A stretch of 56,302 bases of DNA. Origin: Gracilaria vermiculophylla (taxonomy: Eukaryota; Rhodophyta; Florideophyceae; Gracilariales; Gracilariaceae). Numbering within the stretch: the stretch's first letter is position 1; each line of letters starts with the position of its first letter. The notes under the pieces were generated by a model, which was given only the letters and a program-made list of their open reading frames with translations, was not told the DNA's origin and did no database searches. The translations under genes were made by a program, and so were the position numbers. Positions 1-56,302 of the stretch are shown one piece after another. Location of the stretch: the NCBI GenBank assembly GCA_019155205.2, contig JAHNZQ020003147.1, positions 1,937,152 through 1,993,453 of the forward strand. The letters are read 5' to 3'.

Positions 1-74
<74 letters not shown>

Positions 75-471
75 CGCGGGGGGGGGGGCGGGGGGGGGGG
101 CGGGCGCAGCGTCATGCAGATGCGGCGGCGGAGCGTTTTGAGGGCGCGGGGGGGCGTATGAGCGGGGGCGCTGCGCGCGCGCGCGCGCGTGAGCGATATA
201 CAGCGGGGCGTGCAGGTGTAGCGTGCGGGGCGCGGCGGTGTGAGAGGCGGGCGGGGTGCAGGTGTAGCGGGGGGGGTGCGTTTGATGACGGGGGCGGCGC
301 GGGCGGGCGCAGCGTTGTGCGCGAGCGCGCGCGCGCGCGCGCTGTAAACGGCGGCGCGCTAAAAGCGGCGCGGAGAGCACGGGCGGCGGGGGCGCGGGAC
401 AGCGCGGCGGGCGGGCGGCGCGGCTGGCGACGGCGGGGGCGGGCGGCGCGCGGCGAGGCGGAGGGCGCGCG
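1..471. repeat. 74-base G run and GC-extreme flank
   Basis: Bases 1-74 are uninterrupted G, followed by G-rich sequence with only scattered C, and then CpG-dense DNA with GCGCGC runs (about 176-190 and 326-342). No gene is seen here. Reading frames cross it on both strands only because stop codons are rare at this composition. The G run may be a real low-complexity tract or a sequencing or assembly edge artefact. It lies on the 3' side of the minus-strand gene at 472-1034. Confidence 0.8.
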
Positions 472-1034
472 CTACGCGTGCACCATGGACGAGAGGTGCA
501 GGCGGCGCATGGAGCGCGCGCGCCAGTGGTGGGCGTTGTGCACGCACATGGCGTCGGTGCGCAGGTGGTGGTCGGGCAGGGCGCCGTCGTTGTCGTGCAC
601 GCGCGCGTCCAGCACGTCGGCGGTGCCCAGCGTGGCGCGGAAGCGCGCGAAGAGCGCGTGCGACGCGGCGCCGCCGCGGCGCGCCAGCTCGCACTCGAGC
701 GCGCCGGAGCGCGGGTCGCCGCGCACGACGGCCTCCCACGGCTGGGGGTTGGGGGGGGGGGGCGGCGGCGCGGTCAGCGGGGCGGGCGGCGACGCGCGGC
801 GCGCGGCGGCGGCGGCGGCGGCGGCGGCGCACGTACCTCGGCGGTGGGGGCGGCGGCCAGCCACTCGAAGGAGCAGGTGGAGGCGGGGAGCGGCGGGGTG
901 TCCAGGGCGACGGACACGCGGCCGGGGCGGTGCGGCACGACGTCGAAGTGGGCGCGCGCCTCCTTGCCGCGCGCGCCGCGCGCGGCGGCGCTCAGCGCGC
1001 ACGCCAGCAGCAGCATCGTGTTGAGCGCGGTCAT
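472..1034 (-). CDS. MYDGF: MYDGF-like secreted protein (UPF0556 family), two exons
   Basis: Two-exon gene, exon 1 at 1034-837 and exon 2 at 741-472, about 155 aa. The intron of 95 bases (836-742) starts GTACGT, ends CAG after a C-rich tract, and both exons join in phase 0. Residues 1-22 form a signal peptide with a Leu/Ala core (MLLLACALSA). The mature part has the MYDGF pattern: an FDVVP strand, Cys54 in TCSFEW, a PWEAVV segment, Cys83 in LECEL, an F-x-F-x-A strand and a His-rich end before the stop. The 29-residue cysteine spacing equals that of the disulfide pair in vertebrate MYDGF. Family members are small secretory-pathway beta-sandwich proteins with growth-factor activity in vertebrates. 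The C-terminus (MVHA) lacks a KDEL/RTEL-type ER retention signal. Codon third positions are almost all G or C. The start was chosen for the signal peptide; a frame continuing upstream is Arg/Ala-rich and looks spurious. The family call rests on aligning motifs from memory. Confidence 0.75.
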
Positions 1035-1130
1035 GTCGCGTAGCACCGCGTCGGCGCGCGGCGCGCGGGCGCGGGCGGCGCGGCGCGGCGCGCGGCGCGC
1101 CTCAAGGCGCGGCGCGCGGCGGCGGAAAAA

Positions 1131-1148
1131 GCGCCAAAAGTTTGGCGC
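1131..1148. promoter_or_regulatory. E2F-like palindrome upstream of the MYDGF-like gene
   Basis: GCGCCAAA-AG-TTTGGCGC is a perfect inverted repeat of two TTTSGCGC E2F/DP consensus sites, 97 bases before the start codon at 1034. Related half-sites lie at about 1153-1160 (TTGGGCGC) and 1220-1227 (GCGCCAAA). No TATA box is seen, as usual for CpG-rich promoters. A regulatory role is inferred from position and motif only. Confidence 0.4.
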
Positions 1149-3055
1149 CGTTTTGGGCGCAGCGCTGTTGGCTCGCTGCGCGCCGCCGCCGTGCTTCATT
1201 CAGCGGCGCGGCGGCGCGCGCGCCAAACTGCCTGCGCACGTTGCAGCGCGCGCGCCCCCCCGCGCTGAGCAGCGTGCGTCTATCGCCGGGCGAGCAACGC
1301 ATGCAACACGCGCCGCGCTCCGCGCTCTTGTATGTACGGCGCCATTGCTCACTCATACACCATCGCGTCGCTTCTTGTCATCCGCAGCATGCAGAGTGCT
1401 CAAAATAGTGCGGCGCCCCCCCTGTTGGCGGAGTGCCGAGCGCGCCTGCCGAGCAGAGCCAATGCGCGCCAGCGCGGCTTGCTTGCGCTCACGCGCGCTG
1501 CAGCGCGCACGCCCGCCTCGCTCTCCTCACCGTCCCGTTCGCACCAACAACAGCTTGTTGCGCAAACAAACCGTCCTGCAACTACATGTCAGCGCTTGCT
1601 GTGTGCCATGCGCAAAGCGCTTTGCTCGCAGCGCCCAATCGCTCAACACCAAAACCTTCACTACCGCCTGCGCGTCGCGCGCGCGTGTGCTGCCAAAACG
1701 TCCATCAATGCGCCGCTGCGCTGCTCGTCACTACCCGTGCGTTCCCCCCCCCCCCCCCCCGCCCACCGTGTGTGGGCGCATGCAGCCGCAGTGTAATAAT
1801 TATACTTTTGCGCTTTTCCGCCAGCCGAATAAAAATAGCGCTCAATGAAAAACAATAGCAGCAGCAGCAGCAGCACCACCACCACCACCAAGTGTCGCGC
1901 AACGCTTTTGTGTCAAAATGTAAACAGCACATTGCGCTTCTGTTTGCACATTGAAATGGGCATTCATCGCCAATGCAAGCGCGCACACCAAGGGGCGAAG
2001 CGCATACACAACAAAATGCGCACCTCACGCCGCCGTGTGCGCGCACTGGCTTTGAATATCAACACATGGCTGCCGTCTCGTTCATCGCCACACCGACAAA
2101 CGGCGCTGCGACGTGGTGCGCGCAATGGAACAAAACAAAACAGGTGCACGCCACGAACAGCGAGTAATGGACGGCCGAGTCGCCCCTGCTTCGGCGCCGC
2201 GCGGCGCCGCCCACCGCGCGCGCCATCGCCGGCGCGCGCGCGTCATGTGCGCCGCGAATGCCACGCGCACCACCACGTGCAAACGCCGTGTTCTTCTCTC
2301 GAGCGCGCGGCGCCACCGCCGGGCGCGCCGCCCAACACGCAGCGGGCGCACGCAAGAGCGCCGCGCGCCCACGCGCCGCCACCGCAGTCGCCGCGCACAC
2401 GCTGCGCCGCGCCCCGCGCGCGCCCCTCACAACGCCGCTCGCCGCCGCCTGCGCCCGTCGCCACCGCGCGCCGCGCCCCGTTCGCGCTCCATGCGCCAGC
2501 CAGCTCGCGCACCGGCTCGCCCACCCTCGTTTTGCGCCTCAACCGTGCGCAATGTATCAAGCGCTGTGCGTCACCCGCCCCACACACCCCACCGCCGTCC
2601 GACAGCCAATCGGTGCGCAGTGTCTGCTCATTCGCGAGAACAAACAAACAATGCCACTTGGTACAGCACAGTTGCGTCAAACCGCCTGTCCCGGCCCCCA
2701 ACCGCGCCGCCTCTGCTTCCAAACATCAATTATACAACTCAACTGTGCTCCTAATCCGCCCACTAGAGTGTAAGCGTGCACCGCACCAGCTTGCCCATCC
2801 AGCCGCGAGCCGCAAAAAGCGCTGCACCCACTGGCGCCCCCGCACCACGCCGCCACGCCCGCCCGCTGCGCCCCGCGCAACCACGCGCATGCCATTGCCG
2901 CCCGTGCGCGCCAGCTTGCTGTCGCACACGCGCACCAACTGTTTCTTTCGGCGCTGCAACCGCTGCACCCGCGTGTTCTTAAAATACAATCATCGGCGCC
3001 ATTTGCTTGCGTGTCAAGCAGCGCCAGGCAGTGAAACAATTGTTTTTATTAAAGT
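1149..3055. other. GC-rich host DNA without a convincing gene
   Basis: CpG-rich sequence whose GC content falls from left to right. It holds a C17 run (1744-1760) and a trinucleotide tract of GCA then CCA units (about 1857-1891). Strand bias switches from G-rich (first kb) to C-rich (2000-3000) on the plus strand. Long Arg/Ala/Pro-rich reading frames here look like composition artefacts. The sharp fall to AT-rich DNA near 3030-3060 coincides with the start of transposon-derived sequence. Confidence 0.6.
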
Positions 3056-3059
3056 GAAA

Positions 3060-3351
3060 TTACGACTACACACTGAATTAACACACTGCCCCTTGATGCT
3101 TTTCTCAAACACGTTTCGAAAGTGCAAGTACCAACCCGTTGCTCATCCTTCGTGCTCCAAAGTCCAGTATGACCTCCAACACCCTGTCAGGAATAAAATG
3201 ATTGAGTTTGCCAATTCACTCTTCCTCACTATTCGCCCAACCAACCCCTATAGCCTCAAAACTGCCTTCCATATGATTAATTACGCCGTTTTTAGTGTAA
3301 ACAGTCCTTGCCAACATCCGCCAAACATTCTCCATACTCATTAACGTAAAT
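3060..3351 (-). pseudogene. Tc1-G transposase, C-terminal fragment
   Basis: Minus-strand translation from 3351 downward reads the end of a Tc1/mariner transposase: M-E-N-V-W-R-M-L-A-R with the catalytic Glu, then a V-I-N-H-M-E-G-S-F block and a final helix ending in L-D-F-G-A-R-R. One in-frame TGA lies in the middle and the frame ends near 3113. The N-terminal and central parts of the same gene are at 22384-23190 on the same strand; copia-Z (3352-22383) has split the relic. The 3' terminal repeat was not identified. Confidence 0.7.
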
Positions 3352-3562
3352 TGTCAACACCCGTACAAGCGCGTCACCAACATGCTCGAGAGGGAGCCAT
3401 GACTAGCCCGCCAAAACAAGCACTGAGCAATCTGTAAGCCTTCAACCCTGTTACACGTGCTACAGCTGTGTAACATTCCTACACAATCAAAGCGCCGTCC
3501 CGCCCGACACGCAGCAACGCGCACGCTAAAACGTAGCTAGAATCGCAGAGCGTATCTTGCCG
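3352..3562 (+). repeat. copia-Z 5' LTR, left part
   Basis: This matches 22176-22383 along its length, including CACCAACATGCT, AGCCATGA, GCCGTCCCG and ACGCAGCAACG. It is interrupted near 3555 by Tc1-A and resumes at 9024-9042 (TTAGTGTTTCATGG..TTTTCA). Net LTR length is about 225 bases, against 208 for the 3' LTR. Confidence 0.7.
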
Positions 3563-3604
3563 GTGCTGTGCATAATGATACGTCCACCCTATAAACTGAA
3601 CGTA

Positions 3605-4813
3605 CAGTCTGTTTCAAAAGTATAGCACACCTGCCATTGACATGCAAATCATCGTGTTTAGTACTGTAGTGCTACCAAAATCAGTTTTCAAAAAAGTTCT
3701 TCAACTTAAAAAACCGTTTCAAAATCATACCACATTTCACTTTCATACTTCATTTTGCCTTCTTCACTACTTCATTTTCGCCTTTGTGTACTAAATAATA
3801 CTAATTCAACGCTTTTGCATCGCGTTTCTCTAACCTCCCATACTTGAAAATATTCATAGTTTTTGCGCTATTTCAAAACGGTTTAGGTGAACTTAACGCG
3901 CAAGTAACTGCATGCCATTACTTTATAGCAAGCAAACAACGTTTTTCATTGCTAACAACTACTAAACGACGGCGCTATCTTAGTGAAAAACCAGTTTACA
4001 GTTTTGATCACATATGTAAACGTTTATAAAAAGTTGTGTGAAAGCATTTGCAAGCCTTTTTGAGTCTATAATACTTGCTTCAAACGCTCTATATGTACTT
4101 TTTTTCATCGAGAGTCCAGTGCATGGCATAATATATAAGCTTTCATACAACATTTATTTGTTCAAATTTTGTTTGATCTTTTTTGCTTATGATAGACATA
4201 CATAACACACTGTTGTTCATCACGATCAAGGTTTTACTCAATTTAGAATACATTCTTTTCGCGGCATTCTTTTTTTTTAATGCTCCTTGCATACTAAGGC
4301 AGCAATTTTTGTTTATTTGCAGCATCCAAATGGAATTCATGTTCAGTTTTATAAACAACAAGAAATTTGAAGCGTTTTTCATTACCATTTTATTCATTTT
4401 ATGTAAATGTATCGTTCTTTTCATGACATGTTTAATGCAAAATAAATAGCCGGGATAATATTCTTGCAAACCGTTATGCAAAATGTTCCAGCAGAGCATT
4501 ATTAGGCTATCAATAAAACTTTATGTTTATATTACAGTAAATATTCTAGAAAATGTTATGAAAATGGGAACAAAAAGGTAGAAATCTATGGTACGTATTG
4601 AAATATTGTGTTATAAGCTTTTAATGTAGAAGATTTCATGTCTTTTTGTGGAAAGAAAACAACGTGTTGTGGAAATAGTCCCGCATGAGTCTGAAATGTC
4701 CTATACTTTTGAAACGCGTTTTTTAGGGTTTAAACGAATGGGGGTGGCTACAGTAGGCAAACATCCATATTTTGGCGCGCTTTCGCACTGTCCTATACTT
4801 TTGAAACGCACTG
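3605..4813 (+). mobile_element. Tc1-B family element, non-autonomous
   Basis: TA-flanked (3603-3604 and 4814-4815) insertion inside Tc1-A copy 1. The left end reads CAGTCTGTTTCAAAAGTATAG, the right end is TATACTTTTGAAACGCACTG, and both ends carry a second inner GTTTCAAAA-type motif about 100 bases further in (3713-3721 on the left, near 4705 on the right). This is the IR/DR arrangement of some Tc1-like elements. The interior is AT-rich and no transposase motif was recognised; an open frame at 4143-4499 (minus) has no family signature. Confidence 0.7.
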
Positions 4814-4815
4814 TA

Positions 4816-5306
4816 TAGAGAGCATGCAACGTTTTTTTCTACCAAAAAAACACATGCAGTAGCACTCTCAATGTAGTAATTGATATTCATCTGCTCCAAA
4901 AGAAACCGCCAAAAGACTTTTGAATGAGAGAAAAAGTTCGAATTTTTAGCTGTGCAAAATGATACGTCCACCAATAACAACACTGTTTTATTTCCGCATT
5001 GCAGTACGTTTAACACTTGGTTTATCTATCAGCGTTATGTCGGACTTTAACGCAACGGTTCTGCATAGAATTAACTAAATTATGTAGCGTTTTCTTCTAA
5101 ATATAATTCCATTCCTGCCTAACAGAATTCTGCAACTTTTTGACATTGCTAAATTGCCTTCCACCGCAAACAACTTTGCGCGTAAATATCCCTTACACAT
5201 TCTTCATTGGTTTAAGATCCCGAATACGCGATGGCAACTCAATTACATCTTTATAATAGTTTGAAAACCATATTTTTGTGTGGTTTGCAGTGTGTAAAAA
5301 GGCATT
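4816..5306 (-). pseudogene. Tc1-A copy 1 transposase 3' end and 3' UTR
   Basis: The reverse complement of this stretch matches 32840-33310 of Tc1-A copy 2, including the CTGCAAACCACACAAAAAT region, the GTGGAAGGCAATTTA block, CAGAACCGTTGCGTTA and the GTCTTTTGGCGGTTTC block. It encodes the decayed C-terminal catalytic part with several stops. It is joined to the rest of the gene (8010-8596) across Harbinger copy 1. Confidence 0.75.
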
Positions 5307-5539
5307 TTAAGGTTTACGCAATGCCATTTCTTCAATTGATTTGTGAGATATGATACTGCAGAGCCTCTCAATTTCGTTTGACTATATGCGTAACTGATAA
5401 TTTCAGAAACTTGTTTACGCTTCATTTCCGTTGTAGACATTTCTGTCATGCAGACAAACTCAATCAAATGGGCCGTTATCCAATGTAACTTGCATCAAAT
5501 ATCTACTCGTGTCCTCGTCAATCTTCTCTCTGCCATATC

Positions 5540-6730
5540 ATGGGTACTAATGGTCGACTACGAGACCACACACCCACTAAAGCCAACAAAAGAGTCGCCA
5601 AATGGCAACGAGCGTCCCTTCCTTTGTTTCGCTTACGGCGCTTATGCCAAAGCTCATGTGTTAACAGAGCATCTACTATTTGTATGTGGGCTTTCCAGAC
5701 AAAGAAGCATATGAACGAGCGTAAGCGTTACGCCCTTCGAACGGCTCAGATCGGTTTCATACATTTCGTAGATCACTTCTGGTTGCTTTCAGATAACACA
5801 TGCCTGTCTTTTTTTCATTTTATAAGACAAGATATCATGCAAATACTCCCTTTCTTCAAACTGCTTGTTAACAAACTCTACACCTCCCGTAATAGGTATT
5901 CTATCTGTCCTTTACTGGCTACATGCGTGTTACATCAGCAATTGGCCAGGCCTTGTAGATGGAAGGATGTAGAAATGTGGTTTGGGCGTCATGGTTCCTA
6001 GATGTCTGAAATATTTTGGGAGGCACTGCACTACTTTGTTGGAGGAAACGCAGATCTATTAATGAGTGAGTGTCAAGCCTCTTTCTGGCGTCTGCGACTG
6101 GCGATGTACGCAGAAGCCGTGAAAAGAAAAAGCAATGGGCTTGATAATACTGTGGGATTTATCGATGGGACCGTAATTGCTATCGCACGACCGGGAGGGC
6201 AAGCAATTCTGCAAAGGGTGACCTACAGTGGTCATAAACGTAAACACAGAATTAAGTTTCAGGCTGTCACTACTCCTTGTGGACTAGCAATGCACCTACA
6301 TGGACCCATGGAGGGTCGTAGACACGACTGGACGCTGTTTCTACAGAGTGGAATTGACGAGTACATGGGGTTGTTGTTGTGCGTTGATCGTTTGCAGTAT
6401 GCGTTGTATGGGGATTCCGGGTACAGCACACGCCTATACTTGGATACCCCGTTCTCCGGTTCGAACCTATCCGATATTGAGAAGGCTTTTAATAAGGCCA
6501 TGGCAAGGAGTAGAGTGAAGGTTGAGTGGTTTTTCAAAGAAGTGAAGCAGTATTGGACTTATGTCGACTATAAGCAAAAAATGAGAACGAGGGAGCATGC
6601 AATTGGAGCTATCTACGTTACAGCTGTTTTACTCACGAACATGCGTAACTGCGTCTACCCGAACAGCATATCCCAGTACTTTGAGTGCTCCCCTCCCTCA
6701 CTCGAAGAATACTTGAACCACCGCCTGTAA
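5540..6730 (+). pseudogene. Harbinger transposase (DDE nuclease), one premature stop
   Basis: This matches the intact 443-codon transposase of copy 2, in the same frame throughout. A single in-frame TAG at 5999-6001 replaces the CAG (Gln) of copy 2. Catalytic motifs follow the stop: F-I-D-G-T (first Asp), Y-G-D-S-G-Y (second Asp) and R-V-K-V-E-W-F-F (Glu), as in HARBI1-type DDE_Tnp_4 nucleases. This copy ends at a TAA (6728-6730) after E-E-Y-L-N-H-R-L, while copy 2 reads on for about 50 more residues because it has CTGTTAAGG instead of CTGTAAAGG. Which end is ancestral is not clear. It cuts and rejoins DNA at element ends together with the Myb-like partner. Confidence 0.85.
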
Positions 6731-6934
6731 AGGCGCGTCTTGTGATGCCGAAGGCGAGGAACAAAGTCCGCGTCCCGAGCGAAGCGAGGGCCGAAAGAGC
6801 GGACTTGCAGCCCGGAGGTATCGCGGGAGCGAGCTATTTTGGACTTTGAAAGCGACGTTCTGCATTTTTTACATACTGATTGGTTCAGCAGACGGTAGTA
6901 AACGGCCTTTCAGCCTCTCTTTTTACTTCTTTGC

Positions 6935-7810
6935 TTATAATATCTTTCCAACTAGAGCAAGAACAGCGTTGAGCTGTTTGATGGAGTCCTCCCTCATTTG
7001 ATGAATGAGCTCACGCTGCTCGTTCGCCTCTTCCTTCTTTTCATGTCGCTCCTGCGCTCTCTCAGCTCTTTCAGCATTCCGGTCAAGTACTTCTTGCTCG
7101 AATTTTCTGGCTTCAAAGTTAAGGCGCGCCCGATCCACCTGACAACGCGCTAAATCTGACGCCTTGATCGCTTCCCCAAAAGCAGCCATCCCGTCCTCAT
7201 CATCCTCTCTTCCAACTCGACGTTTCTTCGGCGTCACCTCCTTTAGGGTGTCTGAATCAGTGTGCGATGACGTCTTTTTTCCCCTCATAACCTTGTTCTT
7301 GAGCGATTGCAAAATGATCTCCCTCCCAGCTGCCATCTTTTTCTGCTCCTGGTCACTCCTCGTATCTGTGTCTCCCTTCTTTTTCGTAGCCAGATCCTTC
7401 CGAGCCTCTACAATGTCCCCCAGTAACGCATCTACCTCCCCATTTTCCCCGCCCACTCCCGACATCACGTTGTCTTGCGCCTCTCTCGTCTCAAAATCTT
7501 CGTCCAGACGCAAAACTCTGTCTTGAATACTCTTAGCATTTACAGAATGCGCAAAGCTCGGGTTAGCACTTGCCTTAATGGCTGCTTCTTTGAACCGCGC
7601 CATGGTCTCATCATGTGGAGCAATGTGTGTCTTCGAGGCAGCCACCTCTTGGATGATGATGAGGTTTTCTGCTGTTGAGAACTTGGATCTGCGCCCTGGC
7701 TTGGCTTTGGGCTTAGGACCTTTCTCAGATCCATTATCAGATCCAACAACGACAGCGCAAATTTCCTTTGCTTTTTCTGTGGTGGGAGTGTTGTTCGATT
7801 CTGTCTTCAT
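6935..7810 (-). CDS. Harbinger Myb/SANT-like DNA-binding protein
   Basis: Open frame of 291 aa, convergent with the transposase (gap 204 bases). Residues about 40-105 (from GRRSKFSTAE) look like a Myb/SANT-like trihelix that binds the element ends. Residues 194-199 (PKKRRV) form a classical nuclear localisation signal. The last 70 residues are rich in Glu, Arg and Lys and should form a coiled coil, ending in an I-K-Q-L-N-A-V-L-A-L-V-G helix. In the family this protein recruits the nuclease to DNA and helps its nuclear import. Copy 2 has the same gene with a stop at codon 2. The start ATG (7808-7810) agrees with the corresponding ATG in copy 2. Confidence 0.85.
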   Translation of the reverse strand: MKTESNNTPTTEKAKEICAVVVGSDNGSEKGPKPKAKPGRRSKFSTAENLIIIQEVAASKTHIAPHDETMARFKEAAIKASANPSFAHSVNAKSIQDRVLRLDEDFETREAQDNVMSGVGGENGEVDALLGDIVEARKDLATKKKGDTDTRSDQEQKKMAAGREIILQSLKNKVMRGKKTSSHTDSDTLKEVTPKKRRVGREDDEDGMAAFGEAIKASDLARCQVDRARLNFEARKFEQEVLDRNAERAERAQERHEKKEEANEQRELIHQMREDSIKQLNAVLALVGKIL

Positions 7811-8009
7811 GGTGGTCGAAGAGAACTGGGTAGAGTAGTCTGTCTTATCGAGCCCTCAGTTGAAGAAATGATTTCTGCAACTACTCATATTTCAGCAAAC
7901 AAAGCCTCTCACTGATCCAACATTTCCGTAATTGTTATCACACGTGTCGTAAGTATTGCAGAAATACTCAAAACCCATTGCCGAATTTTCTCTGCGTAAA
8001 CTCTCTATT

Positions 8010-8596
8010 GTCTTGCTAAAAATTTTAATCAAGAGCGTAAATCATAAACGTAAACGGTACTAAAAACTCTTCCAACGTATTGGTGTAGTCCTTTGCATTC
8101 TGTCTACCGCTTAGAATGCCTAAAATTGATTTTCCATTTCTACAAAATGCTCCCCAAGTCATTAAAAAACCACCTCCATTTTGACGTTTTGAGAATATTT
8201 TTTCCTGCCTCCTTATATCATGCCAGTAGTACTGAAAGCCATATGTGCCATCCGAATGAAACTTATTTTCGTCGCAAAGTATTATCTAGTCCTACTCCAA
8301 GTTCTTTAATGTGTCAAACGTCCTGGTTTATTTTATTCTCATTTTTTGTGTTTTTCTGTTAATAAAGGAGTGCATTTTTTGTTCTTATATTTTATATATG
8401 GACTCTGATTCAATATTTTGCGAACGGTAGAAGCACTGACAGACAAATCTAGAGCTTGAAAAATAAAATTGGATGAATAATATGTCGTCACGGCTTCCCG
8501 AATGACTCGTTGGGGAATAGCTGCACTCATTTTTTTCGCCGTTCTTCGGTTTTTCGACTTTCCACAATTTATTTTCTTCTTTAAATAGTTTAACAC
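8010..8596 (-). pseudogene. Tc1-A copy 1 transposase, N-terminal and central part
   Basis: The minus frame from 8596 to 8339 reads a helix-turn-helix region (I-R-E-A-V-T-T-Y-Y and S-V-S-A-S-T-V-R-K-I-L) matching Tc1-A copy 2 at 32290-32520. Below 8339 the frame is broken, but D-E-N-K-F, G-F-Q-Y-Y-W-H-D and Q-N-A-K-D-Y-T-N-T-L can still be read, as in Tc1 catalytic domains. Harbinger copy 1 interrupts the gene at 8006, just after the A-R-Q-D/N region. Not functional. Confidence 0.8.
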
Positions 8597-9101
8597 GACT
8601 GTTATAGACCTTTTTTATGTTTTGGAAATGTCTCTAGAGCTTCCACCGACGATATCTAATGTTACATTTTTTTTCTTCAGAAAGCTGCATACTATTTGGC
8701 ATAGTGAGATATGCTTCTTGCTTTTTCAAATTATGGTTTAGTGGTACACAATTTATTATATATAGGTAAACATTTTTTTGGAATTAAAATAGCCCTTGAG
8801 AATAAAATATTGAACGTTTACCTAAAGTGGGTCTATCTTTTTGAACAGCTACAATTTTTTTTTTTTTGTAATGTTCCACAAATGTTTTTTGAATAATTTT
8901 GTGTGCCTTTCAGTGCTTTGGTTTTATTTGCAACTGTGCTGTGTGGTCTGCATATAAAAAAAGGGAACCATGTTGACCACAAGCTGTATTTTGGGGGTGG
9001 TCCTATCTTTTTGCACAGCACCTTAGTGTTTCATGGTTTTCATCGTAGCATTTCATGTGTTGTAGATCCACTAACAAGATTTTAAAAGTCTGCTAGTCAT
9101 C

Positions 9102-9289
9102 ATGTCCGGAGGAGAATCGACTAGCAAACCTCCAAAGCTAACTGGGAACCAAGACTATATAAAATAGAAACGCAAGATCTATGCATTCATAAGAAGAAAG
9201 CATTTTGACCTGCTTTGCTTCCAATCCAGGCCTTCGGGACCAAATGTATCTAATTTGCAAATGATATCATGGATAAATGTAATGGTTTG
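9102..9289 (+). pseudogene. copia-Z gag, N-terminal fragment
   Basis: The frame starts at the ATG at 9102 (MSGGESTSKPPKLTG) and continues with the copia gag pattern K-L-T-G-N-x-D-Y-I-K, then K-R-K-I-Y-A-F-I-R-R-K. An in-frame TAG at 9165-9167 sits where these proteins usually have Trp. The frame ends at the gypsy LTR at 9290. About 60 bases of leader lie between the LTR end (9042) and the ATG. A plausible continuation follows the gypsy insertion at 21740 but is too short and decayed to confirm. Confidence 0.6.
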
Positions 9290-9842
9290 TGTCTTACAGT
9301 GGCTCCTAACGAAATATGGTGGTGTGGCTTTATGGCGTGATATTCCTAAGGAGGCCTCCTACTTTATTAGCTCGGCCATGTGGTGCATAACTCCGCCTGC
9401 GTGCGCTACAGTATACTTAAAGGACGGTAAAATTATTATTTATTTTATTTAATATATGCAGGTACTTTTTACAGTAGTGAGACCTGCCGAGGCACGCTCC
9501 CGGCTTGATACTTAATCTGCCAGTTGAGCTCCACCTCTGGGGAAGTAAACCAAGCACCCTTGAGTCTTCATCTACTTTTCCGGTTGGAGACTCTTGTCGA
9601 TCATTCTCAGGTTTCTAAACCGCCGATCCCCCGGTCGCATCATAGCAGCGCCTGTAGGAGCACTGTCCGCCCAGTGAACCTCCCGCTCCGCTTGGTGTTT
9701 GCAGATCCCCTTTAAGAATTCCCCTGGCTCGCGAGAGCGGATACCGGAGACCACCATAGGGAACACGCACCTTTGGAGTCAACAAAAACTCCTAACGGAC
9801 GTTGTGCTCTACTACCTCGAAAGGAGGGCTGAAAGTACTACA
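9290..9842 (+). repeat. gypsy copy 1, 5' LTR
   Basis: 553 bases, TGTCTTACAGTGG at the left and AGTACTACA at the right. It matches 21188-21739, 23231-23782 (inverted), 30637-31071 (inverted) and 46938-47494 (inverted). The CCACGTGG box conserved in most copies reads CCATGTGG here. Confidence 0.85.
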
Positions 9843-12168
9843 ACTCGTCTCCCGACTTAGAAGATCACAGTTCCTAAAGGATTGGCAAAAGTCGCAACAG
9901 AACCGAGTTTCTGGTTGGCAACGACTGACCCCGCGCCTTACGGATTGGGTCTCACAAGAGCTAGTCGAAAGGATACCTGCAGATGTTGAAGCCCACTTTG
10001 GAGTGCGCCGCCACACCTTTGTGGAGGAAATCGCAACGGAGAGCGCTGACCGTGCTGCGGATGCTTTGCTGGATTCCGATCCCTTCCTAGAGGTTATCTC
10101 GGATGTTATCCGTGCGGAGGTTTGTTCCCAAACCGCGCAGCTGCTCCCTGCAGCTGCGTTTTATAATTATTCTTCCGTACAAAAGAGGTTTCCCCTATCA
10201 ACACCTGAGGTGAATCCGGGCTGAGAAGGACAGGATACTGCCATCCCCTACGCCAGAGAAGGAAATGATACTGCCGTAGGGAAACGGGACCACCTCAGGA
10301 ATCTTGCTATGCACCGTCTGGATCTGACGCCCCGCGGAGGAGGACAGGATACCGGTCGCGAAAGAATTCACCCAAGGAAAGAAGGACAGGATACTCCTCA
10401 GGTGGATCGCGATAACGGGGGTATCATCAGTAACCCAGACCACCTTAAGGAAAGACGCCGAAAGAAACGGAGGGAGAAAAGAAGAAAGCGAGACACCGAT
10501 TCAAAGAGAAGCTCAGACTCCGAATCCGTGAACAGCTCCAGCTCGAAGGACAGTATATCTCCCAAAGAGAAGAGCAGAAGGGTCAGGAAGGTCGTCCCGC
10601 TTAACGACCTCTTCGCCAAAGTGGTGGATTATGACACCTACAGGTTGAATGATCGCTGCACACTCTACGACGCGTCGGTCGCTAAACGACTCACGAAGAT
10701 GCAGCGCCGTATGGATATTCAAATGAAGAAGCACTCCTTCCCAGGCGAAGACCCCATCTCGGTGTTGATTTTTCTTATGCGCTTCCGTTCAGCGTGTAAC
10801 ACCAATGGTGTCCATGAAGATGCCGCCGTATGGTGCTTTCAGTTCTACCTCACAGGCCAAGCGCACTCGCTGGTGCAGCCACGCCTCATGGGGAAGAGCA
10901 CCATTGTGGATGATCCTGGAACGGAGATCTTGACGACGTACCCGAAGGTGGTCAATTTCCTCCTTAAAAGGTACGCCACTGACAAGGTGATAGCCGATGC
11001 TGATGCTGAAGTCACCTCCTATACGCAGGACATGGGGATGGTCGAGACGAAGTTCTCGCAGAAGCTGTGGACGAAGGCCCTACGGTGTGGGAACGTGTAC
11101 TCCAAAAGGCGGTTGAAGTCGTTGTTTGTCTCGGGACTTTTTCTTTCGATCCCTGCAAGGGTGCGCAATCACTTGAAAATGCACGCAAAGGCCACCTATA
11201 TGGAGCTAGCAAGTTTCACGAAATCCTATGGCGATACACACCGTGCCGCTTGTCGCAGCCATACTCCACTTTCGGACAAACCGGCGGCCTCAAGGACCCA
11301 TCGGGCATCCGCCCTGACGTTGGACTCCAGCACCTTGGAGGAGGTCAAAGAACTCACGCTCGTACGAGAGCAAGAGGCCGTTGCCTTCACATACGCCTCA
11401 TCTCAGGGACCGCCGTCTAGGATGAGGACACCCTCGTCCCCTATTTCGTGCGCCTCGGCAGGATCTTATAGGAGTGTCCAATTTGCGAACCCTCGAGGCT
11501 ACCCACCGCCTTGCAGGATTTGCTTGTCTCGAGAGCCAGTACACTGTACGACTCACACCCCGGCAATGAGGGCCGCCATCCTGCAGGAACGGGAGAAAAA
11601 CTTCCAGGAACTGAAGGACACACAAACCGAGAGCGGAAGTTATCCAACCGCATATCGCGACATCCGCTCCCCTCAAGGAAAAAATGGTTACCGTGCTCCA
11701 CTGGGAGTGCAGCCTGTCTCACTGACACTTGTACCCGCAACGGAGGTGCTGGTATCTAGACCGGTTGCACCTCAAGGGAACACGTCTCATCTCGATGCAC
11801 AACCGCAGAAGCCGTCCGCGACTGGAACTCTGCCTCTCTCCAACCAGGAAAACCCTCAGCGCCACGCGTGGAGGCTCCGCGTGGCTTTTTACCATCGAGC
11901 CTCAGCTCCACGGAGGTCCCCTTTAGGGAAGGGGGAGAAGCCATCTGCTCCGTCGATGCAAAATCGGCGGGCCCCCCGATCCCGTTGGACCCATTTCACA
12001 TCTTTGAGGATTCGGTTTGCACGCTCTGCCGTGAGAATGACAAGGTATTCGCCTCAAAAGGGTGTTACACGCGCGTCACCATCATGTTGCGCGCTATCCT
12101 CGATACTGGAGCTGCCCCCAATCTGGTGCACATCGACGGGCTCCCGCGGGTTGCTCTCTGCTGTTTGA
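9843..12168 (+). pseudogene. gypsy gag (copy 1)
   Basis: One reading frame runs from the 5' LTR to 12168, broken by a TGA at 10222-10224. The first part, to 10221, is helical. Then come four G-Q/N-D-T repeats (10228-10400), a Lys/Arg-rich and Ser-rich stretch (about 10440-10590), and a retrotransposon gag core at about 10690-11240 (S-V-L-I-F-L-M-R-F, then F-L-L-K-R-Y-A-T-D and W-T-K-A-L-R-C). A Cys-poor C-terminal part (C-R-I-C-L-S-R) replaces a standard CCHC knuckle. Gag forms the particle that packages element RNA. No convincing start codon lies between the LTR end and 10222; the ATG at 9802 is inside the LTR. It overlaps pol, which is in the -1 frame. Confidence 0.7.
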
Positions 12169-13976
12169 GAACTGGCAAGCTTCCTACTGTGCGCGATGCA
12201 TCGCGTCGAGCATTAAACATCCTCGGCGCAATATCCCTATACCTCCGGTTGGGCTCCTTACAGGTGAAGGTGTGGTTTCTCGTGGCAACCAACTTGGCCG
12301 CACAATGCATATTGGGCATTTCTATTGTGGATCGGTATGTACGTGCAATTTACCCACGCCTGCGGAAGGTGACGTTTTTCGACGCTGTCCCTGTAGGTAT
12401 CGTGTCCGCATCTCCAGGACCGGACGCCAACGTGCGTCACGTGGGTAATCTTTCAAAAGAGACGCAGTCGAATAAGCTCCGGGTGGTTAAGAGCATAGAA
12501 ATACCAACGAGGAGTCAGGCCGAAGTTTGGTTGCAGACCTCTGCATCTGGCCTTTCATTCCTACAGGGGAGTCCCCACCTGACGACGAAACAGCACTCCA
12601 TGATGGCGAGCGGTGTTATGTAAATAATACCAAACATTCCTTTCAGGGTTGTGCTCGCCAACCTGAAGGAGTCGCCGTTACGACTCCAGAAAGGAACTGT
12701 TGTCAGACTGGCACTACCCGCCCCATCAGTACTGGCTCATCTTCCTTGTGCGGAAGACCTTGCGGACCGCAATGCAATCGCCACCATGGAGGCTGAAGCA
12801 ACTACAACGGCTCCGGAGGAAGAGAATCTTGCCACCTGCCAGGAGAAGCTCCAAACTGTCGAGGATTTTGAAGGGTATCGCCATAGGATAGTGGAGATGC
12901 TATCCGCCTTTGAGGACATGTGGTCTGGTCGCCCGGATCAGGTCAGCCTGGCCAAGCACAGGATCCAGCTCACACCGGATGCGAAATCGGTATATCAACT
13001 CCCGTGGAGGGCCGGACCCCATGCGCGCGATTTCGAACGCGATGAGGTACACTGGATGCTGAAGAAGGGCGTTATCGAGCCTTCTAATTCCAAATGGGCC
13101 TCCCTTGTGGTGCTTGTCAGGAAAAATGATGACTCCTCAAGGTTTTGTATTGACCAACGATGCCTAAACGAGGTCACGGTACGCCATACGTACCCGATAC
13201 CCCGTATGGATGAATGTATCGAGTTCTTAGGCGATGCGCCCGTCTTCTCCACAACGGATGCCAACAGCGACTACTGGCAGATTGAGATGGACGACTCCGA
13301 TAAGGATAAGACAACGTTCACCTCGCACTGTGAGATCTTCACATTCCTAAGGATGCCATTTGGATTGAAGAACGAACCCGCTACGTTCCAACGAGCGGTG
13401 GACATTATTCTGTCAAAGGTTAAGTGGCAGTACGCCTTGGTGTATATCGATGACGTCATCATATACTCCCGCAGCGTGGAGGAGCACTTCATTCATGTGA
13501 AGCACGTGCTCCAACTCCTAAAGGATGCTGGCCTCACCTTAAAGCTGGAGCAATGTTTCTGTTTCAAGTCGTCAGTGGACTACCTGGGGCACATTGTGCT
13601 CCCGGGCCTCCTACAGGTTTCCAGAAAAACTCAGGACGCCAACAAGAAAGCTCACCCTACCACAAACCAGACGGAGCTCCGCTCCTTCCTTGGGTTGTGT
13701 AACGTCTTCCGTAGGTTTGTACCGAACTTTTCCCGTATAGCGGCGCCGTTAAATCACCTCTTGGAGAAGCACAAGCCGACGCAATTGGCTATCTTAACGT
13801 ACGAGGAGTTCGAAGCCTTCGACACCTTGAAGAGGAGACTAATAGAACCACCAATCTTGGTACTTCCGAAGCGGCACGGCCGAATGGTGCTGGACACTGA
13901 CGCCTATAAATACCAGGTCGGATGTGCCCTCCTACAGGAGCAACCAGAAGGTGGAATTCAACCCATCGGGTATTGA
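11868..13976 (+). pseudogene. gypsy protease and reverse transcriptase (copy 1)
   Basis: One frame (-1 relative to gag) carries an aspartic protease with active site L-D-T-G-A-A (about 12096-12113), a linker, then RT. RT motifs: S-R-F-C-I-D (palm), F-G-L-K-N-E-P-A-T-F-Q, the catalytic Y-I-D-D-V-I-I-Y-S (about 13440-13466), the L-G-H-I-V motif and F-R-R-F-V-P-N-F-S of the connection, then the start of RNase H (D-T-D-A-Y). There are stops at 12621-12623 (TAA, where copy 2 reads on) and 13974-13976 (TGA, where copy 2 has Trp). RT makes cDNA from element RNA. Ty3/gypsy order (RT before integrase) is clear. Confidence 0.9.
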
Positions 13977-14394
13977 AGTCACAGCCTCACCCCCACGGAA
14001 CGGAATTATTACACCTCGGAGCGCGAGTGTCTCGCCATCCATCGTGTGGGCGGTTTTGCTTTTACGCTCACACCTGGAAGGCACGTTCTTCACCTGGAGG
14101 ACGGACAACGCACCACTGAAGTGGATACTGTCCTTGACGGATGCTTCCGGTCGCCTGGAAAGGTGGAGGTTACGCCTCCTGGAGTTCGAGTTTGACATCG
14201 TCCACCGCCTTGGCATTAAACACCAGGCAGCGGACGCGCTCTCGCGAATCTCCACGGGCGGGGAAGATGAAACAACTTTAGAGGACACCATCCGTGTCTG
14301 GTTATCCAGGACGCCGACGGGAGAGAAAGATCCAATGGAGAATGTTTGGAGTGCTGTGAACCTGGAGAAAAGAATAGTAGACTCCCTGAGGTGA
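13860..14394 (+). pseudogene. gypsy RNase H (copy 1)
   Basis: RNase H of the Ty3 type continues from RT: L-D-T-D-A (first Asp), E-R-E-C-L-A-I, W-R-T-D-N-A-P-L-K-W, and I-K-H-Q-A-A-D-A-L-S-R at the end. A frameshift near 14035-14045 moves the reading from the RT frame to the +1 frame. The frame then stops at TGA 14392-14394 after I-V-D-S-L-R. Copy 2 stops after the same residues (51958-51960), so this boundary is shared between copies. Confidence 0.85.
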
Positions 14395-16004
14395 TGGTTC
14401 TTGTTGCAGTGGAGAAAGAAGTTCTCTTCATCACTGTGGCGCAGTTCCTGAAGGAACAGAGTACGGATGCGTGCTGCAAGGAGTGCCTCGCCACTGTGGG
14501 GAGTTTGACATCGTCATTTGACGTCGACCGAGACGGCGTGCTTGTACGCCGCGCCCCCGTGGATGGAGCTCTCCAAAAGGTGGTGCCGACGAAGCTACGG
14601 GCGAGAGTGTTGTACCTCTCGCATTACCCTCGCCTCACCGGGCACCCCAGTGGATCTCGGATGTATTTCACCATGCGGAGGGAGTTCTATTAGCCAAAAA
14701 CGGCTAATGACGGCTTCCAAACGGTGGCGGATTGCTATTCCTGCGCCGCCGCTAGGGGGAGTATACGGAAACACCGGACGCCGCTCACGCTGTTCCCACC
14801 TTCAGGACAGTTCGAGTTTGTGTCCATGGACATCTAGGGTCCTCTCCCCAAGACGGAGCTAGGGCATTGATTTATCCTCGTGATCACGGATTGTTTTTCT
14901 AAGATCACGGGTGAAATTTCCCTCCAGAGTACCCCTGCAGCAGTGATTGCCGACGCTTTCCTAGAGCATTGGGTTTACCCCTACATGATACCATCGTACC
15001 TCCTCACGGATAATGGCCCCCAGCTCCCGGCAAAACTCTTCAGCGCCGTCTCCGGAATGCTGGTGATGAAACATTTGTTTACAACTGCCTATCACCCCCA
15101 GACAAACGGACAGGCGGAAATGTTCAACAAACCCATCGCTTCAAGGCTGAAGAACTACTTCGCGGACCACCAGAAGGATTGGGACGCATATGTAGGACCC
15201 CTCACGTATGCATACAATCTACAGGGGCATCGCTCCACGGGGACCGCTCCTTTCAACTTGGTGCTCTGGCGCATACCGCGAAGTGCCGTCATTGCGGCAC
15301 GCGCCACGGCGCACCCGGCGGATGGGCCACAGTCGCCAACAGCGGCGCAAGCCAAATGCTCCATCCTAAAACGATATGCGAACGCACTCTCCCTCGCGAA
15401 GGAGAGACTCAACGCCTCTCAGAGGAGATACAAACAGGACTTCGACAGAAAGGTCATGGAAGGCCCAAACCTGAAGGAAGGCGACGATGGTTTCTTCGAC
15501 AAACCCGAGGAAACCTCCGATGAACCGCCGGACGTCACGCGCAAGTTATCGCCGACCACCTACAAAGTCCTGGCCACCTATAGGGATACTGTCACCATTG
15601 AGGTGAACGGGCTCAGGGACGTCGTCTCCTGTGATATGGTGACAAGAGTCCCAGCGCCCAGCCTCTCAAGAATGCCTGTCACCCGACCTCAAGGACAAGG
15701 CGCGGAGATTCCTCATCCGACCACCTCAGGCGCGACGACACCACGGGATACTGGGAACCATACCACCGCTCTCGGTGAACCATTACTGGAGGCTCCCGAT
15801 GCCATCCTGACCCCTAGCGGTGACATCCTCCACGCGGTGGACCATATCGTCTCCCATAGACAAACCCCTGCAGGAATACTGTACCGCGTCCGCTGGTATA
15901 GGTACACCTCGAAGGCCGACACGGAAGAACCTCCGGAACATATCCCGGAGAACTTCCTTTGGCGACACCATGCCAGTCTAGTGCGGAAACGGCTCTCCAC
16001 ATAG
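14346..16004 (+). pseudogene. gypsy integrase with C-terminal chromodomain (copy 1)
   Basis: The integrase H2C2 zinc domain reads S-H-Y-P..G-H-P..C-Y-S-C (about 14615-14742). The catalytic core has Asp in S-M-D-I, Asp in L-T-D-N-G-P-Q and Glu in N-G-Q-A-E-M-F-N (the DDE triad). The last 60 residues form a chromodomain: A-V-D-H-I-V-S-H-R, Y-R-V-R-W-Y-R-Y and P-E-H-I-P-E-N-F-L, ending at TAG 16002-16004. This defines a chromovirus; such domains can steer integration to marked chromatin. Stops at 14691-14693, 14835-14837 and 14868-14870 interrupt the zinc/core part, while 14880-16004 is open. The frame before 14346 differs from that of RNase H. Confidence 0.9.
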
Positions 16005-16013
16005 GCCCCTCCG

Positions 16014-16027
16014 TTTAGGAAAGGGGG
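16014..16027 (+). promoter_or_regulatory. internal polypurine-tract-like site after pol
   Basis: TTTAGGAAAGGGGG, ten bases after the pol stop codon, is identical to the polypurine tract at 19399-19412 next to the 3' LTR. Copy 2 has a related tract at the same place (near 50312-50336, minus). A close relative, TTTAGGGAAGGGGG, is at 11922-11935 in pol. A tract like this can prime plus-strand DNA synthesis; a second-primer role is inferred. Confidence 0.55.
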
Positions 16028-16230
16028 AGGGGGCCCCCGATCGGATGATTTTTCGCCTCTGGATTCTATCCCCTACCTGGAGTTCTCCTGTTCGCCTCCA
16101 GGATGCATTTGTTCGCTTTCCGCATGCTACCACGGCGGCACTTCATGTCTTTGTGCGAGCGGGTACGGCCTATGCATATTGAGACTACCGTTCGTGGAGC
16201 TTCTGCTCCATCAGAAGGATCTTCTATTGG

Positions 16231-18127
16231 TCAGGGTCCTATCACCCATAGGTCACCCGATCGCGTTGAATGCTCCGCTTCGAGGCGCGCTTTCGCTGTG
16301 AGCGCTTGTCTATCGAAGAACTCCGACAGGCTTTCCTTGAGGGCCGCCATCGAGGCTCGGTTTGTCCGGGCCTTGTGGAACTCTAAGACCCTAGGACGTG
16401 CCTCGCGCAAAGCCTCTACAAGAGAAGCCGGAGCAGGACGGACCGTCACCAGGCACGCCTGCACCAACTCCTGGAAGGCTGCCTCCAGAGCCCCAAAGGA
16501 GACTCCTCCCGACGGTGCACCCGACGCGGCCACCTCCGTTGACGGCGCAACAACCGCTCCGGAAGCAGCCGCGGACGGCGGACAAGCTGGGACAGGGGCT
16601 CCCCGAGGGGATCCCGCGGGTTCCGCAGTGGAGGACAGCAATGCCAAGGACGGAATCGGTGACACCTGAGGTGACGGCAGTGTGGGAACTGGATCGTTCC
16701 ACAGGCGAGGCCGAAGAAAAGTTGCAGGGACGCTCCGCAATCAGTGTTGCACCACTGGGGTAGAAGGAGCCGGGACGCGTGTAATCTCGTCCTCTTCTAT
16801 AGGGGACGCGGCTACCACTGCGGGAGCACTCGGCACTGCGGCGGGCCGCGGAGTTATCACCTCAAGATGTGCGCCCATATCCTGGGACGGAACCAGTAAC
16901 CGACGGGGCGCATCATACGCCAGGCTCACCATCAAGGAGTTGTAGTCGCGTACTCGAAGCCATGGCACCTGAGGAATCCGAGATGGCACCAGATGCGGAA
17001 AAACAGGGTATGCTCGACCTTCATCTTTTTCATCCGGACTCCTAACAATGGGGTGGAACTTTTCCTCGCCGTAGTCGTACCAGAGAAAACCGGGCGTGTC
17101 ATTCCATACCACCTGAAGGTTGTAATCCATCAGCGTCTCCGCCTCTGACTCACTCCACGCGGCGCCCTTAACCAGGTTTCGGATGCGAAAGGAGCGCAGG
17201 ACCTGTATGATGGACACCGACAAGGGAAGCAAACGCCCGGCGGTCGGCTGATATGACGAGTCCCAGTAGAGGGGGCCGTCGCGGCATCGGGCATAGGAGG
17301 GAACGCCTTCGTCCGCCGCTTGGAGGTACGCCATTATGGTGCCTACCACAAACTCCGTCGAGGCGACCAGCATGACAAACCGCCCTAGGGAGTCATGGGG
17401 ATCTTGGACCTCAAAGGGATGATACGCGAAAGTTGTGGGCGTCGCCACGCCGAGATGCGAGGAAACCCGGTGGTCCCTCCAGGAGTCGTTCACCTTAAGG
17501 TAGTACTTTGGACGTTTCCTGGAGGGCATATCATTAAATTCCGTGTTGTGCCACCCATAGAAGTACCCAAAAGCGGTGCGTACGCAAGTTTCGTCCGCAA
17601 AGTGCATCCCCCATCGATTCCGATTGAGCCAATACAGGCGATCGTATGGGGGATTGAAGGGCAACACCGCAAGGGCAGAGCGCCCATCGGCAATGCTTCC
17701 GGTTCGCCCCGCTCTCTGGTGCGAGCTCTCCTTGTAGAGCAGTAACTGTAGTCGCGCCTGGATCTCTCGTTCCTCAGTGCACCTCAGGTATGGAGTGTCG
17801 CAGTGTCCCACCGTGGTTGGAGCGTTGTAACCGTGTACCGGAGTATGAAGCCAGAGGGCGCAATATGCATCGACGCTGTTCCGCTTCTGGTCGTTACACA
17901 CAATCTGCGGGACGGCGCGGAATCGCATTGCCTGAAGGTACGGACAGAAGTGGTGAATGTAATCCTCCACGAGACATGGGAAACTCAGGCGCCTGTCGTG
18001 GAATGGGACAAACACTCGGATGGCGCGATGATGGAAATGTTCTCCTGGACTGAACGGTGCACCGGTTGAGGTGTGATACACCTCAGGATTTGAAGGAGAT
18101 GGTAGGCGCCGGAGTTGGAGAAGACAT
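16231..18127 (-). pseudogene. antisense gene of the gypsy element, about 631 codons, unknown product
   Basis: A long minus-strand gene placed tail to tail with pol (gap 226 bases). Start ATG at 18127 (MSSPTPAP), chosen because copy 2 has the same ATG (48214) at the same distance from a TATA-like box. Lesions: one extra base near 18098, and a TGA at 16741-16743 where copy 2 has a sense codon. Otherwise the frame is open for 1.9 kb. The protein has an N-terminal domain of about 430 residues rich in Tyr, Trp, His and Arg (blocks E-D-Y-I-H-H-F, H-C-D-T-P-Y-L-R, N-R-N-R-W-G, R-P-K-Y-Y-L-K-V, G-R-L-L-P-L-S), then a Pro/Ala/Ser-rich linker, then a helical end (A-A-F-Q-E-L-V-Q-A to A-R-L-E-A). No signal peptide, clear membrane segment or known catalytic motif is seen. 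I do not recognise the family. Presence in both copies shows it is part of the element. Confidence 0.75.
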
Positions 18128-18218
18128 TCCGAAGGTGTAAGAAGCCGGGTGGATGGCGACCGAACGTGTGGTAGCACATGAGGAGAGAGATTTGTCACCA
18201 CTCGGGAAACGATCCGAA

Positions 18219-18226
18219 GTTATATG
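18219..18226 (-). promoter_or_regulatory. TATA-like box of the antisense gene (copy 1)
   Basis: CATATAAC on the minus strand, 92 bases before the ATG at 18127. Copy 2 has TATATAAC at 48115-48122, also 92 bases before its ATG. Conserved sequence and spacing suggest that the antisense gene has its own promoter within the element. Confidence 0.5.
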
Positions 18227-18227
18227 C

Positions 18228-19398
18228 ACCACCGCGGAGGGAGCCGCGTCAATCCGCCATCGTGGAATTCGAGGCGAAGCCGGGCAACTGGAATCAGGCG
18301 GGTTATGGAGCACCATCGCGGGGCGCGCGCTCATATCCAACGGAGAACGATGGGGGTGCGGAAAGGAGAATTATGAGTCTGGCACCTTCACGGAAATTGA
18401 ATGAGCGGACGCGAGAGAGCAGGTGTTGCCAAAAGAAGTAGCCTCAAAGAAGTCGGAGTGGCGAGCGCCTCCAGGGGGTCGGTATCCCCTCGGGACTGAC
18501 CCACGCTCCGTCCACGGAAGTGCGCGCGTGCACCACGCACGGTACGCCGGAAGACGCAGACACCCGCGTTGTCGACTGGCGCAGCAGCACCAACGGGTAT
18601 TGGAGGTCAGAGGGGCAAGGGAAGGTTGGAGGGATATTAAGAATGTTCGCCAGCTCTGGCTTGGATTTACTTGGAGGTGCCTCGACCAAGACTTATATAG
18701 TGGCTCAGTCGCACCGACTAGGTTGCATTAAAAATTACACTACAAAGGCGAGACACTCAATACTACCAATCATATTGTAACATGACATAAATGTACTAGC
18801 CACAATTCAATAATGCTTACAACAGCAAGGCAAAACAAGGCATGACAGTTCCGTACACTCACGAGACCATGACAATGCACAAATTCACTCAACCACCTTA
18901 CACTCTCTGTATTCCGCCATCACTCGTGTCCATACAGCAATGTGTGTGTATAGTTACCATTACGAGGCACATTACACTAGACCATATCTGGTGTACATTA
19001 AGCTTAGTATGCAATGTGTACACCTGGAAACCATATGGTAGTGAACAACGTGCCGGATAGCACAGCTGCACACGTGTACTACACAAAGTCAACACTAAAC
19101 ACAGCCCATGGTCCCCGGAACATTTAGTTGTCAGTGACAGCACAGCCACCTTATCCAACAACGGGTGACACCAGGAAGGAGCAGACGCAGCCGGGTTAAG
19201 AAGGAGCAGAGCCCACAAACGCCGTAACGGATGAAACGCGAGCCCGCGGCAATACGCCGCGTAGGAGTATGGAGAAAAGGAAGGAACGCCTGAAGGAGAG
19301 AACGAGCAAACCGCCGGAGGCCGCACTTGCCTCAAAACCGATAGGAGCCACCCTGGGGATCTAGAAAGCGGAAGATGCACCTCGAGGACGTGGTGCAA
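18228..19398. other. upstream region of the antisense gene
   Basis: Between the antisense TATA-like box and the terminal polypurine tract lie about 610 bases of element DNA (plus a 563-base solo LTR at 18598-19160). The same sequence is present in copy 2 at about 47520-48110. No gene is seen in it. It would hold the upstream control region of the antisense gene. Confidence 0.6.
18598..19160 (-). mobile_element. copia-Y solo LTR
   Basis: 563 bases, minus orientation, starting TGTTGG (19160 downward) and ending CCAATA, flanked by perfect 5-base duplications ACGGG (18593-18597 and 19161-19165). It matches the copia-Y 5' LTR at 54189-54751, which is also 563 bases. It contains a TATA box (CTATATAAG, minus, about 18692-18700). 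Gypsy copy 2 lacks the insertion at the matching place and aligns there without gaps, so the empty site is visible. Confidence 0.93.
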
Positions 19399-19412
19399 TT
19401 TAGGAAAGGGGG
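19399..19412 (+). promoter_or_regulatory. gypsy copy 1 terminal polypurine tract
   Basis: TTTAGGAAAGGGGG followed by TA. After removal of the pogo element this abuts the 3' LTR at 21188. Copy 2 has AAAGAGAGAGAG then TA at the same place. The tract primes plus-strand DNA synthesis. Confidence 0.7.
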
Positions 19413-19599
19413 TACAGTGGGGTACACGCAGTAGTGACACTATGTGCCAAAGGCGTTTGACAGGCACTAATGCGAGTTGGGCAATATTCAAAACAACAAA
19501 TATAACCCTCTCGTTCACCGGGTGACCTTCACCCTAATAACTCAGTAATGAGCAATTGACGTTTATCCTTTGACGTCTGACTCCGTTTTGCTCGTAGCA

Positions 19600-21030
19600 G
19601 AGCTTTTTCGGCTCTTTTCAAGTAGAAAACAGCATCAAAAACTGCACTGTTCACTGCAACCTCTTCAATGCCTTGAAAAAGCAACTATATGTCATGCTCA
19701 CAAGGCAACGGTACAACAATCCCATCGTCCTCATCACTATCCGCAACCTCCACCTCTTTCTCTCCATGCTCTTCCATCACATCAAGAATGTCGAGCGCAT
19801 CCTCGACACTAGCCTCACGCACGTCATAATCCTCTTCAATATTTACCCATTTCTCACCATCACTAGCCTCCATACTTTCAAAAACCTGCTCTTTAAAAAG
19901 ATCGGTAGCTGTAACATGAATTGATAACGTGTGTATCGCTTCAATCATTTCCGTTACAGTGCTCTTATTCTCATGTCTGTTAGACATCTTTCCTTCTACA
20001 GACTTAATATCTGCTTCACAAAGCACTAGCAAAGCCTTTGCCTTTCGCCAACATCTTGCAATCGCAGTAGAACTCACTTCTTCCCAGCTCGTATGAACGA
20101 GATGGCACACATCCAGCATATGTGGGTCAAATCCATCCTCTAAGCCTCGCATTCCTCTCTTCGCTATTGATGCGTTTTGCCGAGCCTTCCTTGTTTCAAC
20201 ATCTTCAACGATTTTGCGCAAAAGGAGTGCACGATACCTCCGTTTAAATGCCGCGATAACTCCCATGTCCATCGGTTAATGAAGTGATGTGCAGTTCGGA
20301 GGGAGGGTGAGTATCTGTACTTGCCCTCTTATGTCCGCCAAATCAGCAGCATGTGGGCCGCAATTATCCATGAGGAGGACACATGGGCGAGATGTAAACT
20401 TTCGTACAAATGGGAGGATGATGCTAAGAAACCACTTCCGAAACGTTGTAGTATCCGACCATGCGTTCTTTTGACTTAAATAAGGAACTGGAGGTGACCC
20501 CAAGCGGAAGCAACGAGGATTCTCGGCGGTACCGATAATAGCCATTGGGGCTTTTGCAGATCNNNNNNNNNNNNNNNNNNNNNNNNNNNNNNNNNNNNNN
20601 NNNNNNNNNNNNNNNNNNNNNNNNNNNNNNNNNNNNNNNNNNNNNNNNNNNNNNNNNNNNNNCCATAAGTGCTTTCTGCTGGATAACACTTTTGGTGACT
20701 GGTAATTTTGCAGATCTGGCAACCTGCAAAAACTTGAGAACATTCTTCTCTATTGCCTCAAATGGTGGTGAGCGTATAGTTTTGGAATGTACAGATCATG
20801 GATTATTTTGTTCATGCTGGAGAAGATGATCTGTGGCGCGTTTAATGTTGGTAACAGTGCGTCGGGATATGTAGAACTGACGCATAACGGTTGATGCATT
20901 ACATCCTGTTGAAAGCATTCGAGCAATTTAAATTTGCTGACCGATGGTGAGTCTGGTTCTCTTTTTGATGGGCTGAGATGATGACTATATCATTGCGGCT
21001 GCTGCCTTTTGTCGAGGAGAGTGGATGGCG
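19600..21030 (-). pseudogene. pogo/Tigger-type transposase (copy 2)
   Basis: Minus-strand frames read an N-terminal helix-turn-helix region (T-I-G-Q-Q-I, S-R-R-T-V-T-N-I-K, P-P-F-E-A-I-E-K-N), then a gap, then the DDE domain: M-A-I-I-G-T-A-E-N-P-R-C-F, L-L-M-D-N-C-G-P-H (second Asp present), L-P-P-N-C-T-S-L-H and M-D-M-G-V-I-A-A (third Asp). A C-terminal acidic tail follows (19685-20272 is open). Several stops and a frame change near 20275 break it. It binds and cuts pogo-family ends in intact relatives. Confidence 0.85.
20563..20662. other. scaffold gap, 100 N
   Basis: Exactly 100 N inside the pogo copy 2 transposase. Alignment with copy 1 implies a true missing length near 390 bases, so the gap size is a placeholder. 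Confidence 0.95.
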
Positions 21031-21187
21031 CCGCTTGGAGATTTTCAGATCGTTTCGCGGTCGTATTTGCCCTGTTTGTGAGCAGTGCTCTTACATCTCC
21101 CGCCAAGGTGTGCCGCGTTAGCAAGGGTGGCACTATTTAGAGGACGGCACTGCTCAAAGTGGCACTATTGCGAGGCCCCCCGCTGTA

Positions 21188-21739
21188 TGTAGTACAGTGG
21201 CTCCTAAGGAAATAGGGTGGTTTGGCCTTATGGTATAATACTCCTAAGGAGGGCTCGTGTTTTATTAGCTGGGCCACGTGGTGCATAAGCCCGCCCACGT
21301 GCGCTACAGTATCCTTGAGGAACGGTAGAAGTATTATTTATTTTACTTCATTTATGCAGGTAATTAGTACAGTAGGGAGACCTGCCCAGGCGGGCTCCCG
21401 GCTTGATACTTAATCTGCCGGTTGAGCTCCACCTTTGGGGAAGTAAATACAAGCACCCTTGAGTCTTCATCTACTTTTCCGGTGGAGTCTCTTGTCGATC
21501 TACGCAGGTTTCTAAGCCGCCGATCCCCAGGTCGCATCACAGCAGCGCCTGTAGGAGCATTGTCCGCCCAGTGAACCTCCCCCTTTGCTTGGTGTTTGCG
21601 GATCCCCTTTAAGAATTCCCCCGGCTCGCGACAGTGGATACCGGAGACAAACGTTAGGAATATGCGGCTTTGGAGTCAACAAAAACTCCTAACGGACGTT
21701 GTGCTTTACTACCTCGAGAGGAGGGCTGACAGTACCATA
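21188..21739 (+). repeat. gypsy copy 1, 3' LTR
   Basis: 552 bases, TGTAGTACAGTGG to CAGTACCATA. It starts directly after the TA of the pogo insertion; without pogo it would follow the polypurine tract. It contains a CCACGTGG box at 21274-21281. It differs from the 5' LTR at many positions, which fits an old insertion. Confidence 0.85.
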
Positions 21740-22175
21740 CTGAGGAGCAACGCAAACCACTTGGATCTCGGACTTGTATTCCATTTATGACAAACCATGT
21801 GCGCCATCCTCAAAAGACGTTAGTATCACAAAGATAGCGGCTACCGAGGAAATCAGGAATACAAACCACTACGGCTCCTCAGCGATCAAATGATCGTTTT
21901 TTTGTTTTGCCACGCAGATGGGGCAGGCAATCTTGATAAGACACAATACTTGTGGCTGCTCAAAATTTAATGATTAGTGTTTTGATTTTCTTCATTTAAT
22001 GTACGACAAGAAATCATCTTCTGCAAATTTTTATCTTGAGAAACCAGAAAAAATTATGCCAATGAAGTTTACCGACGACATAATGACAAGAACAAATAAT
22101 ATTTTCATACCTTGCGCGACTCCAACAATTTAGGAGAAGATAAGTATGATAATGAATGCTGGCGCCGAGAAGGGG
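21740..22175 (+). other. remnant of copia-Z interior
   Basis: AT-rich sequence between the gypsy 3' LTR and the copia-Z 3' LTR. A short stretch near 21745-21890 might continue gag, but it is too decayed to call. It ends with the polypurine tract GAGAAGGGG (22167-22175). Confidence 0.4.
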
Positions 22176-22383
22176 TGTGAAGACCTGTGCAAGGGCATCA
22201 CCAACATGCTGGAGAAGGAGCCATGATTAGCCCAGGAAAAGAGGCTTTGAGCGATCTGTTAACCTTAACCCTGTATTACGTTGTACAGGTATGTAGGATA
22301 CCAAGAGAATATAAGGGCCGTCCCGGCCGAGACGCAGCAACGAGGATGCCAGAATCGGAGAGTATAGTGTTCCATGTTTTTCA
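22176..22383 (+). repeat. copia-Z 3' LTR
   Basis: 208 bases, TGTGAAGACC to TTTTTCA. It aligns with 3352-3562 plus 9024-9042. It includes a TATAAGGGCCG segment, possibly a TATA box. The right flank TAGAT resembles the left flank TAAAT at 3347-3351. Confidence 0.75.
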
Positions 22384-23190
22384 TAGATATGGTCTTCTTG
22401 TGGGCCAATCTAAAAATGTTATATTTTTTTCAGAAAACCATTTTTTAGTGCACTTTGTGATCTATGCACGTGAGCTCCATCTTGCTGAAAAATCCAATTT
22501 TTGTCCAATGCTTCTGCAGCAAAGGGCAATACCTTCTTCCCAGAATAGTGAAATACTATTCATCAATTAAGTTTTCTTCTACTAAAAGTAAAGAAAGATG
22601 CAGGACGCTATTGAGGGCAAAGAGTCCCAAAAGCATAACGGAACCTCCATCATTTTAACATTTTGAGATAAAAAAAGATTCCTTTCGAAGATCATACCGG
22701 TAATGATTTGAGCCATCTGTGCCGCCTAAGTTAATCTTTTTTTCAACTTTAAAAACCACCTTTTCCCGTTTGGAGCGTGTTACCCTAAATGTATTTTGGC
22801 AAGTTCTACCCTTAAATGTTTTGTTGACGTCACCACTGGACCGGTTTTTATTTTGCTGTAATTTCAGAATGGAACCTCCTGCAAATTATACTGCACGCTT
22901 AGAACAGTAACGGCAAGGTTACAGTCCTTTTGAATTTTTTTTTAGCTGATTTGCTTTGAAGGGCATCAGCTCGAACAATTGCTCTTCTGACAGTTGAAGA
23001 AGTGCTTTTATGCCCAGCTTTAAATGGTTCTTGCTGAGAGAGACAGGGGTATTTTGAGAAGTTGCAAAAAACACATGATAAGGGCTAAAAAATACTTGCG
23101 ATGTGAGATATAGAACAAAGCTCCCTGTAGAGAGCAACAGTACATTCCTTCTCAAGTTTTGTAGGAGCCATTCTACGCAGCATCGTGAAT
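22384..23190 (-). pseudogene. Tc1-G transposase, N-terminal and central part
   Basis: The minus strand from about 23180 reads a Tc1 N-terminal domain (T-V-A-L-Y-R, S-I-S-H-I-A-S-I), then R-A-I-V-R-A-D-A-L-Q-S-K-S-A-K, then the catalytic region: K-I-N-L-G-G-T-D-G, Y-D-L-R-K-E, N-D-G-G-S-V-M, Q-D-G-A-H-V-H-R-S-Q-S and D-W-P-T-R-R-P-Y-L. Many frameshifts and stops. The gene continues at 3351 downward, on the other side of copia-Z, where the next catalytic motif (M-E-N-V-W) is found. Confidence 0.75.
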
Positions 23191-23230
23191 AACAATTTTT
23201 AAAGCTGTAGCTGACAAGAAAGAAGAGATA

Positions 23231-23782
23231 TGTGGTACCGTCAGTGCTCCTTTCGAGGTGGTAGTCCACAACGTCCGTTAGGAGTTTTTGTTGACTCCAA
23301 AAGTGCGAGTTTCTAGAGGTAGTCTCCGGTAATCGCTGTTGCGAGCCGGGGGAATTCTGAAACGGGACCCTCAAACACCAAGCTGAGGGGGGGGTTCACT
23401 GGGCGGACAATACTCCTATAGGCGCTGCTACGAGACGACCAGGGGATCGGCGGCTTAGAAACCGTAGGATGTATGACGAGAGTCTCCAACCGGAAAAATA
23501 TATGTAGAATTAGGGGTGCTTGGTTTAACTCCCTAGAGGTGGAGCTCGACGGGCAGATCACGTTTCAAGCCGGGAGCCCGCCTCGACAGTTCTTACTATT
23601 GTGGTAATTACCTGCACAAGGTAACCTAAAAAATATAAATTCTATTGTCCTTCATGTGTTCTGTAGCGCACGCGGGCCGACGTAGGCACCACGTGGCTCA
23701 GTTAATGAAATACAAGCTCTCTTTAGGAATATCCCGCCATAAAGCCAGTCCACAATATCACCTTAACATCCACTGTAGTACA
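23231..23782 (-). mobile_element. solo gypsy LTR
   Basis: 552 bases, inverted, TGTGGTACCGTCAG to GTAGTACA, with a CCACGTGG box at 23689-23696. Flanks AGATA and AAATC share only three of five bases, so the duplication has decayed. It lies in the 5' region of the Tc1-G relic. Confidence 0.85.
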
Positions 23783-23894
23783 AAATCAATACGTTTACTT
23801 TGATGCTGTTATAATCTGAAAGGTCTTCAAAAATGACCCGCTTTTTTAAGTGAAATGTAAATGGCAGTATAAAACTTCAGTATCTTATGAAAAC

Positions 23895-24421
23895 TGTCGT
23901 ACTTACGGTTCTTTTTTCGAGGTGGTTGCGCACAACTTCCGTTACGAATTTTGGGTGATTCCAATGGTGCAGGTTTCTAAAAGTGGTCTCCGGTAATCAT
24001 AGTCACGAATCGGTGGATTCATGAAAGTGGGTGCGCAAGCACCGAACGGAGAAGGGAGTTCACTTGGCGGAAAACGCTCCTACAGGAGCTGCTATAAGGC
24101 AACCTGGGAATCGGTGGCTTATAAACCCGAAGGCTTTCGACAAGAGTCTCCAGCCGCCAAAATAGATGAAGAATCAAGGGTGCTTGGTTTACTTTCCCCA
24201 GAGGTGGAGGTCGACCAGCACATTAAGTACCGTGCCGTAAGCCCGCTTCGATGGGTTTCATTACTTTAACCATTAATTGCACCAATTTAATATAATACAT
24301 CTAAATAATAAAGGGCCGAATAGTGCACTACGCGGCTCAGTAAATAAAATACGAACCCTCCTTAGGAATATCCATTCGTAAAGCCATATGACAGTATCAC
24401 CTTAGGATCCAATTAACTACG
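23895..24421 (-). mobile_element. solo gypsy LTR, older copy
   Basis: 527 bases, inverted and more diverged than its neighbours, flanked by perfect 5-base duplications AAAAC (23890-23894 and 24422-24426). It ends ACTACG instead of ACTACA, and its CCACGTGG box is mutated (CTACGCGG). Confidence 0.88.
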
Positions 24422-24426
24422 AAAAC

Positions 24427-25113
24427 GTCGAAGCTCTTATACATTTATTAGATTCAGTGAGTGTGACTGTCTAATTGAAAAGCTTTCGGCACTTTTTGAG
24501 AGGGCAAAAGTGGTCTGCAACAAAGTTTATAATTGGAACGTGCCGCTCATTCTCACAATATGAGCTTTTTTGGCCCCTGCGTTATTACAATTTTGTGCAC
24601 CTCAGTAGTAAGAAGACATTAGCGAATGTAGCGCGTGCTGCTTTTATCACTCAAGCCATGCTTGTGGATTGTGCTTTCTTTTCACATACTTTAATGCTTC
24701 AATGTGATGTGTTGCTAATGATAGCCCCGCGATGGCCCCTTTGACCACGCGCCGCTGCATGCAAGTAGTGACAACGAGCGAGCGGTGAGTACTTTAAAAC
24801 CTTCAAAACGCTGCAAATCTTCCCCCATTCAAACGCTAACCATTCACTCATGCACTGTGCGTAATACATGCATTCTGCCTCGTGCAACAGCGCTATTGCT
24901 TCCACGCCCACGCTACCGGCCACATATGCCCGCCGTCGCAAGCCGCCGGAAACGGTTGTCGTTATGAAGAAGCCTGATCAACGCTTGTGGCGTGGACTGC
25001 CGGTTCGCTGGCAAACCATCCCAGCGCACAAGGGAAGGGCGCACACTTCTGCATATTACTTGCCTGTGGGATGCCAATCCCAGATTGGTGCCGTTGGCTA
25101 GGAGAGCGGAAAA
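24427..25113. other. no recognisable gene
   Basis: Mixed-composition DNA, GC-richer after 24720, between two solo LTRs. A 77-codon frame at 24868-25101 (plus) is open and basic, but has no motif I recognise. This may be surviving host DNA. Confidence 0.4.
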
Positions 25114-25573
25114 TGTAGTACCGTGGATCCTAAGGTGATATTTTCCATGAAGAATTGTAGAATTTTTATTTATATTCATTAAATAGTATACTTAATCAGT
25201 ACAGTAACGAGACCTGTTAAGGTAAACGCCCAACACTATGTTTAATCTGCCGGTTGGCCCTTTTTCTAGGGGAGGTAAACCAAGGAACCTTAGGTCTTCT
25301 TCTACTTTTTCTTGTTCAAGACTCTTGTCGAACTCGTTCAGTTTTCTAAGCCACAGATTCCCTGCTTATCTCATAGCAGCGCCTGTAGAAGCATTATCTT
25401 CCCAGTGAATCGTCTTCTCCGCTTAGTGCTTGCGGACCCCCTCTCAGAACCCCCCCGGCTCGTGACCGTCATTACTGGAGACCACCTTTAGAAACTCGTG
25501 CCTTTGGAATAACCAAAAGCTCGTAAAGATCGTTGTGCGCTATAATCCGAAACGGAGAACTGACAATACCACA
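25114..25573 (+). mobile_element. solo gypsy LTR with internal deletion
   Basis: TGTAGTACCGTGG to GACAATACCACA, 460 bases, plus orientation. It lacks about 90 bases found in the other LTRs, including the CCACGTGG region. Flanks GAAAA and GATAT share three of five bases. Confidence 0.8.
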
Positions 25574-26439
25574 GATATGAGGTGCACGCCCATTTTTCGG
25601 TGTGTTACAGCGTACGGGCTCTTGCTGAGAAACCCGCGGTGAATGATTGATATGAATAACTCCCGCGCGAGTGGCTAGCAGCACGATTCGAACAAGTGTG
25701 GCACGGGGAAATTCTCGATATTACCACTGCCTCGGATAAAGCTTAGGTGGTGGCCCAAATGGACGAATACTTATTCATTCACTTAAGATTTTCCGTTTTT
25801 CCCTAATTTGCACCACAGTACTTCAAGACGCCAGCATCTCCGCCGCCGCTCTCAGTCAAGGGTAGCCAAGGTTCCGGCTCTGAGACTTCCTCCGACCGCT
25901 GTATCTGCCTGTGAGGAAGGATATCCCGTAGCACACGGATCACCATCTGTTTGGTTCGGAGAGAGCGTCCATAACTGGTTACACTAGTAGTTTCACTATG
26001 CTCGCTCCTAGTAGAAGGATCTTTAGATCTCGTCGTTGTTTCTCTTACGGCAATCCCCAATTTTCCCACCTTGGTGGTACACACTCTTCCGTGCGGATCT
26101 CGTGACCCACGCTCCCCATTCCTTTCCCATATCTGTCCTCCAAGGAGGCACCGCACACTCAGACACCCACCAACTGGGTATCTTTCTTATACCTCTCCCA
26201 CCAAAAGCTGCCGTGGCAACCACGGCCGTGGAAACCATGGTCTTACATCGAAATTTGTCGTCTTGTCCCCTCGAGAGGGCTCTATTGTGCAACTACCTCT
26301 GCAGAAGAAGATTCGAACGTCTTCGTGTGCATTTCGATTCCCGCTTGCTGTCTATTGTACTGCAGCCTGCTCTACCCCTTCGTCTCCGGTACCAACGCGT
26401 ATGGCGAGCGTGTATTGCAACGCCCTTCAAAAAGAGTTT
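25574..26439. other. no recognisable gene
   Basis: Medium-GC DNA with short overlapping frames on both strands and no family motif. It contains a palindrome CCACGGCCGTGG at 26220-26231. It may be the 5' part of the adjacent repeat R, but no second copy is visible in the window. Confidence 0.4.
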
Positions 26440-27270
26440 TCTGGGCACTGTACCGATTCATTGGATTCCGGTTTGGCCGTATAGATGAAAGCTGTTACCA
26501 TCGCAGGCGCGGTTCAAGTCCGTGTACACTGTGGTCTCCGGGGTAGCCGAGGCGGCGCGTTTCTCGCGACGTGGCACTCGCGCTGGTTGACTTTTTGGCA
26601 CCTACACGGCCCCCGCGCGCGGCCCGCTGGCTGTAGTATGGGTGCTGGATGGCACCTGCTTTGCTCGATTATTTTAATGTTTTTGCTATTTATTTATTTG
26701 GTTATTTTGCGCATTTCGGCCTTAGCCCTGCAGTACTTGGCACGGCGGCAATCCAGGCGTCATGTTCAGAAAACCGCACAAAGCAGGATCTCTGGTCTGA
26801 TCTTGCTGCCCACGCGGGTGACTCTCTCCGTCGTGGGAAAATACACCATGGATCACGGAAATCAACCGCGTGTGACACCAAAAACCATAGTCTGGACTAT
26901 TCTATCCTTCCTTCAGGTTCGCCCTCGTGCGAATGTAGCCCCAATGGACCTCCGGTTTATCCCTCTTCGGACCACGTTTGTCACCCGCACAACGCGGCTG
27001 GCCCAATATCGGCAGGGCCTATAATATTACCTGCCCAAGCCAAGATAGCCTGATATACTACGGCGACATCTCACAGGACCCACGGAAACAGACACAATGA
27101 AAAGATTTGCCGGATCCCTGGTTTCTCTATTTGTCTCCATCCTGTACTCGATGCGATGGCTGAGCCCTGGAGTTACGCCAGGCTCGTCTATCTCGTCTGA
27201 AGAAAGCTCTGCTTCTGAACCACCTCGTGAGAGGAACGTTCCAAACATCCTTCGTGGTACTTTCCCCTTT
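26440..27270 (+). repeat. repeat R, copy 1
   Basis: This aligns with the reverse complement of 45890-46700. Shared blocks: TTTATTTGGTTATTTTG (near 26690), CATAGTCTGGACTATTCT (near 26886), GGACC/CTACGT..GCCACC-type sequence, CAACGCGGCT, and GAGA/GAAGGA..CAAACATCCTT. In one frame the two copies keep similar residues (N-H-S-L-D-Y-S), so it may be retrotransposon coding DNA, but no domain is recognised. Both copies are heavily decayed. Confidence 0.65.
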
Positions 27271-27640
27271 GGAGCATGGCACTGCAGCGCGCTCCATCCG
27301 CGACACTGAAACCGCCCTGTTCCGCCGTGTTGCGGCGCCCAAAACCACGCTGCGCGTCGCACTGGCCTCCAGCTTCGTCACCCACACCACCGGGGCCGAC
27401 GCGGCCGCGCAGCAGCCCGCTTTCCCTAGCTGAAATTCAGTCGTGATGCTGCTTAGCCATAGCGTGGCGGTCTCCTGCGTTTTCGGCAACCTGAACCACA
27501 GGCTGCAGATGGGCCTCACTTCCGTTTTCCTGCCAAACCTGCCCCGATAGGACTGGATCCTCCTTGCGCCCACCTTTCTATGCCCAGCACACTCAGTATG
27601 CGCTGGACTTATCTATCACCCCATTTTACTACTCCCTCTC
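27271..27640. other. no recognisable gene
   Basis: GC-rich stretch with open frames on both strands (for example 27127-27573, minus) that lack family motifs. It ends at the Tc1-B relic. Confidence 0.4.
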
Positions 27641-28131
27641 CACCCTTTCACTGCTGCACTTCATCAGGATGCTGCCCCAGTGCACACCGCGTGTTTAGAC
27701 AAACATTGGCTACGAGAGTCAGTCGTATCTGTTCTAGAGTGGTCGACGCGCTTGCCGAATTTGAATCCAATCTAAAACATTCGGAGAGTGCTCGCTGGGA
27801 TGTTCTATGTGCACAGAAGGAAATTTCAAACAGTTATTAAACAAAAAAACTATTTTGAAAATTGTCAGAAATATATTACAGTTTGAACCGTAGCGAATAT
27901 CATTGATCGGAGGCCAAAGCGTTGCATTAGCGCTAACAGGACAATGGGTACAAAACAAAATATTGAATTTCTCACAGTAATATTTTGTTCTTGACAAACG
28001 TATGTGTTTCAAAAAGGTTTTAAGACTTTGCATTTTTCTCAAACGGATTCTTGTACTTTTGGTGTTCTGCAGACGTTTTGTTTTTTTTCTTACATTTAAC
28101 ATCATGTCTATTGTTATTGAAACAGTCTATA
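27641..28131 (+). pseudogene. Tc1-B transposase C-terminal relic
   Basis: Plus-strand reading: H-Q-D-A-A-P-V-H-T-A, L-P-N-L-N-P-I (Glu lost to a stop), G-M-F-Y-V-H-R-R-K-F-Q, and R-P-K-R-C-I-S. The end matches the family terminal repeat (TTATTGAAACAGTCT then ATA, near 28110-28128). The 5' half and left terminal repeat are absent. Confidence 0.75.
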
Positions 28132-29225
28132 ATTCTCAAAAACTGTATAGATCCGAACATATTTGACCGTCTTTCATGTTCAAAACCATCCCAGCCTGTT
28201 GTTTTTCAATTTGTAAACAATGAGTTTCAGATCCATATCACGGGTTACAAACGCTCAAAAGCCGTATCTTTTGCATAAAAGTTAAGTTAAAAACGTTTCA
28301 GATTCATAGCAAGCCATCTCCAGCAACCATTAATGTGGCTCGAAGATCGCCACTTTCGCGCTTTGAACAGCTTCGAATTGTATGATCTAAAGCTGAACTA
28401 AAGTCCTACGCTCTAATTGACCGAGAACTGAAATCGAAACCTGGTCATTGTTCTTCGTCTTTGAAAACTTCCAGCAAAACAGAAATGGACATGTATCCAC
28501 AACGTTTCACTCCTAAGGACAACGTCAATGTAAAACAAGATATTAGTGGAAAAAAAGACTTTGGTACAAAAATTTCAAAATACATAACACCAAATATATC
28601 AAAATCAACAATATTGCGTGACACTAAAAGCATATTTTTGAGTCCATATAAAAACAATGAAGAAAGACATTGTTTTAAAACATCTCCATAGACCAAAAAT
28701 GGGTGAAATAGTGTGTAAAAATGGCGCATTGCGAAAACAAATGAGACACTCTATTAGTTTCCGAAAAATAATACTCACTATGGCTTGTACTTATTATCGG
28801 GTCTTTTATTGGCATAAATTGGAGAAGTAATGGTCTGCAGTTTTAGCAACACAGTCTACAGAACGGTTTAAAACGGAAAAGACTGAAGTTTCAAAGTACA
28901 GGAGCATATATTGCAGTATAATGAGCAATGGTCTTAGTGGTTTGGCCTGCTCTGTAGCGATAACGGCGTCATGACTAATTAGTAGAGGTATTCGAAAAAA
29001 CAAGGTTAAATTCTCAAGGATGCCGGCAGGCTACGGTAGGCAGCCTGGTACGTGACGCTGTGGTAGTACTACAGCCACGTGGGTGGGCGGAGGACACCCC
29101 TGAGCTCCGCTTCATACTTGAGGTGTGTGAGCGACGTTCTTGTTACATAGTAAAGTGAAGAACGTTTTGGGTAAAAGTGTGACTCCTGTGGTCACTCCGG
29201 TCACTTGCAAAAAGAAAACTGGCTT
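28132..29225. other. AT-rich DNA, no recognisable gene
   Basis: No long frame, transposase motif or terminal repeat is seen. Frames at 28445-28729 (minus) and 28461-28691 (plus) overlap each other and have no family signature. Confidence 0.4.
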
Positions 29226-30636
29226 CAATGCGTTTCGAAAACCTACTACGGGGGGTGGCCAGGCAATAGTGCCACTTTGAGCAGTGCCTCCCTCTCATTA
29301 GTGCCACCCTCAGGCGCGTGACATACTTTCAGTACAGGTTTCAAAGCAAAGAAGACCCGCAATCGAGATCGCGAAATTATAGGCCTATGTCCACAACCCG
29401 ACAGCATTCTCGATCTCAAAACTCCCTATTCGGGTCAAACATAATGAACTCTACCTCCACACCCATTCAAAGACGTACTCGCACTACTCTCGGGCAACAA
29501 ATTGAGAGTTCCCGTCTACGGAGGCAAGGTCACAGTGCAGGCATTATCATGTCTCGCTTCTCCATTTCTCGGCGCACCGTCACAAACATGAAACGCAGAA
29601 CTGCGTCTTTAGTTGTTCATAACGATGGAAACGCACTTTCACTACTAACAAAAACAGTGAGATCCCCGCCTTTTCCGATCATAGAAACTAATCTTCTCAA
29701 CTTCCTACAGGTCGCGCGCTGCCCCTAAATGCCTGTCACGCAAGCCATTCTACAGCAACGAGCTCTGCATATTCGAGAAACTCTTTTGTCTAGCAGTATG
29801 CCCCCGACATTGAAGCAGCTGCTGCTTCAATTCCGTGCATCAAACGGATTGGTTTCCAAGTTTGTCAAACGACATGCACTGCGCTCAGTATCGTTCTGTG
29901 GCAAAGCCGGCAGCGATTCCGTGCAGAGCGTTGCGGCGGACATGAGCATTCTACGACAACTTCTGAGAGAGTATGACATGGAGTGCATATTCAATGTTGA
30001 CAAAACTGGTCTTTTCTATAAGCTCCTGCCTCGTCGGACATATCTCGCTCCTGGTGAAGGCCGTAAGTCGGTTCGTAGTACAAAGGCAATGAAAGCAAAA
30101 GATCGCATCAAGGCATACGTGTGCACCAATACTGACGGTTCCACCAAACGTCCGATGGCTGTTATTGGCACGGCCAAGAATCCAAGATGCTTTCGCATCG
30201 GGATCCCATCTGTACCGTATCTACATCAGAAAAACGCGTGGTCGGACACTGTTACGATTTGCAAATGGTTTCTGGATATATTTCTACCGTTTGTCCGAAG
30301 GTTTACATCCCGAAAATGCGTGCTTCTAATGGGCAACTGCGGCCCACATGGAGCGGGTATCAAGAATATTAGACAACAAGTAGAATTGCTGACATGGTTT
30401 CCCAACTGTACTTCAATACATCAACCAATTGATTTGGGAATTATTGCAGCATTGAAGACGAGGTATCGGTCACTTCTTCTTCGTGAGATTGTCTCAGGAA
30501 TTGAGACTAGAAAATCACGGCGTGAGTCTGCAATTGCAAAGTGGGTAATACGAGGGTGTGTAGACGGGTATGATCCCCATATGTTAGACGTTTGTCGAAT
30601 TGTTTCTAAGAGCTGGGATCATGTTTCGTCTATGAC

Positions 30637-31071
30637 TGTGGTACTGTCAGCCCTCCTGTCGAGGTAGTAGAGCACAACGTCCGTTAGGAGTTTTTGGTGA
30701 CTCCAAAGGCGCGTGTTCTTAAAGGTGGTCTCCGGTATCCGCTGTCGCGAGCCGGGGGAATTCTATAAGGGATCCGCAAACACCAAGCGGAGGGGGAGGT
30801 TCACTGGGCGGACAATGCTCCTACAGGCGCTGCTATGATGCGACCTNNNNNNNNNNNNNNNNNNNNNNNNNNNNNNNNNNNNNNNNNNNNNNNNNNNNNN
30901 NNNNNNNNNNNNNNNNNNNNNNNNNNNNNNNNNNNNNNNNNNNNNNATACTGTAGCGCACGCAGGCAATATTATGCACCACGTGGCCCAGCTAATAAATT
31001 ACGAACCCTCCTTAGGAATATTATGCCATAAGGCCAAACCACCATAATTCCGTAGGAGCCACTGTACTACA
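30637..31071 (-). mobile_element. solo gypsy LTR inside pogo copy 1
   Basis: TGTGGTACTGTCAG to GTACTACA with perfect 5-base duplications ATGAC (30632-30636 and 31072-31076). Contains a 100-N gap; full LTRs are about 552 bases, so roughly 215 bases are hidden there. CCACGTGG box at 30978-30985. The reading frame of the pogo transposase continues across the site. Confidence 0.93.
30847..30946. other. scaffold gap, 100 N
   Basis: Exactly 100 N within the solo LTR; the missing stretch is probably about 215 bases by comparison with full LTRs in this window. Confidence 0.95.
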
Positions 31072-31828
31072 ATGACAATTTCCAGGTGCTGGAGAAAACC
31101 TCTTGTTCTCCCTGTGCATTATGCCGCAGAACGTAACGCAGTAGAAAGCAAAATGTTGCAGAGCACGAAACAAGCATCTAGTGTGCAGGATATAGTGGAG
31201 GCTTTGAAGAAGCTTTCAATTTTATCTGACGAGAGGGATGCCACTATGGAGCAATTGGCCGAAGAAATGGGCGTGGAAGATGTTGAGAGGTGGTTAGCAA
31301 TTGAGGAGTATAACGCCGTAAAGGAGGCATTGGTTGAAGATGCTTTATTAATGGCGGCTGAAGATGTTAACGGTGATGGAGACGGTGTTGTTCAGTGTGA
31401 TAGCGATGAGGACGGTGGCGGTTTTGCAGCTCTTCCAGCGGAGAGCAATATTCGTTCTTTTTTGAAGGCTATCGAAGAAGTAGCACTTAACTCTGCCGTC
31501 GCTGGCACTTTTCTCTACTAACGCAGAGCAAAATCCACTCTTCTGAACGCCAAGCGAAGGGAGAGAGGGATGGAATTGCGGCAAATGCTGATAACAGAGG
31601 TCTTATGAACCTCTTCTTTGCTCCTGCACTCAGTTGTGCCTACTCCGCAATTGTGCCACTTATTTTCAATTGTCACAGGGTAGCACTATTGTGTGTAGTC
31701 CCCTGTACCCCTAAAACGTATGGAAAAACTGCTTTGAAGGCTAATTCATGCACAGGGTTTATGTAAAATAGTTTCCAAGATATATATGCGCATCGTCTTC
31801 TTTTCAAAAAAACTGGCTCGATGTTTTC

Positions 31829-33366
31829 AAGTGCTGTGCAAAATGATAGGACCAACCCCAAAGTACAGCTTGTCGTCAACATGGTTCCCTTTTCTCTATG
31901 TAGAACACACAGCACATTTGCGAATAAAACCAAAGATTAAAATGAACACTACATTATTCATAATACAATTGTGTGGCAGTACAAAAAAAAAAAAGTTTAT
32001 AGCTGTTCCAATACATAGGTCCACTTGAGGTGAACATCCTATACTTAATTCTGAACGGCCATTTTAATTCTAAACCATGTTTACGTATATGCAGAAGATT
32101 GTTTTCCAGTACGAAATCATTTCAAAACGTCAGAAGCATTTCTCCCTATAGAAAGAGATAAGCAACTTTCCGAACAGGAAAAAGGAAGAATAGAAACACT
32201 GTATATTGTAGTTGGAAGCTCTAGAGACATTTTCAAAGCAAAATGATGGTCTACAACAGTCGTGTTACACTACGTAAGCAAGAAAAACAATTATGGAAAG
32301 TCGAAAAGCCCAGGAAAGCCGAAAAAAAGGAGTGCAGCAACTGCGCAACGAGTGGTTAGGGAAGCGATGACGACATTTAATTGATCCAATTCTATTTGTC
32401 AGGCACTCGATCTGTCTGTCAATGCATCTCCCGTTCGCAGAACAATGAATCAGAATCCGAATATAAAATAAAAGAAGAGAAAATGCACTACTTTATTAAC
32501 GGAAAAACACAAAAAAATGAGAACTAAGTGGGCCAGGATGTCGGTCACATTCAAGGACTCAGTGTGGAACAAAGTAATATTTAGCGATGAAAAGAAGTTT
32601 AATATGGATGTGCCAGATGGCTTTCAGTACTACTGGCATGATATAAGGATGCAGAAAAAAACATTCTCAATAGGGGTGCTTCTTTTATGGTTTGGGCAGC
32701 ATTTTGTAGGAATATAAAAACAAGTTTAGCTATTCTAAGTGGTACAAAGAATGCAAATGACTACACCAACACGTTAAAAGAGTTTTTATTACCGTTTGCG
32801 TTTGAAATCTACGGTCTATTGGAAATTTCAGCAAGACAGTGCCTCTATACATACTGCAAACCACACAAAAATGTGGTTTCAAATCAATAATATTGATCTA
32901 ATTGAGTGACCAGCGCATTCTCCGAATTTCAACCATATCGGGAATCTGTGGGGGATATTGCCGCGCAAAGTTTATTGCGGTGGAAGGCAATTTAAGAGTG
33001 TCAGAGAGTTGCAGAATACTGTTACGCAGGAATGGAATTCCATTTACAAGAAAACTTTACATAATTTGGGTACTTCTATGCAGAACCGTTGCGTTAGAGC
33101 CCTACAGAACGATGGAATAAAAACCAAGTATTAAACGTACTGCAATGCGGAAATGAACAACTGTTATTATTGGTGGACCAATCATTTTGCACAGCTATAA
33201 ACTCGAAACTTTTGTCTCATTCAAAAGTCTTTTGGCGGTTTCATTTGAAGCTAATGAATATCAATTACGACATTAAGGGTGCTACTGCATGTGTATATGA
33301 AATAAACGTTGCAATATCCTTTTACGTTCCGTTTGTAGGGTAGACCTATCATTGTCCACAGCACCC
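31829..33366 (+). mobile_element. Tc1-A element, copy 2
   Basis: Terminal repeats GTGCTGTGCAAAATGATAGG (31831-31850) and its near reverse complement (33345-33364), 18 of 20 bases matching. TA follows the right end (33367-33368). About 1.54 kb. It interrupts the transposase start of Tc1-B element E. The 5' region contains an A12 run near 31983. Confidence 0.9.
32230..33120 (+). pseudogene. Tc1-A copy 2 transposase
   Basis: Helix-turn-helix region near 32290-32470, then F-S-D-E-K-K-F-N-M-D (first Asp) and G-F-Q-Y-Y-W-H-D (about 32580-32640), V-W-A-A-F-C-R-N (about 32687), Q-Q-D-S-A-S-I-H-T-A region (second Asp, about 32835, frame broken), and N-F-N-H-I-G-N-L-W-G (third acidic residue replaced) near 32925. 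Reading changes frame at least three times and contains stops. It belongs to the DD34E Tc1/mariner class. Confidence 0.85.
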
Positions 33367-33368
33367 TA

Positions 33369-34370
33369 CTTTTCATGCAAAAAAAGCTTCAAATCATCAG
33401 GCAGGACGCGGAGAAAAACTTTAACAGTGTTATCTTTTAAAATCTGAAGCGTTATAGAGTCCCAATTGCCATTCTCTTCAAACATCCGACTCTTCATAGA
33501 TTAAAATGATCTTCAGAACACCCTTAACAGCTCAGTCGAGCAGACAAAAGAGAAAGTAGAAGAGATATACGCGATGCAGAAGTATTCTCAAAAAGAATTA
33601 GAATAAATCTCAATCTCAACCTTCCTAAATCAATTATTTAGAGGAAAATAAACAACGAAAATGTATGCAAGTACAAAAATGTGAAGAAATACTTATTTCT
33701 GCAAGGCCACCACAAACTAAAGAGGGCTGACTGTTGTGGTCGAAAAGGTTACGGGGAAAAAGAATGGCAAAATGTTATTATTACTTATGAAGAAATATTC
33801 AATCTGGATAGTCCAGATTGCTAAAAAGTTTTTCAGCATGATCTTTGTGAAAAAAGCTCTGAATTGTACACAGGTCATTCTGTGGGGGGTTCCGTCATGA
33901 TCTGGGCTGCCATTTTTAAAGAACACCTCACTCATACTGCATTTATTGAAACAACCATGAAACCCGAAAACTATCATGAAGTACTAAGCAATTGTTTTGC
34001 TTCGTTTTCGTTACTGTTTCCACGAAGAAATTTTCATTTTACAACAGGATGATGCGTCGGTGCACACTACGTCTTTAGTCAGAAACTAGCCTCAACAGTC
34101 AGACCTATCTGTTCTGGTGTAGTCGGTGAGCAAGCCAAATATAAATGCAACCGACAACGTTAGGATATTGCTGGATTGCTGGCTAGGATGTTCTACGCGC
34201 ATGGAAGGCAATTTCAGACAGTTTTTAGACTCAAAAACTGTACTAGAAATTGTTGGAAATCTTTACAGTTTCAGCTGTGGAAAAGTACATCAATTCGATG
34301 CCAACACGATGCATTGCCGTTATATAGCAAAAAGGATGCAAAATGAACTATTGAGAGTCTCAAAGTAAAA
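33369..34370 (+). pseudogene. Tc1-B element E transposase
   Basis: Starts just before Tc1-A copy 2 (about 31813) and continues here: R-Y-R-V-P-I-A (33450 region, as in element D), F-N-L-D-S-P-D-C, G-G-S-V-M-I-W-A-A-I-F (about 33885-33920), and H-G-R-Q-F-Q near 34200. Frameshifts and stops throughout. Confidence 0.8.
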
Positions 34371-34514
34371 AATGGTTTGTGAATAACATATGATTTTGAA
34401 ACGGTTTTTATGACTTCAATTTTTTCTCAAATACATTCATGTAGGCGTGCAGTAGACGATTGATAGATTTCTAGACATTTCACAGAACTTTATATGTTTT
34501 TGAAACAGTCTGTA

Positions 34515-35795
34515 CGGTGCGTTTCAAGTTCATGTCAAGCCTAAAAAACCCGCCAATGTAGTACTGTAGTGGGTTTTTTGCACATCAAATAATTAGAATT
34601 CGTTTCATAATCATAAAATTACATCAACAACATCCAGCGTTACGGCTCGAGAGTCACCTCTTCTGCGTTCCAAACAGCCTAAAATCATAGAACTGAGAGA
34701 TATTGGACACTTCTATGCTGAAATTGGCCGACTTTTTAACTGTCGTCCGGTCACATTTCTCCTTTTTCTCGAAATTCCAGCAATCCATGGAGCAAAAACA
34801 TTTACAGCGTCCACAAATTTTAAGCTTTGCAGAGAAACGCGTTGTTAAACGGGAACTGTGTCGAGGAAAAGTTTCATGTAATAAAATTGCAGAAAACTTA
34901 AACCTCAATGTTTCTTAATGAATGGTTTGGCGTGAAATAAATAAGAAGAATTTTTCGAAGTTTTAAAAAGGAAGAAACCAGTCGTTCCAGAAGATCATCA
35001 TGAGGAGAAAAGGATATCTTTGTGTGCGAGCATGTCGTACTGTAGAGCTTAACGGGACACAGTCATTCTATCTGACGGAAGAAAGATCAACTTGGATGGT
35101 CCCCATTGTTATACATTTTACTGGCATGATCTAAGAAACGAAAGCTCTGAATTTTTGGATAAGACACTCTGGAGGTGGTTCTGTAAAGGTATGGGATGGT
35201 ATATCAAAATATGGAAAAACAGATATTGCACTCATTGACGGAAGTATGAACTCTGCATGCTATCAAGAAGTTTTTTATAACTATATGCTACCTTACGGAT
35301 ATTGTGAACATGGAAAACATTTTGTTGTGCACTAAGATAGTGCACCGGCACCCAAATCTAAACTGATGTCAGAACGGCTACAAGAAAGAATCATTACGGT
35401 AATGTAATGGCCAGCACGCTCATCAGAGCTAAACCATACGAAAAATGTACGGAATTTAATATCAAGAACGGTTTATGGCCTTCGAACGTAGTTAAGCACA
35501 GTTCTTGATTGGAATAACTGTTTTAAGAATTCCTAGGACAATACTTCTATTTCAAAACATAATGCCTACATACATTAATTTGATGCCTCAACGCAGTATT
35601 AGCGTTATTCAACAAAAAGGTGGAAAAACTAGTTACTGAGTCGCCAAAAGTGACTTAAAGTTGATAAAGCTTTTATGGATTTGAAACGGTTTTTGGACTT
35701 GAATTAATTTTAAATCTTGACTTTGTAGGCGCACACCACCAAAATCACATTTTTTTAACTTTGACAACGACATGATATGGTTTTGAAACAGACCG
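34515..35795 (+). mobile_element. Tc1-B element C
   Basis: 1281 bases. Left end CGGTGCGTTTCAAG (34515), right end GTTTTGAAACAGACCG (35795). One TA (34513-34514) separates it from element E and one TA (35796-35797) from element D. Inner GTTTCAtAA-type repeats near 34600 and GAAACGG near 35688 complete the IR/DR pattern. Carries a decayed transposase: A-E-K-R-V-V-K-R-E-L-C and N-K-I-A-E-N-L-N-L-N-V-S (helix-turn-helix, 34860-34917), I-N-L-D-G-P-H-C-Y-T-F-Y-W-H-D (about 35090-35130). Confidence 0.88.
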
Positions 35796-35797
35796 TA

Positions 35798-37078
35798 CAG
35801 TGCGTTTCAAAAACATTTTACCGCTAAAAAATGCGCCAGAACTGTACTGTTGGTTAAAGTTTGCGCATAGTCTATGTAAAATCGTTTCAAAACGATACGT
35901 ACACCGTCTTCTTTCTGAAAAAAAATGGCTCGAGGTCCTCCAATTTCAAAGCAAAAACAGTTTCAAATCAGGATGATTAATGCCCAGAAACACTCCATGA
36001 ATGCTATCGCTCGAAAATTAAAGCGTTTTAGGGTCCCAATTGCTACTTCTCTCAAAGCTCCGACTTTTAATGGACTAAAACGATCTGCAGGACGCCCTAG
36101 AAAGCTCAGACCAGCACACTAAAGATGAATTTAAAAGGAGGTGTGCAAAGGAAAAGTAACATGCCAAACATTTGAATAGATATCACTCTCAACGTTTCTA
36201 AATCAACTGTATGGAGACAGGTAAACAACACAAATTTATTAAATTCCAAAAAAAAGAAGAAAAGGTTCTTTCTTTCAGACAATCACAAGCAGAAGAGAGG
36301 TGACGGGTGTGCTGGAAAAGCCTTTTGTCAAAAAGAATGAGAAAACGGTATTCTTACTCATGAAGAATAGTTCCATTTGGACAGACCAGATTGCTACAAA
36401 TATTATTAGCACGATCTTCGCAAGGAACGCAATTAAGTTTATACCACGCATTCAGGTGGAGACTCTGTAATGGTCTGGGCAGGCATTCCTAAAAACTGTC
36501 TGACTGAAATTGTATTTACAGAAACTACCATGAACGCTGGAAAATATTACTTTAAGAAGTTCTGTACATTTATTTGCTACCTCTCGGTTTATGTTTCAAT
36601 TAAGAAAATTTCATTTTTCAAGAGCATAATGCGCCTGTACACACTGCATCTTTAATCAAAAACTGGCTATAAAAGTCAGAGGTATCTGTTTTAGAGCGCC
36701 CGGCGCGCTCGCCAGATTTGAACCCAATCGAATACGTTTAGGGACTGCTGGCGAGGATGGCTTGTGCGCATGGAAGGCAATTTCAGACATTTTTTTAACT
36801 CAAAAACTGCATTAAAAATTGCTGGAAATCTAAAACAGTTTCAAGTGTGGAAAAGTACATCAATTCGATGCCGAAACGTTGCATTAGCCTTGTACAGCAT
36901 AAAAGATGCAAAATAAACTATTGAGCGTCCCGCAGTAAAGAATTGTTATTGATGATCATATGTTTTTGAAACCGTTTTTTGACTAATTTTTTCTGAAACC
37001 CAATTTTGAAGGCGTACAGTATACATTTGGTATTTTTTTGATATTTCCCAGCATGGAGTGTGTTTTTGAAATAGTCAG
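35798..37078 (+). mobile_element. Tc1-B element D
   Basis: 1281 bases, the same as element C. Left end CAGTGCGTTTCAAAAAC (35798), right end GTTTTTGAAATAGTCAG (37078) then TA. Transposase start M-A-R-G-P-P at 35925 with helix-turn-helix R-K-L-K-R-F-R-V-P-I-A; later H-S-G-G-D-S-V-M-V-W-A-G region near 36455-36480, H-N-A-P-V-H-T-A-S-like remnant near 36630, and A-R-S-P-D-L-N-P-I-E near 36700-36735. Many stops. Confidence 0.88.
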
Positions 37079-37531
37079 TACGTCAAATACTGGTGATTAT
37101 TCAAAAAAAAAACCAAACCTTTGATTTCGGAACTGCAGCAGACATTATCCTGCAAAACCATTACAGGGTTAAAAACCCCATTTTGTACCCTATGCGGTTC
37201 CAGAAAGCCTCAATTGGAAACCTTACATACAAAGTAGCGAACCAGCGTGAAAAGTGCTAAGGAATTGGAGGTGTACATGAAGGGTGCTGGACCTCCCAAC
37301 AGTCTCCTCCTCTCTCATCGTCCGATAGTAAGACATTGAGGGGTCACAAATACAAAATCCTCGGGCCAACCTTCATTTGCACCCTTCAGACGCTCTGTCG
37401 TTTTCCACGGCCCAGAACTTGAAGTCCTAAAGCCGGTTTCCCCTTTCCCAACTCCCTCTCCCCTGCACGAAGCCGCACACCCTCAACCCCCTCAATCCAA
37501 AAGCCTTGAACAAATCGCAAGGTACTTACTG

Positions 37532-38173
37532 TTGCCGAATAACTCCCAAGTCAGCGTCATGGCGCGTCAAGCAACATGCAGTTCCCCCAAGGTAAAGGTC
37601 GATCTGGCAGACGAAGTCGAAGTAGCTCCAAACCACCCTCCAGCACGCGTGCTAGGAACGTTTACCGACGAAGAATTTTATGAAATTGTGAAGCCACATC
37701 TAGACCAAGTATCTGCTCCGTTCTGTAAGAAGATTCACAAGCTTGACGAAAAGGTCGCACGACGAAAAATCATCCTGAACGATTGTATGAAACACCGAGA
37801 AAACAAGACAATTCCGAAGTTGCTGATGGTGCCTCGTATGCCGCAGATTCCTAAAACTCGGGATGGTGCATTCGACTCACAGTTCGAGGAGATCACCCAA
37901 GATTACGTCACCAAGACTCTTGAGCTCGTCATTCAAGCACGCGCCGCCGACTTAAAGGCTCTAGACTGTGAGAGAAAAGACCTCTTTGCTAACGCCCTCA
38001 AGAAGCTGGATGAATGTTTTCATTTCGCACTTGAACATGGCATGAAAATGACCACATCAGAAGTTACCGCAGTTCTCGAACGCTACAAGACGTTTCTTGA
38101 TAGATCTATCAAAGAACGCCGACTGCAGATTGAACTGAAGATATTTTTTCGTAACTACAATGATGTAGAATGA
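37532..38173 (+). CDS. unknown 213-residue protein, possible transposon accessory protein
   Basis: Intact frame from ATG 37532 to TGA 38171-38173. Composition is balanced and unlike a chance frame: an acidic N-terminal part, F-T-D-E-E-F-Y-E-I-V, Lys-rich helices (K-I-H-K-L-D-E-K-V-A-R-R-K), and two long amphipathic helices in the C-terminal half (A-A-D-L-K-A-L-D to N-A-L-K-K-L-D-E, and E-V-T-A-V-L-E-R-Y-K-T-F-L-D). No signal peptide, membrane segment or catalytic motif. A second in-frame ATG lies at 37559. I do not recognise the family. It faces a decayed DDE transposase, so it may be the DNA-binding or accessory partner, or a host gene. Confidence 0.55.
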   Translation: MPNNSQVSVMARQATCSSPKVKVDLADEVEVAPNHPPARVLGTFTDEEFYEIVKPHLDQVSAPFCKKIHKLDEKVARRKIILNDCMKHRENKTIPKLLMVPRMPQIPKTRDGAFDSQFEEITQDYVTKTLELVIQARAADLKALDCERKDLFANALKKLDECFHFALEHGMKMTTSEVTAVLERYKTFLDRSIKERRLQIELKIFFRNYNDVE

Positions 38174-38509
38174 CATACTACCCACTTCCTATGAAATAAC
38201 TCATTTTCATTTTGAAATGGACGCTGGTGGATATATACACCTTTAAGGTAATAAATAAATAATTGAGACGTAACACGTTTCTGACGCTCGTTTTTGCCCA
38301 TCTATAAAATTTTAATTCTACTGTGGGATTACAAATACATTAGGTCTCCCACGCTGTTAACGAGTATTTGCGTAGTTTAGACCTAAAACTCTACTACTTT
38401 GTAGGTGGGTAATCATCCACAAATTAGGTTGAATCACTATATTTGGGCAGTATACACCTTGCAAGAGAAAGAGTGTAATTTTATAACAGATATACCATAA
38501 TTGAGTAGT
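38174..38509. other. AT-rich 3' flank of the unknown gene
   Basis: No gene. AATAAA-like signals occur just downstream of the stop (ATAAATAAATAA near 38251-38262). Ends with AGT, the duplicated target of Harbinger copy 2. Confidence 0.5.
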
Positions 38510-38741
38510 TTCAGGTTTACGCTGTGACATTTCTTCAATTGATTTGTGAGATATGTTACTGCAGAGCCTCTCAATTTCGTTTTCCTATATGCGTAACTGA
38601 TAATTTCAGAAACTTGTTTACGCTTCATTTCCGTTGTAGACATTTCTGTCATGCAGACAAACTCAATAAATGGGCCGTTATCCAATGTAACTTGCATCAA
38701 ATATCTACTCGTGTCCTCGTCAATCTTCTCTCTGCCATATC

Positions 38742-40073
38742 ATGGGTACTAATGGTCGACTACGAGACCACACACCCACTAAAGCAAACAAAAGAGTCGC
38801 CAAATGGCAACGAGCGTCCCTTCCTTTGTTTCGCTTACGGCGCTTATGCCAAAGCTCATGTGTTAACAGAGCATCTACTATTTGTATGTGGGCTTTCCAG
38901 ACAAAGAAGCATATGAACGAGCGTAAGCGTTACGCCCTTCGAACGGCTCAGATCGGTTTCACACATTTCGTTGATCACTTCTGGATGCTTTCAGATAACA
39001 CATGCCTGTCTCTTTTTCGTTTTACAAGACAAGACATCATGCGAATACTCCTTTTCTTCAAATGGCCGGTTACCAAGTTCTACACTACCTGTAATAGGTA
39101 TTCTGTCTGTCCTTTATTGGCTACATGCGTGTTACTTCGGCGGTTGGCAACGCCTTGTAGATGGAAGGATGTAGAAATGTGGTTTGGGCGTCATGGTTCC
39201 CAGATGTCTGAAATATTTTGGGAGGCACTGCACTACTTTGTTGGAGGAAACGCAGATCTATTAATGAGTGAGTGTCAAGCCTCTTTCTGGCGTCTGCGAC
39301 TCGCGATGTACGCAGAAACCGTGAAAAGAAAAAGCTATGGGCTTGATAATACTGTGGGATTTATCGATGGGACCGTAATTGCTATTGCACGACCTGGAGG
39401 GCAAGCAATTCTGCAAAGGGTGACCTACAGTGGTCATAAACGTAAACACAGAATTAAGTTTCAGGCTGTCGCTACTCCTTGTGGACTAGCAATGCACCTA
39501 CATGGACCCATGGAGGGTCGTAGACACGACTGGGCGCTGTTTCTACAGAGTGGAATTGACGAGTACATGGGGTTGTTGTTGTGCGTTGATCGTTTGCAGT
39601 ATGCGTTGTATGTGGATTCCGGGTACAGCACACGCCTATACTTGGATACCCCGTTCTCCGGTTCGAACCTATCCGATATTGAGAAGGCTTTTAATAAGGC
39701 CATGGCAAGGAGTAGAGTGACGGTTGAGTGGTTTTTCAAAGAAGTGAAGCAGTATTGGACTTATGTCGACTTTAAGCGAAAAATGAGAACGAGGGAGCAT
39801 GCAGTTGGAACTATCTACGTTGCACCTGTTTTACTCACAAACATCCGTAATTGTATCTACCCGAACAGCATATCCCAGTACTTTGAGTGCTCCCCTCCCT
39901 CACTCGAAGAATACATGAACCACCGCCTGTTAAGGCGCGTCTTGAGATGCCCATGGAGAGGAACAAAGTCCGCGTCCAGAGCGAAGCGAGGGCCAAAGAA
40001 GTGGACTTGTAGCCCGGAGGTATCGCAGGAGCGAGTAATTTTGGACTTTGGAAGCGACGTTCTGCATGTTTAA
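38742..40073 (+). CDS. Harbinger transposase (DDE nuclease), intact frame
   Basis: 443 aa. N-terminal 150 residues are basic and Cys-rich; the nuclease follows: M-S-E-I-F-W-E-A-L-H, F-I-D-G-T-V (first Asp), K-R-K-H-R-I-K-F-Q-A-V, Y-V-D-S-G-Y (second Asp; copy 1 has G before the D), E-K-A-F-N-K-A-M-A-R-S-R-V-T-V-E-W-F-F (Glu). HARBI1-type DDE_Tnp_4. The family cuts at element ends and inserts with 3-base duplications, as seen here. It ends about 50 residues later than copy 1. The start is the first ATG of the frame and is shared with copy 1; proteins of the family are usually about 350-450 aa. Confidence 0.88.
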   Translation: MGTNGRLRDHTPTKANKRVAKWQRASLPLFRLRRLCQSSCVNRASTICMWAFQTKKHMNERKRYALRTAQIGFTHFVDHFWMLSDNTCLSLFRFTRQDIMRILLFFKWPVTKFYTTCNRYSVCPLLATCVLLRRLATPCRWKDVEMWFGRHGSQMSEIFWEALHYFVGGNADLLMSECQASFWRLRLAMYAETVKRKSYGLDNTVGFIDGTVIAIARPGGQAILQRVTYSGHKRKHRIKFQAVATPCGLAMHLHGPMEGRRHDWALFLQSGIDEYMGLLLCVDRLQYALYVDSGYSTRLYLDTPFSGSNLSDIEKAFNKAMARSRVTVEWFFKEVKQYWTYVDFKRKMRTREHAVGTIYVAPVLLTNIRNCIYPNSISQYFECSPPSLEEYMNHRLLRRVLRCPWRGTKSASRAKRGPKKWTCSPEVSQERVILDFGSDVLHV

Positions 40074-40124
40074 CATACTAGATGGTTCAGCAGACGGTAG
40101 TAAACGGCCTTTTAGCCTCTCTCT

Positions 40125-41012
40125 TTACTTCTTTGTTTCTAATATCTTTCCAACTAGAGCAAAAACAGCGTTGAGCTGTTTGGTAGAGTCTTCACTCATT
40201 TGATGAATTAGCTCACGCTGCGCGTTCGCCTCTTCCTTCTTTTCCTGTCGCTTCTGCGCTCTCTCAGCTCTTTCAGCATTCCGGTCAAGTACTTCTTGCT
40301 CGAATTTTCTGACTTCCAAGTTAAGGCGCGCCTGATCCACCTCAGAACGCGCTGAATCTGACGCCTTAATTGCTTCCCCGAAGGCAGCCATCCCGTCCTC
40401 ATCATCCTTTCTTCCAACTCGACGCTTCTTCGGCGTCACTGCCTTTGGGGTGTCTGAATCTGTGTCCGATGACGTTTCCTTTCCCCTCTTAACCTTGTTT
40501 TTGAGCGACTGCAAAATTATCTCCCTCCCAGCTGCCAACTTTTTCTGCTCCTGGTCACTCTTCGCATCCGTGTCTCCCTCCTTCTTCGTAGCCAAATCCT
40601 TCCGCGCCTCTACAATGTCCCCCAGTAACGCATCTACCTCCCCTATTTCCCCACCCACTCCCGACATCACTTTGTCTTGCGCATCTCTCGTCTCAAAATC
40701 TTCGACCAGACGCAGAAATCTGTCTTGAATACTTTTACCATTTGCAGAATGCGCATAGCTCGGGTTAACACTTGCCTTAATGGCTGCTTCTTTGAACCGC
40801 GCCATGCTCTCACCATGGGGGGCAATGTGTGCCTTCGAGGCAGCCACCTCTTGAATGATGATGAGGTTTTCTGCTGTTGAGAACTTGGATCTGCGCCCTG
40901 GCTTGGCTTTGGGCTTAGGATCGTTTTCAGATCCGTCGTCAGATCCGACAACGATAGCGCCAATTTTCTTTGCTTTTTCTGTGGTGCGAGTGTTGTTCGA
41001 TTCTGTCTACAT
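40125..41012 (-). pseudogene. Harbinger Myb-like gene, stop at codon 2
   Basis: Same gene as 6935-7810. The ATG at 41010-41012 is followed at once by TAG (41007-41009), where copy 1 has AAG. The rest of the frame is open to 40125 and ends E-T-K-K, four residues longer than copy 1. The next in-frame ATG (40847) would remove the N-terminal half of the Myb-like domain. PKKRRV signal and coiled-coil end are kept. Confidence 0.85.
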
Positions 41013-41226
41013 CGTGAGAAAGAGACGTGGGTAGAGTAGTCTATCTTATCGAGCCCTCAGTTGAAGAAATGATTTCTGCAACCACTCATATTTCAGCAAA
41101 CAAAGCCTCTCACTGATTCAACATTTCCGTAATTTTTATCACACGTGTCTTACGTATTGCAGAAATACTCAAAACCCATTGCCGAATTTTCTCTGCGTAA
41201 ACTCTCTAGTAAAGCGATCGTTGTGC

Positions 41227-42578
41227 TTATACTTCATCTTCAGGTGCTAAAGTTTCGTCACAAGAACAGGCGCCGCCAAACTTTGTGTCCAGACGCATTC
41301 GTTTTTTCTGACGATACTTTCGTTGGACTTCTCGGCGTTTTGCAGCCATAGATTCACCGATGTGATAAAGACGATTGCGAAGACGAATATACGTTTCCAA
41401 ATCCTTCTCGCGTAGAGGATACCAGCGCATATTTAGATTCGTGAGAGCAACAGCCAACTGCATAAAACAATTATAAAGCTTCTCTCCATATCTCCATTTG
41501 CCTGCAAAAACACCCCATAGACCTACGAGACGTCCAAAAAAGTTCTCAATCACGACCCTATGAGAGGAAATTTTCCTGTTACGAGAATTCTGTTCCGCAG
41601 TCAAAATTCCAGGAGGAGGCTTCCTAGTCGGATGAATCAAACGTACATGAAATTCTCCGCCTTGGTATCCCTTGTCTGCCAAAACGGCCTATTGATTCTC
41701 GTACTTATCCACCAGCTCTCCGATGTCCGGTATATCTTTCTCCGATGTTCTCTTCTCTAACGCAGTCTGGTGAAATTCCAGATTCTCGTAGAATATGTCC
41801 ACATCCGCTTTCGAACCAGGGTAGTGGTCGGCCAACCTAGCACCATTCCATTAGACATGACTGACATCTCCGTTTTAAAGCCATATAGCTTATGTTTGCC
41901 GCTGCAATAAACTTTGCCTTCCTGCATGTTTCCACCTGGGCGATTTGACTGCTGAAAGAATACATCCGTTGCGTAACGGGCATATTTGGAATGCTTAAAA
42001 GTTTTGTTGTTCTTCAACAGTGTACCTAGACTGTATTCGCCGTCCAAATAGTAAATGAAGCTTTGTGAAATATTATCGGCAACTACCTGAATGAAGCGGG
42101 TGATCATTCTTTCAAAAGTAGGTCCTTTGATTTTAAACATTCTTCCAAGAAAGTCCCATTGCCCTCCATGCTTGAGAGTAGCCAAGGCCATGAATAAAAC
42201 ATCTTTGGGAGTGTACTGGTATCGGCGACCGCGCCCAGTGTTCCATTTACCTTGCACATTTGCTTCTATAACGTTCCAAAGAGAATCAAATTCAGGTGTA
42301 GTGAAGTGTGTCATCTCACGAATGGCGCTAGAACCCCCGTCGCGAAAGAATGAGTCGTATATTGGACAAGGCGAGTCCGCGCCTTCATCGCTATCGGTCA
42401 GATCAGGCTCGCAGTTGTATTTTTCAAGCTCTGTATCTCGTGCAATTCGCGCATCGGCAAGAAGCTCCAATGCAGTACGAATTTCATCAGTAGACAACGG
42501 AAGATTGGTAGGCATTTTTGTGATTGAAGGACTCAATGTTGCTATACATGGTGCACTAGAAGATTTGGATAGTGTCAT
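41227..42578 (-). pseudogene. DDE_Tnp_4-type transposase of family 2
   Basis: Minus strand. N-terminal part acidic (D-L-T-D-S-D-E-G-A-D), then a helix-turn-helix-like region (Y-T-P-K-D-V-L-F-M-A-L and G-P-T-F-E-R-M), then Asp in Y-A-T-D-V-F-F-Q, C-S-G-K-H-K-L-Y-G-F-K-T-E, Asp in A-D-K-G-Y-Q-G, and Glu in V-I-E-N-F-F-G-R-L. The C-terminus is basic with a short Cys pair. One frameshift near 41840 and one TAG near 41687 break it. Distinct from the Harbinger transposase in this window; the only copy seen. Confidence 0.8.
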
Positions 42579-42701
42579 GCAGTGGTTTGTACAGTCGAAG
42601 ACTCATGAAATACACAATGACTCACTCATTACAAATGACGAACAGTAGTATATATTTTTAGTGAGATCGTTGTGTAAATATTGCGAGAGATGTATTGAAT
42701 T

Positions 42702-42801
42702 NNNNNNNNNNNNNNNNNNNNNNNNNNNNNNNNNNNNNNNNNNNNNNNNNNNNNNNNNNNNNNNNNNNNNNNNNNNNNNNNNNNNNNNNNNNNNNNNNNN
42801 N
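42702..42801. other. scaffold gap, 100 N
   Basis: Exactly 100 N between the family 2 element and a Tc1-B fragment; both lose an end here. Confidence 0.95.
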
Positions 42802-43291
42802 TTGCTTGCATGGAAATGATTTTGTTTTTCAGCAAGATAACGCTGCGGTACACACTTCTAACTACATGAAAGATTGGTTCTCTGAGCTTGGCATGAATGT
42901 CATGCAGTGGCCAGCGCGATCGCCGGATCTAAACCCTTATGAAAACGTTTGGGGTTTACTGGCAAGGATGGTTTATGGCCATGGCAGGCAGTTTAATACA
43001 GTTTTTGATTTAAAAACTTGTATTGAAAATTGCTGGAAAACTATCAATAGGTCAACTATAGGTTCTTACATAGATTCAATGCCAAAGCGTTGCATTAGTG
43101 TAATCCAGCAAAAATGTGCAAAAATCAATTATTGAACAAGAGATATTGACCGTTTGAAGTAAAGTGTCCTATTATTTTGAAACGATTTTTGAACTTAACA
43201 TTTTTCAAAAACTGGTTTGCAGAGGCCTACAGTACTAAAATTGATGATTTGCGTCAAAATGCCAGGTGTCCTATACTTTTGAAACAGACTT
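42802..43291 (+). pseudogene. Tc1-B transposase C-terminal part, well preserved
   Basis: Open from the gap to TGA 43133-43135. Q-Q-D-N-A-A-V-H-T-S (second Asp) and R-S-P-D-L-N-P-Y-E-N-V-W-G (Glu) are separated by 34 residues, the DD34E signature of Tc1. Ends K-R-C-I-S-V-I-Q-Q-K. The family right terminal repeat follows: inner TTTTGAAACGATTTTT (about 43175) and outer TATACTTTTGAAACAGACT (to about 43290). Least decayed member of the family here; its 5' half is lost in or before the gap. Confidence 0.85.
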
Positions 43292-43293
43292 TA

Positions 43294-45889
43294 TTGGTCA
43301 CGACATTACTGCGCAGCTGAAAATCACTAAAGTCCAGGCAGGGAACTGCGTGCCGATGTAATGAAAGGTTTGGAAACAATGTTTTCCAACTCATACGTCG
43401 GATACTGCTTTATTGATGTCTAACAACGCAAGAGGTCTATTGAAACCAAAATCGATTCTGTTCAAAATATTTTCAGGTAGTTTTATTGTTAATTGTTTTT
43501 GTTTTAGTTCTAAAAACAATTAAACCGTCTTTGTATTACGTTACATAGGAAGTGAAACGTAATGCTTGTTGAACGCGTTTTCCTAAAGAAAGAAACTGTT
43601 TCTATATTTTGGACTTGCTTCTGAGTCTGTTCAATTAAACTATATTTTCTTTGAGTAGTGAAAAACTTTTTAATCTAGAAAACATTCTAATGAGTGCCAC
43701 ATTTTCAAGTTAGACCAAAATTGATTTTGTGTGCGTGGGGCGCGGAATGAGGTCCGAACGCATTTTTGGTGGATATCATCAAAAGCTTTAGGCTATCTCG
43801 CGGATGATCCAGGTTTTCATGCATTGCGTGGCCGCTTTAATCCATAAAAAGGTGAAGTGATTACTTTGGTCGTATTGACACAACTGCCCTCGAAAGCCGG
43901 CGACACCACGTGCCGTAGGCCTTATTTACTGTGAGAGCTATGTATTTTGTTGAAAGAGGAGAGAAGCTCCTCAGCAAGTACGACAATTTCTTCCATGGGA
44001 AAACAAATTTGGTTCCAGATTTTTATTCGTTTCTATAATTGGCACATTTCTTTTCCATATTATTCTCTCCTCTCCAAACTCAAATCATTTTTCAAAACGT
44101 CCTTCAAATTTTGCGTTCTTAAAACTCTTAAAACCAAATAGACGGTCGTGCATTATATTTCTTACATTAAATTAATCTTTATCATGAGGAGACCTATATG
44201 TCAAAAGACTAAAACGATGGACAGAACATATTTGCCTATTCTTTTGTGCATGCATCATTTCTAATTCCTTTTCATACCCCTTCGCAAAGGAAAAGAACAT
44301 TTCTTACAAATGCTAAAGATGAAATATAGATATTTAATATGGATCTCTATAACAAGCTTTCAGTGGAAAATAATACACCAGGGGTCATACCGTGGCTTTG
44401 CATCACATATTTCATTCATACACATGCCTCTTCTACGAATCATGGTTGCAACTGCACTCAGTTTCCAGTCGAGCTCTGCAATCAAGAAATGCAGAATAAT
44501 TACAATACAAAGCACTGGTTCTGCGTAATCCAGATTTCAAATTTCAATTATGATTCAGCCAGGTACATACGTACGTCTCATGAACTAGCCGTAAACCACG
44601 ATTTCTCCTACACATCCCATGTAGATTTCAATGCATTTACGCTTATGCACACCATCGATTTCTATTGCAGCGCATACTGTAAAACAAAACCACGCACAAG
44701 GTGTCTCTCAAAGCATTCGGGGCCTCGATCCCTTGAGGCGGTGCTCGCAGGGGATGTTCCCTCAAAGCACTGCTGAGGCAGCCGTAATTCTGCTGATTGC
44801 GGCTGGATATACATAGAAGATCTCGGAATAATCCATGTGACAGGGATGGATTACAGTAGGGAACATCCCGAAAAATAGTAAATAGAAAGAAAATAGTGAG
44901 CAAAATACGGGAGGTCGCGACACGATGAACGATAGGAAACCAATTTTCAAAAGCGAACAGGAACAAAAGCCGCAACAGAGTAAAGAGACAATAATAAGAC
45001 AGAATAATATATAAGGCCATATCCAAACCAATGGATGGATGCTTCTGCTTGTTGAAGCGAGACGGGTTAATATGATGTACAATGCAGCACATCTCCGCGA
45101 GGAGGATGCCGCTTCACAACCTAAAAAGACTGAGAGTCGAACAACGTAAACCTCACATGTAGAAGGCGCATCGATTTCGAGACGTAGCCTAAATACTGAT
45201 AATACGCCATAGTGCTATCTGACAATGCTCTATCGTACGCCGATTAAGGTATTTACTGTTTTTCACCGATTTCGGGAAACCGCCATCACGGAGAGTCAGG
45301 AAAGTGGCACGCACCTTGCGCGCGGGGCGAGATGAGATGCCACCGAAAAATTACAGAAAACCATCTAGATCCTATCTCGGGAGCCTCACCATGTTATTGA
45401 AGGGAAACTCGCTTATGGGCTATTTGTTTTGGGCCGCTTCCACTAAATAATCTGCCGTGAGCATTTTGCTCTACTAATATCAACATGTGTTACATTGGCA
45501 CACTATAGCCCCGCAGAAGACAAGTGCTTTGGACTTTTTCCGACATTATTTCAGCTTCACTTTTGTACAAAATTCAGTGACGGACATTTCAATCTATAAT
45601 GCATAACATGTTCTGCAGACAGTACACATCCTTAACAATCGGTGAATCTGACACTCTAAAAGCAAGAAAGTCTCAGAACTGGCCAATCTCTACCGATTTC
45701 GGCTACTCTCTGGGTCCCAAAGACATAAAATAGATTGCCCTTTTTTTTCTAATAACCATGCACCACCTCCCGCTTTTATTCAATAAATCTCTTTGACGGC
45801 AGTAATGACAACCATTTAAAGTGAATACCAAAGGTTTTTTGTCACCTCATTTCCGTATACGTCTTTTACAGCTCACTTCATGCAATTCC
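43294..45889. other. 2.6 kb without a recognisable gene
   Basis: AT-rich at the left, mixed later. A 146-codon frame at 44339-44776 (plus) lacks family motifs. A perfect 12-base inverted repeat, GGGATGTTCCCT at 44751-44762 and AGGGAACATCCC at 44858-44869, could form a hairpin with a loop near 95 bases. Nothing else stands out. Confidence 0.4.
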
Positions 45890-46700
45890 CATTAATCAGT
45901 TTTAGTGCAATACCCCGAAGGGGAACCTACCACCAAGGATGTTTGAACCTCCTTCTCGCGAGGTAGTTCAGGTGCACAGCATTCCTCGGGCGTGGCACAC
46001 GAGCCGGGCGTAGCTCCAGACAAAGCCGTCGCCACGGATGCAGGAGGAAGACGAGTGTAGAAACCGGGAGTCCGGCAAGTCCTGTGATTGGGGCAGTTTA
46101 CGTAATGTTCGGTGAGCATGGCGTGTAATATATCCGGCAATCTTGGCGCGGCCGGGAAATTTATTGGGCCGCGCAGGTTTTGGGCAAGCCGCGTTGAGCG
46201 GGTGGCGGACGTAGTCCGAAAAGGGTTGCCCGGAGGCCCAATGGAGATACTCTCGTACGTCGACGAACTTAGAGGAATGGAAGAATAGTCCAGACTATGG
46301 TTCTCGGTATCACGGGTGGTTGATGTCCATAGCTTATGGTGTACTTCTCAAAGGTAGAGGGAGTTATCGACGTGAGCTGCAAGTTCTGAAAGGACATCCC
46401 ACTTGGTCCGTTTACTGGGCACGACAGTCGAAGAGCCGTCGCTCTAAGTACTGTAGGTCTAAGACCTTAATGGTCAAAATAACCAAATAAACAAAATAGC
46501 GAAAATACTAAATGAACCACGCAAGGAAGGTGCCAGCCGGCCCAGTAATGTATCCGTCAAGCTGCACGCAGCTTTTGCACGTGTGTCACGTCACGCGACA
46601 CGCGCTGGGTCGCTTACTCCAGAAGCCACTGTGGAAGCGGACCTGGATCGCACCTGCGGCGTTAGGCTCAAACTGGAATCCTGTGAACCGGCAAAGTTCC
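45890..46700 (-). repeat. repeat R, copy 2
   Basis: Inverted and diverged relative to 26440-27270; see there for shared blocks. Minus-strand frame 46140-45892 (82 codons) is the longest open piece, with a Cys/Pro-rich sequence (C-P-N-H-R-T-C) but no recognised domain. Confidence 0.65.
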
Positions 46701-46937
46701 AAGAAAAACCTCCACAGAGGTTCTATGCTGATATCTACGGACTCGAGTAGAGAAGAACGTTGATGTTGAAGCCAACGGCGGTCCATGTTCAAAATTCATG
46801 TGCTGGTATGCGAGAGCATTTTACGTTACACTACACATCCCCCCACTCAAATGAGGGGTCGCAACTCGACGAGGAAGAGCCATGTCAGAAAGCGCCAATA
46901 AGAGCATGCCCGACTCGCTGGCTTCCGGAAGCCCGTC
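46701..46937. other. short unassigned stretch
   Basis: Between repeat R and the gypsy LTR. No gene. The last five bases CCGTC (46933-46937) would be the target duplication of gypsy copy 2, whose other end is outside the window. Confidence 0.4.
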
Positions 46938-47494
46938 TGGGTAGTACTGTCAGCCCTCCTCTCGAGGTAGTAAAGCATAACGTCCGTTAGGAGTTTTTGT
47001 TGACTCCAAAGGTGCGTGTTCCTAAACGTGGTTTCTGGTATCCGATGTCGTGAGCCGGGGAAGTTCTTAAAGGGGATCCGCAAACACCAGGCGGAGGGGG
47101 AGGTTCACTGGGCAGACAATGCTCTTACAGGCGCTGCTATGATGCGACCTGGAGATCGGCGGCTTAGAAACCTGAGGATGATCGACAAGAGCCTCCAACC
47201 AGAAAAGTAGGTGAAGACTCAACGGTGCTTGTCTTTACTTCCCCAGAGGTGGAGCTCAACCGGCAGATTAAGTATCAAGCCGGGAGCCCGCCTCGGCAGA
47301 CCCTACTACAGTTGTAATTACCTGCGTAAATTAACTAGAATAAATAATAATTCTACCGTCCCTTAGGGATACCGTAGCGCACGCGGGCAGAATTATGCAC
47401 CACGTGGCTCAGTTAATAAAAAACGAGCCGTCCTTAGAAATATTAAACAATAAGGCCACGCCACCGTTTTTCCCTTAGGATCCACTGTACTACA
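46938..47494 (-). repeat. gypsy copy 2, 3' LTR
   Basis: 557 bases, minus orientation, TGTAGTACAGTGG start at 47494 and GTACTACCCA end at 46938. CCACGTGG box at 47400-47407. Preceded on the minus strand by AAAGAGAGAGAG-TA (47495-47508), the polypurine tract. Confidence 0.88.
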
Positions 47495-48114
47495 TACTCT
47501 CTCTCTTTACTTGTACCACGTCCCCGACGTGCATCTTCCGATTTATTGATCCCCGGGGTGGCTCCTATCGGTGTTGAGGCAAGCGGGGCCTCCAGCCATT
47601 GGTGCATTCTCTCCTTCAGGCGTTCCTCCATTCCTTCATACTCTTGCGTGGCGTATTGCCGCGGGCTCGCCTTTCATGCCTTGCGGTGTTTTCCGGCCTT
47701 GCTCCTCCTTGCCTCGGCTGCGTCTCCTCCTTATCGGCGTCTCCGGTCTGTGCAACCGCGCCAGTTGACGGTGTGAGCTTCCGCCCACTCGAGTTCCTCG
47801 TGCGCGGTGCAGTCACGCAACGTCCGTGGCCGGAGCGTGTGTCAGTCCATACTGGCCAATGACTCCCTTGAGGCGCTTGCCACTCCGATTCCTTCGAGGA
47901 TTCTCCTTCGCAAAACAACCACTTCATCGCGTCCGTTCATTCATTCTCCTTAAAGCTGCAAGTCTCATAATCCTCTCGTCTGCGTCCCCGTCGACCTTCA
48001 CAGCATATGAACGTAAACCTCGCTATCGTGCTCCTTACCTCCCCTGATTCCTGTTGCCCGGCTTCTCCTCGAATTACATGATGGAATCTTGACGCAGCTC
48101 CCTCCTAGGTGGTG

Positions 48115-48122
48115 TATATAAC
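48115..48122 (+). promoter_or_regulatory. TATA box of the antisense gene (copy 2)
   Basis: TATATAAC, 92 bases before the ATG at 48214; the spacing equals that in copy 1 (18219-18226 to 18127). Confidence 0.55.
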
Positions 48123-48213
48123 CTTGGATCATTCCCCAAGTGGTGTCACATCTCTCTGCTCAGGTGATACCACGCGTTTGGTCGCCATCCATCCGGCTTC
48201 CTACACCTTTGGC

Positions 48214-50095
48214 ATGTCTTCTCCGACTTCGGCGCCTACATTTCCTTCGAATCCTGAGGTATACCACACCTCGATCGGTGCACCGTTCCATCCAGGAGAG
48301 CATTTCGATCATCGCGCCACGCGGGTCTTCGTCCCATTCCACGGCCGGTGCATAATCCTACCGTGCTCTGTGGAGGATTACATTCACCAATTCGGCCCAT
48401 ACCTTCAGGCGATGCGATTTTGCGCCATACAGGAGGTTGCGTGGAACGAACAGAAGCGAAACTGGGTGGATACCTATCGTGCTCACTGGCTCTATACTCT
48501 GGTGCACGATGACAACGCTCCAACCACGGTGAAACACTGCGACACTCCATATCTGAGGTGACCTTAGGAACGAGAGATCCAGGCGCGATTCCAGGTACTG
48601 CTCCACAGGAAGCGCTCGCACCACAGACCGGGGCGACCCGGAAGCATTGTCGATGGGCGTTCTGCCCTCGCGGTGTTGCCCTTCGTTCCCCCATACCATG
48701 GCCTCCACTGGCTCAATCGAAATCGATTGGGGACGCACCTTGCGGACGAGATTCGTGTACGAACCGCTTTCGGGTACTTCTATGGTTGACACATCACGAA
48801 ATTCCATGGCATGACTTCCAGGCAGCGTCCGAAGTACTACCTCAAGGTGAAAGACTTCTGGAGGGACCACTGGGTATCCCCGCACCTCTGCGTGGTGACG
48901 CGCATGACCTTCGCGTATCACACCGCCGAGGTTCTGGATCCCCGTGACTCCCTAGGGCTGTTTTTCATGTTAGTCTCCTCGACGGAGCTCGTGGTCGGCC
49001 CCATGATCGTTTATCTCCAAGCACCGGACGAAGGCGTAACCTCCTATACTCGATGCCGCTACGGCAGTCTCTACTGGTGCTCGTCGTATCAGCCGACCGT
49101 CGGACGTTTGCTACCCTTGTCGGCGTCCATTATCTGGGTCCTGCGCTTCTTTGGCATCCAAAACCTTGTTAAGGGCACCGCATGGAGTGAGTCCGAGGCA
49201 GAGGCGCTGTTGGGTTAAAACCTTTATGTGGCGTGGAATGACACGCCGGGCTTCCGTTGGTACGACTACGCCGAGGACAAGTTCCACCCCATTGTGAGGA
49301 GTTCTAATGGAGACGATGACGGGCGAGCGTACCCTGCCTTTCTTCGTCTGGCGCTTTGTCGGGTTCCTCAGGTGCCACGGCTCCAAGTACCCGACTACGA
49401 CCCCTTGATGGAGAGCCTGGCGCATCATACGTCCCGTCGGTTACCGGCTCCATTCCAAGATATGGGCGCGCCTCCTGAGGTGATAACTTTGCGGCCCGCC
49501 GCAGTTCCAAGTGCTCCCGCGGTAGTAGCCGCCGTGTCTCCTATGGAAGAGGACGAGACTGCTCCCTTCCAGATACCTTCGCTCCCAGTGGTGCAACCCC
49601 GCCTGCGAAGCGTTCCAGTTCGTGTTCTTCAGCCTCGCCTGCGGAGCGTTCCAGTTCCCGTACCGCCTTCAACTCCAGTGTCACGGACTCCGCCTTTGGC
49701 TTTGCCGATCTGCACTGCAGAACCCGGGGAATCCCTTCGGGGATCCCCTGTCTCAGCTGGTCCGCCGTTCGCAGCTCCTTCCGTAGCGGTTGTTGCGTCG
49801 TCAACGGAGGTGGTCGCATCGGTTGCACCGTCCGGAGGAGTCTCCTCTGGGGCTCTTGAGGCTGCCTTCCAGGAGTTGGTACAGGCGTGCCTGGTGACGG
49901 GCCGTCTTGCTCCGGTTTCTCCTGTAGAGGCTCTGGGCTGTGCGTGCTTGGGTCTTAGAGCTCCACAAGGCCCGGACAGACAAAGTTTCGATGGCGGCCA
50001 TCAAGGAAAGCCTGTCGGAGTTCTTCAAAAGCCAAGTGTTCACAGAAAAAGCGCGCCTTGAAGCGGATTATTCAACGCGATTTGGTGACCTGTAG
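48214..50095 (+). pseudogene. antisense gene of gypsy copy 2, unknown product
   Basis: Same gene as 16231-18127 in copy 1. It stays in one frame from the ATG at 48214 to about 49930. Stops: TGA 48559-48561, TAG 48565-48567, TGA 48787-48789 (Trp in copy 1) and TAA 49216-49218. A frameshift near 49930 and a TAG at 50093-50095 affect the end. Residues are conserved by eye at roughly three of four positions in the N-terminal domain (N-P-E-V-Y-H-T-S, E-D-Y-I-H, H-C-D-T-P-Y-L-R, S-Y-Q-P-T). The Pro-rich linker is longer than in copy 1 and holds a duplicated Q-P-R-L-R-S-V-P-V unit. The helical C-terminal region (A-A-F-Q-E-L-V-Q-A-C-L-V-T) is strongly kept. It ends tail to tail with pol (50338). Confidence 0.75.
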
Positions 50096-50337
50096 GTGAT
50101 AGAGCCCTGGCGAATAAAAGATCCTTCGGATGGAGGAGAAGCTCCATGAACAGAAATTCCAATATGAATAGGTCGTGCCCGCGTGCTCAGGAACACGAAG
50201 TACCGCCGCGAGAGCATGTGAAAAGTGAGCAACGGCATCATAGAGTCGAACAAGAGAACCCCAGGTGGGGCATAGACTGCGAAGACGAAAAACAACTCCG
50301 GTTGGGGGCCCCCTTCCCGTTTCCTAAACAGAAGCGT

Positions 50338-53300
50338 CTATTTGGGGAGGCGTTTCCGCACCAGATTGGCGTGGTATCGCCTAAAGAAGTTCTCCGGGAT
50401 ATGTTCCGGAGGTTTTTCCGTGTCGGTCTTCGCGGTGTACCCATACCAGCGGACGCGGTACAGTATTCCTGCAGGGGTTTGTCGATGGGAGACGATAGGG
50501 TCGACCGCATAGCGTTTGTCACCTTCGGGGATCAGGATGGTGTCGGGAGCCTCCAGTAATGGTTCACCGAGAGTGGTGATGCGGTTCCCAGTACCCCGTG
50601 GTGTCGTCGCGCCTGAGTTGGTCGGATGAGGACGTTCCATGCGTTGGCCCTGGGGTGGGATGGCGGGCATTCCTGAGAGGCCGGGCATCGGGACTTTAGT
50701 CACCCTATCACGGGAGACGAAGTCTTTGAGCCCGTTCACCTCAATGGCGACAGTATCCCTATAGGTGGCCAGGACTTTGTAGGGCCCTGAAGGGGTCGGC
50801 GCTAACTTGCGCGTGACATCCGGTGGTTCGTCGGATGTTGTTCCGGGTTTGTCGAGAAAAACCTCGTTGCCTTCCCTCAGGTGAGGGCCTTTCATCACCT
50901 ACCGGTTGAATTCCTGTTTGTATCTCCTCTGCGAGGCGTTGAGTATCTCCTTTTGCGAGGGAGAGTGCGTTCTCATACCGCCTTAGAATGGATCGCATGG
51001 CTTGCGCCGCTGTTGGCGGCTGAGGCCCATCCACCGGGTGCGCCGTGGCGCGAACCGCAATGACAGCACTTGGCGGGATGCTCGAGAACACCAGATTGAA
51101 AGGAGCGGTCCGTGTGGACTAGTGCACCTGCAGGTTGTATGCATACGTGAGGGAGCCCACAATTGCGTCCCAACACTTCTGGTGGTCTGCGACGTAGTGC
51201 TTCAGCATCGAGGTGGTGGTCATGGTGAACACCTCTGCCTGTCCGTGGGTCTGGGGCTGATCCGCAGTTGTAAACAACTGTTTCATCCCCAGCATTCCGG
51301 AGACGGCGCTGAAGAGCTTCGCCACGAACTGGTGGCCATTGTCCGTGAGGAGATGCAATGGTCCCCCGTAGGGGTGCACCCAATGCTTCAGAAAGACGTC
51401 GGCAATCACTGCTGCAGTGGGGCTCTAGAGTTGGACGGCACGCGTGATTTTCGAGAAGCGATTCGTGTTCACGGGTATAAATCGGTGCCCTCGCTTCGTC
51501 TTGTGGAGAGGGCCTAAAATGTCCATGAAAACAAACTCCAACGGTCCTGAAGGTGGGGACAGCGTGAGCAGCTTCCGGTGTTTCCGTATATTACCCCTAC
51601 CGGCGGTGCAGGAATAGCAATCCGCCACCGTTTGGAAGGCGTCATTAGACATGTTCGGCCAACAGAACTCCCTCCGCATGGTAAAATACATCCAAGATCC
51701 ACCGGGGTGCCCGGGAAGGCGAGGATAGTGCGAGAGATACAGCACCCGCGCCCGTAGCTTCATCGGGACCACCTTTTGAAGAGCTCCGTCCAGAGGGGCG
51801 CGGCATACAAGCACGCTGTCTCGGTGATCGTCGAATGACGATTTCAAACTCCCCACAGTGGCGAGGCACTCCTTGCAGTACGCATCCATACTCTGTTCCT
51901 AAAGGAACTCCACTACGGTGATAAAGAGAACTTAATTCTTCTCCTCAACAAGAGCCATCACCTCAGAGAGTCCACTATACCTGCCTCCAGTTTCACACCA
52001 TTCCAAAAATTCTCCATCGGATCCTTCTTTCCCGTCGCGTCTTGGATGACCAGACACGGGATATTGTCCCCAAAAGGCGTTTTGTCTTCCCCCTCGGTGG
52101 AGATTCGCAAGAGCGCGTCCGCTGCCTGGTGTTTAATGCCAGGGCAGTGGAAGATGTCAAACTTGAACTCAAGGAGGCGTAACCTCCACCTTTCCAGGTG
52201 ACCGGAGGCATCCGTCAAAGACAGTATCCACTTCAGTAGGGCGTGGTCTGTCCTCAAGGTGAAAAGCGCGCCTTTGAGGTACGGGCATAAAAGCCAAACC
52301 GGCCACACGATGGCAAGACATTCGCGCTCCGAGGTGTAGTAGTTCCGTTCCGAAGGTGTGAGACTGCGACTCCAATATCCGATGGGTTGAAGTCCACCTT
52401 CCGTTTATTCCTGGAGAAGGGCACATCAGAACTGGTATTTACAGGCGTCAGTGTCCAGCACCATTCGGCCGTGCCGCCTCGGAAGTACCAAGATCGGCGG
52501 TTATACTAGTCTCCTCTGCAAGGTAAAAAAGGCTTCAAACTCCTCGTCCGTCAATGTAGCCAATTGCGTCGGCTTGTCATTCTCCCAAATACGATTTAAC
52601 GGCGCCGCTATATGGAAGAAATTCGGTACAGACCTTCGGAAGACGTTATACAACCCTAGGAAGGAGCGGAGCTCCGTCTGGTCTGTGGGAGGGCGAGCTT
52701 CCTTGATGGCATCCTGAAATTTCCTGGTCACCGGTAGGCGGCCCGGGAGCACAACGTGCCCCGGGTAATCCACCGAGGACTTGAAAAAGAAACATTTCTC
52801 CAGCTTCAGGGTACGTCTAGCGTCTTTTAGGAGTTTAATCATGTGCTTTACATGAATGAAGTGCGCCTCCACGCTGCGGAAGTTTATGATGACATCATCA
52901 TCAATATACACCATAGCGTACTGCCACTTCACCTTTGAAAAGATTATGTCCACCACTCGTTGGAACGAAGCGGGTGCATTCTTCAATCCAAATGGCATCC
53001 TAACGGAATTTAAAGATCCCACAGTGCGAGGTGAACGTTGTCTAATCCTTACCGAAGTCTTCCATCTCAATCTTCCAGTAGCCGCTGTAGGATTCCAACG
53101 TGAAGAGGACGGACGCATCGCCTAAGGAGTCGACACATTCATCCATACGGGGTATCGGGTAGTAATCACGTACCGTCACCTCGTTGAGGCGTCTGCAGTC
53201 AATACAGAACCTTAATGAGACATCATTCTTCTTGAAAAACACCGTTGGGGAGGGCCATTCGTAAATAGAAGGCTCGATAACGCCCTTCTCCAACATCCGG

Positions 53301-54187
53301 TGGACCTCATCGCGTTCAAAATTGCGCGCATGGGGTCCGGAACTCCTCGAGAGTTGATGTACCGGTTTGGCATCGGGTGTGAGCTGGATCATGTGCTTGG
53401 CCAGGCTGAACTGACCCAGGTGCCCAGACCACATATCCTCAAACACGGACAGCATCTTCACTACCCTATGGCGATAACCTTCGAAATCCTCGCCAATTTG
53501 GAGCTTCTCCTGGCACGTGGCAAGATTCTCTTCCTCTGGAGCCGTTGAAGTCGCTTCAGCCTCCATGGTGGCGATTGCATTGCAGCCCGCAAGGTCTTTC
53601 ACACAAGGAAGATGAACCAGTCCTGCAGGGGCTGGTAGTTCCAGTCCGACAACAGTTCCTTTCTGGAGTCGTAACGGCGACTCCTTCAGGTTGGCGAACA
53701 CAACCCTGAAACGAATGTTCGGTATTATTTCCGTAATACCGTTCGCCATCATGGAGTGCTGTTTTGTTGTCAGGTGGGGACTCTCCTGTAGGAATGAAAG
53801 GCCAGATGCGGAGGTCTGCACCCAAACGTCGGCCTGACTCCTCGCGGGTATTTCGATGCTCTTCACCACTCGGAGCTTGTTCGAGTGCGTCTTCTTTGGA
53901 AGAGTACCCACGTGACGTGCGTTGGCGTCTGATCGTGGAGATGCAGAAACGATACCTACAGGGGCGGCATCGTGAAACGTCACCTTCCACAGGCGTGGGT
54001 AAATTGCACGTACATACCGGTCTACAAAGGAAGTGCCCAATATGCATTGTGCGGCCAAGTTGGTTGCCACGAAGAACCACATTTTCATCTGTGAGGAACC
54101 CAACCGGAGGTATACAAGTATCGCTCTGAGGATGGTTAGTGCTCGACGGAACGCATCGTGCACTGTAGGGGGCTTGCCAGTCCTCAA
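50338..54187 (-). pseudogene. gypsy pol, copy 2
   Basis: Segments on the minus strand: protease C-terminal part to RT palm (54187-53042, open), RT (53118-52501; Y-I-D-D with one extra codon region, F-G-L-K-N-A-P-A-S-F-Q), RNase H (52426-51958; W-S/R-T-D-H-A-L-L-K-W, I-K-H-Q-A-A-D), stop after I-V-D-S-L-R at 51958-51960, integrase zinc domain and first catalytic Asp (51889-51425; F-M-D-I-L-G-P-L), core (51409-51119; L-T-D-N-G-H-Q, H-G-Q-A-E), linker, and chromodomain (to 50338; A-V-D-P-I-V-S-H-R, Y-R-V-R-W-Y-G-Y). Several frameshifts. Where copy 1 has stops (12621, 13974, 14691, 14835), copy 2 has sense codons, so those are lesions of copy 1 alone. Confidence 0.9.
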
Positions 54188-54188
54188 G

Positions 54189-54751
54189 TGTCGGATGAAG
54201 TGCCTGTGCTGTCACTGACAACCAAATGTTCCGGGGAACATGGGCTGCGTTGCATGTTGACTCTGTCTGATACACGTGTGCAGGTGTGCTACTCGGCACG
54301 TTGTTCACTCCCATATCGTTTCCAGGTGTACACATTGCAAACTCAGCTTAATGTACACCGGATATGGTTTAGTGTAATGTGCCTCGTCATGGTAACTATA
54401 CACACACATTGCTGTACGGACACCAGTGGTGGCGGAATACAGAGAGTGTAAGGTGGTTGAGTGAATTTGTGCATTGTAATGGTCCCGTGAGTGTACGGCA
54501 CTGTCATGCCTTGTTGTGCCTTGCTGTTGTAAGCACTATTGAATTGTGTCTATTACATTTATGTCATGTTACAATATGATTGGTAGTATTGAGTGTCTCG
54601 CCTTTGTAGTGTAATTTCTGATGCAACCTAGTCGGTGCTACTGAGGCACTATATAAATCGTGGTCGAGTCACCTCCAAGTATTTCCAAGCCAGAGCTGGC
54701 GAACATTCTTAATATCCCTCCAACTTTCCCGTGCCCCTCTGACATCCAATA
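54189..54751 (+). repeat. copia-Y 5' LTR
   Basis: 563 bases, TGTCGG to CCAATA, the same length as the solo LTR in gypsy copy 1. TATA box TATATAAAT at 54650-54658 followed by the transcription start region. No primer-binding site beginning TGG directly at the LTR end; TGGGCCCAGCC starts six bases further on and might serve. Confidence 0.9.
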
Positions 54752-55982
54752 GGTCATGGGCCCAGCCCCGCTGACCTCTGCCGCTATCCCTTGTGTATCG
54801 CCGCTCTCCCTCACCGCCGTTCACCCGCGTTGCTTCTTCGTTCCCTCCGTCATTTCGTTGCGTCGGGTGTGTTGAGCGTATCGTTGGTTGCTGTTGTAAT
54901 TTTTCTTTCGGTCTCGCGTTCCTCCCTGAGGGCGTTGTGTTGGTAGTGGTTCGACGTTGGTTATGCCGTGTAATCGTGTTCGGGTTATCGTTGTCGCCCG
55001 TGTTTGTCGATCGCTACTCCTTTCGTTTGGTCTCCCTCTGTTCTTTTTGTTGGGATCCCCGCGTCGTGTTTGCGGGTTCTGATCCGAGAGGTTGAGGACC
55101 GTATTTTTGTTGAAGTCTGGGCACTATCGTGTTGTGTCTCAGCAGTGTGTGTGAAATCTGGGATTTGTGATTCCCAGTTTGTGTGTTTTGTGTCATCACT
55201 TGGTGACCAGTGCGACGAATGGTTGATCCGTAGTACTTTGAGTGATTCCTGGTACTGCGGGGTTGTTAGCTTGGCGACGTGATCCAAAGCAGGTGTTTCT
55301 GTCAAGCGGGCTCCACACCGGTTCTACTTTTGTAGGGCGGATAACGGTGTTGGTCGGAAGACCTGGCGAGTACCGCGGGATCACCTGTGGACGGGGTGTC
55401 GTGGCGTACTGCACTTGGTTGGTGTTGATCTGTGTGAGAACCTGACTTTGGGTCGGGTGCTTGGACTGTTGCGAACGATACCCATAACGAGCTTTTGATC
55501 CGGGGACCCAGGTCTTCCGGGGAGGAAACGCGGCACAGGCTTACCTACGGTGAAGCCGCGAGTCACCTTTATTGGTGCTCATCTGCAGCGTACATTGGGG
55601 TCAAATTAACTTCAGTTTGAGGCTGCGCAAGTTCTTGCAAGAGACCAGAGAGGGCTAACTTGGTGAAGACATATCTTTGGTCATTAACCATCCTCTGGAA
55701 GTCTCGTAAAGAGCGACGCACCTTCTCCTTGAGCGTAGGAGGAGGCAGACAGAAGAAAGCGCTTTCTACCCGGAAGAGCTCCGGAGGTCAGAGGTCCGAC
55801 CTCTAGGGTGCGCGGATTGCTGCTGATGATCCTGCCTGTGCCATCCGTCTACAGTTCTTATTTGTTCTTTTTCTTGTGGTTTGTGGTTTGTTGTTTGCTG
55901 TTTGTTGTTTGTTGTTTGTTGCTTGTTATTGTTTGCTGTTTTCAACCCATCTGTTTCCTCTAAGCAGTACATCTCGCAAAGC
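54752..55982 (+). other. copia-Y leader
   Basis: 1.2 kb between LTR and gag, long for a copia leader. Pyrimidine- and GT-rich, with a TTGTTTG-type repeat at about 55860-55940. No coding motif seen; open frames (such as 54793-55095) look incidental. Confidence 0.5.
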
Positions 55983-56302
55983 ATGGACTCGTTCAGTGGG
56001 GTCAAAATTGAAAAGTTGGGTGAGGATAACTTCCATGTATGGTAGCAAAAGATTGAGCTACTGCTTGCGCTTAAAGACGTCGATGATCACCTCGACTCTG
56101 TACGATTCACCGAAGAAAATGAGCTGTCTACTTGGAAGAAGAAAGATGCCAAAGCCAGAGCAATCATCGGCCTACCTCTCAGTGATGAGCATTTGGACCA
56201 TGTAAGGGACGCTGACAACGCCGCCGACATGTGGGAAGCCATCTGTGATGTGTTCCAACGCAAAACTTTGCTCAACAAAATCAACGCCCGACGGTCCTTC
56301 TA
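55983..56302 (+). pseudogene. copia-Y gag, partial, with early stop
   Basis: Frame from ATG 55983 (MDSFSGVKIEKLGEDNF) to the end of the window. Copia gag (UBN2/DUF4219-like) motifs: K-L-G-E-D-N-F-H-V-W, then I-E-L-L-L-A-L-K-D-V-D, W-K-K-K-D-A-K-A-R-A-I-I, A-D-N-A-A-D-M-W-E-A-I and F-Q-R-K-T-L-L-N-K-I. A TAG at 56043-56045 follows the Trp, where these proteins usually have a basic residue. The rest of the frame is open, so the copy is fairly young. 3' end outside the window. Confidence 0.85.

What the first reader, a model, noticed from the sequence alone, without database searches (positions are those of the whole stretch)
16231..18127. Chromovirus carrying a long unknown gene on the antisense strand
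Seen: two separate gypsy copies (plus strand 9290-21739, minus strand 46938-54188) both have a gene of about 630 codons between pol and the 3' LTR, on the opposite strand to gag-pol. The frame is kept for about 1.9 kb in each copy with only a few lesions, and most lesions differ between copies. Known: a few plant Ty3/gypsy lineages (for example Grande, Ogre, Retand types) carry antisense frames, but the protein seen here has no motif I recognise. Inference: the gene was under selection when the element was active and encodes a product with a large N-terminal domain, Pro-rich linker and helical tail.
Basis: partly seen in the sequence, partly recalled or inferred. Interest (0 to 1): 0.9.

Follow-up and report, generated by a model that had tools for sequence, protein, structure and literature searches.

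The report
Antisense accessory gene in algal retrotransposon
A common chromodomain Ty3/gypsy retrotransposon in what looks like a red alga carries a real, selectively preserved ~696-codon gene on its opposite strand with no recognised relatives, and a sister lineage that lost most of this gene has nevertheless spread, which suggests the protein works as a shared helper factor.

Summary
Both window copies carry the antisense frame (copy 1 ~18334-16243, copy 2 ~48007-50097). At least 87 copies score in the genome. In the 42 analysed, the ~450-codon core has median pairwise dN/dS 0.275 and codon-model omega 0.42, against 0.60 for the integrase C-terminus. Stops are 4.2 per 1000 codons against 30-32 in that strand's other frames, and codon bias ends at the gene's stop. 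All 34 gene matches with a listed RT within 12 kb lie tail to tail with it. The protein has no significant Pfam, PDB or protein-database match and no TRP28 domain. The host is probably a red alga.

New: 36 places span one ~1.2-kb deletion of the gene's core; 22 were read; 7 sit by RT at the right spacing, 2 with unbroken RT. They look recombined with full-length copies. I infer a trans-acting accessory protein from an antisense transcript; expression and role are untested.

Antisense genes here are known in plant Retand/Grande and fungal Boty; the protein, host lineage and deletion lineage look new.

The parts
9295..9838 (+). 5' LTR of copy 1 (~545 bp)
   Evidence: 87.9% identical over 545 nt to the 3' LTR; 40 LTR places scored of 1816 first-look candidates genome-wide
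10225..12168 (+). open frame between 5' LTR and RT of copy 1, taken as gag by position
   Evidence: 647-aa stop-to-stop frame, no Pfam match at E up to 0.1; gag by position only
12624..14394 (+). reverse transcriptase and RNase H of copy 1
   Evidence: PF00078 E=9.6e-25, PF17919 E=2.3e-11, PF17917 E=3.9e-8
14271..16004 (+). integrase with C-terminal chromodomain, copy 1
   Evidence: PF17921 weak (E=0.0019, below cut-off), rve weak and Chromo E=1.1e-4 (both below cut-off); Chromo above cut-off in copies L002 and L006
16243..18334 (-). antisense accessory gene, copy 1 (~696 codons in other copies; broken here by a frame shift near the 5' end and one in-frame stop; the usual end stop is lost)
   Evidence: selection tests
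18335..18598 (.). spacer between antisense gene and 3' LTR, first part
   Evidence: aligns to copy L024
18599..19155 (.). insertion inside the spacer of copy 1; a related stretch abuts the broken end of copy 2 (54189-54751, 92% complementary)
19156..19414 (.). spacer, second part, with the purine-rich stretch next to the 3' LTR
   Evidence: aligns to copy L024
19415..21184 (-). second insertion in copy 1, holding remains of a DDE_1 (Tc5/Tigger-like) transposase
   Evidence: PF03184 E=2.3e-7 for 19685-20275; interrupts the alignment to L024
21185..21737 (+). 3' LTR of copy 1
46941..47489 (-). 3' LTR of copy 2
48007..50097 (+). antisense accessory gene, copy 2 (4 in-frame stops in the core and a frame change near the C-terminus)
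50297..54188 (-). pol of copy 2 (broken), cut off at its 5' end next to an insertion
   Evidence: PF17921 E=8e-10 for 51425-51898

Best explanation
The feature is a genuine accessory gene of an abundant chromodomain Ty3/gypsy element in a probable red alga, encoded on the strand opposite gag-pol, tail to tail with pol. Shown: its ~450-codon core is under purifying selection, stronger by the same model than that on the integrase C-terminus, and an old lineage with most of the gene deleted has amplified. Inferred: the protein is translated from an antisense transcript starting in the 3' LTR or just inside it, acts in trans on the whole element population (most likely as a regulator or particle/nuclear-entry factor), and is therefore exploited as a public good by the deletion lineage.
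For: 87 scored copies out of 986 first-look candidates. Core omega 0.275 as the median of 861 pairs among 42 copies, against 1.2 and 1.4 in the other two frames of the same strand; 4.2 against 30.2 and 32.1 stops per 1000 codons. Codon model with free omega beats omega = 1 by 248 lnL units for the core and 20 for the C-terminal part; its omegas are 0.42 (core), 0.69 (C-terminal part) and, for 30 copies, 0.60 (integrase C-terminal region). Position 1/2/3 diversity is about .10/.08/.22 in the first 1050 nt of the core and shows no third-position excess after the stop. All 34 gene matches with a listed RT match within 12 kb are tail to tail with it (35 row pairs, 30 of them 2756-2890 nt apart; one gene match pairs with two pieces of one RT), with 0 in another arrangement. 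An ATG lies at the expected codon in 24 of 42 copies and 3 nt later in 8; TAG at the expected end in 23 of 42. Deletion lineage: 36 of 40 scored matches span the junction, the query's own place included; all 22 read run across the same junction; 7 lie tail to tail with RT at 2626-2861 nt, 2 of those with unbroken RT. Next to the junction the nearest relative of 16 of 17 derivatives is another derivative (mean distance .161 within.204 to full-length); in the second ~300 alignment columns it is a full-length copy for 12 of 17 (.145 and .152). That is what template switching or gene conversion between the two classes would leave.
Against: No transcript or protein data could be examined, so expression and trans-action are inferred. 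The spacer upstream of the ATG is no more conserved than third codon positions (diversity .15-.23), so no promoter could be located. The C-terminal third shows only weak constraint (pairwise omega .56; model .69), and the deletion lineage shows the same ratio there (pN/pS .65 against .62), so mutational bias or recombination could explain that part. The spread of the deletion lineage also fits a gene that is merely dispensable or self-limiting. The 42 copies are the 41 best-scoring of 87 plus window copy 2, which favours preserved frames. With 42 full-length and 17 derivative copies compared, nearest neighbours lean to the full-length class by number alone.
Confidence: 0.6

Rival explanations
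1. The antisense gene encodes a self-limiting (copy-control) or host-protective factor; elements that lose it escape control, which is why a deletion lineage amplified.
For: The deletion lineage amplified to dozens of places, some with RT retained, and its retained tail is as diverse as that of the full-length copies (mean distance .154 against .153).
Against: Full-length copies were not replaced, and the core shows purifying selection across copies, which simple escape would erode.
Confidence: 0.15
2. The gene helps the element but only in its own transcript or particle (cis-preferring); the deletion lineage spread by other means, such as a compensating change elsewhere.
For: The gene keeps a fixed geometry with pol wherever both are listed.
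Against: Dozens of places without the core exist and those read look recombined with full-length copies.
Confidence: 0.1
3. The antisense transcript, not the protein, matters (dsRNA or transcriptional interference); the frame is incidental.
For: Antisense RNAs without coding capacity are known in other retroelements (PMC7264820, section 8 read).
Against: Codon-position bias, low omega and depletion of stops in this frame.
Confidence: 0.04
4. A host gene was captured and is preserved by the host rather than by the element.
For: Origin unknown; no database relatives found.
Against: Every gene match with a listed RT nearby lies in the element's own arrangement (34 of 34), 35 of 40 fetched copies have the LTR at the usual distance, and no preserved host copy stands out from the spread of identities. 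Only the best candidates were scored and 53 of 87 matches have no listed RT partner, so a diverged host copy could be missed.
Confidence: 0.06
5. The frame is a shadow of coding on the gag-pol strand (for example an env-like gene).
For: One gag-pol-strand frame shows omega .36 in the core.
Against: That frame has 40.9 stops per 1000 codons, the highest of the six in the core; it is the mirror in which third positions coincide. The other two gag-pol-strand frames have omega above 1 in the core.
Confidence: 0.01

Closest known systems
aORF-3R genes of plant LTR retrotransposons (Retand ORF4, Grande gene23, RIRE2, PvRetro13)
   Same: Long gene between pol and 3' LTR on the opposite strand, kept in most copies of a family, function unknown (PMC11963269 passages; PMC7264820 passages and sections 5, 7, 8).
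   Different: Retand is described as a non-chromovirus lineage with TRP28 (PF04195) in antisense frames of 97% of clusters. Here the element carries a chromodomain and the protein has no PF04195 match or other significant family match.
Antisense gene brtn of Boty-like elements in Botrytis cinerea
   Same: An additional antisense gene; PMC7264820 (section 5) lists Boty among elements with an antisense frame between pol and 3' LTR, so this is not confined to plants.
   Different: Its sequence could not be compared here; I saw the Zhao 2011 paper only as a title in a reference list and as a citation.
Antisense genes of deltaretroviruses (HTLV family)
   Same: Antisense promoter inside the 3' LTR (PMC7264820 section 8) and antisense proteins (PMC11963269 passages).
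   Different: Analogy only; no sequence relation was tested.
Non-autonomous partners of LTR elements (such as the BARE-2/BARE-1 pair; recalled, no call)
   Same: A deletion derivative co-amplifying with full elements.
   Different: Here the deleted function is the antisense accessory gene; 7 of 36 derivative places have a listed RT at the right spacing, 2 of them unbroken.

Membership tests
Ty3/gypsy LTR retrotransposon | LTRs flanking gag, then RT-RNase H before integrase | tested here: met
   LTR pair 87.9% identical; RVT_1 and RNase H families; integrase zinc domain downstream of RT, E=8e-10 in copy 2 and weak (E=0.0019) in copy 1; gag by position only
Chromovirus | Chromodomain at the C-terminus of integrase | tested here: met
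   PF00385 31.3 bits in L002 and 27.5 bits in L006, cut-off 25.1; window copies 22.4 and 22.1 bits, below cut-off
Chromovirus | RT falls in the chromovirus clade | not tested
   No tree with named reference elements was built; PMC12477816 (passages) says the chromodomain-bearing Gypsy lineages of Ectocarpus are not related to chromoviruses
aORF-3R (antisense accessory gene between pol and 3' LTR) | Position and orientation, in most copies | tested here: met
   34 of 34 gene matches with a listed RT within 12 kb are tail to tail; LTR about 750 nt from the core start in 35 of 40 fetched loci
aORF-3R (antisense accessory gene between pol and 3' LTR) | Constraint on the protein | tested here: met
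   core omega .275 pairwise.42 by codon model; model comparison
Retand TRP28 protein (PF04195) | Transposase_28 domain | tested here: not met
   None of 10 members match PF04195 at E up to 10; genome-wide best E=0.38, below cut-off, and not at any listed copy
Boty brtn | Sequence relation to brtn | not testable with these tools
   Protein sequence not in hand; no relative of the antisense protein among the ~8000 candidates scored in each of two searches of the 5.8-billion-protein set

The most novel reading that the evidence does not exclude
The antisense-strand protein is a diffusible public good for the whole element population: full-length elements supply it, a stable lineage of core-deleted elements that can still carry RT exploits it, and the two classes are co-packaged and recombine during reverse transcription. 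This would be a producer/cheater system built on an antisense gene of an otherwise ordinary chromodomain Ty3/gypsy element.
Probability: 0.3. Interest if true: 0.65.

Novelty: new variant of a known kind. Interest (0 to 1): 0.52.

Why it matters
Antisense genes of LTR retrotransposons have been described in flowering plants and a fungus, with roles still unknown. This case adds a probable red alga, a large orphan protein, direct selection measurements, and a natural 'knock-out' lineage that spread anyway. That last point turns the question of what these genes are for into something testable: is the product needed, shared or self-limiting?

Tried and rejected
Shadow coding from the gag-pol strand was rejected by stops and omega. 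Known-family membership was sought and not found: Pfam for 10 copies at E up to 10 gave only three one-member matches at E 0.057, 0.22 and 2.3, and a piece of copy 2 one at E 0.013, below that family's cut-off; PDB sequences gave two at E 0.49 and 0.59; two searches of the 5.8-billion-protein set, about 8000 candidates scored each, gave none at E 0.01 and E 1; viral contigs gave none with the antisense protein or with two RT queries. A structure model of the core from window sequences alone was worthless (mean pLDDT 28.7), so no fold search was run. A promoter could not be pinned down. Host naming by 18S rRNA did not complete; the phycobilisome linker family served as a taxonomic marker instead. 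A paper search on genome size gave no host name. Reports of antisense genes in red algal retrotransposons: none seen in the listings of searches of this library (most subscription papers are not held; I opened passages or sections of four papers only). The C-terminal tail was first read as selected; the deletion lineage shows the same ratio, so that claim was dropped.

Full report
WHAT IS THERE. The window lies in an unnamed 44.8-Mb genome of 27 contigs. It holds two copies of one Ty3/gypsy element: copy 1 on the plus strand (LTRs 9295-9838 and 21185-21737) and copy 2 on the minus strand (3' LTR 46941-47489, cut off at 54188). RT, RNase H and integrase families match. The chromodomain is above its cut-off in two other copies and just below it in the window copies. 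Between pol and the 3' LTR lies the long frame on the opposite strand. In copy 1 it is interrupted by one in-frame stop and a frame shift near the 5' end, and the spacer between it and the 3' LTR carries two insertions, 18599-19155 and 19415-21184; the second holds transposase remains of the DDE_1 family.

IT IS A GENE. A protein search of the same genome with copy 1's 492-aa piece gave 87 scored matches among 986 first-look candidates, 67-82% identical apart from the query itself. A search with a second copy gave 64 scored of 1107. So 42 of the 87 were analysed: the 41 best-scoring and window copy 2. That is a bias towards preserved frames. The common reading frame is ~696 codons, from an ATG (24 of 42 at the expected codon, 8 a codon later) to a TAG (23 of 42 at the expected place).

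SELECTION. Diversity at codon positions 1/2/3 is about .10/.08/.22 over the first 1050 nt of the core, weaker after that, and without third-position excess just after the stop. Rotating codon-position labels gives z = 13.6 (core), 4.3 (C-terminal part), 3.5 (N-terminal part) and -0.7 (after the stop). Median pairwise omega in the core is 0.275 over 861 non-independent pairs; the other two frames of that strand give 1.2 and 1.4. Stops are 4.2 per 1000 codons against 30.2 and 32.1. A codon model (MG+F3X4, kappa fixed at 1, fixed FastTree topology) with free omega beats omega = 1 by 248 lnL units for the core and 20 for the C-terminal part. Its omegas are 0.42 for the core and 0.69 for the C-terminal part; the same model gives 0.60 for the integrase C-terminal region of 30 copies, so the core is the more constrained of the two. 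The tree is star-like (internal branches 8% of length). From the stop frequency I estimate ~0.04 neutral changes per site per copy since insertion; that accounts for most of the median dN of 0.094 but little of the dS of 0.343, so constraint during the active phase was probably stronger than the raw ratio shows (a rough inference). Only 8 of 42 copies lack core stops, 35 lack core indels, and 6 lack both.

IT BELONGS TO THE ELEMENT. Between the 87 gene matches and 95 RT match rows (94 scored of 1709 candidates) there are 35 row pairs within 12 kb, involving 34 gene matches; one gene match pairs with two pieces of one RT. All are tail to tail, 30 of them 2756-2890 nt apart, and none is in another arrangement. 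The other 53 gene matches have no listed RT partner; both lists are capped. The LTR lies about 750 nt (735-763) beyond the core start in 35 of 40 fetched copies; in the other five it is displaced or not seen.

A LINEAGE WITHOUT THE CORE. Sixty RT match rows had no listed gene partner. I fetched the expected place for the six of these without RT stops. Two hold the gene with frame changes (L053, L054). Three hold it with the core deleted (L050 and L055 alike, L051 differently). One (L052) shows LTR and integrase sequence there instead. A search with L055's junction region gave 40 scored matches of 299 candidates; 36 span the junction, L055's own place included. A second query from L060 gave a similar list. 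I fetched 20 more. All 22 derivatives in hand (these, L050 and L055) run across the same junction: the right side is found in all 22 and the left side by BLAST in 15, the rest by alignment. The two sides overlap by about 8 nt, and the net loss is mostly 1208 or 1209 nt (computed by hand). In 15 of 22 a stop in the frame of the retained tail stands just before the junction. Seven of the 36 lie tail to tail with a listed RT at 2626-2861 nt, two of those with unbroken RT; one more lies on the same strand as an RT match 6.8 kb away. For 17 of 22 derivatives (5 short or interrupted ones dropped) I compared the retained tail with 42 full-length copies. In the first half the nearest relative is another derivative for 16 of 17 (mean distance .161 within.204 to full-length); in the second half it is a full-length copy for 12 of 17 (.145.152). 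Six derivatives share a one-base deletion in the tail with full-length L009. Template switching between co-packaged RNAs, or gene conversion, would do this. The tail's pN/pS is nearly the same in derivatives (.65) and full-length copies (.62), so constraint on the tail itself is not established.

HOST. Eleven matches to the phycobilisome linker family exceed its cut-off: eight on contigs C17, C14, C7 and C11, which carry element copies and so look nuclear, and three on C20, perhaps the plastid. Among the 120 RT relatives listed of 518, the best-scoring with an organism name is from the red alga Agarophyton chilense (48% identity); a bacterial MAG protein (51% over less of the query) and a rotifer are also named further down. 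A red alga is therefore likely; a glaucophyte is not excluded.

HOW IT PROBABLY WORKS. Shown: coding, constraint on the core, geometry, amplified deletion lineage, signs of recombination between classes. Inferred: antisense transcription from the 3' LTR or just inside it, translation to a ~696-aa protein, action in trans. The precise role (regulator, nuclear entry, particle part) is open; a regulator is my first guess by analogy with antisense genes of other retroelements.

KNOWN OR NEW. [quoted passage not shown] The present protein has no significant match to the libraries searched and no TRP28 domain. The listings of my paper searches showed no report from red algae; that library lacks most subscription papers.

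Noticed in passing
5466-7855 and 38668-41006: Two copies of a DDE_Tnp_4 (PIF/Harbinger-like) transposase region with a second, convergent frame beside it; a 300-bp piece is 99% identical between the copies, so movement looks recent. The class name is recalled.
   Followed up: no
29729-30667: Tc5/Tigger-like DDE_1 transposase frame, related by family to the remains nested in copy 1 at 19685-20275.
   Followed up: no
20276-20795 and 42665-43135: Open frames across runs of masked letters; the one at 42665 reads like a Tc1/mariner transposase C-terminal part (motif recalled, no family search run).
   Followed up: no
1-2000: 74% G+C in a window whose other 2-kb steps run from 36% to 59%.
   Followed up: no
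L009-L048 and window copies: Copies differ by 5-33% in substitutions over the gene but by very few indels even in LTR and spacer (about 2 indels per 100 substitutions there; the gene region was chosen by protein score, which disfavours indels).
   Followed up: partly
L035:4498-5631: A deeper-branching copy of the antisense gene's C-terminal half (64% amino-acid identity to L024), so older subfamilies exist.
   Followed up: partly
G000:C17:3115551-3117275: A 915-aa frame with three phycobilisome-linker domains on a 5.2-Mb contig, besides an 881-aa frame with three such domains on C20; such core-membrane linkers are usually plastid genes (recalled).
   Followed up: no
window 23232-25573: Several LTR-like pieces of the same and a diverged family close together.
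   Followed up: no
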